Translations under genes and position numbers: made by a program
Notes under the pieces: generated by a model
Database searches by the model: none
Told to the model about the DNA's origin: nothing
Seen by the model: only the letters and a program-made list of their open reading frames with translations
Origin: a virus
IMG/VR virus record: IMGVR_UViG_3300017969_000125
Location: 1-25,571 of that record
Length of the DNA stretch: 25,571 nt
Strand: one strand, 5' to 3'
In this document: in pieces, positions 1-25,571 of the stretch
Position numbering within the stretch: the first letter of the stretch is position 1
How the letters are laid out: every line of letters starts with the position of its first letter

Positions 1-49
1 AGGTCATCCCCGACGCCCCCAATCTCAAAAAAAGCGAAAGTGTAGCAAA

Positions 50-220
50 TTAGTAGTTGTGCAGTGTACGATAAGCAGGATAAGCGTATCCGTTCGACTT
101 AGCAAACCGTTTGCGGTCGATATACTCTTCGTAGGCATCTGGGGACATCATGTCATCCCAATCTCCATCATATGCCTCCTCAACGGAGTAGCGATCAGTG
201 TAGGAAGTGTGCAGTGGCAT
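50..220 (-). CDS. Small tyrosine/aspartate-rich phage protein, 56 aa
   Basis: Unrecognised 56-residue protein, the last gene of the leftmost mini-operon. It is acidic in the middle (DGDWDDMMSPDAYEEYIDRK) and rich in Tyr (about 8 of 56), with no membrane segment or cysteine. I chose the ATG at 220 because it follows the stop of the upstream gene (222-224) with a single base between, the usual spacing in this cluster; a longer reading starting at TTG 313 or ATG 307 would lie across the upstream gene. Translation is probably coupled to that gene. Function unknown. The DNA left of the stop (1-49) contains a T7 run on the minus strand but no convincing hairpin. Confidence 0.7.
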   Translation of the reverse strand: MPLHTSYTDRYSVEEAYDGDWDDMMSPDAYEEYIDRKRFAKSNGYAYPAYRTLHNY

Positions 221-221
221 G

Positions 222-425
222 TTAATCGTTGCAGTAAGAACTTGTGGGGTTTGCTGAGCAATAGGAAGGCAGTTGTGGTTCAGCAGTTCTGCTATTCTCC
301 ACAACATGAACAACTAACAGGAGTGAGAATGCCAATCCAATGGCATAGTAACTCCACTTGGATTCTTTACGTTGCACCTCACCAGTTGATGTAAGTTTGA
401 TCGGGATAGATTCCCATTTCTTCAC
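222..425 (-). CDS. Small single-span membrane protein, 67 aa (GTG start)
   Basis: Unrecognised 67-residue protein. A charged N-terminal part (about residues 1-25) is followed by one hydrophobic helix (YYAIGLAFSLLLVVHVV, about 26-42) and a short Ser/Pro tail with two cysteines (SYCSANPTSSYC). The layout suggests an inner-membrane protein, perhaps with the tail on the other side of the membrane. It starts at GTG 425; a GAGGT ribosome site lies about 6 bases upstream, and no ATG is available in frame. It overlaps the upstream gene by 47 bases and abuts the next gene by one base, so it is part of the 694-50 operon. Function unknown; small host-membrane proteins like this are common in early regions of T4-like phages. 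Confidence 0.65.
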   Translation of the reverse strand: MKKWESIPIKLTSTGEVQRKESKWSYYAIGLAFSLLLVVHVVENSRTAEPQLPSYCSANPTSSYCND

Positions 426-558
426 AGCGAACCTCGTATGCGATTCGCTTCAGCAACTCAATGTCCATTTCTTCAATCTTCTGAAGAATAGTGCGACGAA
501 TTTGCTGATCTTGAGTAGTTTCAATCATGTCAGCGAGGGCGAACAACTTCGGAGGCAT
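379..558 (-). CDS. Small helical cytoplasmic protein, 59 aa
   Basis: Unrecognised. The sequence is a run of amphipathic helix (residues about 5-48, with ETTQDQQIRRTILQKIEEMD) and a short aromatic tail ending YPDQTYINW. No catalytic motif or membrane segment. The ATG at 558 was preferred over an upstream start at 624 because the longer form would add an unrelated hydrophobic segment that overlaps the transmembrane gene 530-694 in another frame. It overlaps the upstream gene by 29 bases and the downstream gene by 47. Member of the 694-50 operon. Function unknown. Confidence 0.65.
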   Translation of the reverse strand: MPPKLFALADMIETTQDQQIRRTILQKIEEMDIELLKRIAYEVRCEEMGIYPDQTYINW

Positions 559-694
559 TGTACAGCGCGTCAGAGGTAAATTGACGAGCACCAGTGTTAG
601 TCCAAAGGAGAACACCGATACCAAGGAGCAGCAGGACTTTCACTTGATTAGCGTAGAAGTTAGCAGGGCGGGACTTGCGGAGTGCTTTAAGCAT
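530..694 (-). CDS. Small single-span membrane protein, 54 aa
   Basis: Too short for ordinary ORF cut-offs but well supported. The 54-residue protein begins MLKALRKSRPANFYANQVK, then has one hydrophobic helix (VLLLLGIGVLLW, about residues 20-31) and a polar tail ending EVVRPR. The basic N-terminus before the helix suggests it stays in the cytoplasm (positive-inside rule). The ATG at 694 lies 12 bases after an AAGGGA ribosome site in the promoter-leader cassette at 702-732, so this is the first gene of the leftmost operon. Function unknown; its style matches the other tiny membrane proteins at 222-425, 1495-1557, 5373-5567 and 5702-5893. Confidence 0.7.
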   Translation of the reverse strand: MLKALRKSRPANFYANQVKVLLLLGIGVLLWTNTGARQFTSDALYNASEVVRPR

Positions 695-701
695 TTGTGG
701 T

Positions 702-732
702 GAAATCCCTTCGACCCTTATAGTATTGCACC
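702..732 (-). promoter_or_regulatory. Promoter-leader cassette, copy 1 (diverged)
   Basis: On the minus strand this reads GGTGCAATACTATAAGGGTC followed by GAAGGGATTTC. It aligns base for base with the cassettes at 1806-1834, 2913-2940 and 7495-7520: a -10-like AATACT, then a short leader holding the ribosome site. It precedes the ATG at 694. Immediately upstream is GC-rich DNA with inverted GGCGCC-type sequence and no recognisable -35 hexamer. Promoter function is inferred from the repetition and position. Confidence 0.5.
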
Positions 733-767
733 TTGGCGACCGTTCTGGCGCCTCTGGCGTGCGGTTT

Positions 768-782
768 GGCGATTGTCACACG
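768..782 (-). repeat. TGTGACA element at gene end, copy 1
   Basis: The minus strand reads CGTGTGACAATCGCC. A near-identical 15-mer (14 of 15) occurs at 1870-1884. Both lie at the end of a gene and a few dozen bases upstream of a promoter-leader cassette. Here the stop codon of 784-951 is two bases further upstream. Confidence 0.5.
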
Positions 783-783
783 G

Positions 784-951
784 TCAGAATAGGTTAGTCC
801 ATTGTTTATGCTTTGCTGATGTAATCCTTCCCTCTGCTAACATGTTGTCACACACATTGCAGAAAACTTGAAACTTTTCCTCACGGGTAAGTGTATGCGG
901 TTGAGCAACAGTTGCAATCACTTTGAGCATTTGTGCCTTGGAAGTAATCAT
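784..951 (-). CDS. Small phage protein with paired cysteines, 55 aa
   Basis: Read directly from the sequence: 55 residues starting MITSKAQMLKVIATVAQPHT and ending HKQWTNLF. It is mostly helical, with a C-N-V-C pair (residues 31-34, FCNVCDNML) that could bind a metal or form a redox pair, although only two cysteines are present. The ATG at 951 overlaps the stop of the upstream gene as ATGA, so the start is well defined and translation is probably coupled. It is the last gene of the 1798-784 operon. Function unknown. Confidence 0.7.
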   Translation of the reverse strand: MITSKAQMLKVIATVAQPHTLTREEKFQVFCNVCDNMLAEGRITSAKHKQWTNLF

Positions 952-1160
952 GGAAAAATAGGAGTGAGGACGTGACGATAGTCGATCGATTTGATACAGT
1001 AACCTGCGGCAGATGTGATTTCTTCGACTAAATCATCTCCATCATCTGCCTCCCAAAATGTGCCAACATAATCATCACAAAAGTCTTCAGTTTCTTGTTC
1101 AGTCATGGGATACAAATCATCCTCAAAATCAAACTCGATGTAGGTAATTTGGAATTGCAT
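948..1160 (-). CDS. Acidic small phage protein, 70 aa
   Basis: Unrecognised 70-residue, strongly acidic protein (segments EFDFEDDLYP, EQETEDFCDDY, EADDGDDLVEEI), with no membrane segment. The acidic surface suggests it may bind a basic host protein or mimic DNA, but nothing in the sequence proves it. The ATG at 1160 lies three bases after the upstream stop (1164-1166), and its own stop overlaps the next ATG as ATGA. Fifth of six genes in the 1798-784 operon. Confidence 0.75.
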   Translation of the reverse strand: MQFQITYIEFDFEDDLYPMTEQETEDFCDDYVGTFWEADDGDDLVEEITSAAGYCIKSIDYRHVLTPIFP

Positions 1161-1163
1161 GAT

Positions 1164-1328
1164 TCAGACAGAAGGAGTAACGTTAATCTCTTTAATGTTT
1201 AGTCCACAGAGTTGATTGTAGACCCGATTCAGTATAAGTTTGTCAGCAGTCTTTGCACGAGATTGTTCATACCAAACGGTGACACATCCGTCGTTAGTTT
1301 CAACTTGAACTCTGTAGTTTTTCATCAT
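1164..1328 (-). CDS. Small phage protein, 54 aa
   Basis: Not recognised. 54 residues beginning MMKNYRVQVETNDGCVTVWY, then a helical middle (EQSRAKTADKLILNRVYNQL) and a short beta-like end (INVTPSV). The N-terminal alternation of polar and hydrophobic residues suggests a small beta sheet followed by a helix. ATG 1328 overlaps the upstream stop by one base (TGATG); a second ATG directly follows at 1325. Gap to the next gene is three bases. Member of the 1798-784 operon. Confidence 0.7.
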   Translation of the reverse strand: MMKNYRVQVETNDGCVTVWYEQSRAKTADKLILNRVYNQLCGLNIKEINVTPSV

Positions 1329-1498
1329 CACTTTGAGGGAAAGTTTTTGATGACAGCATCACACAAAAGTCGGGTTAAATCTTCTTGGGTTTCGGGATAC
1401 TTTCCCTCCCACATTTCCCAACAAAATGCTTCAATGATACAATCAATGTCTTCCATGAGTTGTTCACGAGCAGTCAGCATTTCGAGTTGATTGTTCAT
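1328..1498 (-). CDS. Small helical phage protein, 56 aa
   Basis: Not recognised. 56 residues starting MNNQLEMLTAREQLMEDIDC and ending VIKNFPSK, predicted almost entirely helical, with a Trp-rich middle (FCWEMWEGKYP, residues 25-35). The start at 1498 shares ATGA with the stop of the 20-residue peptide upstream, and its stop shares TGATG with the gene downstream, so both borders are fixed by overlap. No known domain visible. Confidence 0.7.
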   Translation of the reverse strand: MNNQLEMLTAREQLMEDIDCIIEAFCWEMWEGKYPETQEDLTRLLCDAVIKNFPSK

Positions 1499-1557
1499 TT
1501 CCATTTGGGGGCAAAAAACCAGAGAATGATTAAAGAACCAAGGATAACAGTAGTCAT
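1495..1557 (-). CDS. 20-residue hydrophobic membrane peptide
   Basis: A tiny ORF filling the gap exactly between two larger genes: MTTVILGSLIILWFFAPKWK. The ATG at 1557 is one base after the upstream stop (1559-1561) and its stop overlaps the next ATG as ATGA. It consists of one hydrophobic helix (about residues 3-16) and a basic end (APKWK), the composition of a single-pass membrane micropeptide. Perfect fit into the stop-start chain is the main evidence that it is translated. No function can be assigned; it could alternatively serve only to couple translation of its neighbours. Confidence 0.5.
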   Translation of the reverse strand: MTTVILGSLIILWFFAPKWK

Positions 1558-1558
1558 T

Positions 1559-1798
1559 TCAGTAAAGTTCGTAGGGTTCGCTGTTGTACTCAATCACATC
1601 CATGAACTCGCTGAAGCGATTGAGTGCCTTTTTGTTCATCTCAGGATCCATGAAGTCATAGTAGAATTGAAGAGCATAACGGGCACGAGTTTCGGGTTGA
1701 GCGAGCACTCGATCGATCTCCTTTTGCTTCTTTTCACGCTCAGCGTTGTAAGCGAACATTTCGCGATCAGCGTATGAAATGGTTTGAAGAGCGTGCAT
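1559..1798 (-). CDS. Small phage protein, 79 aa, first gene of operon
   Basis: Unrecognised 79-residue protein with a charged helical N-terminal half (AYNAEREKKQKEIDRVLAQ, about 16-34) and an aromatic-rich C-terminal half (YALQFYYDFMDPEMNKKALN). Soluble, no cysteines. The ATG at 1798 lies 10 bases downstream of the AAAGGA site in the promoter-leader cassette at 1806-1834, which makes this the first gene of the six-gene 1798-784 operon. Function unknown. Confidence 0.75.
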   Translation of the reverse strand: MHALQTISYADREMFAYNAEREKKQKEIDRVLAQPETRARYALQFYYDFMDPEMNKKALNRFSEFMDVIEYNSEPYELY

Positions 1799-1805
1799 TT
1801 TGTGC

Positions 1806-1834
1806 GATTCCTTTGACTCTGTTAGTATTGCACC
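1806..1834 (-). promoter_or_regulatory. Promoter-leader cassette, copy 2
   Basis: The minus strand reads GGTGCAATACTAAC, then AGAGTCAAAGGAATC. The last 15 bases are identical in the copies at 2913 and 7495, and the upstream part is shared with copies at 702 and 2913. AATACT is the probable -10 and AAAGGA the ribosome site for ATG 1798. The DNA just upstream carries CGATCG and CCCGCC, with no clear -35. Confidence 0.6.
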
Positions 1835-1869
1835 GATCGAGACCCTTTGGCGGGTTTGGTGGACAGCAC

Positions 1870-1884
1870 GGCGACTGTCACACG
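1870..1884 (-). repeat. TGTGACA element at gene end, copy 2
   Basis: The minus strand reads CGTGTGACAGTCGCC, 14 of 15 bases identical to 768-782. The TGA inside it is the stop codon of the gene 1878-2165. Continuing downstream, GTGACAG can pair with CTGTCCAC through a one-base bulge, giving a small hairpin between the gene end and the next promoter cassette. Confidence 0.5.
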
Positions 1885-2165
1885 AAGCACCTCTCTAATA
1901 TGCTCAAATTGATGGGCATTGCGCTATACGGTGTGGTATCTTTTAGGTCTACCGCACTACCTTGCTTGGAGGAATTGATAGGCGAGTGGTAACACTTTGT
2001 CTTTGTGTTGTAGAATCCCCAGATACAACGAGATTCATCGCCACTATTGTAATTAAACCGACCATCATATACAGTCCAGATTGCAATAACATTACTCTTA
2101 AATTGTACTGTCTCATAGTGATAACCTTTGGGTGGATTGTGTGGAAAATTGATCTCATCGAGCAT
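1878..2165 (-). CDS. Conserved-looking small phage protein, 95 aa
   Basis: Not assigned to a family. The start at ATG 2165 (MLDEINFPHNPPKGYHYETV) overlaps the upstream gene by 11 bases; a 19-residue N-terminal extension to 2222 is possible but lies inside that gene. The middle (IWTVYDGRFNYNSGDES then CIWGFYNTKTKCYHSPI) is rich in aromatic residues and alternates like a compact beta sheet. The C-terminal third carries SKQGSAVDLKDTTPYSAMP. Soluble. Last gene of the 2900-1878 operon. Its style is that of cyanophage-specific proteins of unknown function. Confidence 0.75.
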   Translation of the reverse strand: MLDEINFPHNPPKGYHYETVQFKSNVIAIWTVYDGRFNYNSGDESRCIWGFYNTKTKCYHSPINSSKQGSAVDLKDTTPYSAMPINLSILERCFV

Positions 2166-2607
2166 ACAAATAACCTCCTGCCCAATCAGCACGGGCGAAA
2201 CAATCCTCTCGTGAGGTATCATCGAGGAGATTGAATCTCACACCCTTTGCAGGAGCATTCCATGAGGCAGATTTATATACATCACCAGTCTTTTTATCTA
2301 CAAATGCATGAGCACTACGTTGCGAACCGTCAAAATAAACAATCTTCAGATATTTGCGACCCGTGACAATATAAAACTCTTTGTCCACGCCAGACTCATT
2401 GATCTCTCGAATCTTACGGATGTGATATAGATGATCGGTGTCAGATTTAGACATGATTGCTTGTTCATGCCACCGAAGGGTTTGCTCCTTGATGGAGTCA
2501 TAGAGTTTGCCACACAGACTCACCGTATGGTAAGCAACTTTCTCTTGGTCAAGATCCAGACCATACTTCTCACAAACTGCGGGCATGTTGTCGAGTGTAA
2601 TGTTCAT
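2155..2607 (-). CDS. Phage protein of unknown function, 150 aa
   Basis: Not assigned. The N-terminal half is helical (DLDQEKVAYHTVSLCGKLYD then HLYHIRKIREINESG); the C-terminal half looks like a small beta domain (EFYIVTGRKYLKIVYFDGSQ followed by SAHAFVDKKTGDVYKSASWN), ending DWAGGYLYAR. The ending pattern 'VDKKTGDVYKSASWNAPAKG' is what I associate with a cyanophage-conserved family, from memory only. I chose ATG 2607 because AGAGGA lies about four bases upstream; in-frame ATGs at 2658 and 2652 would couple to the upstream stop (TGATG) and add 15-17 residues, so the start is not certain. Confidence 0.8.
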   Translation of the reverse strand: MNITLDNMPAVCEKYGLDLDQEKVAYHTVSLCGKLYDSIKEQTLRWHEQAIMSKSDTDHLYHIRKIREINESGVDKEFYIVTGRKYLKIVYFDGSQRSAHAFVDKKTGDVYKSASWNAPAKGVRFNLLDDTSREDCFARADWAGGYLYAR

Positions 2608-2651
2608 TGAATCCTCTTGTAAGTTGTGCAAGTGTTGTTTAATTAAACTCA

Positions 2652-2900
2652 TCAACATGCCATCCCGAGACCACCTTGAAACTGAGGAATCTCGTTGAAA
2701 CCAGTTACATTGTAACCGTAACCTTCAACCCGAGAATCTACCTCACGCTGGAAGTCTTTCTTGTTAATCAGAGACTTAGATTGCGTCCCACCCATGAAAG
2801 TAACGATCTTAATCATGCGGGACTCGCTAACACTTCCGTCGTTGAACTTGACGGGATAGAAGTCAACAACCATGTTGCCATCTTTGGAGGTGAGTTGCAT
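2652..2900 (-). CDS. Small phage protein, 82 aa, first gene of operon
   Basis: Not assigned. 82 residues beginning MQLTSKDGNMVVDFYPVKF, probably a small beta-rich protein in its first half (SRMIKIVTFMGGTQSKSLIN) with a Gly-rich end (YGYNVTGFNEIPQFQGGLG). Soluble. ATG 2900 lies downstream of the cassette at 2913-2940; the AAAGGA site is 15 bases from the ATG, longer than in the other copies. It is the first gene of the 2900-1878 operon, whose next genes follow with overlap or a short gap. Confidence 0.75.
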   Translation of the reverse strand: MQLTSKDGNMVVDFYPVKFNDGSVSESRMIKIVTFMGGTQSKSLINKKDFQREVDSRVEGYGYNVTGFNEIPQFQGGLGMAC

Positions 2901-2912
2901 TTGATTCGATCC

Positions 2913-2940
2913 GATTCCTTTGACTCTTTAAGTATTGCAC
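2913..2940 (-). promoter_or_regulatory. Promoter-leader cassette, copy 3
   Basis: The minus strand reads GTGCAATACTTAA then AGAGTCAAAGGAATC. The last 15 bases are identical to copies 2 and 4. The stop codon of the upstream gene (2928-2930) and its last sense codons lie inside the cassette, so promoter and coding sequence overlap here. Confidence 0.6.
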
Positions 2941-3248
2941 AAAACGGCGACCTCGGCGGGTTTAGTGGACACTTCGCTCAACTGTCCACCCCAGGGGTCT
3001 GTATTATGATGCTTACTGGGGCGTGAGGTAATGTATTCTAACTGATGCCAATCTTCATGGAAACAGAGCACACAACAGTGAGTCTTTTTATGCAATACTT
3101 TATTCTCATATGGACACTCTGGTTTATCTCTTACGCCAATCTCTATGGTAATGTAAGTAGAATCTACAAAATAAACCCACCCTTCGATTACTTTGCCTAG
3201 TGTATCTGTCCAGACGACGTAATCATTAACAGCAGGAACATATGTCAT
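2928..3248 (-). CDS. Small Cys/His-containing phage protein, 106 aa
   Basis: Unassigned. The first 70 residues look like a compact beta domain: YVVWTDTLGKVIEGWVYFVD, then TYITIEIGVRDKPEC and CCVLCFHEDWHQLEYI. Residues about 40-65 hold Cys (PEC), HKKTHCCVLC and H residues that could bind zinc. The last 30 or so residues (from SRPSKHHNTDP on) have a different composition and are encoded by the regulatory DNA in front of the next gene. ATG 3248 lies two bases after the stop of the ligase-like gene upstream, with which it forms a two-gene unit. Confidence 0.75.
   Translation of the reverse strand: MTYVPAVNDYVVWTDTLGKVIEGWVYFVDSTYITIEIGVRDKPECPYENKVLHKKTHCCVLCFHEDWHQLEYITSRPSKHHNTDPWGGQLSEVSTKPAEVAVLCNT
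2965..2989 (-). promoter_or_regulatory. Perfect 7-bp hairpin upstream of promoter cassette 3
   Basis: GTGGACA at 2965-2971 pairs perfectly with TGTCCAC at 2983-2989 across an 11-base loop. It lies inside the 3' end of the gene 2928-3248 and about 25 bases upstream of the -10 of cassette 3. There is no T-run, so it is not a classical terminator. Hairpin or GC-rich sequence occupies the same relative position in the other cassettes. Confidence 0.45.
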
Positions 3249-3250
3249 AG

Positions 3251-4171
3251 TCAGTCACTCCAGTTCTTTGCAACGTTGAAGTTATTATAGGAGAAAATAC
3301 GTCTCCTGACTAATTTATATGTCCCATATTTGTTTGTCATAACATAACCCTCGTGTTCACATTCTTCATCCTTGACATAACAGGCAACGTCCTCAAATGC
3401 CCTGCAATTATCAATGATGAGTTCTTTAATTTCAATCAGAAGGTTATACAAATGAAACAGATTTGCAGACAATCCAGTCTCCTCAGACAGAGACTTGGGG
3501 TCGAGTTCTTTACCCTCTCGAATGTACTTATTGATGACAGTCTTAACATATGCCCCAACCTTTTGATCTGGAAACTGTACGAAACGCACCAACACTTTCG
3601 CAAGTGCAATCAACAACTTTGCACGGTTAGGTTGACGTGTGCGAACAGCAGTTGTATCGAGAAAGTTATAGTTACTGGACTCAGGCAGTTCTACATTAAA
3701 ACCGAATTGTGCCTGCATTGTCTTCATTGTTGCACCAACATATGAAGTATGAGCAGCAAACACAATGTCCTGGTTGACAACACCAGGAAACTCATAGGTT
3801 ATAGTATTGGGACGGTAACTATCCTTACCACCGAAACCAATAAAGTCACCTTGATAAACACCACTCAAACGAGGCAGATTCTCCATGCACATATGAAGAA
3901 TAGATGCGACGTGAGGTTTATCGCCATGATAAACTTCTATATCATTGTGAGTATAATTGATCTTGATCTTCTTCTTGTTGAATACACTTTTAGTACCAAC
4001 AAAAAACTTACCATTCTCGGGATTAACACCCCACACAATAGCAGGCGCACCGTCATACTTGACAGTTAGTGTGCTGTTCTTATCAGCAAACCACTTGAGG
4101 ACGTTGATAGCACCACTTCTGCCATCATTTAATATAGAATCCTCAGGATGCTCGAGATGGGTGTTTTTCAT
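3251..4171 (-). CDS. Putative nucleotidyltransferase-fold ligase-like protein, 306 aa
   Basis: The sequence carries the ordered motifs of covalent nucleotidyltransferases (DNA/RNA ligases and capping enzymes): motif I K-x-D-G as TVKYDGAPAIVWG (K38, D40, G41), a following strand FFVGTKSVFNKKK (55-68) like motif Ia, YQGDF (106-110) at the place of motif III, HEGYVM (273-278, E274-G275) as motif IV, and YKLVRRR (285-291) as motif V. In known enzymes the motif I lysine is adenylated by ATP, or NAD in bacterial DNA ligases. The C-terminal domain between motifs III and IV is long and helical. I recall an uncharacterised phage family (DUF6267) resembling this but could not check. Substrate unknown: nick or RNA sealing, or a different adenylyl transfer. 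ATG 4171 follows an AT-rich leader; two bases separate it from the next gene. Confidence 0.75.
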   Translation of the reverse strand: MKNTHLEHPEDSILNDGRSGAINVLKWFADKNSTLTVKYDGAPAIVWGVNPENGKFFVGTKSVFNKKKIKINYTHNDIEVYHGDKPHVASILHMCMENLPRLSGVYQGDFIGFGGKDSYRPNTITYEFPGVVNQDIVFAAHTSYVGATMKTMQAQFGFNVELPESSNYNFLDTTAVRTRQPNRAKLLIALAKVLVRFVQFPDQKVGAYVKTVINKYIREGKELDPKSLSEETGLSANLFHLYNLLIEIKELIIDNCRAFEDVACYVKDEECEHEGYVMTNKYGTYKLVRRRIFSYNNFNVAKNWSD

Positions 4172-4298
4172 GCTTTTATATTAAAGCACGTCGAACCACA
4201 CCACAAGCGCCCTTGTGACAGTTTTTATATAGTCACACGACTAAAGTTGATATACTTGTGTTTTTGAGTTTGCTTTTATATAAAAGGCAATTAGGCAC
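4172..4298 (-). promoter_or_regulatory. Regulatory spacer upstream of ligase-like gene
   Basis: This 127-base gap follows a terminator and must hold the promoter for 4171-2928. It contains a hairpin (CACAAG 4202-4207 with CTTGTG 4212-4217), an AT-rich inverted repeat GCTTT...AAAGC at 4172-4187, and a perfect 14-base palindrome CTTTTATATAAAAG at 4273-4286. On the minus strand TATATAAAA near 4222-4230 and AATATAAAAG just before the ATG are possible -10 elements. No consensus -35 is evident and the cassette of the other operons is absent. Confidence 0.4.
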
Positions 4299-4320
4299 AA
4301 AAAAACACCCTTTCGGGTGT
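4299..4320 (-). terminator. Rho-independent terminator with GAAA loop
   Basis: On the minus strand ACACCC-GAAA-GGGTGT is followed by TTTTTT. The first stem base overlaps the stop codon of 4320-4529. It ends the long 7487-4320 operon. Confidence 0.85.
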
Positions 4321-4529
4321 CAATCTTTGTCTTTTAATTTTTTATTATATCTTGGATTATTCTTGACCTCGTATTGTATCATCTCACCCAACTCATCGGC
4401 ACACTTACACCATGCCTTTCTTGCTGTTGGTGTTAACGGATCTTTATCCAAATATAATTTATACCAGATATGCCACAGAGCAGCACAGTGGTCACTCTTG
4501 TTCTGTAGATGTGGTTCTCTGTAGACCAT
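4320..4529 (-). CDS. Small phage protein, 69 aa, last gene of long operon
   Basis: Unassigned 69-residue soluble protein. It is helical, with a His/Trp/Cys cluster (HCAALWHIWYKLYLDKD, residues 14-30; then KAWCKCADELGEMIQYEV) and a basic end (RYNKKLKDKD). The paired C-x-C and neighbouring His residues could bind metal but no family is recognised. It overlaps the upstream gene by 38 bases, and its stop codon is part of the terminator stem, so transcription ends directly after it. Confidence 0.7.
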   Translation of the reverse strand: MVYREPHLQNKSDHCAALWHIWYKLYLDKDPLTPTARKAWCKCADELGEMIQYEVKNNPRYNKKLKDKD

Positions 4530-4710
4530 TGAGATAATCCTTTTCCAACTGATAAGGATGTTTTTCGCCTGTCCAAAGTTGATACCCTTCGATTAGATCA
4601 GGCACCAACCATTGATCCACTCGATAACAATACTTCCAGTTGACTGGTTGAACACAATTCAACACAACAACTTGAAAGAATGCTACAATGTGAATCCAGG
4701 CACTAAGCAT
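4492..4710 (-). CDS. Small protein with N-terminal membrane helix, 72 aa
   Basis: Unassigned. Residues 1-18 (MLSAWIHIVAFFQVVVLN) form a hydrophobic helix without a basic n-region, followed by CVQPVNWKYCYRVDQWLVPD and a hydrophilic tail (EKHPYQLEKDYLNGL). Two cysteines (C19 and C28) follow the helix. It could be a membrane-anchored protein or a signal peptide; an LNC triplet at 17-19 is weakly reminiscent of a lipobox. ATG 4710 overlaps the thioredoxin stop by eight bases (ATGCTTAG), giving a coupled start. Confidence 0.65.
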   Translation of the reverse strand: MLSAWIHIVAFFQVVVLNCVQPVNWKYCYRVDQWLVPDLIEGYQLWTGEKHPYQLEKDYLNGLQRTTSTEQE

Positions 4711-4993
4711 ACTGATCCCACATCTTTCTGATGTTCTGAGTTATGCCCATTCCACCAGTAAATGACTCCAGGAGATTGCCTTCCTCATCAGTAATGACCA
4801 ACACAGGTGTAGCAGTCACGCCATACTTCTTTGCAAGTGCAATATTTTCCTGTGGGATAGGATCATCACTAAAGTCCTCAAGATACACCTCCTCAATGAT
4901 ACTGATGCGATCATCTTTGAGGGCATTGATATATCGTTTGACCAATCCACAAGGACCACAAGAGTCTTTTGTGAACATGTAAAACTTATTCAT
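4703..4993 (-). CDS. Thioredoxin/glutaredoxin-like protein, 96 aa
   Basis: A small thiol-disulfide oxidoreductase. The N-terminal strand MNKFYMFTKDSCGPC leads into a CGPC active site (C12, C15), as in thioredoxins. The cis-proline motif TATPVL is present at about residues 64-69, followed by the last two strands and FTGGMG (about 79-84). About 96 residues is short of the usual 105 of thioredoxin and near phage thioredoxins such as T4 NrdC. In T4-like phages such proteins reduce ribonucleotide reductase; in cyanophages the partner could also be a host enzyme of light-dependent redox control. ATG 4993 overlaps the upstream stop by eight bases; a TTG at 5005 is less likely. A TGTAAATA motif lies 25 bases upstream. 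Confidence 0.9.
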   Translation of the reverse strand: MNKFYMFTKDSCGPCGLVKRYINALKDDRISIIEEVYLEDFSDDPIPQENIALAKKYGVTATPVLVITDEEGNLLESFTGGMGITQNIRKMWDQYA

Positions 4994-5207
4994 TTTGTTT
5001 CTCAATCGTGTGTGTATTATTTACACCATCGTTCCAATGCCTTATCGCATTAGATACAATAGCGACATTTGTAACCAGGTAAGAAATAAAAATAAAGGTG
5101 CGTATGCCAGCAATAATATCTGCCTCTCGATCATTCTTTCCTTCCTTTGCTCCTAGTGCCTTTGCCCATAGTCGCCAAATAGTCTTACTCTTTTTCTTCT
5201 TACCCAT
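4986..5207 (-). CDS. Small membrane protein with basic N-terminus, 73 aa
   Basis: Unassigned. The N-terminus is strongly basic (MGKKKKSKTIWRLWAKALGAK), followed by a charged linker (KEGKNDREAD) and one hydrophobic helix (IRTFIFISYLVTNVAIVSNAI, about 35-55), then a polar tail. The basic stretch suggests an N-in topology or binding to membrane lipids or nucleic acid. ATG 5207 overlaps the stop of the upstream gene by eight bases and its own stop overlaps the thioredoxin start by eight. Function unknown. Confidence 0.75.
   Translation of the reverse strand: MGKKKKSKTIWRLWAKALGAKEGKNDREADIIAGIRTFIFISYLVTNVAIVSNAIRHWNDGVNNTHTIEKQNE
5018..5025 (-). promoter_or_regulatory. Possible late promoter inside gene upstream of thioredoxin
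   Basis: The minus strand reads TGTAAATA, one mismatch from the T4 late consensus TATAAATA, 25 bases before the thioredoxin ATG. It lies in the 3' end of 4986-5207. Chance occurrence in AT-rich DNA is possible. Confidence 0.25.
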
Positions 5208-5376
5208 TAGGTTGCCATTCTCTCATTCCATTACATTCGATGCCCTTTCTCATCATTGTAATTAGTGCCTGTTGTGCAGACTCTAGTTGAAAATAAACAG
5301 CAGTTTTTTCCTCACCATCGAGTATATAGTCAACGCAATAAAAACCAGTTTGAAGTGGATCCCAACGGCGTTTCAT
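5200..5376 (-). CDS. Small phage protein, 58 aa
   Basis: Read directly: 58 residues beginning MKRRWDPLQTGFYCVDYILD and ending MREWQPNG. A short beta-like N-terminal half (FYCVDYILDGEEKTAVYFQL) is followed by a helix (SAQQALITMMRKG). No known motif. ATG 5376 shares ATGA with the stop of the upstream membrane protein, and its own stop overlaps the next start by eight bases, so the borders are well supported. Member of the 7487-4320 operon. Function unknown. Confidence 0.7.
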   Translation of the reverse strand: MKRRWDPLQTGFYCVDYILDGEEKTAVYFQLESAQQALITMMRKGIECNGMREWQPNG

Positions 5377-5567
5377 GAGAATAGTTTAGAGGCAGAAATG
5401 CAGAGTAGAAAAGATAACATAACAACAACATCCCATGACTTCGTTCTAACAAAGTATGGCACTGAAATTAGATCTGCGATCAGGTTGATTGTTACACCAA
5501 CCAAAACATTTGAGTGAAGAATAACAAAGTAGGCAATAATCACACCGATACTGCCTACAATTCTCAT
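5373..5567 (-). CDS. Small two- or three-span membrane protein, 64 aa
   Basis: Unassigned, almost entirely hydrophobic: spans at about 3-19 (IVGSIGVIIAYFVILHS), 20-34 (NVLVGVTINLIADLI) and 46-60 (VVVMLSFLLCISASK), separated by a short loop with charges (VRTKSWD). The arrangement recalls half of a small transporter (for instance a PnuC- or SWEET-like bundle), but no family signature is visible. I chose ATG 5567: it lies seven bases after the stop of 5575-5715 with an AGGAG site at the end of that gene; earlier ATG 5603 lies inside it. Confidence 0.65.
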   Translation of the reverse strand: MRIVGSIGVIIAYFVILHSNVLVGVTINLIADLISVPYFVRTKSWDVVVMLSFLLCISASKLFS

Positions 5568-5574
5568 AGGAACA

Positions 5575-5715
5575 TCAATCTCCTGATTTACTCGAACGTG
5601 CATATTCAATTACAATCCTATTGTATGATTTGTTTTTATCACTAACAATATAATGCTTCAATTCACCTTTTAGGTGTTCTGTTAGAATACGCAATATCTG
5701 TTCAGTATCGCTCAT
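5575..5715 (-). CDS. Very small phage protein, 46 aa
   Basis: 46 residues beginning MSDTEQILRILTEHLKGELK and ending ARSSKSGD. N-terminal amphipathic helix, then a short strand (HYIVSD) and a second short strand (NRIVIEYAR). No family recognised. ATG 5715 overlaps the upstream gene by 14 bases; the last codons contain the ribosome site of the next gene (AGGAG), which argues for true coupled translation rather than a chance ORF. Confidence 0.6.
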   Translation of the reverse strand: MSDTEQILRILTEHLKGELKHYIVSDKNKSYNRIVIEYARSSKSGD

Positions 5716-5893
5716 AGTTTTCACCAGCATCCTTTAACAACTGGACAAAGAATTGTTGCAGGTTAGTTGTACTCTGTGCCATCTGTCGATAACCCATGCC
5801 AACATAAACTTGACCAGAGACAACAGCAACTGTTGCGATTCCCCAGAAGATGTAATACCATTGGGACTTAATTTGGTGTCGAAGATTACTCAT
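5702..5893 (-). CDS. Small single-span membrane protein, 63 aa
   Basis: Unassigned. A short polar N-terminus (MSNLRHQIKSQ) leads into one hydrophobic helix (WYYIFWGIATVAVVSGQVYV, about 12-31), then an amphipathic C-terminal helix (NLQQFFVQLLKDAGENYERY). Such an N-in, single-span protein with a helical tail may oligomerise in the host inner or thylakoid membrane. ATG 5893 shares ATGA with the stop of the upstream gene. It sits in a run of six tiny genes of the 7487-4320 operon. Confidence 0.75.
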   Translation of the reverse strand: MSNLRHQIKSQWYYIFWGIATVAVVSGQVYVGMGYRQMAQSTTNLQQFFVQLLKDAGENYERY

Positions 5894-6075
5894 TTCATTT
5901 TCAGGGTAGAGATCATTGTTTCTTGCAGTTTGTAGTACAGTTTAACCTGCACTCGCAGCATTTGTTTCAAAATTGCTACATCGTCACACTCATCAATTTG
6001 ACGAGAGATCTTCTCATATTCAAAGTTCTTTGATACACTTTCCAACTGTATATCTTCTGGAGATAGTCTTTCCAT
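5890..6075 (-). CDS. Small two-helix protein, weakly NblA-like, 61 aa
   Basis: Unassigned 61-residue protein. It begins MERLSPEDIQLESVSKNFEY, then has two predicted helices: about 6-28 and about 33-58 (ILKQMLRVQVKLYYKLQETM). Size, helix-turn-helix layout and the order Leu-Ser-x-Glu, Phe-Glu, then Leu-x-x-Met-x-x-x-x-x-x-x-Tyr faintly resemble NblA, the adaptor that sends phycobilisomes to Clp protease and that some cyanophages carry. Key NblA signature residues are not clearly conserved, so this is only a hypothesis. ATG 6075 lies two bases after the upstream stop; its stop overlaps the next ATG as ATGA. Confidence 0.7.
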   Translation of the reverse strand: MERLSPEDIQLESVSKNFEYEKISRQIDECDDVAILKQMLRVQVKLYYKLQETMISTLKMK

Positions 6076-6077
6076 AA

Positions 6078-6233
6078 TTACATTGTCATACGATACTTTA
6101 GATTTTCTAGTTTTTCTTTTACTCGATTGTGGTCAACTCCTGCTTGTTTGCCTCTGTTTTGAGTGAATAAATCAGAACAGTGCAGAGTGTGCAGCAAATA
6201 CTCAATTTCTTGAATGTTTAGTTGATCGTTCAT
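6078..6233 (-). CDS. Very small helical protein, 51 aa
   Basis: Unassigned. 51 residues beginning MNDQLNIQEIEYLLHTLHCS and ending NLKYRMTM. It has an N-terminal helix (IQEIEYLLHTL) and a basic C-terminal helix (NRVKEKLENLKYR). The stretch IQEIEYLLHTLHCS could be a short helix-turn-helix element, but this is weak. ATG 6233 shares ATGA with the upstream stop. Two bases separate its stop from the next gene. Part of the 7487-4320 operon. Confidence 0.65.
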   Translation of the reverse strand: MNDQLNIQEIEYLLHTLHCSDLFTQNRGKQAGVDHNRVKEKLENLKYRMTM

Positions 6234-6397
6234 TTTGACTCCGTAAAATGTGCATCTAGGTGTTCTTCGAGTTCTTCTAGAGCATTAAGTTTTTCGGATC
6301 CATCAGCATCACTCCCCAACATTTCGCTGTAGTAATACAAAGCATCTGCTAGAAGAGATCTTTGTTCATCGGTAATAGTACAGTTAAGTTTATACAT
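6230..6397 (-). CDS. Very small acidic helical protein, 55 aa
   Basis: Unassigned. 55 residues beginning MYKLNCTITDEQRSLLADAL, with an acidic second half (GSDADGSEKLNALEELEEHL). It looks like two amphipathic helices. I chose ATG 6397, which overlaps the stop of the oxygenase-like gene by eight bases; a frame extension to 6508 lies within that gene. Its own stop overlaps the next ATG as ATGA. Function unknown. Confidence 0.7.
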   Translation of the reverse strand: MYKLNCTITDEQRSLLADALYYYSEMLGSDADGSEKLNALEELEEHLDAHFTESK

Positions 6398-6944
6398 TCT
6401 GGTCAGCGATAGGGATGTTAAATGCAACAATGGACCTAGGAATGTCAGAGTACGATGGTGGGCATTCATGGAGAATTGTAGACGGGAATAGAATAATATC
6501 CCCCTCATTCACCTCAGGTTGATAACGTTCAATGGTGCCAAAGAACGGGTTAGGTAGTGGTGAATAAAACCTTGTACTCTGGTGATGTTCCTTATCAAAA
6601 TCTAGATAAAGAATTGCGGAAAGATTCCCAAACCCATGATTATGTAGGGGATGAGAATCAGCACCAACATACATCTGTGACCACATTTGCCACTCTTCGG
6701 GAGGTTCTACTTTGATTCCTGAATTGTCCAGGAAATAAGATAGTTCCTCCCTGAGTTCAGCAACGAAGGTCACTAAGTACGGTGGTCTATTATTATACTT
6801 GAAATAATCTGAATAACAAATATCTATCCTATTTTCTTCAGGATTAAGACCAACAATGTCCTTAATCCTTTGCTTTCTCTCTTGCCAATTAGGGATAGAG
6901 ATTTTATAGAAAGAGATGGAAAAGAATGGCAGTTGTTCTATCAT
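6390..6944 (-). CDS. Putative 2-oxoglutarate/Fe(II) oxygenase, 184 aa
   Basis: A double-stranded beta-helix protein resembling the phage 2OG-Fe(II) oxygenase family with an H-x-H metal pair. Visible: SHPLHNHGFGNLSAILYLDF (H101 and H103, followed by the strand L-S-A-I-L-Y-L), then GDIILFPSTILHECPPS with H159 as third iron ligand, and R170 in PRSIVAFNIPI as 2-oxoglutarate anchor. Such enzymes hydroxylate proteins, nucleobases or small molecules; the substrate here is unknown. The N-terminal 80 residues look like a helical cap. Start ATG 6944 is fixed by a strong AGGAGG seven bases upstream. It shares ATGA with the 42-residue gene before it. Confidence 0.8.
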   Translation of the reverse strand: MIEQLPFFSISFYKISIPNWQERKQRIKDIVGLNPEENRIDICYSDYFKYNNRPPYLVTFVAELREELSYFLDNSGIKVEPPEEWQMWSQMYVGADSHPLHNHGFGNLSAILYLDFDKEHHQSTRFYSPLPNPFFGTIERYQPEVNEGDIILFPSTILHECPPSYSDIPRSIVAFNIPIADQNV

Positions 6945-7069
6945 TTCTTTTTCCTCCTCTTACTTTTATGTGGGTGTTTTTTGAGGTCTTTTTTAAGATC
7001 CTGAAGGAACTTAATATGTTTCTGTGGCGTACTCAGGAACGACCTAAGTTCCTTCGGAATCTCAGTCAT
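6941..7069 (-). CDS. Tiny basic protein, 42 aa
   Basis: Unassigned 42-residue protein. It starts MTEIPKELRSFLSTPQKHIK, then becomes highly basic, ending HKSKRRKKK. The Lys/Arg-rich end suggests binding to nucleic acid or to acidic lipid. ATG 7069 overlaps the upstream stop by eight bases, and its own stop shares ATGA with the oxygenase start. The coding sequence of its basic end (AAGAGGAGGAAA) also provides the strong ribosome site for the oxygenase, so the composition of the end may partly reflect that dual use. Confidence 0.65.
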   Translation of the reverse strand: MTEIPKELRSFLSTPQKHIKFLQDLKKDLKKHPHKSKRRKKK

Positions 7070-7487
7070 GATCGGTAGGAAATGGTTCGGGGATTTCTAC
7101 AATTTGACCATAAGAATCACCCCAGGTTTGGGTATTGTAACAGAACCACTCGCCATTGTCAAAAACGTAGGCGTATTCTCCACCACAATCAGTAGACTGT
7201 TCGAGGTATTCTGTGAGAGATTCTGCAACTTGAGGAGGAGTAAGTTCATCCCCACGCATAGTATAATAAAGAGGACGATCACCACCAAGAGGTTCATTAT
7301 TGAACCCAGAGTTAGTGTAACAAGAAGACATATCGCCACCATCAATTAGATCGGTGACTGACTCTTTAGTATTGTAATGCCTTTCCAACATACGACCCAA
7401 CCACTCAGGATAACCATCCCAGTGATGATAAACAGAAACAATAGAATCGTCTGCAAGTTTGATGCCGATTCGTGCGTTAGTGCTCAT
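7062..7487 (-). CDS. Conserved-looking phage protein, 141 aa, first gene of long operon
   Basis: Not assigned to a named family. It begins MSTNARIGIKLADDSIVSVY, followed by HHWDGYPEWLGRML (21-34), a pattern I recall from cyanophage and other phage proteins. The second half is acidic and aromatic (YAYVFDNGEWFCYNTQTWGD) and ends EIPEPFPTDHD. It appears a compact alpha/beta protein with several Trp residues (DGYPEWLG, GEWFCY). ATG 7487 lies 10 bases after AAAGGA in the cassette at 7495-7520, making it the first gene of a 14-gene operon ending at the terminator near 4299. Confidence 0.8.
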   Translation of the reverse strand: MSTNARIGIKLADDSIVSVYHHWDGYPEWLGRMLERHYNTKESVTDLIDGGDMSSCYTNSGFNNEPLGGDRPLYYTMRGDELTPPQVAESLTEYLEQSTDCGGEYAYVFDNGEWFCYNTQTWGDSYGQIVEIPEPFPTDHD

Positions 7488-7494
7488 TAGGTGT

Positions 7495-7520
7495 GATTCC
7501 TTTGACTCTTTTAATATACA
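7495..7520 (-). promoter_or_regulatory. Promoter-leader cassette, copy 4
   Basis: The minus strand reads TGTATATTAAA then AGAGTCAAAGGAATC. TATATT (7513-7518) occupies the place of AATACT in the other copies and is the best -10 of the four. AAAGGA is 10 bases before ATG 7487. A GCGCC-loop-GGCGC hairpin (7529-7542) sits where a -35 would be. Confidence 0.65.
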
Positions 7521-7528
7521 GGGTAGAG

Positions 7529-7542
7529 GCGCCTCATGGCGC
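7529..7542 (-). promoter_or_regulatory. GC hairpin just upstream of the -10 of cassette 4
   Basis: GCGCC (7529-7533) pairs with GGCGC (7538-7542) across a four-base loop. It is placed about ten bases upstream of the TATATT -10, over the expected -35 region. It lacks a T-run, so it may be a protein-binding site or part of a terminator that works with another factor. Confidence 0.4.
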
Positions 7543-7548
7543 GTGATG

Positions 7549-7572
7549 TGTGCAGGTTATTCAACTGTCACA
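7549..7572 (-). repeat. 24-base bulged-hairpin repeat, copy A
   Basis: The minus strand begins TGTGACAGTT and ends AACCTGCACA, with GAAT-type loop sequence between. It matches 10071-10094 at 23 of 24 positions. The arms can pair as TGTG-(A)-CAGTT with AA-(C)-CTG-CACA, leaving single-base bulges on each side. The stop codon of 7557-7805 lies within the element. Confidence 0.6.
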
Positions 7573-7805
7573 TCAAACTGGAGGTCAGCGAGTTCTTCGT
7601 CTGTCATTCCAGTAATATCATCCATAAACATGATCTCATCATCCCAACATTCATCGAGATCATCATCACCAATTAGGAACATTTCTTGTGCGATTGCTCT
7701 AGCATCCGCATATTTATCATTGTCCAATAGATCATTCAATCGTTTGGAGATCACCGTGTCGATGACATCCAGGCAACGTGCGCGAGACAGTTCGAGTTCA
7801 TCCAT
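7557..7805 (-). CDS. Acidic helical phage protein, 82 aa
   Basis: Unassigned. The first half is helical and mixed charge (ELSRARCLDVIDTVISKRLN then LLDNDKYADARAIAQEMF); the second half is very acidic (IGDDDLDECWDDEIMFMDD) and ends TDEELADLQFDVTVE. No membrane segment. The negative stretch may bind a basic partner, for instance the lysine-rich protein at 8221-8634 encoded by the same operon, but this is speculation. ATG 7805 overlaps the upstream stop by one base (TGATG). Last gene of the 10011-7557 unit. Confidence 0.7.
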   Translation of the reverse strand: MDELELSRARCLDVIDTVISKRLNDLLDNDKYADARAIAQEMFLIGDDDLDECWDDEIMFMDDITGMTDEELADLQFDVTVE

Positions 7806-7990
7806 CAGAGAGTTTCCTTAAGTGAGTGGTAAATTACGTCGCAGATTGCCAACTGATCTTGTATTGCGTCGGCATCTGGTTTGATTCGAGTATGTTGAAG
7901 GACAGCAAGTTTAACCTCTGCCTGTATCAAAGTGCGGAGGAGATCAAGAGTCTCCTCCTTGAGTAAAACAGTCTTGAAGTCAATACTCAC
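7805..7990 (-). CDS. Small helical protein, 61 aa (GTG start)
   Basis: Unassigned, all-helical 61-residue protein: SIDFKTVLLKEETLDLLRTL, then IQAEVKLAVLQHTRIKPDAD and AICDVIYHSLKETL. Heptad-like leucines suggest a helical hairpin or coiled coil. It starts with GTG at 7990, which shares GTGA with the stop of the upstream gene; there is no alternative ATG near the N-terminus. The stop overlaps the next ATG as TGATG. Fifth gene in the helicase operon. Confidence 0.7.
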   Translation of the reverse strand: MSIDFKTVLLKEETLDLLRTLIQAEVKLAVLQHTRIKPDADAIQDQLAICDVIYHSLKETL

Positions 7991-8199
7991 TTCTCAACTT
8001 TCCAATCAGAGTTACCTTTTTCTGGCACCCAGAAGAAGTAACCACCATTGAGAGACTTGAGGAAAACATGATTCATTCCCTCATGCATCTTCTCACACTC
8101 AACAAAACAAGTATGGAAGAGATCCATCTCATTTGCAAAGCGATTCTTTGCCTTGCGGGAGAGCGGAGTGACAAAGAGTTTCTTAGTTTTAGTGGTCAT
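7987..8199 (-). CDS. Small basic phage protein, 70 aa
   Basis: Unassigned. The N-terminus is basic (MTTKTKKLFVTPLSRKAKNR), followed by a Cys/His-containing stretch (MDLFHTCFVECEKMHEGMNH) and a beta-like C-terminus (GGYFFWVPEKGNSDWKVEK). Such endings resemble small domains that cap a beta sheet, but no family is recognised. ATG 8199 has an AGAGAGGA site close upstream. The 21-base gap to the lysine-rich gene upstream is otherwise featureless. Confidence 0.7.
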   Translation of the reverse strand: MTTKTKKLFVTPLSRKAKNRFANEMDLFHTCFVECEKMHEGMNHVFLKSLNGGYFFWVPEKGNSDWKVEK

Positions 8200-8220
8200 G
8201 TTCCTCTCTTGATTACCTTG

Positions 8221-8634
8221 TTATTGTAATGCATCCAGCAACGGATTCCCAGTGGACTGTGCCACTTTGTTGGACTGTCCACTAGATTTTTTCTTGGGTT
8301 TCGTGGTTCCCTTGGTGGCACTGGGTTTCTTGGTCTGAGATCCCTTTGCCTTACTAGGCGTTTTCGCTTTTTTCTGTGATTTCTGTGCGGCGGGGGTAGT
8401 AGGTCGTTTCTTGCGGGGAGATTTCCCTTTTTTGTATTTTTCTACTTTACTCATGGCACTTTGGAATGTGCGTGATACATCACTCAGCACTTTCCCCTCG
8501 TGGATGATAACCCACTCCTTGTTACCAATAACAGGAATCACCGCCCACATGCCATCTGGTGAGACATAATCTCTCACACAAACTGGATCTAATAAACTTG
8601 AGTTACAGTTGTAATACTTTTGCTCTCTACCCAT
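8221..8634 (-). CDS. Protein with histone H1-like lysine-rich tail, 137 aa
   Basis: Two-part protein. Residues 1-65 form a small mixed domain (MGREQKYYNCNSSLLDPVCV, then MWAVIPVIGNKEWVIIHEG with alternating hydrophobic residues, and a helix SRTFQSAMSKVEKYKKG). Residues 66-125 are a low-complexity tail of Lys, Pro, Ser, Ala and Thr (KKAKTPSKAKGSQTKKPSAT, TKPKKKSSG), like eukaryotic or bacterial H1-type tails. It ends with a hydrophobic tip NPLLDALQ. The tail most likely binds DNA or RNA without sequence preference; a role in condensing host DNA or phage DNA would fit, and so would an RNA-binding role. It overlaps 8627-8830 by eight bases. Not assigned to a named family. Confidence 0.75.
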   Translation of the reverse strand: MGREQKYYNCNSSLLDPVCVRDYVSPDGMWAVIPVIGNKEWVIIHEGKVLSDVSRTFQSAMSKVEKYKKGKSPRKKRPTTPAAQKSQKKAKTPSKAKGSQTKKPSATKGTTKPKKKSSGQSNKVAQSTGNPLLDALQ

Positions 8635-8830
8635 ACGTCCTCATAAACTCATCTAACGTGAAAATGTCATCGGTCGATGTCTCTTCTACCAACTCATCAT
8701 AGGATAGTTGCTGCAGCATATCTAGATGTTCTTCCATCGTTAAATCTTCATCAGGATCGAAATCATCGTGGCATAACCACTCATACTCCCGTTGAAGTGC
8801 ATCAATTAGTTGTTCTTTGGTGTAATTCAT
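8627..8830 (-). CDS. Acidic small protein, 67 aa
   Basis: Unassigned. Strongly acidic and helical: KEQLIDALQREYEWLCHDDF, then DPDEDLTMEEHLDMLQQL and YDELVEETSTDDIFTLDEF. No catalytic motif. Its stop overlaps the start of the lysine-rich protein and its start shares ATGA with the helicase stop, so it is made between an ATPase and a basic nucleic-acid-binding protein. It may be a partner of one of them; the sequence alone does not show which. Confidence 0.7.
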   Translation of the reverse strand: MNYTKEQLIDALQREYEWLCHDDFDPDEDLTMEEHLDMLQQLSYDELVEETSTDDIFTLDEFMRTYG

Positions 8831-10011
8831 CGTTTGATCTCTGAAATTGCAGGTTGACCTTGATTGAAGATGGTGTCTACAACTGCCTGCACTTTGCGGG
8901 CAGTGCTGATACCAACGTTGTCATAAGTTGGGATGGTGACTAGACCGTAAGTCTTAGATTCATCACCGAGACGAATCACCCGACCCACAGTTTGAGAGAT
9001 ACCAACATAATCCATATTACGAAGGAAAATAACAGATTGAAGACCATTAACATTGATGCCCTCCGACAGAATAGAGTGGTGAAGAACAATAAACTTCTTG
9101 GTGGAATCTTTACCCCAAGCATTCAGAGTTTCAAAGAACTTTTCGCGATTGACTTTGTGACCGTCAATGATAGCACCAGTCTTGGAAGTAATCACCATCC
9201 AAGAATAACCCTCTGCAGCAATCTTAGTGACAAAGTTAGTATTTTGGATCACATTGATGATCTGTTTGGTAGTGCGGGCACAGACAAGAACTTGGTTTTT
9301 GTTGTCATCAATGATCGTTTGATGCAGGTAGTCCGCATCACGTTGCCAGTTGTTCTTGTCCTTGGAAAGTGGAAGTTGACGGACATTAACTTTAGGAGGC
9401 AGAATATAACCACCCTCCACCAGTTCGGGTGCAGGAACCTGACAGATTACCTGACCATAAACATCAACGTCATTCATCCCTGGTTTCTTCACAGTCAAAG
9501 AATGTTTGGGAGTTGCAGTAAAGAAATAGCAACGATCTGCCTCATTGGAGAAGAACTCGGTAGGAGGAAAGAAGTTGCGAGTAATGCTGTTGTGTGCCTC
9601 ATCAAAATAGATCGTGTTGACCTCAATATCTGCATCCATTACACGGTGCAGAGAATGATAGGTAGTGAAGATCAGAACGTTCTCACCTGCGGTACGGGCA
9701 GTGTTAGCGAACAGGTGAATCTTCTCGGGGTTAGTAGAAGAGAAGTGATGAGTTTCACCACTGTGAACGTGCATCACATGAGTATATTTGGTGTCAATAA
9801 CTTCCAGAAACTCCTGACAGAGTTGTTCAGCAAGAAGGATACGAGGTGCTACAACAACTGTGGTGGTTCCTTTCTGAATAAGATCGTAAGTGGTCTGGGT
9901 ATCAACAATCATCGTCAATGTTTTACCGCCGCCAGTAGGAACAATGATCTGTCCTTTATGATAAGCAAACATACGATCAAGAATCTTTTCCTGATGAGGA
10001 CGGAGTTGCAT
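8827..10011 (-). CDS. Superfamily 2 DEAH-type helicase, 394 aa
   Basis: A nucleic-acid-dependent ATPase. Visible SF2 motifs: Q-like N-terminus MQLRPHQEKI, Walker A/motif I PTGGGKT (25-31), motif Ia APRILLAEQ (55-63), motif II DEAH (137-140), motif III FTATP (164-168), the second RecA domain with VLVCARTTKQ (241-250), motif V SEGINV (316-321) and motif VI QTVGRVIRLG (340-349) with the arginine fingers. The layout matches UvsW/RecG/type I restriction-like helicases; T4 UvsW (about 500 residues) has an extra N-terminal domain absent here. Likely role: branch migration, restart or R-loop removal during phage replication. I chose ATG 10011; a TTG at 10044 sits in the terminator T-run. Its stop shares ATGA with the next gene. 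Confidence 0.9.
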   Translation of the reverse strand: MQLRPHQEKILDRMFAYHKGQIIVPTGGGKTLTMIVDTQTTYDLIQKGTTTVVVAPRILLAEQLCQEFLEVIDTKYTHVMHVHSGETHHFSSTNPEKIHLFANTARTAGENVLIFTTYHSLHRVMDADIEVNTIYFDEAHNSITRNFFPPTEFFSNEADRCYFFTATPKHSLTVKKPGMNDVDVYGQVICQVPAPELVEGGYILPPKVNVRQLPLSKDKNNWQRDADYLHQTIIDDNKNQVLVCARTTKQIINVIQNTNFVTKIAAEGYSWMVITSKTGAIIDGHKVNREKFFETLNAWGKDSTKKFIVLHHSILSEGINVNGLQSVIFLRNMDYVGISQTVGRVIRLGDESKTYGLVTIPTYDNVGISTARKVQAVVDTIFNQGQPAISEIKR

Positions 10012-10042
10012 TGATGCGTTGCGTTCGATAAGATAATAATAC

Positions 10043-10070
10043 AAAAAAACGGGGGTCTTGGCGACCCCCG
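10043..10070 (-). terminator. Rho-independent terminator before helicase gene
   Basis: On the minus strand an 8-bp stem CGGGGGTC-gccaa-GACCCCCG is followed by TTTTTTT. It ends the short transcript of the acidic mini-gene 10098-10244. The helicase gene starts about 30 bases later, so helicase needs readthrough or its own start (TATTATTATCTTAT lies just after the T-run). Confidence 0.85.
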
Positions 10071-10094
10071 TGTGCAGGTTATTGAACTGTCACA
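10071..10094 (-). repeat. 24-base bulged-hairpin repeat, copy B
   Basis: Same element as 7549-7572 with one change in the loop (CAAT for GAAT). It lies between the stop of 10098-10244 and the terminator stem. The arms TGTG-(A)-CAGTT and AA-(C)-CTG-CACA are fully conserved. Confidence 0.6.
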
Positions 10095-10097
10095 CTA

Positions 10098-10244
10098 TCA
10101 GAACTGATTCAAGAGTTTGATAGTTTCAGAATCAAACTGTTCCCGAATGCCTGACTCAGGCAACCAATCTTCGGGGTTAGATTCCATCATCGAATCGTAG
10201 AGTTCATCAAAATCGCTGTACTCGTATTCAAATTCGTTGTTCAT
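10098..10244 (-). CDS. Acidic mini-protein, 48 aa
   Basis: Read directly from the sequence: 48 residues beginning MNNEFEYEYSDFDELYDSMM and ending IKLLNQF. More than a quarter of the residues are Asp or Glu, with Tyr and Phe interspersed; no basic patch, no membrane segment. Size and composition suit a small inhibitor or DNA mimic acting on a host enzyme, as is known for several phage early proteins, but nothing specific identifies a target. It has its own near-consensus sigma-70 promoter (10269-10297), a 24-base leader and its own terminator, so it is an isolated single-gene transcript, probably early and strong. Confidence 0.65.
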   Translation of the reverse strand: MNNEFEYEYSDFDELYDSMMESNPEDWLPESGIREQFDSETIKLLNQF

Positions 10245-10268
10245 GTGTTGTGTTTGGTGAACAATAAT

Positions 10269-10297
10269 AATATAGAGGTGATTGAGTCAGAAGTCAA
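10269..10297 (-). promoter_or_regulatory. Near-consensus sigma-70 promoter
   Basis: The minus strand has TTGACT (10292-10297), exactly 17 bases, then TATATT (10269-10274). This is one mismatch from each hexamer consensus with ideal spacing. It precedes the acidic mini-gene 10098-10244 and is the clearest host-type promoter in the window. Confidence 0.75.
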
Positions 10298-10311
10298 TGG
10301 GTTGGGGACAG

Positions 10312-10668
10312 TTATCCAAGTGGTGCAACTGCTGGATCAAGAGGAGCACCCGCACCCATATCAAAACGAGATTCAGCACGGAGAGATTCCAATTCTTGAC
10401 GCAATGCTCTTACTTCTGCCTCTACTTCTGCTGTTGTGCGTACAACATTGGTGATAGTTTGTTGATAACCGATCGCCTGTACCAATAGTTTCTCAAGGGC
10501 ACAAAGTCTACCATCAAGGTTACCAAGAGTCGCAGACATAATCTTGACTTGTTTATTCAGACGATCCATTCTTTGTGGACCATCTTCACCCTTACCAACA
10601 AATGTAGAACCAGCAGACTCCACTGGGGGATTTTGTTGTAGTAATTGCTTTTCTGGTTGTTCGCTCAT
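10312..10668 (-). CDS. Coiled-coil protein, 118 aa
   Basis: Unassigned. A Gln/Pro-rich N-terminus (MSEQPEKQLLQQNPPVESAG) precedes two helical stretches with heptad patterns: about 33-66 (MDRLNKQVKIMSATLGNLDG, ending ALEKLLVQA) and about 78-101 (TTAEVEAEVRALRQELESLR). The C-terminus is Gly/Ala/Pro-rich (FDMGAGAPLDPAVAPLG). Likely an oligomeric rod, perhaps a scaffold or minor virion part; the presence of a late-type promoter just upstream (10692-10699) supports late expression. ATG 10668 has no obvious ribosome site. Confidence 0.75.
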   Translation of the reverse strand: MSEQPEKQLLQQNPPVESAGSTFVGKGEDGPQRMDRLNKQVKIMSATLGNLDGRLCALEKLLVQAIGYQQTITNVVRTTAEVEAEVRALRQELESLRAESRFDMGAGAPLDPAVAPLG

Positions 10669-10691
10669 TTTACAATAATGACTTGACAGAT

Positions 10692-10699
10692 TATTTAGT
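10692..10699 (-). promoter_or_regulatory. Late-type promoter (ACTAAATA)
   Basis: Minus-strand ACTAAATA, sharing TAAATA with the T4 late consensus TATAAATA, 24 bases before ATG 10668 and just after the stop of 10703-11065. In T4 such sites are read by the late sigma gp55 with no -35 needed. Confidence 0.5.
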
Positions 10700-10702
10700 A
10701 TT

Positions 10703-11065
10703 CTAATTCCAAGGTCCAGTCTTGGCGAGTTTTACGGTAAACCAGATAATATAACCAACTACACCAGCAATAGGAATAATCGGCAGTGCCATGCAAATTG
10801 CCACAATAGGCACAATCACCAACCAACCTACAGCATGATCCAGGAAAGATGTGGATACAAGAGCAGCAGTGGAAATGTTTGGTCTAGGCGCACTCGGTGC
10901 ATCCTTGACAGGAATTGTAGCAGGATTAATGGAGACTACTTCACTCGCACCATAGGCACTTTTTGCCTGTGCAGCAGCATCACCACGCCAATGACTGGGA
11001 GACTCAAACTCTACCCTCGCCAGACGACCGCCAGCGGTCTTAATTAGTGCGTTCCAGAGTTTCAT
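10703..11065 (-). CDS. Membrane protein with C-terminal helical hairpin, 120 aa
   Basis: Unassigned. Residues 1-75 are soluble, with an N-terminal MKLWNALIKTAGGRLARVEF and a Ser/Ala/Pro linker (NPATIPVKDAPSAPRPN). Two hydrophobic helices follow at about 79-95 (VGWLVIVPIVAICMALP) and 97-113 (IPIAGVVGYIIWFTVKL), forming a hairpin that would place both ends on the same side. It could be a virion-associated or host-membrane protein; a two-span late protein between oxygenase and coiled-coil genes could also be a holin-like protein, but no lysis partner is visible. ATG 11065 lies 12 bases after the upstream stop. Confidence 0.75.
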   Translation of the reverse strand: MKLWNALIKTAGGRLARVEFESPSHWRGDAAAQAKSAYGASEVVSINPATIPVKDAPSAPRPNISTAALVSTSFLDHAVGWLVIVPIVAICMALPIIPIAGVVGYIIWFTVKLAKTGPWN

Positions 11066-11077
11066 GGGTCTTTTAAC

Positions 11078-11833
11078 CTACTCGCCTACTGTACCGCCTT
11101 CCTGATCCTTTGGCAACAGGTTAGGCAAATCCCAGAGTTGACCCTGACGCCAGGCAGAAACATGCTCCTCTCTTTCACTCTGATCGAGAAGTTGAACTCT
11201 CCAACCATAATCCCCGTTAGAAATTACGGTGGGCATCAAGTTCATAGCAACTGTGATGCGATTGGGGTGATTATTAACTTTGAATCCATGAATCATGTGT
11301 GATTCCCACAAGAACAATCTACCCTCTGCACCAGTTACACAATCAAATTGATTGTACCTGGTTTCTTTATGGTATGGAATCTGAAGTGCATTATATTGTG
11401 GATATGACATGCCCAATCTTGGTCTGCCAAAATATGTGTGGGAGTGTTTCTCTGGGTCAAAGTTGACATAATATAAGGCACTAATCACCGAATTAGAATG
11501 AAAATGTGGTGATTGATATCCACCTTCATTGCATATATTGATCCAACTATCTGTGACTTGCATTGTCTCTGGGAGGTAATATCCCATGACATTTGACATA
11601 AAGTCTTCGGCACAGTTTTCTACCCATGTTCTAAACCGTGAAAAACGATCATCTTGAATTACAGAATAGTGATCTATATGGGTCAACGAATGAGATCGTG
11701 GATTTTTTATGATTTCTCCGTCTTGCTGCTCAATTTCTGCCAAAAATAAAGATTTAACTTTATCATGAAATGGACACTCCTGAACATACAAAGGAGATGG
11801 AAGTAAGTCAACTACAGTCATAACTTCAGGCAT
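11078..11833 (-). CDS. Putative 2-oxoglutarate/Fe(II) oxygenase, 251 aa
   Basis: Resembles the phage 2OG-Fe(II) oxygenase family with W-x-N and H-x-H signatures: DSWINICNEGGYQSPHFHSN (W97, N99, H110, H112), the strand SALYYVNFD (118-126), then GRLFLWESHMIHGFKVN with H182 as third iron ligand, and R192 in NRITVAMNLMP as the 2-oxoglutarate anchor. This is close to the pattern of phage proteins annotated as putative prolyl or protein hydroxylases. Substrate unknown. The start may be ATG 11833, which abuts a terminator T-run, or ATG 11821 (MTVVDLLPSPLYVQ), neither with a clear ribosome site. A late-type promoter lies at 11861-11868. Confidence 0.85.
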   Translation of the reverse strand: MPEVMTVVDLLPSPLYVQECPFHDKVKSLFLAEIEQQDGEIIKNPRSHSLTHIDHYSVIQDDRFSRFRTWVENCAEDFMSNVMGYYLPETMQVTDSWINICNEGGYQSPHFHSNSVISALYYVNFDPEKHSHTYFGRPRLGMSYPQYNALQIPYHKETRYNQFDCVTGAEGRLFLWESHMIHGFKVNNHPNRITVAMNLMPTVISNGDYGWRVQLLDQSEREEHVSAWRQGQLWDLPNLLPKDQEGGTVGE

Positions 11834-11857
11834 AAAAAAAGGGAGGTTGAACCTCCC
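11834..11857 (-). terminator. Terminator of the DUF262-HNH gene
   Basis: The minus strand has GGGAGGTT-C-AACCTCCC, a perfect palindrome at 11841-11857, then TTTTTTT (11834-11840) that runs into ATG 11833. It lies downstream of the late-type promoter at 11861-11868, so that promoter would start transcription inside the hairpin. Confidence 0.85.
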
Positions 11858-11860
11858 TCG

Positions 11861-11868
11861 TATTTAGA
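11861..11868 (-). promoter_or_regulatory. Late-type promoter (TCTAAATA)
   Basis: Minus-strand TCTAAATA, identical to sites at 13520-13527 and 24173-24180, placed directly after the TGA stop of 11870-13207 and 28 bases before ATG 11833. Probable start of the 11833-10703 late transcript. Confidence 0.6.
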
Positions 11869-11869
11869 A

Positions 11870-13207
11870 TCACTGGATGGGGTTACGTCCCAGAGACAGA
11901 TTATCTCCCGCTTCCTGTACAGCACAGTTGGCATCATCGGTAGAACCGCCATCAGCGTGGGGTTCAATGTGTCCACCGTGGTATGCGGTAGGGTCAAAGA
12001 GTCGTCCCTTGTCGATGGTCTTACCTTCGGGAGTTACCCAGTTCTGCCTCACTGCAGCACTGAACTTCTGTTCCTTGCTGAAGTTACGCTTGGGGTCCAG
12101 TTGAGTGCAGAACTCTTCAGGATTCCAGGTCTTCGTAACAATCTCACGACGGAGTTTGTTGAAGGAAGACTCACGCGAACGCATGAGTTCCTTATACACT
12201 GCCTCACGACCGTTGTTGTAAGTGTAGGTAGTGGGGTCAGTTAGGTTCATTGCGTGGGTCTTCATGTAACCTTCGATGAAACCATCTCGGTTACTGATGC
12301 TGAAGTTGTTGTCCTTCAGATCCTTCACCAGTGCAAACAAGTCAAGAACACAGTTCTTGTTAGGCAGTGCCTTCAGATCATCACCCATGAAGTTGATGAA
12401 GGACTTGAAGTCCGACTCGAACTTGTGAATGAGTTTGTCCTCAGTGGACCCGTATGCATAAGCACTCCACAGGGACTTGTCGGAGATGGTGGTATTCAGA
12501 CCACCGAAGTACACCAGTGCGAGACCAGCAATGAAGTCGTCAACCTTGCGACGGTTGATGTCTGCCTTGGAGAAGAAGTTCTTCAGTACAGACTCATACT
12601 CGGTGGCAAGATTGCGGATGGTGTTAGAGAAGTCGGAGATGACTGCGTTACGCTTCTCTGGACCATTCAGAGAGATACCGTCATTCATACGAATGAACAG
12701 TTCAGAAAGTTGATCACGAGTCGCAGAAGTAATGATCTCGATGGTAACAACTGCGTTCGAGAATGCCTGCATGATCACATTAGGCAGAGTCTCGAACATG
12801 TCGTTCTCCCCCTCAATGATCTCCACAACTTGACCAGCAATGTCATAGAATCCAGGTTGGATTCCAAACTCTCCGCGAATAAACTCCGCGAGAGTAGTGA
12901 CACGGTTGTTGGAGTCGATGTTGAGGTAATCAACAGCGCGACCTTTCCATCCCTGATAATACTGTTTGTCTGCGGCAACCTTAGAAGTAACCTGGCAGGC
13001 ATCTGTAGATGCCAGGATAAACTTAGAGGGTGCCATTCCCAGGATCACCGAAGTGATGTAGGAACGTTTGTTGTCGTTTGCCCAGCGAACTCGGGACTGG
13101 AAAGAATAGTCCGCACGGGTCTTGGGTTGCATCTCGGCGAGGAAAGACTCCACCGAATACTTGTAAAAGTCCGATTGAATAGGACCGAATGTTGCTTTGT
13201 TTGACAT
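11870..13207 (-). CDS. DUF262 + HNH nuclease-like protein, 445 aa
   Basis: Two-domain protein of the GmrSD/DUF262 type. The N-terminal part has the DUF262 (ParB/sulfiredoxin-like NTPase) pattern: SFQSRVRWANDNKRSYITSV, ILGMAPSKFILAS, then IDSNNRVTTLAEFI (97-110) in the place of the D-G-x-Q-R motif, and LSELFIRMNDGISLNGPEKR (168-186). The C-terminus is an HNH nuclease core: YHGGHIEPHADGGSTDDANC (H413, H417, N427) followed by GDNLSLGRN (N436). In bacteria such proteins cut modified or foreign DNA; in a phage it could act on host or rival phage DNA, or as superinfection exclusion. The D-S-N-N-R form lacks the usual Gly and Gln, so NTPase activity is uncertain. Codons look more GC-rich than in neighbours. 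Operator-like repeats precede the start. Confidence 0.85.
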   Translation of the reverse strand: MSNKATFGPIQSDFYKYSVESFLAEMQPKTRADYSFQSRVRWANDNKRSYITSVILGMAPSKFILASTDACQVTSKVAADKQYYQGWKGRAVDYLNIDSNNRVTTLAEFIRGEFGIQPGFYDIAGQVVEIIEGENDMFETLPNVIMQAFSNAVVTIEIITSATRDQLSELFIRMNDGISLNGPEKRNAVISDFSNTIRNLATEYESVLKNFFSKADINRRKVDDFIAGLALVYFGGLNTTISDKSLWSAYAYGSTEDKLIHKFESDFKSFINFMGDDLKALPNKNCVLDLFALVKDLKDNNFSISNRDGFIEGYMKTHAMNLTDPTTYTYNNGREAVYKELMRSRESSFNKLRREIVTKTWNPEEFCTQLDPKRNFSKEQKFSAAVRQNWVTPEGKTIDKGRLFDPTAYHGGHIEPHADGGSTDDANCAVQEAGDNLSLGRNPIQ

Positions 13208-13247
13208 CGTGTTTAGTGTCGTACTACAATGTGTCGGTTTTGAGCAA
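13208..13247 (-). promoter_or_regulatory. Probable promoter of the DUF262-HNH gene
   Basis: Minus strand, downstream of the repeats: TTGCTC as a possible -35 and TACGAC about 18 bases later as a poor -10, then CACTAAACACG and the ATG. No strong ribosome site is visible. The weak core promoter next to repeated sites suggests activator or repressor control. Confidence 0.35.
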
Positions 13248-13294
13248 CGGAGTGTGCCGTAGCAACGGATATTTGTTGCCGCGGAGTGTGCCGT
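13248..13294. repeat. Two 13-bp direct repeats upstream of the DUF262-HNH gene
   Basis: CGGAGTGTGCCGT occurs at 13248-13260 and 13282-13294, start-to-start distance 34 bases (about three helical turns). Between them lie AGCAACGG (also at 13243-13250 and 13261-13268) and a small inverted repeat GCAAC (13262-13266) / GTTGC (13275-13279). The block sits 41-87 bases before ATG 13207, in the place of a promoter, and looks like a multi-site operator. Confidence 0.6.
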
Positions 13295-13327
13295 CGGTCA
13301 TCCACCAACACAAGTAGAATAACAGAG

Positions 13328-13498
13328 TCAGGATCCCTTGGCAACCCCTGTCTGCATTTCCTCCAAAACACTGATGGCACCTTGCAATCGGAGAAATTCT
13401 TCTTTCTTCTCGTTAAAATCTTTCTCCATTTGGAGCAACTCATCTCTCAATTTGAGTGCCTTGTCTACTAATTCTTTGTACTTTGTTTCTGTGTTCAT
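13328..13498 (-). CDS. Small coiled-coil protein, 56 aa
   Basis: Read directly: 56 residues beginning MNTETKYKELVDKALKLRDE and continuing LLQMEKDFNEKKEEFLRLQG. It is a single long helix with heptad spacing of Leu and Val, ending SVLEEMQTGVAKGS. Probably a homo-oligomeric coiled coil. The late-type promoter at 13520-13527 lies 22 bases upstream, so it is likely a late protein, possibly a chaperone or scaffold for fibre assembly, though nothing specific shows this. It is transcribed divergently from the glycine-rich gene. ATG 13498 has a weak ribosome site. Confidence 0.75.
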   Translation of the reverse strand: MNTETKYKELVDKALKLRDELLQMEKDFNEKKEEFLRLQGAISVLEEMQTGVAKGS

Positions 13499-13519
13499 AA
13501 TAAACTCTTTCTCGGCGTA

Positions 13520-13527
13520 TATTTAGA
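13520..13527 (-). promoter_or_regulatory. Late-type promoter, minus arm of bidirectional site
   Basis: Minus-strand TCTAAATA, 22 bases before ATG 13498. It overlaps the plus-strand site at 13526-13533; together they form TATTTA-GA-TAAATA, an inverted repeat with a two-base centre. Confidence 0.6.
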
Positions 13528-13533
13528 TAAATA
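13526..13533 (+). promoter_or_regulatory. Late-type promoter, plus arm of bidirectional site
   Basis: Plus-strand GATAAATA, 27 bases before ATG 13560 of the glycine-rich gene. It differs from TATAAATA at one position. It is the only plus-strand promoter candidate in front of the only plus-strand gene. Confidence 0.6.
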
Positions 13534-13559
13534 ACGGCAGGCGTCATATTGTACCATAC

Positions 13560-14738
13560 ATGTCAGAGTTAAATCAATCAATCTTGAGACAACTCGCAAC
13601 ATCTGCAAAGGATGACATTGTTGCAGTTCCAGAAGAGAATCAGAAGATTGTTTCTGTGACAAATGCTGATAATGGATCGGAAATGGTAGCATCAGATGTG
13701 CCTGGTGAAAGTGTAATGTCAGGTGTTATCGGAAACGGTCAGATCTCAAAGGCAACTGATAATTACTTTGCCAGTGGTTCGATCTACATGAGTCAGTTAA
13801 ACTCTACATTTGGTGGTGGAAATTACTTATCCTCCAAATATAGAGGTGGTAATGTTCCGAACTGTCAATATAACAATAATGTTCCCACTGGTGGACAGAT
13901 TTATTTCAGTAATTTCCGTGGGTCAACTAAAACAATCTATGCATATTGCAATGGAAACTTTGTACATCTCCAGGCAAGATGGGAGATTTATGGAGACACT
14001 GACTGGACTTCTCAGGCAAACAAAAAAATCATCTTTAGTGGTCATGCTGGATCCTATGACACTAATCCTGCACTGAGAATTAACAATAGTGGAGACTTGA
14101 ATGGTGCTCAAGTTGAACTTGTAGGTACAGGTACTCCTAGAATTGTTGGTCGTCCAGGAAATAATGGCGGTGGTGCTGGTAACAGTGGTCTACATATCGC
14201 AAGTGCTATCAAGATTCCCGATAGTATGTGGAATGGTCAATGGGCATCTGTAGGAATCTTTGGTGCTGGAGGTGGCGGAGGAAATGGCGGTAACGGTGGC
14301 AATGGTGGCAACGGTCAACACAGCGGTAGCGTCAGATGTAACGGTTGGTTCTGTAATGGAACAAAGAGAGAATGTAATGGTGATGGTGGTAACGGAGGAA
14401 ATGGTGGTAATGGTGGATCAGGTGGCAGAGGTAGGGGTTACGAATGGAACGGAAGTGTCTGGAATTTAGTATGGCCAGGTGCCTCTGGTGGTAATGGCGG
14501 AAACGGTGGAAATGGCAGAGCAGGAAATGGCGGAAACGGTGGAAATGGCGGCGGTGGAGGTGATCTCCAGAGTTATGGTTCTGGCGGTGGCGGTGGCAAC
14601 AGCGGCAATAGCGGAGGTTATGGTCAGCAAGGTTGCGGCGGTGGTCCTAACGGAGGAAACAGTGGTAATGGAGGCAACGGCGGAGGTCCAGGCGGCGGCA
14701 AAGCAAACTACTCCCACAATGGGTATCGTTATCAGTAA
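13560..14738 (+). CDS. Glycine-rich fibre-tip adhesin-like protein, 392 aa
   Basis: The only plus-strand gene. Residues 1-130 look like a phage structural head: GQISKATDNYFASGSIYMSQ, then PTGGQIYFSNFRGSTKTIYA (109-128), a G-x-I-x-F-S-x-F-x-G motif common in tail-fibre and structural proteins. Residues 130-235 are mostly beta strands. From about 235 the chain is Gly/Asn-rich (GGNGGNGGNGG runs at 240-252, 276-288, 309-331) interrupted by more complex loops with Cys and Trp (RCNGWFCNGTKREC 259-272; YEWNGSVWNLVWPG 294-307). This matches the plan of S16-type gp38 adhesins: polyglycine-II helices in a sandwich, with variable loops that touch the receptor. Likely role: host recognition at the tip of long fibres. 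GGN codons repeat in the DNA. Homology to gp38 is inferred from composition. Confidence 0.75.
   Translation: MSELNQSILRQLATSAKDDIVAVPEENQKIVSVTNADNGSEMVASDVPGESVMSGVIGNGQISKATDNYFASGSIYMSQLNSTFGGGNYLSSKYRGGNVPNCQYNNNVPTGGQIYFSNFRGSTKTIYAYCNGNFVHLQARWEIYGDTDWTSQANKKIIFSGHAGSYDTNPALRINNSGDLNGAQVELVGTGTPRIVGRPGNNGGGAGNSGLHIASAIKIPDSMWNGQWASVGIFGAGGGGGNGGNGGNGGNGQHSGSVRCNGWFCNGTKRECNGDGGNGGNGGNGGSGGRGRGYEWNGSVWNLVWPGASGGNGGNGGNGRAGNGGNGGNGGGGGDLQSYGSGGGGGNSGNSGGYGQQGCGGGPNGGNSGNGGNGGGPGGGKANYSHNGYRYQ
14240..14700 (+). repeat. GGN-codon tandem-like repeats in adhesin gene
   Basis: Imperfect repeats of GGTGGTAATGGC / GGCGGAAACGGT type (Gly-Gly-Asn-Gly units) make up much of this part. The high self-similarity offers many sites for slippage or recombination, which could change repeat number or swap loops. 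Confidence 0.7.
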
Positions 14739-14747
14739 TCCGATTGT

Positions 14748-15833
14748 TTAATGTGGTTCTGGACCATTAAGAGGTCCAACAAATCCATATGCAACGCGCA
14801 TAGAGTTGCCTTCATGTTCCGTAGATACTTGGAAGGTAGCAAATATATTTTCTGTACTGGTACTATTTTCCCAGTTGTTTAATTCTGGTGCCCAACCTTC
14901 GGGCAACCAAGAACAATTTTCTGTTGACTGGGCAATAGATGACAGGGAATCAATATGACATTGTTTGTAATACTGATACTTTGTAAAGTTATCTTGGGCA
15001 GTAGTGCCTGCTGGCGCATCTTTCTTCTTCTTGGGCAACACATTCTGACCAAACTTTTTCTGAACCCCGTTAGAATCAAATGTGATACTTACATTCACAT
15101 AGGTATTCTCATCAATATACAATGAGTCCATCACATCAATGGTATTACTTGTACTCAAATACATCTTAGTTCTCTTACTTCCAGCAACATTTGCGAGCAA
15201 GTCCTTCACTGTCCCGACATTATCATCATTTCTAACTAAGAGAATCTCCACACTATTTTTGAGACGATTGTGAATCAAATAAGTGGGTGACAAATCATAT
15301 GAATCTTTAAGTTCTGGATCGGCAAGATTATCAATACCAGAGAAAATACTTTCCAGTTCGGATGTATTCGGATTGCCTACTAAATCCCCAATCAAATTAC
15401 ACAAGTGTTTAATACTTGCAGGGAACATTGGGAAGATTTCAAAGTCAATATGTTCTTCCACAATTTCGGTGGGATTTGCTGCATCAAATGCAAGAAATCT
15501 GTTACCCATGAAGTAGTTAAAGATGGGGTTTCTATGAATCACATCTTTACCATATGGTTGCCACTCTGTAATACCTGTAGGTGCTTTAAAAAAGAACCCA
15601 TAAAGAGTATCAATATTGACGTTTTTGAGTCCAGAAGTAGGAGACTGAGTGTATTGTCGGACAAAAATACATCCACTATCCCTTCTTTTCGAACCACGTT
15701 CATTCCATGCCTTTGAAAAGAGAGATGGATTGGCATCAACAATCTTTCTGACGTTCTCTACATCAGTTTGAGAAACTAAGTGCGGATAGTCATTCGACTT
15801 GACTAATTTTTCGAGCGATCCAAAATCTACCAT
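14748..15833 (-). CDS. Uncharacterised 361-aa protein in adhesion module
   Basis: Not recognised. The protein is soluble. An N-terminal helical part (GSLEKLVKSNDYPHLVSQTD) is followed by segments with alternating hydrophobic residues (DSGCIFVRQYTQSPTSG, then IDTLYGFFFKAPTGITEWQP), a helical middle (IKHLCNLIGDLVGNPNTSEL), and later beta-like strands (TYVNVSITFDSNGVQKKFGQ). A basic patch PKKKKDAPAG lies at about 266-275. The tail ends FVGPLNGPEPH. It overlaps the 2OG oxygenase upstream by seven bases and is the last gene of the 17160-14748 unit. It ends nine bases from the end of the convergent adhesin gene with no terminator between. It could be a modifying enzyme or a fibre-assembly factor, but nothing in the sequence decides it. 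Confidence 0.8.
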   Translation of the reverse strand: MVDFGSLEKLVKSNDYPHLVSQTDVENVRKIVDANPSLFSKAWNERGSKRRDSGCIFVRQYTQSPTSGLKNVNIDTLYGFFFKAPTGITEWQPYGKDVIHRNPIFNYFMGNRFLAFDAANPTEIVEEHIDFEIFPMFPASIKHLCNLIGDLVGNPNTSELESIFSGIDNLADPELKDSYDLSPTYLIHNRLKNSVEILLVRNDDNVGTVKDLLANVAGSKRTKMYLSTSNTIDVMDSLYIDENTYVNVSITFDSNGVQKKFGQNVLPKKKKDAPAGTTAQDNFTKYQYYKQCHIDSLSSIAQSTENCSWLPEGWAPELNNWENSTSTENIFATFQVSTEHEGNSMRVAYGFVGPLNGPEPH

Positions 15834-16381
15834 TGTTCTCCTTTATCGTAAGCAAACCATACAACGACTGAGTACCTTGTTCCTGATGTAACCTTGGCGA
15901 CCTCATGTGGATAAACCAAAGCACTTGGATAAACATGAATGGAGTTTTTATGTTTATCTAACGTATAGTTTTTCCAGAAGACCATTTCGCCACCTTCATA
16001 GTCATCATTGATTTGAAATGATGCAGTAACTGATGCAGCGTCGGCATCCATATCTGTATGATATGAAAGATATCCTCCTTCTGGGTATTTACATAACCAG
16101 TAACCACTATATTTATCGAAGACATCTCCATCTGGAAGGCACCAACGATAGTCATTCAATATCTTTGGCATCGTTCTTTTGAAGGCAGCATGAACAATGT
16201 CAAATACTTCACCCTCAGTTAAAAGAACCTGTTGCCTATGTCCCTTGAGAGAATAGTTTGCATCCTCTGCAATATCTTCAAAGTCTGGAAACTCAAAGTT
16301 CTTTAATAACTTCAGAAGTCGAAAGTATTCATCAGCATCTAATACATCATGATAATCATGTATATGATCCGAGAGATTCAT
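15827..16381 (-). CDS. 2OG-Fe(II) oxygenase, prolyl 4-hydroxylase-like, 184 aa
   Basis: Clear double-stranded beta-helix dioxygenase. Motifs: GGYLSYHTDMDADAASVTAS contains the H-x-D iron pair (H108, D110), the next strand gives FQINDDYEGGEMVFW (122-136, the usual L-N-x-x-x-Y-x-G-G-E-x-x-F pattern of prolyl 4-hydroxylases), YPSALVYPHEVAKVTSGTRY supplies the distal H159 and R169 binds 2-oxoglutarate. The family hydroxylates proline or other residues in proteins. The N-terminal 95 residues are a helical cap. ATG 16381 shares ATGA with the stop of the upstream oxygenase, so the two are co-translated. The small size is normal for phage members. Confidence 0.9.
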   Translation of the reverse strand: MNLSDHIHDYHDVLDADEYFRLLKLLKNFEFPDFEDIAEDANYSLKGHRQQVLLTEGEVFDIVHAAFKRTMPKILNDYRWCLPDGDVFDKYSGYWLCKYPEGGYLSYHTDMDADAASVTASFQINDDYEGGEMVFWKNYTLDKHKNSIHVYPSALVYPHEVAKVTSGTRYSVVVWFAYDKGEQW

Positions 16382-17160
16382 AAGAAATATTCTTTCGCAA
16401 CGAATCCCGAAACAGAAACTCTAAGTCTATCCTTGAAATCACTAGAAGCAAACTTTGCAGAGTGCCAGAGATATGATGGATAGAGAACTAATCTATTGTA
16501 TTTCATTGGAACTTCATGAATCTCTGTCCACACAGGATCCATACATTTGTAGTCCAAAGGAACCATGTCAGTAGATTGTTCCAGGAAATCATATTCCCAT
16601 TCTTTGTAATTCCAGTAAGGTTCTTCTCTTTTGAATTTCACAAATACATGTTCCATGTTTATGCAACCAGCAGTTTTATGAGAATAAAATGCTGTACCAC
16701 CTGCATAATTATCACCTTCTCCAGTATCAACTTCCTTGTTCATGTAGAGAACAAACGCAAACATGGCAGGATCAACGTGAGGTTGAATCAGTGCCTTTGG
16801 AAATTGTAGACTACTATCAATGGCATTTACCTGAAATGCATACCTAAGATTCTCTGGATCAGGTATCTCGAAATCGGTAAATTTATCAATGAAATATCCT
16901 ATTGCATTTCTAACTTCAGGCAACATCATGAAGATTTGCCCCGTATATCCTGGGATAGAACTACCACCAGCATCAAACTGTTCCCTATTCTTTTCAAGAG
17001 GAACTTTATTTACAATATTCTCCAAGAAATAATCAGGATCTTCCAGAAAATTATCTACAACAATAACTGGATGATTTTGATCTTTTCCGATTCTTACGGA
17101 AACATATTGCATGTCATTGCTAATTTTAATCTCACCAGTATCAATCAAATTCAAAGACAT
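16378..17160 (-). CDS. Putative 2OG oxygenase (DUF6445-like), 260 aa
   Basis: Resembles DUF6445-type proteins, a branch of the 2OG-Fe(II) oxygenase fold. Visible: HPVIVVDNFLEDPDYFLENI (30-49), SSIPGYTGQIFMM (67-79), IQPHVDPAMFAFVLYMN with the H-x-D pair (H128, D130), GGTAFYSHKTAG (154-165), and NRLVLYPSYLWHSAKFASS with H233, then R245/R247 in KDRLRVSVSGF as 2-oxoglutarate anchor. Substrate unknown. ATG 17160 has AGAGGAT immediately upstream; an extension to 17208 would run into the preceding gene. A late-type motif AATAAATA lies 19 bases upstream. Next gene shares ATGA. Confidence 0.8.
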   Translation of the reverse strand: MSLNLIDTGEIKISNDMQYVSVRIGKDQNHPVIVVDNFLEDPDYFLENIVNKVPLEKNREQFDAGGSSIPGYTGQIFMMLPEVRNAIGYFIDKFTDFEIPDPENLRYAFQVNAIDSSLQFPKALIQPHVDPAMFAFVLYMNKEVDTGEGDNYAGGTAFYSHKTAGCINMEHVFVKFKREEPYWNYKEWEYDFLEQSTDMVPLDYKCMDPVWTEIHEVPMKYNRLVLYPSYLWHSAKFASSDFKDRLRVSVSGFVAKEYFL

Positions 17161-17178
17161 AATATCCTCTTTTTTTGT

Positions 17179-17186
17179 ATTTATTC
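17179..17186 (-). promoter_or_regulatory. Late-type promoter (AATAAATA)
   Basis: Minus-strand AATAAATA overlaps the stop codon of 17181-17363 and lies 19 bases before ATG 17160. It shares the TAAATA core with the other late sites and may give separate expression of the oxygenase genes. Confidence 0.4.
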
Positions 17187-17363
17187 GAACCCTCCAGCGA
17201 GTTTGCACTCCAAAATAGTTCTATAAAGATGTGTCTGAAGATCTCTCAATCTTTCAGAAAGATCCTCCTCTAGTCCATCAGTCTCCAAATGTACGGAGAC
17301 TGATTTATAGAGAAGGCAGATATCTTCTAGATCAAAATCAATAATGAAATCGGGTTCGTCCAT
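17181..17363 (-). CDS. Small acidic helical protein, 60 aa
   Basis: Unassigned. A strongly acidic N-terminus (MDEPDFIIDFDLEDICLLYK) precedes a helix with charged heptads (GLEEDLSERLRDLQTHLYRT) and the end ILECKLAGGFE. The ATG at 17363 directly abuts the TAA stop of the giant fibre gene, suggesting coupled translation with it. A position behind a fibre gene is typical for fibre-assembly chaperones, which are also often small and coiled-coil, but this is not proven by the sequence. Confidence 0.75.
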   Translation of the reverse strand: MDEPDFIIDFDLEDICLLYKSVSVHLETDGLEEDLSERLRDLQTHLYRTILECKLAGGFE

Positions 17364-20300
17364 TTACTTATCCTTGAGTTTTTCTTCCAGATCAGAAACT
17401 TTGGCGGAGAGTTCCTTCACTGCCTCGATCAAGAGTGCGGTGAGTTTCTCATACTTAACTGCCTTGTATCCATCCTTTCTGGTGGTAACAAGTCCAGGTA
17501 ATCCGAGTGCCTCAATCTCTTGTGCGATGACGCCAGTATCTTCGCCAACGTGTCCAGTTTCATGTTCTTCGTTGTTCCACTCGAAGGTGTTACCACTGAT
17601 CGAGAGAATCTTATCAAGAGCATTGGGGATAGGAGCGATGTTATCCTTCAGTCTTTCGTCGGAAGAATAGAAGGCAACAATATCACCCGTAGCAGCAATC
17701 TGGTTGACGTTTGCGTTGAACAGGAATCCCTGGTCACGATACAGTTGTCTATAACCAAGACCATCATTCTCGGGAACTTTGGTCATTACTGGGTAGAACC
17801 ATCCACCGTTCTGAGTATCAACGATCTCAACATCATTTGCCTGAGCAGCAGTACCACTGAAAGTACCACCAGCACTGAATGTGCCGTTAACGGTCAAGTT
17901 GTTGAGAGTTGTTGAACCACTGACTCCCAAATTACCACTGATAGATCCAGAGGAGAAGGATCCAGAACCGCCATTAAATGCATTTGCAGTAATAACGTTT
18001 GCAGAGAAACTACCAGTATTATCTCTACTTACAATAGACAATCCAGTCTGATTTGTGGATGAAGTATTCATATCATCCAACAAGTCTGCGTTTAAGTTAA
18101 CGCACTTGGTTGTAGAAGATGTAATGATAGGTGGAGTACCTTGAGATGCAGTATGTACAAACTGGAAGGCGTTAATCTTACCAGTAGGTCCACACTGAAT
18201 TGTCATATTGACGCCAGTATCACCCAGGGCGGTAATAATACCAGAGTTGACATAAAGTTTAGGCGAAGTCAGAGAACCACCGTTACCAGTGTTCAGGAAT
18301 GTAAGCGTAGAGTAAGTACCAACCAGAGAGGTAACAACACCAGAGTTAGCAACAATCTCAAGAGAAGGTTGTCCCTGACCCTGTTGACCAGGACCCATGA
18401 TTACACTGGATCTAACTGCTGTAATGATACCACTGTTAATGAAGGCAGTAGGACCAAACAGTTGGTCAGTGAAGTTAAGATCAGTCGCTGTCATTGCGAC
18501 ACCGATGATGTTATCGTAACTCAGGTTTGTACCACTCATATTAGTGGCAATACCGTTTGCAATGTATGCCTGTGGAGTGGTCAGATTGTTGGAGGCATAC
18601 AGGTTAGTGACAATACCCGAGTAGATATTTGCCTCATTTGTGTACGATGTGCTGCTGTAGAAGTCGGTAATAATACCGAGGTTCGCATACAGACCATTAG
18701 TTACAGAGGCAACCTCAGAATACAGATCGGTAACAATACCCGATGGCGTAGAGAAATTCTTGCGTACCGCAAGAGTATCAATACCAGCATTGATAGCAGT
18801 CAACGTGGTTACATTGATTGTACCACCATCACACTCGATATTACCAACATCAAGTGTACCAACGAATGTACTTACACCAGCGTAAGTATCATTGATTGGA
18901 CCTTCAATGCTGATGTGAGAAGCAGGTTTGAAGGAAACATAAGTACCGACAGTTTCTACATCAAAGAGTCTAGATACACCGCCTTCATCTACAATACTGT
19001 AGTAACCATAGTTCTCCCAGGGAATACCTTGAGGAGAAATGCCTCCAGTAGTGTTGTAACCCCAGAAGTTGGCAATCTTTCTAACAATGATGCTATCGTA
19101 TGTAACACCAGTAAATGTCTGTGGAGATGCAAAGGTAACAATACCAGAAACATACAGGTGATTAACTTTAACCGTACCATTAACCTCAAGGGCATCAGTG
19201 AAGTTAAATTGACCAACACCCGACTGACCAATACCAAGTTGATCAATCTTGAAGAACTGTCTATCTCTCTCTTGAGAGACAACACCCATTCTTCTCCACT
19301 CACCTTCAGCATAGATGTGTCCAATATAACCACCAGTATTGGGGTTAGTGATAAGAGAAATATCACCAGATCTCTTTGCAGTTAATGGAGTTGAGATACC
19401 TACGGTCAGTTCTTTACCCTGAGGGGCAGTACCTTTCAGGAAGAGGTTTCTAGTTTCAATACCATCAATGGAACTGTTAGTCAACTTCTCGGTCATGTTG
19501 ACAGGACCGTAGAACTGAGAAGTTCTATTGTTGTTATCACCACCCTCAACAGTGATGCCTTCTCTTACCAGAATCTCGTCAAATACACCAGAAACTTTCT
19601 TAGTTGCCTCAGACTCTGCATCATCACCAGTGTAGGTGAAGATAGGAGCACCGATGACCTCTTCCTCACCAGTAATTGCAGACAGTTTGTTGTAACCAGT
19701 GAAGAATTCACCAGCGTCGTTCATACCAGTATAAACGACTTTACCACCATTTGCCTCTTTCTTCTGGGCGGCGAGTTGTTCATCAGAACTCAGAACTCTA
19801 TCCTGTTTTTGTGGCAGAGATGTAGAGTAGTTACCAGAACCATAACCAAGATATTCAAATGTATGACCAGAGGCACGAAGAATAGAAGGTCTACGAAGTT
19901 CCATTGGAACAATTTCGATCTTCTTAATCGTTGCGCCAGAGATAGCAGCACTCGCAACAGTACCAAACTGACCACGAATAACCGAGTTAACGTTATCGTT
20001 GGTGAATCTGACAATCTCTGCGTTAATTAAACAATAATCTCCCTTGCGGAAACCAGCAGTGTTGGTAAGAGTAATTGTAGAGTCAGTTGCTGTCATTGGA
20101 GCAGCAAGAGTTGTGCTGATACCTGTGTAGAAGGTTGCCGCTCTTGCACCCAGATTGTTCTCACCCAGACCAAGAGATCTTGCTCTCGCTCTCATGCCAT
20201 GACCAAACAGTCTGGCATCAGTAATACTATAAGCAGTGACGATTCCAGCAGTGTGTACACCGACGTTAAAGTGAATATCCGTCAGTGGTGTATTCTGATC

Positions 20301-23300
20301 AACATCAACGACAACGAATGGTCTTTCATCAAAGAAGGAATTGCCTGTTCCAACAATAGTAAATGTTTGTCCAGCAACCAGAGTATGATTGTTAGTACAT
20401 CTAACAGTTGCAACACCAGTTGCACCAGTCATTTCAATAGAAGTAATACCTACACCAGGGTTGGCGAGAGAGTATTGTGGGAGTCTTCTATCAGTTCTAG
20501 TTTCATAGTAAGGAGAAACAATATTAGGTTTATCAATCTCAATAGAAACAGATCTAGAAGTAGGAATATCAACGATCTTATGAGTTCCATTATACAATGG
20601 ATCTACGAAACCAGAGAGATCCAAACCATCGCCAACGTTGTCGAAGACAGAAACAACTTCAACAACAGCAGGAGATGTTGCAGCACCTGCTGGGAATGGA
20701 TCAATGGTCATGGTGTTACCTACACCATAAGCACAACCACCATCAATAATCTTGACACTAGAAACAGTACCAGCAGCAGAGATCTGAACTTCTGCTGCAG
20801 CACCTCTACCAATCAAGGCATTATTAACGAAGTCTGCGGCATAAATGACAGTTGCAATACCTGTGCTGTTGTTGTATCCAGCACCACCATCAATGATATT
20901 AACTTCTTTGATGGAATTGAACTTGTGTTCTACTTCACTATAGAGAGTAATAGTAGTGTTACCTGTACCAGAAACAACAGCACCAGTTACAGCAGTACCA
21001 ACATTGAATCCCTGCATAAAGTAGTTGAGGGATTCTCTTGTGAGAGACTTCTTCTTGTCGTTAGAAATAACCTTACCGATGACGGAAGGTTGTGCAAACG
21101 ATACAGAAGGTTCTGGATCAGAGTTGTAATTATCTCTATCTTGCTGTGGATAGAGGTTTCTAACGTCTTGAGAGAATGACTTGAAGGAAACACCGAAACC
21201 AAGATCTTTATCAAGAGGGATAGAACCACAGACAAGAATGAGGTTGTAGATACCATCTTGTCCAGATGTTCCAGGAATATGTGGTTTTACTTCTTGAACA
21301 CGATAGACATAGAGACTATCCTTAGACTTAGATCTTTGAACAGTAGGCAGTGCCTCAATCTGTGCCTGTGTTGTTCTCTGGTTGATCTGGTTCTTAAATG
21401 CACCAGGATCAGTTGTAATACCAGCAATAGTGAACTGTTTTCTACTCAGAATACTCGTAACTGGATTCTCACCATTGAAACCAACATTGTAGGTTCCGTC
21501 TGGGTTGTTGACAGAATCAATATTTCTAAGAGTTACTAAGTCATCAACAGCAAGTTTGTGATCCTTTTCTGTCGTAATGGTAATAATATCATTTGCCCAT
21601 GTAGCATTCTTGACGATCTTAACGTTTCTAAGTTGTGTTGGGTTAGTTAAGTCTGCACTCAGATAAGAGGCAGATGTAATACCAACTGTCTTAGATTCTT
21701 GAAGAACGAAACCAGGAGTAGGTGGACGTGCATCAACGTGTTCCTTAGGAATAACGTATCTTGCTCTATAAAGTCTATCTTGCAGAGATCTGTTATCTAC
21801 TCTTCTTTCCAGGTATGTGGATCCTGATTCTTCACCAATCTGACCAACTCCAAGACTATAGAGTGCTGGATAAATGGTGTTGGAAACAGAACTTGGGTCA
21901 ACAGTAATATACCAGTTATTGTTTACACTATCAAATTGAATTGGGTGTCCGAGTTGTCCAGGTTCTTTATCGGAAACCGTAGAAATGATCTTAAGTTTAC
22001 CGCCTCCATTAGAGAGACCAGTTAAAGGTCTACGGGAGAGAGCATCGTTCAGAGTTGCGGCAAGTTGAATTCTATTTGCAGCAAGAGAACCACCAGTAAT
22101 GGCATAGTAAATCTTATCATTGATAATGCCATTTGGTGTCTCACCAGTGTCAGAAAAGACTCTAACTTTCTCACCAGTGAGTAACTGATGGTTTTCAATC
22201 AGAGTAAAGACGTTAGAAACAATAAAGTTGACGCCCGCATTGCGAACAACATTGTATACCTTACGATACGAAGTTGTGATACCAGAGGCACCAGACTGCA
22301 TCAAGATTGGTGCAGAATATACATTAGGAACGGCAGCACCAGTAGTGGTATCTACCAGAGCAAGTTTCAGAGTATCACCTGCTCTTGCACCAACTCGATA
22401 AGAGTCAACCTGAGAAGGTGGAACAACTTCCTGAGTATCATATCCATAGAGATAAAGTCTACCAGTATCAGCAATACCAATAGTCTTCTGAACATCCAGA
22501 GTCAACCAAGAGATTGTGGTGTCTTCTGCTGTAAGTTCTCTAGGTGGAATGATGTGAGTAACATAACCAACATCGTCTCTATCAAAGGAGAATGGTCTGA
22601 ATCCACTAGACTCAAGAGCAGTTTGACCGAAGTTGGAGTTAGAGTTGGTAATAGAGGCGTCACCACCTCTTTCTGCCTGGAAGTGTCTTGCGAACGCAAT
22701 AGCAAACACCGAAACGATCTGAACAACAGCGTTGTTCCTCACTCTCATGTGAGAGGTTTCGTATGTTGGTTTGTAAATGGCACTGGAGTTACTGTGAAGA
22801 GGTCTCTCAGCATCAGCAACAGAAGTATCATCATTAAAGATTGCAGTGTCTGGGTTATACAGAATGAATGCATTATCATCCTTCTGAATAGAGATACCCG
22901 TGAACTGTGCAACAACCATCGACTTGAATCCAGTCGCCTTGTCGCCATCACAATCCATGCCGTTCAGACCATAAACCGAACGGAGAGAACAGTTAAAGAT
23001 ATATGGAGATGCAGATCCTACAGTGTCAGGTTCAATAATAACAGAGGAGTTCTGAATCTCTTGGGGAATTGGCAGAGGGTTGCCAGGAACAAGAGGAGAA
23101 ATATATCTAAACTCAGTATCACTTAAGACTTCATCAACAACGAAAGAACCGTTATATGCATTGATGGATGTAGTAATACCAGCAATAAGAACGGGAGTCT
23201 CTTTGAAAAGATTGTGTGGTTTGTTTGTGGTTACAGTAATCTGTGTAGAAGCAGTATTGCCATCACCAGACTTAATAGAACTGATGCCAACTGGGTCAGC

Positions 23301-24143
23301 AGCAAGGTCACCAACAATTCTAAATTCGTCGATGTTGGGTTCGAAGTCATCAAACGTTGGGAAGTCTCCAACAGGTCTACCAGAAGCATCACCATATGCT
23401 CTAGCAACCTTATAGTAGAACATATCGAGGTCGGTCAGTTGAGAATCCGTACCGTCGATAATGACATTATTTACACCGTCTGCATACTGGAAGCAAGACA
23501 GTTTGTGGTGAGAGAATGTTGGTTTCTTAGTGTTACTGTCGAAGTCATAATATGCAACTTTAGCAAGATCGGCATCAAACAGAGAGAATGCCGTGAAGTA
23601 ACAAGTACCAGTAACTCTAAAGATCGAAGTGTATGTGAACCTATCGTCTTCAGGATCAGGAACATACAGAGGACGAATCTTGGTTTTACGGAGATCCAGA
23701 CCAATGATAGACGTACCACGAGGCAGGATTACGCCACCTTCAGTAGAGTTGTACTTGTAAAGATCGTTGTTTCTGTCAAGTACGTCAAAGTTGGTTTCTG
23801 TTGTAAACTCATTCAGAGTTACTTCAACGAAACCATTATTTCTTCTTGCCTTAAACTGGGCAGTACCACTGTTATCTACAACAGTATATCCAGGTCTATT
23901 ATCAATATAGTGCGTTCCTGGGAACGTCAGAATCGTTGTTCTGTCGATCTTATCGTTATTTTTTCCTGTCTGGTACGAAAATCTTGCCGCCTCGATCAGT
24001 GCCCTTTGAATTGTCTTAAAAGGACGAGTCAGAGAATTACCTCTGTTCTCAATACTGTCTGTAGCATCAAAGTCGGAAGGGTTTACATATAAAATATTAC
24101 CTTCAGCGTTCTTGAGGAAATTCTCTAGTCTTGAAAGAGGCAT
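17364..24143 (-). CDS. Giant tail fibre/virion protein with S74 self-cleaving chaperone, 2259 aa
   Basis: Very large beta-rich structural protein. The N-terminus (LYVNPSDFDATDSIENRG, then RPFKTIQRALIEAARFSYQT at about 40-60) has the pattern of pectin-lyase-like beta-helix fibres of cyanophages. The middle is a long array of beta repeats rich in Gly, Thr, Val and Ile. At about 1770-1990 a repeated S-G-I-V/I-T motif recurs (PSGIVTDLYSE, YSGIVTNLYAS, NSGIITAVRSS, NSGVVTSLVG), a beta-helical repeat. The last 100 residues are a peptidase S74 intramolecular chaperone: YSSDERLKDNIAPIPNALDK, where the Ser before D2162 and K2166 match the Ser-Lys dyad, then TGVIAQEIEALGLPGLV and a terminal coiled coil. 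Cleavage before the serine would release the last ~99 residues after trimerisation. Probably a long side fibre touching the host. A late-type promoter lies 30 bases upstream. Confidence 0.93.
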   Translation of the reverse strand: MPLSRLENFLKNAEGNILYVNPSDFDATDSIENRGNSLTRPFKTIQRALIEAARFSYQTGKNNDKIDRTTILTFPGTHYIDNRPGYTVVDNSGTAQFKARRNNGFVEVTLNEFTTETNFDVLDRNNDLYKYNSTEGGVILPRGTSIIGLDLRKTKIRPLYVPDPEDDRFTYTSIFRVTGTCYFTAFSLFDADLAKVAYYDFDSNTKKPTFSHHKLSCFQYADGVNNVIIDGTDSQLTDLDMFYYKVARAYGDASGRPVGDFPTFDDFEPNIDEFRIVGDLAADPVGISSIKSGDGNTASTQITVTTNKPHNLFKETPVLIAGITTSINAYNGSFVVDEVLSDTEFRYISPLVPGNPLPIPQEIQNSSVIIEPDTVGSASPYIFNCSLRSVYGLNGMDCDGDKATGFKSMVVAQFTGISIQKDDNAFILYNPDTAIFNDDTSVADAERPLHSNSSAIYKPTYETSHMRVRNNAVVQIVSVFAIAFARHFQAERGGDASITNSNSNFGQTALESSGFRPFSFDRDDVGYVTHIIPPRELTAEDTTISWLTLDVQKTIGIADTGRLYLYGYDTQEVVPPSQVDSYRVGARAGDTLKLALVDTTTGAAVPNVYSAPILMQSGASGITTSYRKVYNVVRNAGVNFIVSNVFTLIENHQLLTGEKVRVFSDTGETPNGIINDKIYYAITGGSLAANRIQLAATLNDALSRRPLTGLSNGGGKLKIISTVSDKEPGQLGHPIQFDSVNNNWYITVDPSSVSNTIYPALYSLGVGQIGEESGSTYLERRVDNRSLQDRLYRARYVIPKEHVDARPPTPGFVLQESKTVGITSASYLSADLTNPTQLRNVKIVKNATWANDIITITTEKDHKLAVDDLVTLRNIDSVNNPDGTYNVGFNGENPVTSILSRKQFTIAGITTDPGAFKNQINQRTTQAQIEALPTVQRSKSKDSLYVYRVQEVKPHIPGTSGQDGIYNLILVCGSIPLDKDLGFGVSFKSFSQDVRNLYPQQDRDNYNSDPEPSVSFAQPSVIGKVISNDKKKSLTRESLNYFMQGFNVGTAVTGAVVSGTGNTTITLYSEVEHKFNSIKEVNIIDGGAGYNNSTGIATVIYAADFVNNALIGRGAAAEVQISAAGTVSSVKIIDGGCAYGVGNTMTIDPFPAGAATSPAVVEVVSVFDNVGDGLDLSGFVDPLYNGTHKIVDIPTSRSVSIEIDKPNIVSPYYETRTDRRLPQYSLANPGVGITSIEMTGATGVATVRCTNNHTLVAGQTFTIVGTGNSFFDERPFVVVDVDQNTPLTDIHFNVGVHTAGIVTAYSITDARLFGHGMRARARSLGLGENNLGARAATFYTGISTTLAAPMTATDSTITLTNTAGFRKGDYCLINAEIVRFTNDNVNSVIRGQFGTVASAAISGATIKKIEIVPMELRRPSILRASGHTFEYLGYGSGNYSTSLPQKQDRVLSSDEQLAAQKKEANGGKVVYTGMNDAGEFFTGYNKLSAITGEEEVIGAPIFTYTGDDAESEATKKVSGVFDEILVREGITVEGGDNNNRTSQFYGPVNMTEKLTNSSIDGIETRNLFLKGTAPQGKELTVGISTPLTAKRSGDISLITNPNTGGYIGHIYAEGEWRRMGVVSQERDRQFFKIDQLGIGQSGVGQFNFTDALEVNGTVKVNHLYVSGIVTFASPQTFTGVTYDSIIVRKIANFWGYNTTGGISPQGIPWENYGYYSIVDEGGVSRLFDVETVGTYVSFKPASHISIEGPINDTYAGVSTFVGTLDVGNIECDGGTINVTTLTAINAGIDTLAVRKNFSTPSGIVTDLYSEVASVTNGLYANLGIITDFYSSTSYTNEANIYSGIVTNLYASNNLTTPQAYIANGIATNMSGTNLSYDNIIGVAMTATDLNFTDQLFGPTAFINSGIITAVRSSVIMGPGQQGQGQPSLEIVANSGVVTSLVGTYSTLTFLNTGNGGSLTSPKLYVNSGIITALGDTGVNMTIQCGPTGKINAFQFVHTASQGTPPIITSSTTKCVNLNADLLDDMNTSSTNQTGLSIVSRDNTGSFSANVITANAFNGGSGSFSSGSISGNLGVSGSTTLNNLTVNGTFSAGGTFSGTAAQANDVEIVDTQNGGWFYPVMTKVPENDGLGYRQLYRDQGFLFNANVNQIAATGDIVAFYSSDERLKDNIAPIPNALDKILSISGNTFEWNNEEHETGHVGEDTGVIAQEIEALGLPGLVTTRKDGYKAVKYEKLTALLIEAVKELSAKVSDLEEKLKDK

Positions 24144-24172
24144 TTTGACTCAAAATAATATTCTTCTGACTA

Positions 24173-24180
24173 TATTTAGA
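24173..24180 (-). promoter_or_regulatory. Late-type promoter of the giant fibre gene (TCTAAATA)
   Basis: Minus-strand TCTAAATA, immediately after the T-run of the upstream terminator and 30 bases before ATG 24143. Identical 8-mer at 11861-11868 and 13520-13527. Confidence 0.65.
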
Positions 24181-24184
24181 CACT

Positions 24185-24206
24185 AAAAAACCTCCCATTG
24201 GGAGGT
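24185..24206 (-). terminator. Rho-independent terminator after 24207-24527
   Basis: Minus-strand ACCTCCC-AAT-GGGAGGT followed by TTTTTT. It starts at the stop codon of the upstream gene, so it separates that transcript from the fibre transcript. Confidence 0.85.
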
Positions 24207-24527
24207 CTAATCTGAAATGTAAGGTGCTTTGATACTAATATCATCAAGTCCTTCTACTTCTGATGGTTTTGATTCAGTAATGGGTTCTTGTTTTTCTTCT
24301 TCTTCCCATTGTTTCTTGATTTCTTCTGCCTGTTTGTCAACAGAAGTCATCTCCATCTCTACTCTACCATCAATCCACCTTTCCCATAACCACTCAATTA
24401 AACCAAGGGCAAGATGATTGATGGGAAATTTTTGTTTATTTGCCCAACGTTTTGACTTTGTGTACCAGGTATCTTCACCGCCCCATTGATATTCAAACTT
24501 ATGTTCAATCTCTTTGTCGCCAGTCAT
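24207..24527 (-). CDS. Small Trp-rich phage protein, 106 aa
   Basis: Unassigned. N-terminal part with seven Trp residues (FEYQWGGEDTWYTKSKRWAN, HLALGLIEWLWERWIDGRVE) forming an apparent helix, then a charged helix (DKQAEEIKKQWEEEEKQEP) and a short acidic tail ending KAPYISD. Looks like a soluble structural or assembly factor. It overlaps the upstream gene by 23 bases and is followed directly by a terminator. Position beside the fibre and the tryptophan-rich helix would fit a virion or assembly role, which is inference only. Confidence 0.75.
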   Translation of the reverse strand: MTGDKEIEHKFEYQWGGEDTWYTKSKRWANKQKFPINHLALGLIEWLWERWIDGRVEMEMTSVDKQAEEIKKQWEEEEKQEPITESKPSEVEGLDDISIKAPYISD

Positions 24528-24822
24528 CTGGTTTCTCGCGATTAAACCAATCTACAATCTCATCAGCACTACTAAATCCTGAGCGATGATTTGATGGATC
24601 GGGATCACCCAATCCCATTTTATTCATAAAATCATCCATACTGCCTTCAACCATGTCTGGATTGGCAGCCTGGCGTCTTGCTTTTTTAAGCATTTCACTA
24701 GCAGTTGTATTTGCTTTTGCTAACTTATTTGACCAAATCATATCTTCAAGATTTACATTTTCGCCACGAATGATTCTCTTGCAGATACCTTCAAGACGAA
24801 GGCGATATTGGGTGGAGAGCAT
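24505..24822 (-). CDS. Small helical phage protein, 105 aa
   Basis: Unassigned. Helical, basic N-terminal half (YRLRLEGICKRIIRGENVNL, then WSNKLAKANTTASEMLKKAR) and a Gly/Asp-rich second half (DDFMNKMGLGDPDPSNHRSG) ending VDWFNREKPDDWRQRD. No membrane segment or known motif. ATG 24822 lies one base after the upstream stop; the C-terminus overlaps the next gene by 23 bases in another frame. Middle gene of the 25018-24207 unit. Confidence 0.75.
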   Translation of the reverse strand: MLSTQYRLRLEGICKRIIRGENVNLEDMIWSNKLAKANTTASEMLKKARRQAANPDMVEGSMDDFMNKMGLGDPDPSNHRSGFSSADEIVDWFNREKPDDWRQRD

Positions 24823-24823
24823 A

Positions 24824-25018
24824 CTATTCTTCCGATAGATAGTGTTCTAATTGATTGATCCTTTGGAACTCAGCATATGCTGATTCAGAACGAATATGTA
24901 GAATGTCACGAATGTCATCCACAATAAACGTCGGATCAATACCATCATCTAGGTATTTATCGATCGCTTCCTTGAGATATCGATATCTATGCCATTCTTG
25001 GGAATAAGGTTTATGCAT
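24824..25018 (-). CDS. Small phage protein, 64 aa, after carbamoyltransferase
   Basis: Unassigned. Helical and charged, beginning MHKPYSQEWHRYRYLKEAID, then KYLDDGIDPTFIVDDIRDIL and SAYAEFQRINQLEHYLSEE. The pattern could be a small helical bundle. ATG 25018 lies about 15 bases after the T-run of the terminator at 25034-25056, with no convincing ribosome site or promoter in the short gap (TACAATAAAC is the best -10 candidate). Expression may depend on partial readthrough of that terminator. Confidence 0.7.
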   Translation of the reverse strand: MHKPYSQEWHRYRYLKEAIDKYLDDGIDPTFIVDDIRDILHIRSESAYAEFQRINQLEHYLSEE

Positions 25019-25033
25019 AACGATGTTTATTGT

Positions 25034-25056
25034 AAAAAATGGGGTCCGAAGACCCC
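25034..25056 (-). terminator. Rho-independent terminator with UUCG loop
   Basis: Minus-strand GGGGTC-TTCG-GACCCC then ATTTTTT. It follows the carbamoyltransferase stop after about 43 bases of AT-rich DNA that contains TATATAATATT. Confidence 0.85.
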
Positions 25057-25099
25057 GATTGCACTTCCTTCACACCCTAATATTATATAATAGGTTTAG

Positions 25100-25571
25100 T
25101 TATGCGGCAACACTTTTAAGTTTTGGAAACCACACATAATCTAATTCGGAGTTATGCAATGTTCTGAGTGCTTCTGAGGGCGTTTCAACAAGGGGGTCAC
25201 CAGCAAGATTAAAACTAGTGTTGAGAAGAATCCCAATACCTCGCACAGATTTGATCTCTTTGAGGAGTTCATAAAGTAAATGTCCTTCACTCACGGTTTG
25301 AATTCTGCAGGATCCATCTTCATGGACAATGCCTTGAAGTTTAGATCTCCACTCATCTCTAATTTGAAAAGAGTTTGTCATAAACTCACTCTTTTCCAAA
25401 CCTAACATATCGAAACAAGTATTGGCATCTTCTTGTAGTATCATACCTGCAAATGGACGATACCATTCACGTTTTTTAATTTTATTAACAATATCTTTGG
25501 CGTCAGGATTAAAAGCATCAAAGAGAATAGATCTATTTCCTAATGCACGTTGTCCTGCCTCTGCTTTTCCA
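25100..25571 (-). CDS. Carbamoyltransferase (NodU/CmcH family), C-terminal part, runs off window
   Basis: The reading frame stays open to the window edge (156 residues visible, start beyond 25571). The visible N-terminal side carries the family's signature GKAEAGQRALGNRSILFDAF, then VNKIKKREWYRPFAGMILQE, which are the classic E-x-G-x-R-A-L-G-N-R-S-I and K-x-R-E-x-(W/F)-R-P-F motifs of O-carbamoyltransferases. LLNTSFNLAGDPLVETPSEA is the N-x-S-F-N-x-x-G-x-P motif further along. The enzymes move a carbamoyl group from carbamoyl phosphate to a hydroxyl of a sugar or metabolite using a Kae1-like and a C-terminal domain. In phages it could decorate host surface sugars or DNA-linked sugars; substrate unknown. 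Only the C-terminal domain and the end of the first domain can be judged here. Confidence 0.92.
   Translation of the reverse strand, partial: GKAEAGQRALGNRSILFDAFNPDAKDIVNKIKKREWYRPFAGMILQEDANTCFDMLGLEKSEFMTNSFQIRDEWRSKLQGIVHEDGSCRIQTVSEGHLLYELLKEIKSVRGIGILLNTSFNLAGDPLVETPSEALRTLHNSELDYVWFPKLKSVAA

What the first reader, a model, noticed from the sequence alone, without database searches (positions are those of the whole stretch)
3251..4171. Ligase-type nucleotidyltransferase motifs in an unassigned phage protein
The protein shows K-x-D-G (K38), a strand like motif Ia, a motif III-like YQGDF, H-E-G-Y-V and Y-K-L-V in the right order and spacing for the covalent nucleotidyltransferase superfamily (DNA/RNA ligases, capping enzymes). 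The insertion between motifs III and IV is long and helical. It may be an RNA repair ligase against host tRNA-cutting defences, or a new adenylyl- or guanylyltransferase.
Basis: partly seen in the sequence, partly recalled or inferred. Interest (0 to 1): 0.7.

Follow-up and report, generated by a model that had tools for sequence, protein, structure and literature searches.

The report
Minimal ligase-type nucleotidyltransferase of marine phages
An unassigned protein (Pfam DUF6267) carried by nearly every T4-like phage of marine cyanobacteria is predicted to have the fold and active site of RNA/DNA-joining enzymes, which makes it a testable candidate for the ligase these phages appeared to lack.

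Summary
The ORF (window 4171-3251, minus strand, 306 aa) is DUF6267 / phrog_455, a family of unknown function found in about 470 phage records, nearly all T4-like marine phages. Two AlphaFold2 models, from subfamilies 36% identical, both place polynucleotide ligases first: 50 of 50 and 48 of 50 VIA-align rows, led by Naegleria RNA ligase, T4 Rnl2 and Trl1. The superfamily assignment is therefore well supported by fold and conservation, but no sequence profile detects it. The anatomy is deviant: nucleotidyltransferase domain only, Asp in motif III, an invariant His at the likely IIIa position, one motif V lysine, a helical insert between III and IV. The closest described precedent is RLIG1, a proven minimal RNA ligase. 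Kyanoviridae genomes tested (13/13) have no gp30- or NAD-type DNA ligase. It could be the missing ligase, but three other phages carry both DUF6267 and a gp30-type ligase, so this is a hypothesis. A tRNA-repair role is not supported specifically. Activity, substrate and cofactor are untested.

The parts
3251..4171 (-). DUF6267 (phrog_455) coding sequence, 306 aa, predicted ligase-type covalent nucleotidyltransferase
   Evidence: AlphaFold2 model; fold comparison
4139..4159 (-). N-terminal conserved element H5-L-E-H-P-E-D11; by the start of the aligned ranges it falls on the Y-S-S-L-E-N element of T4 Rnl2
   Evidence: H5, H8, E10, D11 at least 99% conserved in 220 sequences; VIA aligns model residue 1 with T4 Rnl2 residue 3; T4 Rnl2 sequence; the register is inference
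4049..4060 (-). motif I, K38-x-D40-G41, putative nucleotide-accepting lysine
   Evidence: K38 221/222, D40 222/222, G41 221/222; end of strand 34-38 in the model
3986..3997 (-). motif Ia candidate G59-T-K61-S62 (Lys where ligases have Arg)
   Evidence: K61 222/222; follows strand 56-59
3842..3859 (-). motif III V105-Y-Q-G-D109-F (Asp instead of Glu)
   Evidence: D109 222/222, Q107 220/222; strand 105-113
3740..3751 (-). motif IIIa candidate H141-T-x-Y144
   Evidence: H141 223/223; strand 136-145; compare His195 in YspRLIG1 (PMC11494293)
3413..3628 (-). helical insert between motifs III and IV (residues 182-253), larger in the long subfamily
   Evidence: helices; alignment
3341..3355 (-). motif IV H273-E274-G275-Y-V277
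   Evidence: E274 and G275 221/221; strand 275-280
3302..3319 (-). motif V Y285-K286-L-V288-x-R290; the second lysine of canonical K-x-K is Val/Ile
   Evidence: K286 218/218, V288 V/I in all, R290 215/217; strand 283-287

Best explanation
The protein is a minimal, single-domain member of the covalent nucleotidyltransferase (polynucleotide ligase) superfamily. Most likely it reacts with an NTP, probably ATP, at K38 to form a lysyl-AMP. It would use D109, H141, E274, K286 and probably R290 to hold nucleotide and metal, pass the AMP to a 5'-phosphate end, and join that end to a neighbouring 3'-OH. The helical insert between motifs III and IV probably takes the place of the appended OB or C-terminal domain in gripping the substrate. 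In Kyanoviridae, where it is the only ligase-type enzyme found in most genomes, it may seal nicks made during phage DNA replication. Shown by computation: the family, the conservation and the predicted fold. Inferred: self-adenylation, ligation and the biological role. My estimates: superfamily 0.93, ligase chemistry about 0.6, replacement of the missing gp30 about 0.35.
For: Mean pLDDT is 94.9 and all 50 top VIA-align rows are polynucleotide ligases (Naegleria RNA ligase Z 9.0, 3.7 A over 179 residues; Rnl2 7.1; Trl1 7.1). A second model, of a subfamily 36% identical, gives ligases in rows 1-48 and unrelated proteins only at Z 5.0. BFVD matches after DUF6267 itself include an Atu_ph07 RNA ligase at E 3.7e-4. 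All motif residues are at least 98% conserved. RLIG1 is a precedent for an active ligase with only this domain, a His in motif IIIa and one motif V Lys reported (PMC11494293). 13 of 13 Kyanoviridae genomes have DUF6267 and no PF01068 (above cut-off) or PF01653 ligase. Clokie et al. 2010 report that g30 is not found in cyanomyoviruses and allow for unrecognised distant homologues (PMC2984593). The gene lies after gp43-uvsX-gp41 in typical cyanophages, and gp41 lies in 30 of 30 long-form loci with enough upstream DNA.
Against: No sequence profile links it to any ligase family: Pfam finds only DUF6267 plus noise, hhalign to an Rnl2 alignment gives probability 0.2, and Foldseek E-values against the PDB are about 0.1. 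A VIA Z near 9 is only just above what unmatched models often reach. The second motif V lysine and any OB or C-terminal domain are missing, and motif III is always Asp. Three non-Kyanoviridae phages (XG4, XaC1, DLP6) carry both DUF6267 and a PF01068 ligase, so the two are not interchangeable everywhere. In the window's own subfamily the gene is rarely next to the HIGH-type partner (9 of 113). The active-site geometry was not measured.
Confidence: 0.6

Rival explanations
1. A covalent nucleotidyltransferase that is not a ligase: it takes AMP or GMP on K38 and hands it to a protein, a small molecule or an RNA 5' end, as part of a two-enzyme system with the neighbouring HIGH-type nucleotidyltransferase.
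For: All 16 DUF6267 phages tested also have a phrog_395-type HIGH nucleotidyltransferase and T4 has neither. It is directly downstream in 63 of 64 long-form loci. Fused proteins exist in metaG-MbCM1 (728 aa), S-PM2 (591 aa) and several uncultured phages, and phrog_455 itself spans both. The partner is a virion protein in S-SM1 (T4-GC190, PMC3037559). No DNA-binding domain is attached. gp30 coexists with DUF6267 in three phages.
Against: The nearest folds are RNA and DNA ligases; capping enzymes appear only low in the Foldseek list. No known pathway pairs the two enzymes. phrog_395 is a broad model that also rings in 10 of 14 cellular control genomes.
Confidence: 0.25
2. An RNA-repair ligase that rejoins RNA, perhaps tRNA, cut by host defences.
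For: The best structural matches are nick-sealing RNA ligases and Trl1. RLIG1, which has similar features, ligates tRNA halves (PMC11494293). In Pelagibacter phage HTVC008M a P-loop kinase with weak similarity to polynucleotide kinases lies between DUF6267 and the HIGH enzyme.
Against: The 13 Kyanoviridae genomes have no full Pnkp match and no Rnl1 above the cut-off. In XG4 and XaC1, which have Pnkp, Rnl1 and Rnl2, DUF6267 is an extra enzyme outside that set. No tRNA gene is in the window.
Confidence: 0.2
3. An inactive relative of ligases kept for a structural or regulatory role.
For: Asp in motif III, no second motif V lysine, no appended domain.
Against: The catalytic positions are the best conserved in the protein: K38, D40, K61, D109, H141, E274 and K286 are practically invariant in 223 sequences.
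Confidence: 0.05

Closest known systems
RLIG1 (human C12orf29, Yasminevirus RLIG1), 5'-3' RNA ligase
   Same: Nucleotidyltransferase domain without RNA-binding domain; K-x-D in motif I; His in motif IIIa; one motif V Lys reported; best structural neighbour is Naegleria RNA ligase (PMC11494293)
   Different: Glu in motif III and Arg in motif Ia, where DUF6267 has Asp and Lys; DUF6267 has a helical insert between III and IV; no sequence match was found (Pfam); RLIG1 itself was not among the structures listed, so no direct superposition
T4 RNA ligase 2 / Naegleria RNA ligase (nick-sealing Rnl2-like ligases)
   Same: Nucleotidyltransferase fold (Z 7.1 and 9.0), motif order and spacing, possibly the N-terminal S-L-E-N / H-L-E-H element
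   Different: They carry a C-terminal or N-terminal extra domain and a K-x-K motif V; DUF6267 has neither, and no profile-level similarity
T4 gp30 DNA ligase
   Same: Superfamily fold (6dt1, Z 6.2 with the long-form model) and possibly the replication role in cyanophages
   Different: No DNA-binding or OB domain, no PF01068 match; both genes occur together in XG4, XaC1 and DLP6
Pfam DUF6267 (PF19782) / phrog_455 / T4-GC 71
   Same: The window protein is a plain member
   Different: The window's subfamily is the short form, unlinked from the HIGH-type partner gene

Membership tests
DUF6267 (PF19782) | Profile match above the curated cut-off | tested here: met
   308.8 bits against a cut-off of 27
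Covalent nucleotidyltransferase (ligase/capping) superfamily | Nucleotidyltransferase fold | tested here: met
   Two confident models; top 50 and top 48 VIA rows are ligases. Z 9 alone would be modest; the consistency carries the claim
[quoted passage not shown]
Covalent nucleotidyltransferase (ligase/capping) superfamily | Lysyl-NMP intermediate on motif I lysine | not testable with these tools
   needs biochemistry
Rnl2-type RNA ligases (PF09414) | Sequence profile match | tested here: not met
   no Pfam match other than DUF6267 and one noise hit; hhalign to an Rnl2 alignment, probability 0.2
Rnl2-type RNA ligases (PF09414) | C-terminal helical domain and K-x-K motif V | tested here: not met
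   protein ends 20 residues after K286; V288 is V/I in all 218 sequences with a letter there
ATP-dependent DNA ligases (PF01068) | OB domain with motif VI after motif V | tested here: not met
   only 20 residues follow K286; no PF01068 match
RLIG1-type minimal RNA ligases | Nucleotidyltransferase domain only, His at IIIa, one motif V Lys | tested here: met
   searches compared with PMC11494293; assignment of H141 to IIIa is inference
RLIG1-type minimal RNA ligases | Sequence homology to RLIG1 | tested here: inconclusive
   no RLIG1 family appeared in the Pfam scans, but no direct profile or structure comparison was made

The most novel reading that the evidence does not exclude
DUF6267 is the long-missing replicative ligase of marine T4-like phages: a minimal, domain-less ligase that replaced gp30 in Kyanoviridae and works with a head-packaged HIGH-type nucleotidyltransferase in a two-enzyme system not described before.
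Probability: 0.2. Interest if true: 0.8.

Novelty: new variant of a known kind. Interest (0 to 1): 0.55.

Why it matters
T4-like phages are among the most abundant viruses in the sea, and how the cyanophage members seal DNA without gp30 or (mostly) RNase H has been left open in print since 2010 (PMC2984593). A predicted function for a widely shared gene of these phages makes that question directly testable with one purified protein. If active, a 300-residue ligase without any appended domain would also be of interest as a minimal enzyme and as a reagent.

Tried and rejected
Sequence-level proof of ligase homology: PDB search with one sequence and with a 69-sequence profile found nothing useful, NCBIfam nothing, hhalign against 28 Rnl2 sequences probability 0.2. 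Foldseek against the PDB alone was weak for the short form and useless for the long form, where carbonic anhydrases led the list; none of those appeared among the top VIA rows. Strict mutual exclusion with DNA ligase was tested and rejected: XG4, XaC1 and DLP6 have both. A standing partnership with the upstream gene phrog_1462 was dropped: a match in only 7 of 16 DUF6267 phages. A capsid-targeting leader on DUF6267 itself was tested: 2 of 219 proteins, so it is not a general feature. Bacterial members: 15 loci, most in metagenome-assembled genomes and probably phage contigs. Exact subtype of the HIGH-type partner: weak NMN-adenylyltransferase-like matches only. The literature library has no paper naming DUF6267; subscription journals are mostly not in it.

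Full report
What is there. The finding lies on the minus strand: an ATG at 4171 opens a 306-codon frame that stops at 3251. The protein is a clear member of Pfam DUF6267 (E 8e-92) and of phrog_455, both of unknown function. The window is one virus record of 25,571 bases. Its nearest named relatives by DNA are marine Synechococcus phages, with at most 10% of the window covered. The closest named protein relative, at 55% identity, is in the large cyanophage S-SSM7, where the gene also sits among small unknown genes.

Distribution. tblastn finds 469 phage records, of which 371 are named Synechococcus phage, 61 Cyanophage and 24 Prochlorococcus phage; Methylophilales, Pelagibacter, Vibrio, Stenotrophomonas and Pseudoalteromonas phages make up part of the rest, and a Xanthomonas jumbo phage joins with a more distant query. 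P-SSM2, S-SSM7 and S-PM2 carry it under the same label, T4-GC 71. A scan of bacterial and archaeal genomes gave 15 loci, most of them in metagenome-assembled genomes, probably phage contigs.

Conservation. An alignment of 223 sequences, including the long subfamily (about 400 aa) and distant members from DLP6, XG4 and XaC1, has 32 of 306 positions at 98% or more. Further invariant residues are H141, Y126, N122, N214, K249, R290, F293, N297 and the N-terminal H5, H8, E10 and D11. Deviations from canonical ligases are fixed in the family: motif III is always Asp, motif Ia has Lys, and motif V has one lysine (K286) followed by Val/Ile at the place of the second.

Structure. AlphaFold2 with 69 relatives gives mean pLDDT 94.9 and pTM 0.90. 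The strands carrying motifs I, III, IIIa, IV and V come in the order of the nucleotidyltransferase fold, and helices at 182-253 form the insert. Foldseek against the PDB is weak (T4 Rnl2 at E about 0.1). VIA-align of Foldseek's candidates puts polynucleotide ligases in all 50 rows: Naegleria RNA ligase Z 9.0 (3.7 A over 179 residues), T4 Rnl2 7.1, Trl1 7.1, trypanosome REL1 6.9, archaeal RNA ligases about 6.5, DNA ligases about 6. A second model, of a long-form homologue 36% identical to the first protein, again has ligases in rows 1-48, with the first unrelated protein at Z 5.0. Z 9 alone would not settle the matter. Two models agreeing on one superfamily, with invariant motif residues in the right order, do so in my view.

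Closest precedent. RLIG1 is a proven RNA ligase made of the nucleotidyltransferase domain alone, with His at motif IIIa and a single motif V lysine reported; a Dali search with it also finds Naegleria RNA ligase first (PMC11494293). This weakens the objection that DUF6267 lacks an appended domain and a second lysine. A direct comparison with RLIG1 was not made.

Genomic setting. In typical cyanophages the order is gp43, uvsX, gp41, mazG, small genes, (phrog_1462), DUF6267, HIGH-type 'cytidylyltransferase'. Of 64 long-form loci with enough DNA downstream, 63 have the HIGH-type gene next, and all 30 with enough DNA upstream have gp41. In the short subfamily to which the window belongs the linkage is mostly lost (9 of 113), although S-SSM7 and P-SSM2 keep the HIGH-type gene elsewhere in the genome. 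The two are fused in metaG-MbCM1, S-PM2 and several uncultured phages. The partner carries a T4-like capsid-targeting leader (pattern as in MKKFSTFISEA) in 37 of 87 proteins, against 16 of 1652 background ORFs; the pattern was modelled on the T4 rules in PMC9026906. This is in line with its detection in the S-SM1 virion as T4-GC190 (PMC3037559). DUF6267 itself has such a leader in only 2 of 219.

Other ligases. In 17 phage genomes, all 16 DUF6267 carriers have a HIGH-type partner, and T4 has neither. The 13 Kyanoviridae have no PF01068 or PF01653 ligase above the cut-off, no Rnl1 above the cut-off and no full Pnkp match (short kinase-domain matches in HTVC008M and Melnitz only); one, S-CREM1, has an Rnl2-type ligase. 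XG4, XaC1 and DLP6 have DUF6267 and a PF01068 ligase together, and the first two also have Pnkp, Rnl1 and Rnl2. Clokie et al. noted the absence of g30 and of most RNase H genes in cyanomyoviruses, thought it more probable that host enzymes substitute, and left open unrecognised homologues (PMC2984593). The same explanation, host ligase, remains open here. The absence of rIIA/rIIB from cyanophages (PMC2993671) fits it too, since rII mutations relieve the need for gp30 in T4 (from memory, not checked).

Judgement. Shown: family, distribution, conservation, predicted fold, neighbourhood. Inferred: self-nucleotidylation, ligation, substrate, role. I put the superfamily at 0.93, ligase chemistry at 0.6, non-ligase nucleotidyl transfer at 0.25 and a dead relative at 0.05. 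The RNA-repair rival (0.2) is one form of the ligase reading, so the figures overlap. Within the ligase reading I prefer nick sealing in phage DNA replication over tRNA repair, mainly because of gene order and the lack of end-healing enzymes, but neither is tested.

Noticed in passing
L083:6944-8122, L258:7939-9108, L259:4399-5559 and others: The HIGH-type nucleotidyltransferase partner begins with a T4-type capsid-targeting leader ([FY] at 4, F at 7, [IL]xE at 8-10) in 37 of 87 proteins against 1% of background ORFs, suggesting it is packaged in the head and may be injected.
   Followed up: partly
L270:6317-7552 (DLP6), L255:4941-6197 (Melnitz): In these two phages DUF6267 itself starts with such a leader (MMKFTQFLAES; MINFSKYITED).
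   Followed up: partly
L318:1854-4040: The fused DUF6267-HIGH protein of metaG-MbCM1 is annotated as 'NrdB ribonucleotide reductase A subunit', apparently a misannotation.
   Followed up: partly
L271 (S-PM2, AJ630128), record positions 103037-104222: DUF6267 is split over two overlapping frames in this record, while another S-PM2 entry (A0A0M6VVW4) is one fused 591-aa protein; sequence error or real frame change not decided.
   Followed up: no
L272:8563-9225 (Pelagibacter phage HTVC008M): A P-loop kinase (zeta toxin/AAA_33, weak polynucleotide kinase match) lies between DUF6267 and the HIGH-type enzyme.
   Followed up: partly
window 11870-13207, minus strand: A 445-aa protein with a weak GmrSD_N (DUF262-like) match; its C-terminus looks HNH-like by eye.
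   Followed up: no
window 13560-14738, plus strand: A 392-aa ORF with a long glycine-rich C-terminal half, on the strand opposite to the other assigned genes of the window; it looks like a receptor-binding adhesin by eye.
   Followed up: no
window 17364-24143, minus strand: A 2259-aa protein ending in a peptidase S74 chaperone domain, probably a tail fibre.
   Followed up: no
window 6390-6944, 11078-11833, 15827-16381, minus strand: Three separate 2OG-Fe(II) oxygenase genes in 25 kb.
   Followed up: no
L277 (Nonlabens xiamenensis, contig of 188 kb): A DUF6267 gene in a bacterial isolate assembly, possibly a co-sequenced phage genome.
   Followed up: no

What the first reader, a model, noticed from the sequence alone, without database searches (positions are those of the whole stretch)
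6390..17160. Four different 2OG-Fe(II) oxygenase-like genes, two of them next to fibre and adhesin genes
6390-6944, 11078-11833, 15827-16381 and 16378-17160 have distinct H-x-H or H-x-D...H...R patterns, so they are not simple duplicates. Two overlap by ATGA between the fibre and the adhesin. Related enzymes hydroxylate Pro, Asn or Asp in proteins. The GGN-rich adhesin offers dozens of Asn, the fibre offers Pro and Asn, so hydroxylation of the fibres during assembly is a testable idea; it could change receptor binding or stability.
Basis: inference. Interest (0 to 1): 0.75.

Follow-up and report, generated by a model that had tools for sequence, protein, structure and literature searches.

The report
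Fibre-linked oxygenase tailoring operon, cyanophage
In this marine cyanobacterial virus, two intact oxygen-using enzyme genes sit in one operon behind the tail-fibre gene with a protein that looks like a prenyl-transferase, and the block recurs unbroken in dozens of diverged relatives beside the same adhesin, which suggests that these viruses chemically modify the proteins they use to grip their host.

Summary
The four genes are real, all on the minus strand, with intact iron-binding residues conserved across relatives. They belong to three families: PF13759 (6390, 11078), PF13640 (15827) and DUF6445 (16378). An AlphaFold2 model of the last matches 2OG hydroxylases.

The fibre, 16378, 15827 and a 361-aa protein (14748-15833) form one operon that converges on the adhesin. 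In 47 of 47 assessable distinct contigs the two oxygenases, the 361-aa gene and the adhesin stay together. The neighbouring HNH gene is present in only 21 of 40. Searching from the adhesin gives the same answer.

The 361-aa protein has no sequence relatives of known function. Its confident model (pLDDT 89) matches only ABBA aromatic prenyltransferases among the 50 best PDB hits. A second, different operon (short tail fibre, 2OG, fibre chaperone, 2OG, 2OG, hypothetical, probable prenyltransferase-fold protein, helicase) was complete in 16 of 16 contigs. In other cyanophages halogenases occupy the same interval.

Best reading: a tailoring cassette for the receptor-binding apparatus. The GGN asparagines are not conserved and are poor candidate targets. 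Substrate, chemistry and prenyl transfer are unproven. The 6390 gene shows no fibre link.

The parts
17364..24143 (-). Tail fibre, 2259 aa, with an S74-type chaperone-like C-terminus; first gene of the operon
   Evidence: phrog_529 E=0; N-terminal part found in 460 cyanophage records
17181..17363 (-). 60-aa ORF (phrog_628, unknown); its ATG follows the fibre stop directly
16378..17160 (-). DUF6445 2OG-Fe(II) oxygenase (P4); H128xD130, H233, R247
   Evidence: PF20043 4.2e-14; AF2 pLDDT 89.6; PDB fold hits include PHD2, P4H, Asn hydroxylase and Lys hydroxylase/halogenase; triad intact in 25/25 fibre-downstream copies
15827..16381 (-). P4H-like 2OG-Fe(II) oxygenase (P3); H108xD110, H159, R169; start overlaps the P4 stop by ATGA
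   Evidence: PF13640 4.4e-11; triad and R invariant in 24/24; PDB sequence hits PKHD-type hydroxylases, then PHD2
14748..15833 (-). 361-aa protein (U361) with predicted ABBA/PT-barrel (aromatic prenyltransferase-like) fold; overlaps the P3 stop by 7 bases
   Evidence: AF2 pLDDT 89.3, pTM 0.89; 50 of 50 top PDB fold hits are ABBA prenyltransferases, best E 1.9e-6; no sequence hit to a known family
13560..14738 (+). Glycine-rich adhesin-like protein, convergent with the operon; GSI..S.L motif, conserved Cys motif, GGxGG repeats
   Evidence: relatives in S-SSM7 and Sf-FS3 at the same place; conservation
11870..13207 (-). GmrSD_N/HNH-like gene, variable neighbour used as control (present in 21 of 40 relatives)
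   Evidence: weak PF03235 match
11078..11833 (-). PF13759 2OG-Fe(II) oxygenase (P2), between adhesin and helicase; H110xH112, H182, R192
   Evidence: motif 51/51; P2-type copies in this interval in 40/40 contigs with room
8827..10044 (-). DNA helicase (UvsW-like), landmark at the far end of the island
   Evidence: phrog_16 1.7e-62
6390..6944 (-). PF13759 2OG-Fe(II) oxygenase (P1), beyond the helicase; H101xH103, H159, R170; no fibre link found
   Evidence: motif in 62-65 of 65

Best explanation
The fibre-P4-P3-U361 operon with the convergent adhesin is a tailoring and assembly cassette for the phage's receptor-binding apparatus. Shown: P4 and P3 carry intact 2OG-oxygenase active sites; they are strictly linked to the fibre, U361 and the adhesin across diverged cyanophages; U361 has a predicted PT-barrel fold; a second fibre operon has the same plan. 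Inferred: P4 and P3 hydroxylate specific residues of the fibre or adhesin late in infection, while these polypeptides fold in the cytoplasm; U361 acts on the same proteins, possibly transferring or binding an isoprenoid on an aromatic residue. Likely targets are conserved positions, such as adhesin N116, P120, N144 or P181 or the Cys/aromatic motif near C271-C283 (numbered as in the 403-residue stop-to-stop frame, 11 more than from the ATG), not the variable GGN asparagines. The result would alter stability or receptor binding of the fibre tip.
For: Operon: fibre stop to next ATG without a gap; ATGA and 7-base overlaps downstream. Linkage: from P3, 48 distinct contigs or genomes at 44-99% identity: P4 47/47, U361 47/47, adhesin 47/47, fibre 39/39 with room (three P4 'n' marks are an overlap-window artefact). 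From the adhesin: U361 57/59, P3 55/57, P4 49/49 loci with room, duplicates included. Control: HNH neighbour 21/40. Of 460 phage records with this fibre type, only S-SSM7, S-SSM6a and Sf-FS3 carry the long adhesin match, and exactly these carry close P4, P3 and U361. Catalysis: residues invariant; dN/dS 0.03-0.41 for P2, P3, P4 and U361 pairs. Folds. Second operon: (16/16). The same interval holds Trp halogenases in S-WAM1, S-SZBM1, syn9 and S-SRM01; in S-SRM01 the halogenase lies between the fibre and a Trp-rich adhesin that matches the adhesin HMM. 2OG-type genes lie within 15 kb of the fibre 37 times in 104, against 15.4 expected, in 7 genomes.
Against: No biochemical or proteomic evidence for any substrate. 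Linkage may reflect block inheritance in one phage clade plus a plastic region near the fibre. The enrichment is absent in P-SSM5 and rests on one fibre definition and an arbitrary 15-kb range. S-SRM01 has an adhesin relative without P3, P4 or U361, and L141 shows an adhesin away from the cassette. Most phages with this fibre N-terminus lack close P4 and P3. U361's TM-scores are only 0.36-0.50, with no sequence support.
Confidence: 0.55

Rival explanations
1. P4 and P3 are ordinary auxiliary metabolic genes acting on host proteins, metabolites or 2-oxoglutarate levels; they sit behind the fibre because cyanophage genomes accept cargo there.
For: The literature reads cyanophage 2OG genes this way (1-5 per genome, up to 24; PMC9602691, PMC9964418). 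Insertions occur in the same region (L159 with a gnd-like gene; L021).
Against: Cargo should come and go as the HNH gene does (21/40), yet P4, P3, U361 and adhesin do not (47/47). A 2OG gene lies between a short tail fibre and a fibre chaperone in every lineage of the second operon seen.
Confidence: 0.25
2. P4, P3 and U361 are structural or assembly proteins (minor virion parts or chaperones) that kept an enzyme fold but need no catalysis.
For: PHROGs calls the DUF6445 family 'minor coat protein'. The DUF6445 paralogue upstream of the fibre has lost iron ligands in many lineages, so non-catalytic roles do occur.
Against: The downstream P4 and P3 keep every ligand and the 2OG-binding Arg in all sequences, unlike the upstream paralogue.
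Confidence: 0.1
3. The oxygenases act on DNA or nucleotides (AlkB-like repair or base modification), as once proposed for syn9 prolyl-4-hydroxylase genes near uvsX and uvsY.
For: Published suggestion (PMC2984593); a helicase gene closes the island.
Against: P3 and P4 are in the fibre operon, not with repair genes; nearest solved relatives of P3 are PKHD-type hydroxylases and PHD2, and P4's best fold hits are mostly amino-acid or protein hydroxylases; the DNA-oxygenase match to P3 is below cut-off.
Confidence: 0.07

Closest known systems
PF13640 prolyl-4-hydroxylase-like / PKHD-type hydroxylases (PiuC, Sbal_3634) and HIF prolyl hydroxylase PHD2
   Same: P3 has the motif, length and profile match
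   Different: Substrate unknown; phage-encoded, in a tail-fibre operon
DUF6445 (PF20043) / phrog_1644 'minor coat protein'
   Same: P4 is a member by profile
   Different: Model and residues show a 2OG oxygenase; 'minor coat protein' is not supported by this evidence
Salmonella phage S16 / T2-type gp38 polyglycine adhesin
   Same: Glycine-rich GGxGG segments with variable residues between, beside a long fibre (gp38 description in PMC7917993)
   Different: No Pfam or PHROG gp38 match; encoded convergently; extra N-terminal region in most relatives
ABBA aromatic prenyltransferases (AmbP1, AmbP3, CloQ, NphB, DMATS family)
   Same: Predicted alternating helix-pair and strand-hairpin barrel; all 50 best PDB fold hits; basic residues on strands at 59, 112, 201, 259 and Tyr at 78, 349
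   Different: No sequence similarity; TM 0.36-0.50; activity untested; no other case in viruses was found in the held literature
Cyanophage 2OG-Fe(II) oxygenase genes in general
   Same: Known to be numerous and diverse (PMC9602691, PMC9964418)
   Different: No paper found links a subset to fibre and adhesin operons

Membership tests
2OG-Fe(II) oxygenase superfamily (P1-P4) | HxD/H...H iron ligands plus distal Arg, conserved | tested here: met
2OG-Fe(II) oxygenase superfamily (P4, DUF6445) | double-stranded beta-helix fold | tested here: met
   AF2 model hits 2OG enzymes as a class, best E 2.2e-5; TM modest, 0.24-0.44 by query
2OG-Fe(II) oxygenase superfamily (P1-P4) | 2OG- and Fe(II)-dependent turnover | not testable with these tools
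   needs purified enzyme
Protein (prolyl/asparaginyl) hydroxylase | protein substrate hydroxylated | not testable with these tools
   only genetic linkage to fibre and adhesin
ABBA aromatic prenyltransferase (U361) | PT-barrel fold of helix-flanked beta hairpins | tested here: met
   predicted model only
ABBA aromatic prenyltransferase (U361) | sequence or profile similarity to a characterised member | tested here: not met
   no relevant Pfam, NCBIfam or PDB sequence match
ABBA aromatic prenyltransferase (U361) | diphosphate-binding basic residues and Tyr shield in the barrel | tested here: inconclusive
   conserved basic and Tyr positions on strands, but their placement in the barrel was not checked in 3D
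gp38-type polyglycine adhesin | GGxGG segments beside a fibre gene | tested here: met
gp38-type polyglycine adhesin | gp38 N-terminal domain that docks on gp37 | tested here: not met
   no Pfam or PHROG match; the S-SRM01 relative is annotated gp37-gp38 adhesin tip complex by its depositors

The most novel reading that the evidence does not exclude
Cyanophages run a multi-enzyme tailoring pathway on their own receptor-binding proteins, with hydroxylation by 2OG oxygenases, prenylation by an ABBA-fold enzyme and, in other lineages, tryptophan halogenation, encoded as exchangeable sets between the fibre gene and the uvsW-like helicase. This would be like natural-product tailoring applied to a phage adhesin.
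Probability: 0.22. Interest if true: 0.93.

Novelty: new variant of a known kind. Interest (0 to 1): 0.72.

Why it matters
Cyanophages carry up to two dozen 2OG oxygenase genes whose roles have not been investigated; they are usually filed as auxiliary metabolic genes. Tying a defined subset to fibre, adhesin and fibre-chaperone genes gives each a concrete candidate substrate. If right, phage host recognition would depend on post-translational chemistry as well as adhesin sequence, and could depend on cellular 2-oxoglutarate, iron and oxygen. It would also point to where to look for the function of the PT-fold proteins and of phage tryptophan halogenases.

Tried and rejected
GGN asparagines as target: rejected, the aligned GGN columns are Asn in about 3-45% of 31 relatives. 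All four genes as one fibre system: rejected for P1. Homology of U361 to the S-PM2-type 290-aa protein (phrog_4851): no profile similarity. BFVD lists a 290-aa S-RIM44 protein as the only good viral fold match, and the one 290-aa CDS in the 4,018-193,149 part of one S-RIM44 genome is phrog_4851; the accession itself could not be checked. Homology of U361 to the S-PM2 fibre chaperone: none. Cellular relatives of U361: none found (A8 not searchable). The seven-sequence DUF6445 alignment A1 gave no searchable pattern, so A6 was used. The DUF6445 profile found no relevant PDB sequence relative. Literature: cyanophage plus prolyl hydroxylase, 2OG plus virion, ABBA prenyltransferase plus phage, viral prenyltransferase: nothing linking these to fibres.
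Full report
WHAT THE WINDOW IS. The window is a 25.6-kb IMG/VR virus record. Its best matches are Synechococcus T4-like phages and its fibre is the cyanophage type phrog_529. A near-identical contig (IMGVR_UViG_3300004369_000026, 99% in P3) extends it. Host cyanobacterial: inferred from relatives.

THE OBSERVATION. All four ORFs are present, on the minus strand. They belong to PF13759 (P1 6390, P2 11078), PF13640 (P3 15827) and DUF6445/PF20043 (P4 16378). Iron ligands and the distal Arg are conserved: 62-65 of 65 for P1, 51/51 for P2, 24/24 for P3, 25/25 for fibre-downstream P4. dN/dS is 0.03-0.41 in all P2, P3 and P4 pairs, some with saturated dS. The AlphaFold2 model of P4 (pLDDT 89.6) finds 2OG enzymes as a class, including HIF prolyl hydroxylase, P4H, a putative asparaginyl hydroxylase and lysine hydroxylase/halogenases.

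ANATOMY. Reading on the minus strand: fibre (2259 aa), a 60-aa ORF whose ATG follows the fibre stop, P4, P3 (ATGA overlap), a 361-aa protein U361 (7-base overlap). The glycine-rich adhesin-like gene lies on the other strand, converging on U361 with a 9-base gap. Beyond it come a GmrSD/HNH-like gene, P2, small genes, a UvsW-like helicase and, 1.9 kb further, P1.

CO-CONSERVATION. Starting from P3, 64 close loci were found in IMG/VR (44-99% identity, then a gap to 33-44%). With S-SSM7 and Sf-FS3 these reduce to 48 distinct ones. U361 and adhesin are present in 47/47 with room, fibre in 39/39, P2-type genes in 40/40. P4 is in 47/47; one search lists 47 P4-P3 gaps, and the three 'n' marks come from a too narrow overlap limit. 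The adhesin is always convergent. Starting instead from the adhesin (67 loci, not deduplicated), U361 is present in 57/59, P3 in 55/57, P4 in 49/49 with room. The two exceptions are L159, where a gnd-like gene follows the adhesin and the contig ends, and L141, where the adhesin lies elsewhere. The HNH neighbour is present in only 21/40, so local gene turnover is high and the block resists it. In annotated phages, the fibre N-terminus occurs in 460 records; the long adhesin match, close P4, close P3 and U361 occur together in S-SSM7 (two records), S-SSM6a and Sf-FS3.

U361. No relevant Pfam, NCBIfam or PDB sequence match. The AF2 model (28 sequences, pLDDT 89.3, pTM 0.89) shows five beta hairpins framed by helix pairs. 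All 50 best PDB fold matches are ABBA aromatic prenyltransferases, best E 1.9e-6, probability mostly 1.00, TM about 0.36-0.50. Basic residues on strands (59, 112, 201, 259) and Tyr 78 and 349 are conserved; this fits a diphosphate pocket but was not checked in three dimensions. The fold assignment is likely; prenyl transfer is a guess.

A SECOND OPERON WITH THE SAME PLAN. In S-PM2, S-H9-2, S-RIM32, S-RIM44, Sf-CH11 and Sf-FP1 the order is short tail fibre, 2OG, tail assembly chaperone (phrog_4697), 2OG, a further PF13640-type gene annotated 'DNA endonuclease V', hypothetical, a 290-aa protein (phrog_4851), sometimes another 2OG, helicase. In IMG/VR, 16/16 distinct contigs carry the three oxygenases and the chaperone upstream of phrog_4851; the last 2OG is optional (4/13). 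The only convincing viral fold match to U361 is a 290-aa S-RIM44 protein, almost certainly phrog_4851 by length. There is no detectable sequence homology, so the parallel is one of plan and probably fold.

OTHER TAILORING ENZYMES IN THE SAME INTERVAL. In syn9, S-WAM1 and S-SZBM1 the stretch behind the fibre holds tryptophan halogenases and 2OG genes, after tail-fibre-assembly genes in syn9 and S-WAM1. In S-SRM01 a halogenase with GxGxxG and WxWxIP motifs lies between the fibre genes and a Trp-rich adhesin that matches our adhesin HMM. Across seven cyanophage genomes 37 of 104 2OG-type genes lie within 15 kb of the fibre against 15.4 expected; P-SSM5 shows no such excess, and gene clustering makes the single-genome P values optimistic. 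A 2OG gene also sits directly upstream of the fibre in S-PRM1, S-8S53 and S-RIM44.

TARGET. The GGN idea fails: aligned GGN positions are Asn in about 3-45% of 31 relatives, which use Q, T, K, S, A or R there. Positions conserved in at least 90% include N116, P120, N144, P181, N186, four Cys, F275 and W307 (numbered in the 403-residue stop-to-stop frame used; subtract 11 for numbering from the ATG at 13560). These are better candidates; nothing here shows that any is modified.

WHAT IS SHOWN AND WHAT IS INFERRED. Shown: enzymes with intact sites; operon structure; linkage beyond that of a variable neighbour; predicted fold of P4 and U361; a second fibre operon. Inferred: that fibre or adhesin is the substrate; that U361 is an enzyme; any effect on receptor binding. 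The main rival is auxiliary metabolism with the genes parked near the fibre; strict linkage and the 2OG gene between fibre and chaperone argue against it but cannot exclude it.

LITERATURE. Cyanophage 2OG genes are described as numerous and functionally uninvestigated (PMC9602691, PMC9964418); one proposal was DNA repair (PMC2984593). No held paper found links them to fibres or reports a viral ABBA prenyltransferase.

Noticed in passing
L023:581-1291, L029:1272-1973, L033:142-840, L034:215-934, L027:375-1073, L019:762-1454: A second DUF6445 gene directly upstream of the fibre has lost the HxD and/or distal His in many lineages while others keep them: apparent repeated decay of an oxygenase into a non-catalytic protein.
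   Followed up: partly
L204:21630-24211 (S-SRM01): A tryptophan halogenase gene lies between tail-fibre genes and a Trp- and Cys-rich adhesin (motif CNWWGNCWWEASQW), suggesting the adhesin as its substrate.
   Followed up: partly
L208:6155-6664, L206:3491-4006 and many RefSeq cyanophage records: Genes annotated 'DNA endonuclease V' (phrog_274) and 'minor coat protein' (phrog_1644) match 2OG-oxygenase families (PF13640, DUF6445) and look like propagated misannotations.
   Followed up: partly
L217:6482-16661 (syn9), L214:7995-12604 (S-WAM1), L215:6983-11078 (S-SZBM1): The stretch behind the fibre is packed with halogenase, 2OG and cupin-type genes, an apparent tailoring island.
   Followed up: partly
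L021:11706-14139 and L159:11488-13248: Insertions between the cassette and the adhesin; in L159 it carries a 6-phosphogluconate dehydrogenase-like gene and a second ORF resembling glucose-6-phosphate dehydrogenase (by eye). Besides L054 these are the only interruptions seen there.
   Followed up: no
L141:4829-5299: An adhesin outside the usual cassette has, 1.8 kb downstream, an ORF that looks by eye like a JmjC/cupin protein (DPHHHDYHV), possibly another oxygenase.
   Followed up: no
window 13560-14738: The adhesin here and in L008-L010 lacks the N-terminal region of about 150 aa that most relatives have (about 390-400 against 525-580 aa ORFs).
   Followed up: no
window 11870-13207: GmrSD_N-like plus HNH-like gene inside the island, present in about half of relatives; GmrSD enzymes restrict modified DNA, so it may be a phage-borne restriction or homing gene.
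   Followed up: partly

What the first reader, a model, noticed from the sequence alone, without database searches (positions are those of the whole stretch)
11870..13294. DUF262-HNH protein encoded by a phage, with tandem operator-like repeats
The gene resembles bacterial GmrSD-type modification-dependent nucleases, proteins that usually defend bacteria against phages. It is placed between late modules, has apparently different base composition, and has two 13-bp repeats CGGAGTGTGCCGT 34 bases apart plus AGCAACGG repeats upstream. It may be a phage weapon against rival phages or host DNA. The atypical D-S-N-N-R in place of D-G-x-Q-R suggests a changed or lost NTPase step.
Basis: partly seen in the sequence, partly recalled or inferred. 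Interest (0 to 1): 0.75.

Follow-up and report, generated by a model that had tools for sequence, protein, structure and literature searches.

The report
Swappable DNA-cutting gene in ocean phages
A virus of marine cyanobacteria carries a gene resembling the bacterial enzymes that cut up modified viral DNA; related phages hold it at one fixed genome spot where it can be swapped as a single unit, which suggests a weapon between phages but has not been tested in the laboratory.

Summary
The gene is real: 445 aa, minus strand 11870-13207, on a T4-like cyanophage fragment. The sequence match to GmrSD_N is below Pfam's cut-off, but a confident model (pLDDT 89.7) gives a BrxU/SspE/ParB-like N-domain and a C-terminal HNH closest to Cas9's HNH. 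The 13-bp pair is real (0 of 2000 shuffles) but is not a conserved operator array: it comes from a 34-nt insertion, absent from a 99%-identical relative, in the loop of a leader hairpin. That hairpin is conserved and covaries. D-S-N-N-R is no lesion: IDSNNR is in 29 of 29 clade-A proteins covering it, IDGGNR in 17 of 17 of clade B. In cyanophages the gene has a sigma70-like promoter, purifying selection, and one slot (fibre-2OG-adhesin-[gene]-helicase) where the two clades, about 23% identical, replace each other as a single-gene cassette. No 4-6-mer is missing from carriers specifically, although the same test shows 0 of 290 CTAG in a phage with an MjaI-type enzyme; no DNA methyltransferase of three families was found. 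Most likely an SspE/GmrSD-like, condition-gated DNA nuclease used in phage-phage or phage-host conflict. Activity and target are unproven.

The parts
11870..13207 (-). DUF262-HNH fusion protein, 445 aa (clade A)
   Evidence: dN/dS 0.015-0.34 over nine pairs of family members
12671..13171 (-). N-terminal ParB/Srx-like (DUF262) domain, residues 13-179
   Evidence: VIA-align: BrxU 7p9m_B Z 8.5 (268 residues, rmsd 10.1, spans residues 14-362), SspE 6jiv_A Z 7.0 (141 residues, rmsd 4.3), ParB-N 5k5a Z 6.9
12902..12916 (-). D98-S-N-N101-R102, at the place of GmrS/SspE DGQQR
   Evidence: IDSNNR in 29 of 29 clade-A proteins that cover it, IDGGNR in 17 of 17 clade B; DGQQR from PMC4619093 and PMC13251355 (passages)
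12080..12670 (-). helical middle region, residues 180-376
   Evidence: secondary structure of the model
11873..12079 (-). C-terminal HNH (beta-beta-alpha) domain, residues 377-445; H413, N427, N436; G412 where GmrD has D/E
   Evidence: 7mpz Cas9 HNH Z 9.1, rmsd 1.4 over 69 residues; family profile against PDB E 5.2e-6; GH-N-N in 29 of 29, DH-N-N in 16 of 16 that cover it
13316..13344 (-). sigma70-like promoter TTGCCA-17-TATTCT
   Evidence: the same place holds TTGCCA-17/18 and a similar second hexamer in L009, L012-L017
13242..13310 (-). leader element TGTTGRTGGATGAC-[covarying stem]-loop-[stem]-CTC; in the window the stem CGACGG/CCGTTG is 13291-13296 with 13245-13250
   Evidence: once per carrier contig
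13251..13284 (-).
   Evidence: absent from L001/L008 (99% identical protein) and from L002/L003; the leader folds to -36.3 kcal/mol, z -3.4
11839..11859 (-). intrinsic terminator-like hairpin directly after the gene
   Evidence: 9-pair stem and T-run; similar element at L009 9345-9362

Best explanation
The gene is a self-contained, exchangeable cargo cassette (own promoter, leader hairpin, coding sequence, terminator) of T4-like marine phages. It encodes a single-chain DNA nuclease that works like SspE/GmrSD: an N-terminal ParB-like domain senses a feature of target DNA with nucleotide bound at the D-[SG]-[NG]-N-R pocket, and licenses a C-terminal HNH domain to nick or cut. The phage is not cut because the trigger (most simply a base or backbone modification of rival phage or host DNA) is absent from its own DNA. 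The leader hairpin most likely limits or times production of this dangerous protein. SHOWN: domain folds by prediction, invariant motifs, purifying selection, promoter-like site, leader covariation, one occupied slot, cassette exchange between clades, no carrier-specific word avoidance, no methyltransferase of three families. INFERRED: cutting activity, modification as the trigger, rival phage or host DNA as the target, regulation by the hairpin.
For: Fold. Motifs. Purifying selection. Slot: of 14 loci found with the neighbouring 361-aa protein, 13 reach far enough and all 13 hold the gene. Exchange: L019 matches S-SSM7 DNA up to 7641 and again from 9350 with no match across the gene (L046: up to 7727), while L019 and L018 share only 7740-9332 (80%); the tree puts L018 and L019 in clade A, 100/100. 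Other positions: near DNA polymerase, DruA-like, RtcB and tail-chaperone genes. Leader. Self-protection logic: no PF01555, PF00145 or PF02086 in S-SSM7, Sf-FS3, S-SM2 or G001; no 4-6-mer specific to carriers, while the positive case S-SM2 shows CTAG 0/290.
Against: No activity data. No database names a target. Clade A has Gly where GmrD has the D/E before the catalytic His, so the HNH could be weak, a nickase, or no nuclease. Foldseek's best PDB match is only E 0.017. Word avoidance cannot exclude long or asymmetric sites. Free-standing endonucleases also sit between core genes. The leader could be a DNA operator. Other methyltransferase families were not searched.
Confidence: 0.5

Rival explanations
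1. Free-standing homing-type endonuclease: it cuts gene-minus genomes near its own locus and spreads by gene conversion; the clade swap at the slot is a homing trace.
For: HNH domain; single-gene exchange with sharp edges; positions near DNA polymerase and other core genes; homing enzymes can act as weapons (PMC12908238, passages).
Against: A DUF262-like part of some 360 residues is not a known homing architecture (recalled). Old fixed slot kept in both clades with promoter-like sites. The swap exchanges one DUF262-HNH for another; no empty/filled pair of the slot was found.
Confidence: 0.2
2. Host takeover nuclease: made early to degrade host DNA carrying a host modification, feeding nucleotide salvage; rivals are incidental.
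For: Sigma70-like promoter next to the gene; codon bias towards that of highly expressed genes in one relative.
Against: 4 of 50,697 phage records carry a relative and 8 of 8 non-carrier reference cyanophages used as controls do without, so the job is dispensable; clade exchange fits conflict better.
Confidence: 0.15
3. Sequence-specific restriction enzyme whose phage has purged the site from its genome.
For: The same slot region in S-SM2 holds an MjaI-type enzyme (PF09568, 158.9 bits) with 0 CTAG in 190,789 bp.
Against: No 4-6-mer is specifically missing in carriers: CCGG is absent from several non-carriers and normal in carriers G003 (89/86) and G004 (42/53).
Confidence: 0.07
4. Non-catalytic or regulatory protein: a ParB-like DNA binder with a dead HNH, for example an anti-restriction decoy or transcription factor.
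For: G412 in place of D/E before H413 in all clade-A proteins with that region.
Against: H413, N427 and N436 are invariant with the 14/9 spacing of H54, N68, N77 of the G. metallireducens enzyme (PMC4619093, passages); clade B keeps DH-N-N.
Confidence: 0.08

Closest known systems
SspE (DUF262 + HNH effector of the Ssp phosphorothioate system)
   Same: ParB-like N-domain with a nucleotide pocket fused to a C-terminal HNH; N-domain match Z 7.0 over 141 residues
   Different: no phosphorothioate genes recognised near it in the window; D-S-N-N-R instead of DGQQR; Cas9-type HNH; phage-borne; 445 aa against 771 residues in the 7drs_A entry
GmrSD / BrxU (type IV, glucosylated or other modified cytosine)
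   Same: order DUF262 then HNH in one chain; BrxU is the top Foldseek hit and Z 8.5
   Different: below Pfam's GmrSD_N cut-off; no PF07510-type C-domain matched; DGQQR not kept
Virus-encoded DUF262 proteins in BFVD (mimivirus relatives, Cronobacter phage GAP32, Caulobacter phage CcrPW, Tenacibaculum phage pT24)
   Same: DUF262-like fold in viruses
   Different: those matches are partial or 11-18% identical; no leader or slot comparison made
S-SSM7 SSSM7_035 'HNH endonuclease' and Sf-FS3 SfFS3_32
   Same: same slot, same domain order
   Different: clade B: IDGGNR, DHI, about 23% identical; no leader hairpin of this kind found
Weaponised homing endonuclease of phage PhiPA3
   Same: a phage endonuclease giving an edge over a co-infecting phage (PMC12908238, passages)
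   Different: intron-borne, site-specific, no DUF262 (the last recalled)

Membership tests
GmrSD type IV restriction enzymes | N-domain reaches Pfam GmrSD_N cut-off (33.2 bits) | tested here: not met
   18.9 bits, E 0.0018; 7 of 22 family members match at E <= 0.1, best 0.0018
GmrSD type IV restriction enzymes | (I/V)DGQQR motif | tested here: not met
   IDSNNR in 29 of 29, IDGGNR in 17 of 17; motif from PMC4619093 (passages)
GmrSD type IV restriction enzymes | C-terminal DUF1524/PF07510 with E/D-H-N-N | tested here: not met
   PF07510 not among the 14 families matched by any of 22 members at E <= 0.1; H-N-N present, E/D replaced by G in clade A
GmrSD type IV restriction enzymes | cleavage of glucosylated hydroxymethylcytosine DNA with NTP | not testable with these tools
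   needs enzyme assays
DUF262/ParB-Srx fold nucleases (wide sense) | ParB/Srx-like N-domain fold | tested here: met
   BrxU, SspE and ParB-N rows, Z 6.2-8.5
HNH (His-Me finger) nucleases | beta-beta-alpha fold with H, N, N | tested here: met
   Cas9 HNH Z 9.1, rmsd 1.4 over 69 residues; H413, N427, N436
SspE | phosphorothioate-modification partner genes sspABCD nearby | tested here: inconclusive
   none among the neighbours scanned, but the phage genome is incomplete and the host unknown
Type II restriction enzyme with self-avoidance | recognition word missing from carrier genomes | tested here: not met
   34 sets, words of 4-6 nt; longer or gapped sites not covered
Restriction-modification pair | DNA methyltransferase in the same genome | tested here: not met
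   0 of 4 records for PF01555, PF00145, PF02086; control genomes ring; other families not searched
Free-standing homing endonuclease | empty and filled alleles of the site, spread into empty ones | tested here: inconclusive
   13 of 13 informative slots filled; no empty allele found, other positions exist
Phage moron | own promoter and terminator, exchange as one unit | tested here: met
   promoter and terminator are consensus matches only

The most novel reading that the evidence does not exclude
A virus-specific DUF262/Cas9-type-HNH family forms a standing exclusion locus of marine T4-like phages: one slot, interchangeable nuclease alleles of about 23% identity with different trigger specificities, some under an RNA-controlled promoter, so that co-infecting phages are excluded according to which allele they carry; in more distant relatives it is coupled to a DruA-like protein as a two-gene phage-borne defence module.
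Probability: 0.25. Interest if true: 0.8.

Novelty: new variant of a known kind. Interest (0 to 1): 0.55.

Why it matters
If it cuts DNA, lytic ocean phages would carry the same kind of modification-gated nuclease that bacteria use against phages, as an exchangeable cassette, and the allele at one slot would predict which phages can share a cell. It would also give a testable leader that controls a phage nuclease, and a family (two clades, 40 distinct proteins) with no relative found in a one-pattern scan of 84,980 bacterial and archaeal species genomes.

Tried and rejected
Tandem operator: rejected, one copy in the 99% relative. Degenerate NTPase motif: rejected as a lesion, invariant in the clade.

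My own lead that CCGG is the target: S-SSM7, G001 and the window have no CCGG. Rejected after full controls: non-carriers SCSM1, S-SSM5, S-RIM50 and S-RIM8 also have 0, and carriers G003 and G004 have normal numbers. RGCY avoidance as a mark of this enzyme: rejected, the RGCY-poor zone is also in non-carriers.

Recent foreign capture from composition: weakened; not excluded, since G-ending codons are high too. In S-SSM7 the clade-B gene is unremarkable (GC3 0.400, 9th in a list of 50 genes that I picked).

The upstream 56-aa ORF as an immunity partner: unlikely, the 76% relative L013/L014 has no match to it. Rfam: no match at gathering thresholds. PDB by sequence with the single protein: none. 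Bacterial relatives: 18 stretches matched the one pattern used, 0 confirmed. NsnA, the PADLOC hit (E 2.9e-7): a paper search gave nothing relevant in the 15 listed of 91, so it stays unexplained.

No paper on this family's function was seen in the listings of searches (open-access library only). Two searches on cyanophage RGCY or CTAG avoidance listed nothing on it.

Full report
WHAT IS THERE. The window is a 25,571-base virus record whose nearest named relatives are T4-like Synechococcus phages (51 of 50,697 phage records match, 44 named Synechococcus). The ORF at 11870-13207 (-) is 445 aa. By sequence it is a weak DUF262 protein: Pfam GmrSD_N E 0.0018, below the curated cut-off; PADLOC NsnA E 2.9e-7; two PHROGs of unknown function. 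Four phage records hold a relative by tblastn, at 23-26% identity.

FOLD. AlphaFold2 with 22 family sequences gave mean pLDDT 89.7, pTM 0.79. Foldseek's best PDB hit is BrxU (E 0.017; no hit at 0.001). VIA-align gives Cas9 HNH 7mpz Z 9.1, rmsd 1.4 over 69 residues for 377-445; BrxU Z 8.3-8.5 over 268-274 residues (rmsd about 10, so domain by domain); SspE 6jiv Z 7.0 over 141 residues; ParB-like rows Z 6.2-6.9 for about 13-180. Z under 8 can reflect a common arrangement, as the tool warns. Viral structures: 23 of 321 BFVD matches have E <= 0.001, many named GmrSD or DUF262 proteins of giant viruses and phages, so virus-borne DUF262 proteins are not new as such.

FAMILY. A profile scan of 2.9 million viral contigs gave 44 loci; L065 and L066 were added. 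With the window this makes 47 proteins in two clades (A 30, of which 25 distinct; B 17, of which 15 distinct). Several contigs are near copies. The tree separates A and B at 100/100 (36 rows; L020, L035, L036, L051 and exact repeats left out). Clade A has IDSNNR in 29 of 30 (L035 starts after it) and GH-N-N in 29 of 30 (L036 ends before it); clade B has IDGGNR in 17 of 17 and DH-N-N in 16 of 17 (L051 ends before it). D98, N101, R102, H413, N427 and N436 are invariant in the 22-sequence alignment. The spacing H-14-N-9-N equals H54, N68, N77 of the G. metallireducens HNH enzyme, residues reported as critical (PMC4619093, passages seen). dN/dS for nine pairs is 0.015-0.343: purifying selection.

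SLOT AND EXCHANGE. In the window, S-SSM7 and Sf-FS3 the order is S74 fibre, 2OG, 2OG, a protein of about 310-360 aa, a reverse-strand protein (glycine-rich in the window), a small ORF, the DUF262-HNH gene, then 2OG and others, then helicase. Using the 361-aa neighbour as query, 14 loci were found; 13 reach past the slot and all 13 hold the gene (A in 4, B in 9), L209 ends before it. In L019 the flanks match S-SSM7 DNA (65-82%), but no match covers 7642-9349, where S-SSM7 has a clade-B and L019 a clade-A gene; L019 and L018 share only 7740-9332, at 80%. L018's downstream flank is only 123 bases, so its other side was not tested. Clade-A genes also sit elsewhere: after a tail-chaperone gene (L018), near gp43 (L021, L023, L030) and near gp23 (L026), and next but one to an RtcB gene (L033). 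A DruA-like gene (PF14236, E 1.4e-11 in L026) lies upstream, 37 to 560 bases away, in 9 of the 15 distant loci tabulated (L021-L034 and L036; L035 left out because its contig starts inside the gene); L023, L027, L028, L033, L034 and L036 show none.

THE REPEATS AND THE LEADER. The two 13-mers are real, but L001/L008, 99% identical in protein, has a single copy with one substitution, and L002/L003 none. Every clade-A relative of 65% or more that I examined (L008, L009, L012-L017) has TTGCCA with a second hexamer 17 or 18 bases on, followed by TGTTGRTGGATGAC, a 5-6-bp stem, a loop of 4-7, the other arm and CTC. On six distinct rows the 7 pairs are standard in 42 of 42 cells, 3 pairs change on both sides, and the covariation score is 0.438 against a shuffled mean of 0.182 (0 of 500 as high); slid versions score at most 0.086. 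Six related rows are few, and I chose the structure from these sequences. The 12-mer core occurs in 21 of 86 loci held at that time, once each; all are carrier contigs except L070, where it lies in another context. A scan for a 15-mer version gave 101 stretches, of which 80 were returned: a hairpin followed by CTC was found in 7, six with a compact loop, all six on carrier contigs, and one (L088) with a 44-nt loop, taken as chance. L018, L019 and clade B have promoter-like sites but not this element. In the window the 34-nt insertion lies in the loop and the outer stem is kept in the predicted fold. I read this as an RNA leader; a DNA operator is not excluded.

COMPOSITION. GC 0.490 and GC3 0.583 are the highest of 21 ORFs in the window. 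The gene ranks first to third in GC3 in the cyanophage loci (L008-L020, L037-L050, L065, L066), in both clades. In G001 it ranks 3rd of 94 for GC3 and 5th of 94 for C-ending codons, in company with gp23 and gp18. In S-SSM7 it is ordinary. High expression or old host-like bias explains this as well as recent capture.

DOES THE PHAGE AVOID A SITE? If this were a sequence-specific enzyme without a methyltransferase, carriers should lack its word. Over 34 sets (25 carriers, S-SM2, 8 non-carriers) no word of 4-6 nt stood out as missing from carriers only; pooled tests used 7 of 14 clade-A and 5 of 11 clade-B sets, and some carriers are near copies of each other. The weakest exceptions are AGTACT in pooled clade A (23 for 88 expected) and TTCGAA in pooled clade B (0 for 93, but 50 for 181 in non-carriers and 0 for 24 in S-SM2), neither shared by both clades' lists. 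The method works: S-SM2, whose slot region holds an MjaI-type enzyme (PF09568, 158.9 bits; CTAG specificity recalled, not confirmed in the passages), has 0 CTAG for 290 expected, alone among 34. PF01555, PF00145 and PF02086 are absent from S-SSM7, Sf-FS3, S-SM2 and G001. So self-protection by methylation of these kinds, or by purging a short site, is not seen for DUF262-HNH carriers. A gate on target modification, as in GmrSD, BrxU and SspE, is the simplest remaining idea. It is an inference.

WHAT IS KNOWN. GmrSD, BrxU, SspE, Menshen, Dazbog and PD-T4-2 are bacterial DUF262 systems (PMC10952713, passages). SspE couples sensing, GTP hydrolysis through the motif arginine, and HNH activation (PMC13251355, abstract and passages). 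A survey of jumbo phages does not contain the term DUF262 (PMC7824862, find). Homing endonucleases as phage weapons are reviewed in PMC12908238 (passages). I saw no paper on this phage family's function in the listings of searches.

VERDICT. A conserved, exchangeable, probably nuclease-encoding cargo gene of marine T4-like phages; a new variant of the DUF262-HNH kind, not a member of GmrSD by its defining features. The weapon idea stands as the best guess, untested.

Noticed in passing
window 1-25571; G001 101520-122799; S-SSM7 36845-51054; S-ShM2 34632-53987: Several T4-like cyanophages have one 12-21 kb stretch with no RGCY (AGCT, AGCC/GGCT, GGCC), where elsewhere one occurs every 300-800 bases; the window lies in such a zone (2 RGCY in 25.6 kb against 107 expected). 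It is independent of the DUF262 gene (also S-RIM8, Syn9, S-RIM50) and absent in S-8S55, S-SM2 and SynMITS9220M01. Idea: DNA that enters the host first and meets its restriction enzymes.
   Followed up: partly
L068 17530-18057 (S-SM2 SSM2_066) and L188-L197: Cyanophage S-SM2 encodes an MjaI-type restriction enzyme, has no CTAG in 190,789 bp (290 expected) and no methyltransferase of three families: self-protection by site loss.
   Followed up: partly
L307-L315 (S-ShM2): 0 TTAA in 179,563 bp for 586 expected; the only one of 34 sets with TTAA among its depleted words; may point to a TTAA-cutting enzyme in phage or host.
   Followed up: no
L026 6724-7854, L030 6418-7560, L074 2240-3382: DruA-like genes (PF14236) in T4-like marine phages, annotated 'putative cytoplasmic protein' in S-SSM7; just upstream of DUF262-HNH in 9 of 15 distant loci.
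   Followed up: partly
window 13560-14738 (+): Reverse-oriented glycine-rich protein (GNGGNGG repeats) downstream of the fibre/2OG genes; resembles T-even gp38-type adhesins (recalled, no family match).
   Followed up: no
L033 6015-7151: Phage-borne RtcB RNA ligase (PF01139, E 6.7e-126) near a clade-A DUF262-HNH gene, with a 108-aa ORF between them.
   Followed up: no

What the first reader, a model, noticed from the sequence alone, without database searches (positions are those of the whole stretch)
13560..14738. Glycine/asparagine-rich adhesin-like protein with Cys-Trp loops on the opposite strand
The plan (structural N-terminus, then GGN-rich stretches broken by loops with Cys, Trp and Tyr) resembles S16-type gp38 adhesins, in which polyglycine-II helices carry variable receptor-binding loops. 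The repeated GGN codons give an easy way to gain or lose repeats. It may decide host range.
Basis: partly seen in the sequence, partly recalled or inferred. Interest (0 to 1): 0.7.

Follow-up and report, generated by a model that had tools for sequence, protein, structure and literature searches.

The report
Cyanophage gp38-like tail-fibre-tip adhesin
A marine cyanophage-type virus carries a glycine-lattice protein that very probably caps its tail fibre and touches the host, like the gp38 adhesins of gut-bacteria phages; its cysteine loop is fixed rather than variable, and the gene next door folds like an enzyme that attaches prenyl groups to aromatic molecules.

Summary
The ORF at 13560-14738 (+) is a real gene, with homologs in Synechococcus phages S-SSM7 and Sf-FS3 and on about 80 marine virus contigs. 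They lie nearly always in the same slot, opposite to the neighbouring genes, behind a T4-type late promoter 23-29 nt from the start codon. The AlphaFold model matches the solved S16 and PP01 gp38 adhesins (Z 14.2 and 13.5), and a profile comparison with gp38 sequences agrees (93.7%). The gp38 reading is therefore well supported for fold. Its docking-like domain recurs as the N-terminus of proteins encoded directly behind S74-type fibres in other phages, which suggests that it caps the S74 fibre at 17364-24143. Virion location and host range were not testable. Unexpectedly, the convergent neighbour (14748-15833, -), found with this adhesin in nearly every contig, is predicted to fold as an ABBA aromatic prenyltransferase, beside two 2-oxoglutarate oxygenase-type genes. 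Modification of the adhesin by this cassette is an open, low-probability but testable idea.

The parts
13560..14738 (+). Gly-rich gp38-like adhesin gene (392 aa), opposite in orientation to its neighbours
   Evidence: homologs; AlphaFold pLDDT 80.4, pTM 0.68; gp38 fold match
13526..13533 (+). late promoter GATAAATA; the only (N)ATAAATA on the + strand of the window
   Evidence: an ATAAATA lies 23-29 nt before the ATG in 62 of 66 distinct homologs; NATAAATA is the reported cyanomyovirus late promoter (PMC2984593)
13560..13730 (+). short N-terminal extension (residues 1-57, low confidence); replaced by a ~190-230 aa module in most homologs
13761..13922 (+). docking-like domain, residues 68-121 (SGSI..SQL / SSKYRGG / TGGQIYFSNFRG)
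   Evidence: in more distant phages it begins at residue 4-5 of the protein encoded directly behind S74-type fibres; docking role inferred
13923..14261 (+). beta-helix-like core, residues 122-234
   Evidence: profile match to gp38 73-160 versus 153-243, 93.7%, E 2e-7; VIA alignment 123-392 to PP01 gp38
14262..14735 (+). polyglycine-type lattice of GGX helices, residues 235-392
14319..14384 (+). conserved Cys loop, residues 254-275 (..RCNGWFCNGTKREC..)
   Evidence: C260, C265, C272 in 61 of 61 (pattern-selected) and in every homolog complete over this stretch when retrieved by the core domain alone
14433..14489 (+). aromatic loop, residues 292-310; Y294, W296, W301 aromatic in 61 of 61, tip 302-309 variable
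14634..14636 (+). fourth invariant Cys (C359)
   Evidence: not part of the search pattern; 61 of 61
14748..15833 (-). N361, convergent neighbour with stop codons touching; predicted ABBA/PT-barrel (aromatic prenyltransferase) fold
15827..16381 (-). 2OG-Fe(II) oxygenase (PF13640), HxD..H..R residues present
16378..17160 (-). DUF6445 protein (2OG-oxygenase-like; HxD..H..R present), likely start at 17160
17178..17185 (-). late promoter AATAAATA, 17 nt before the DUF6445 ATG
17364..24143 (-). 2259-aa tail fibre, presumed carrier of the adhesin; S74 chaperone at about 17487-17663

Best explanation
The gene encodes a gp38-type adhesin that caps the tip of the phage's long tail fibre. Residues 68-121 dock on the end of the fibre encoded at 17364-24143, probably after its S74 chaperone has been released. 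Residues 122-234 form a short beta-helix, and 235-392 form a lattice of polyglycine-II helices that holds loops towards the host surface. It is transcribed late from its own promoter. One loop, with three invariant cysteines and an aromatic core, is probably tied to the loop carrying C359 and acts as a fixed structural or common-receptor element; specificity is more likely set by the other, variable loops. Shown by computation: gene reality, synteny, promoter motif, gp38-like predicted fold, conserved Cys/aromatic pattern and fixed lattice. Inferred: virion location, docking on this fibre, Cys bonding, receptor binding and host-range role.
For: AlphaFold model from 59 sequences, Gly region mostly with pLDDT above 80. 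VIA: S16 gp38 Z 14.2 over model 69-392, PP01 gp38 Z 13.5 with rmsd 2.7 over 177 residues, next unrelated row Z 3.4; Foldseek E 1.2e-4; several viral models named Gp38. Profile comparison with seven gp38s of Straboviridae, 93.7%, E 2e-7. Docking-like domain: in at least ten more distant contigs, plus two Stenotrophomonas phages, it begins a protein whose gene starts within about 17 nt of the end of an upstream fibre gene; S74 passed Pfam's cut-off in all nine fibres scanned, the window's included. Late promoter motif at fixed spacing. Fibre, oxygenase and adhesin genes keep the same order in nearly all contigs.
Against: The gene is not directly behind the fibre gene and is inverted, unlike gp38 and the S74-linked relatives. 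Residues 68-121 lack the three Trp of gp38's attachment domain, and the global profile alignment over that region was not convincing. I found no virion proteomics for these phages: the set reported by Sullivan 2010 was from S-SM1. The model is AlphaFold only and no complex was predicted.
Confidence: 0.75

Rival explanations
1. The adhesin is post-translationally modified by the adjacent cassette: the PT-barrel protein N361 prenylates Trp/Tyr of its conserved loops, and the 2OG oxygenases hydroxylate it or the fibre, giving a greasy or hydroxylated tip that helps adsorption to the outer membrane.
For: N361 model pLDDT 88.5, pTM 0.88; all 46 Foldseek PDB hits with E below 1e-3 and the best 50 VIA entries (Z up to 14.7 over residues 1-361) are aromatic prenyltransferases; five alpha-alpha-beta-beta units with ten strands; conserved Lys/Tyr/Glu in strands and one conserved face (30 of 2000 shuffles reach it). 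N361 accompanies the adhesin in nearly all contigs, stays in the same contig when a metabolic gene is inserted between, and 35 of 35 N361 loci found separately are on adhesin contigs. Aromatic residues 294, 296, 301 are aromatic in 61 of 61.
Against: No sequence match to any prenyltransferase; fold does not show activity; the conserved aromatics may be structural; the link could be shared ancestry of one syntenic block; the substrate could be the fibre, a small molecule or something else. Related oxygenase-type genes occur in cyanophages without this adhesin beside them.
Confidence: 0.15
2. N361 is a non-catalytic PT-barrel protein that serves as an assembly chaperone or attachment partner of the adhesin or fibre.
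For: Near-strict co-occurrence and the convergent, stop-touching arrangement; tail fibres often need dedicated chaperones (established knowledge).
Against: Conserved strand Lys/Tyr/Glu residues look more like a ligand site than a surface; I know of no chaperone with this fold.
Confidence: 0.25
3. The protein is a virion or fibre decoration with a structural role only, and does not contact the receptor.
For: Most conserved loop is invariant in Cys; lattice fixed.
Against: gp38 fold match and faster amino-acid change than the neighbours, mostly in loops.
Confidence: 0.12

Closest known systems
gp38 receptor-recognising adhesin of Salmonella phage S16 (PDB 6F45) and E. coli phage PP01 (PDB 9V85)
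   Same: Predicted beta-helix plus polyglycine lattice with protruding loops; structural Z 14.2 and 13.5; profile-level sequence match over the beta-helix core
   Different: Gene inverted and four genes away from the fibre gene instead of directly behind gp37; extra N-terminal extension; docking region without the three Trp; long GGX stretches; invariant four-Cys pattern; loops less variable in length
Proteins encoded directly behind S74-type tail fibres in other phages (L155-L176 set, Stenotrophomonas phages ANB28 and BUCTxx99)
   Same: Same docking-like domain (SGxIxxSxL..YYRGG..VPTSGxIxxSxF), many with Gly-rich C-terminal parts
   Different: There the domain is at the very N-terminus and the gene follows the fibre gene in the same direction; C-terminal parts are diverse and lack the Cys loop
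SSSM7_033 of Synechococcus phage S-SSM7 and SfFS3_30 of phage Sf-FS3 (both annotated hypothetical)
   Same: Orthologs by position: same slot, orientation, promoter motif, Cys loop and neighbours
   Different: Longer N-terminal module (526 and 561 aa, against 392)
ABBA aromatic prenyltransferases (TleC, FamD1, AmbP1, CloQ, FgaPT2), for the neighbour N361
   Same: Predicted fold and strand/helix order
   Different: No detectable sequence similarity; activity untested; phage-encoded next to an adhesin

Membership tests
gp38-type (S16/T2) tail fibre adhesin | polyglycine-II sandwich on a beta-helix | tested here: met
   predicted model only: Z 14.2 to 6f45_D, Z 13.5 and rmsd 2.7 over 177 residues to 9v85_A
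gp38-type (S16/T2) tail fibre adhesin | sequence homology to gp38s | tested here: met
   profile-profile 93.7%, E 2e-7 over 85 columns of the beta-helix core; a trimmed version gave 63.5%; no Pfam family matched
gp38-type (S16/T2) tail fibre adhesin | N-terminal attachment domain with three conserved Trp that insert into gp37 (PMC6851490) | tested here: not met
   residues 60-121 contain no Trp; a docking-like domain of other sequence lies there
gp38-type (S16/T2) tail fibre adhesin | gene directly downstream of the distal fibre gene | tested here: not met
   inverted and separated by N361, the oxygenase, DUF6445 and a 60-aa ORF; S16 order
gp38-type (S16/T2) tail fibre adhesin | hypervariable distal loops tied to host range | tested here: inconclusive
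   some loops vary, the Cys loop is conserved, length variation is half that of gp38s; host ranges not available
gp38-type (S16/T2) tail fibre adhesin | located at the fibre tip and binds the receptor | not testable with these tools
   needs virion proteomics, EM and binding tests
ABBA/PT-barrel aromatic prenyltransferase (neighbour N361) | PT-barrel fold, five alpha-alpha-beta-beta units | tested here: met
   predicted model only:
ABBA/PT-barrel aromatic prenyltransferase (neighbour N361) | sequence match to a known prenyltransferase family | tested here: inconclusive
   none found in Pfam or PDB sequences; sequence identity in the structural matches is 5-12%
ABBA/PT-barrel aromatic prenyltransferase (neighbour N361) | conserved basic/Tyr diphosphate site inside the barrel | tested here: inconclusive
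ABBA/PT-barrel aromatic prenyltransferase (neighbour N361) | prenyl transfer activity | not testable with these tools
   needs an enzyme assay

The most novel reading that the evidence does not exclude
A phage-encoded cassette of a PT-barrel prenyltransferase and two 2-oxoglutarate oxygenases modifies the aromatic loops of the fibre-tip adhesin (or the fibre itself), so that the virus carries a prenylated, hydroxylated receptor-binding tip.
Probability: 0.13. Interest if true: 0.88.

Novelty: new variant of a known kind. Interest (0 to 1): 0.6.

Why it matters
Receptor-binding proteins of marine cyanophages are poorly known, although these viruses infect abundant photosynthesisers. The report names a whole gp38-like adhesin family, now annotated hypothetical in S-SSM7 and Sf-FS3, says which loops are fixed and which vary, and gives a docking-like domain by which fibre-tip proteins behind S74 fibres can be recognised in other phages. 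If the PT-barrel neighbour acts on the adhesin, it would be an unfamiliar way for a virus to tune its grip on the host.

Tried and rejected
Pfam found nothing for the adhesin and PHROGs only families of unknown function. Sequence search of the PDB gave only low-complexity Gly matches. A profile search with alignment A3 was swamped by Gly patterns. N361 relatives were not found among genome contigs by the patterns used, and alignment A5 could not be used for retrieval. Invertible-segment idea: the longest flanking inverted repeat is 7 bp and all homologs keep one orientation, so rejected. Repeat expansion and contraction of GGN: rejected. Global gp38 alignment including the docking region: not convincing. 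The first Cys survey used a pattern that contains three of the Cys; I therefore repeated retrieval with the core domain alone, and all members complete over that stretch still carried the loop; L099, L133 and L144 end before it. Foldseek-based lists cannot exclude other folds. Literature searches for phage prenyltransferases returned nothing on the subject among the titles and abstract openings shown; the papers were not read, and the library is not complete.

Full report
1. The observation. The ORF 13560-14738 (+) encodes 392 aa with the described plan. Its neighbours are all on the minus strand. It is a real gene: a 94% identical copy lies on another contig (L006), the other frames are full of stops, and dN/dS against L006 is 0.48 overall and 0.64 in the Gly domain, against 0.16 for N361 and 0.03 for the 184-aa oxygenase gene. 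Homologs are annotated hypothetical in Synechococcus phages S-SSM7 (isolated on WH8109) and Sf-FS3 (isolated on WH8102), and a DNA pattern built on the Cys loop found 82 virus stretches, nearly all of them members. The window is a virus record of 25571 bases; a cyanophage host is inferred from the relatives, not shown.

2. Context. In nearly every contig with enough sequence the order is the same: small coiled-coil gene, then the adhesin in the opposite direction, then N361, a 2OG-Fe(II) oxygenase, DUF6445 and the S74 tail fibre on the other strand. The adhesin has its own late promoter motif: ATAAATA lies 23-29 nt before the ATG in 62 of 66 distinct homologs (shuffled expectation about 6%), three others have CTAAATA, and in the window it is the only such motif on the + strand. 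NATAAATA is the reported late promoter of cyanomyoviruses (PMC2984593). A second one lies 17 nt before the likely DUF6445 start. No inverted repeat suggests a switch.

3. What it is. AlphaFold with 59 sequences gave pLDDT 80.4 and pTM 0.68; residues 1-6 and 24-57 are low. VIA aligned it to S16 gp38 (6f45_D, Z 14.2, 211 residues, rmsd 6.6) and PP01 gp38 (9v85_A, Z 13.5, 177 residues, rmsd 2.7); the next row is Z 3.4. Foldseek agrees and viral models called Gp38 are among the top matches. A profile of seven gp38s matches the beta-helix core with 93.7% probability, E 2e-7; a trimmed version gave 63.5%.

4. Docking-like domain. When relatives are sought with residues 68-190 only, after the true family come phages in which this domain starts at residue 4-5 of a protein encoded directly behind a fibre gene (L155-L160, L163, L165-L167, L170, L171, L173, L174, L176). 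S74 was confirmed by Pfam in all nine fibres scanned, the window's own and L005 included. That is the evidence that this region joins the fibre tip; the step to this particular fibre is inferred. In the window's clade the gene has left that place, is inverted, and carries an N-terminal extension of about 57 aa (window, L006, L070) or about 190-230 aa (most others).

5. Loops and lattice. In 61 distinct complete homologs C260, C265, C272 and C359 are invariant; 263 is W in 44 and Y in 5; 294, 296 and 301 are always aromatic. C359 was not part of the search pattern. In the independent retrieval every member complete over that stretch has the Cys loop; three contigs (L099, L133, L144) end before it. 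G237 to C260 is 23 residues in 61 of 61, glycine columns have full occupancy, and length changes sit in a few loops. Indel fraction at similar identity is 0.040, against 0.077 in gp38s. X in GGX is Asn in the window but N, G, Q, A, T, S or K in the family. Between window and L006 the Gly-domain changes fall mostly in loops (T268Q, N297S, V300N, A321S, Y339N, S341A). Whether the four Cys form disulfides or hold a metal is not known.

6. The neighbour. N361 (14748-15833, -) converges on the adhesin with stop codons touching in most contigs. It was found next to the adhesin in about 61 contigs; in L036 and L053 it lies further along the same contig, with a metabolic gene between, and in L064 and L067 it was not found in contigs of 16.6 and 5.3 kb. 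All 35 loci found with an N361 alignment are on adhesin contigs, and the four phage records with N361 are S-SSM7 (two records), S-SSM6a and Sf-FS3, which also have the adhesin. Its model (pLDDT 88.5, pTM 0.88) matches aromatic ABBA prenyltransferases and nothing else among the best 50 (Z up to 14.7), with alpha-alpha-beta-beta units and ten strands. Conserved Lys and Tyr residues sit in the strands. There is no sequence match to such enzymes. Fold is not activity. The two adjacent oxygenase-type genes keep the HxD..H..R residues, but related genes occur in cyanophages without this adhesin beside them, so the cassette idea is kept at low probability.

7. Verdict. A gp38-like fibre-tip adhesin of marine cyanophage-type viruses, a new variant of a known kind: same predicted fold, different docking sequence, gene position and loop conservation. 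Virion location, fibre docking, receptor binding, host range and any modification are inferences that need the experiments listed.

Noticed in passing
14748-15833 (-): N361, a conserved convergent neighbour of unknown family, is predicted to have an ABBA/PT-barrel aromatic prenyltransferase fold and was found only together with this adhesin.
   Followed up: partly
L036, L053, L064, downstream of the adhesin: A gene that by its sequence looks like 6-phosphogluconate dehydrogenase (L036, L064) or glucose-6-phosphate dehydrogenase (L053) follows the adhesin; in L036 and L053 N361 lies beyond it, so this spot seems to accept metabolic genes.
   Followed up: partly
15827-17160 and 11078-11833 (-): Two 2OG-Fe(II) oxygenases and a DUF6445 protein lie in the conserved block around the adhesin and fibre; an HxD..H..R set is present in the 184-aa oxygenase and in DUF6445 but not obvious in the 251-aa one.
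   Followed up: partly
L155-L176, L096, L097, L004, L005: The docking-like domain is widespread at the N-terminus of diverse proteins encoded directly behind tail fibres; in L096 and L097 the upstream fibre ends near the motif that precedes S74 elsewhere, as if the mature end were encoded directly.
   Followed up: partly
L067:2267-3856 (-): An adhesin homolog in an odd setting: no late promoter motif, Gly-rich sequence just upstream of its start, no N361 nearby on a 5.3 kb contig; possibly a rearranged or chimeric contig.
   Followed up: no
11870-13207 (-): 445-aa protein with a weak GmrSD_N match and an HNH-like C-terminus, in the same slot as genes annotated HNH endonuclease in S-SSM7 and Sf-FS3.
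   Followed up: no
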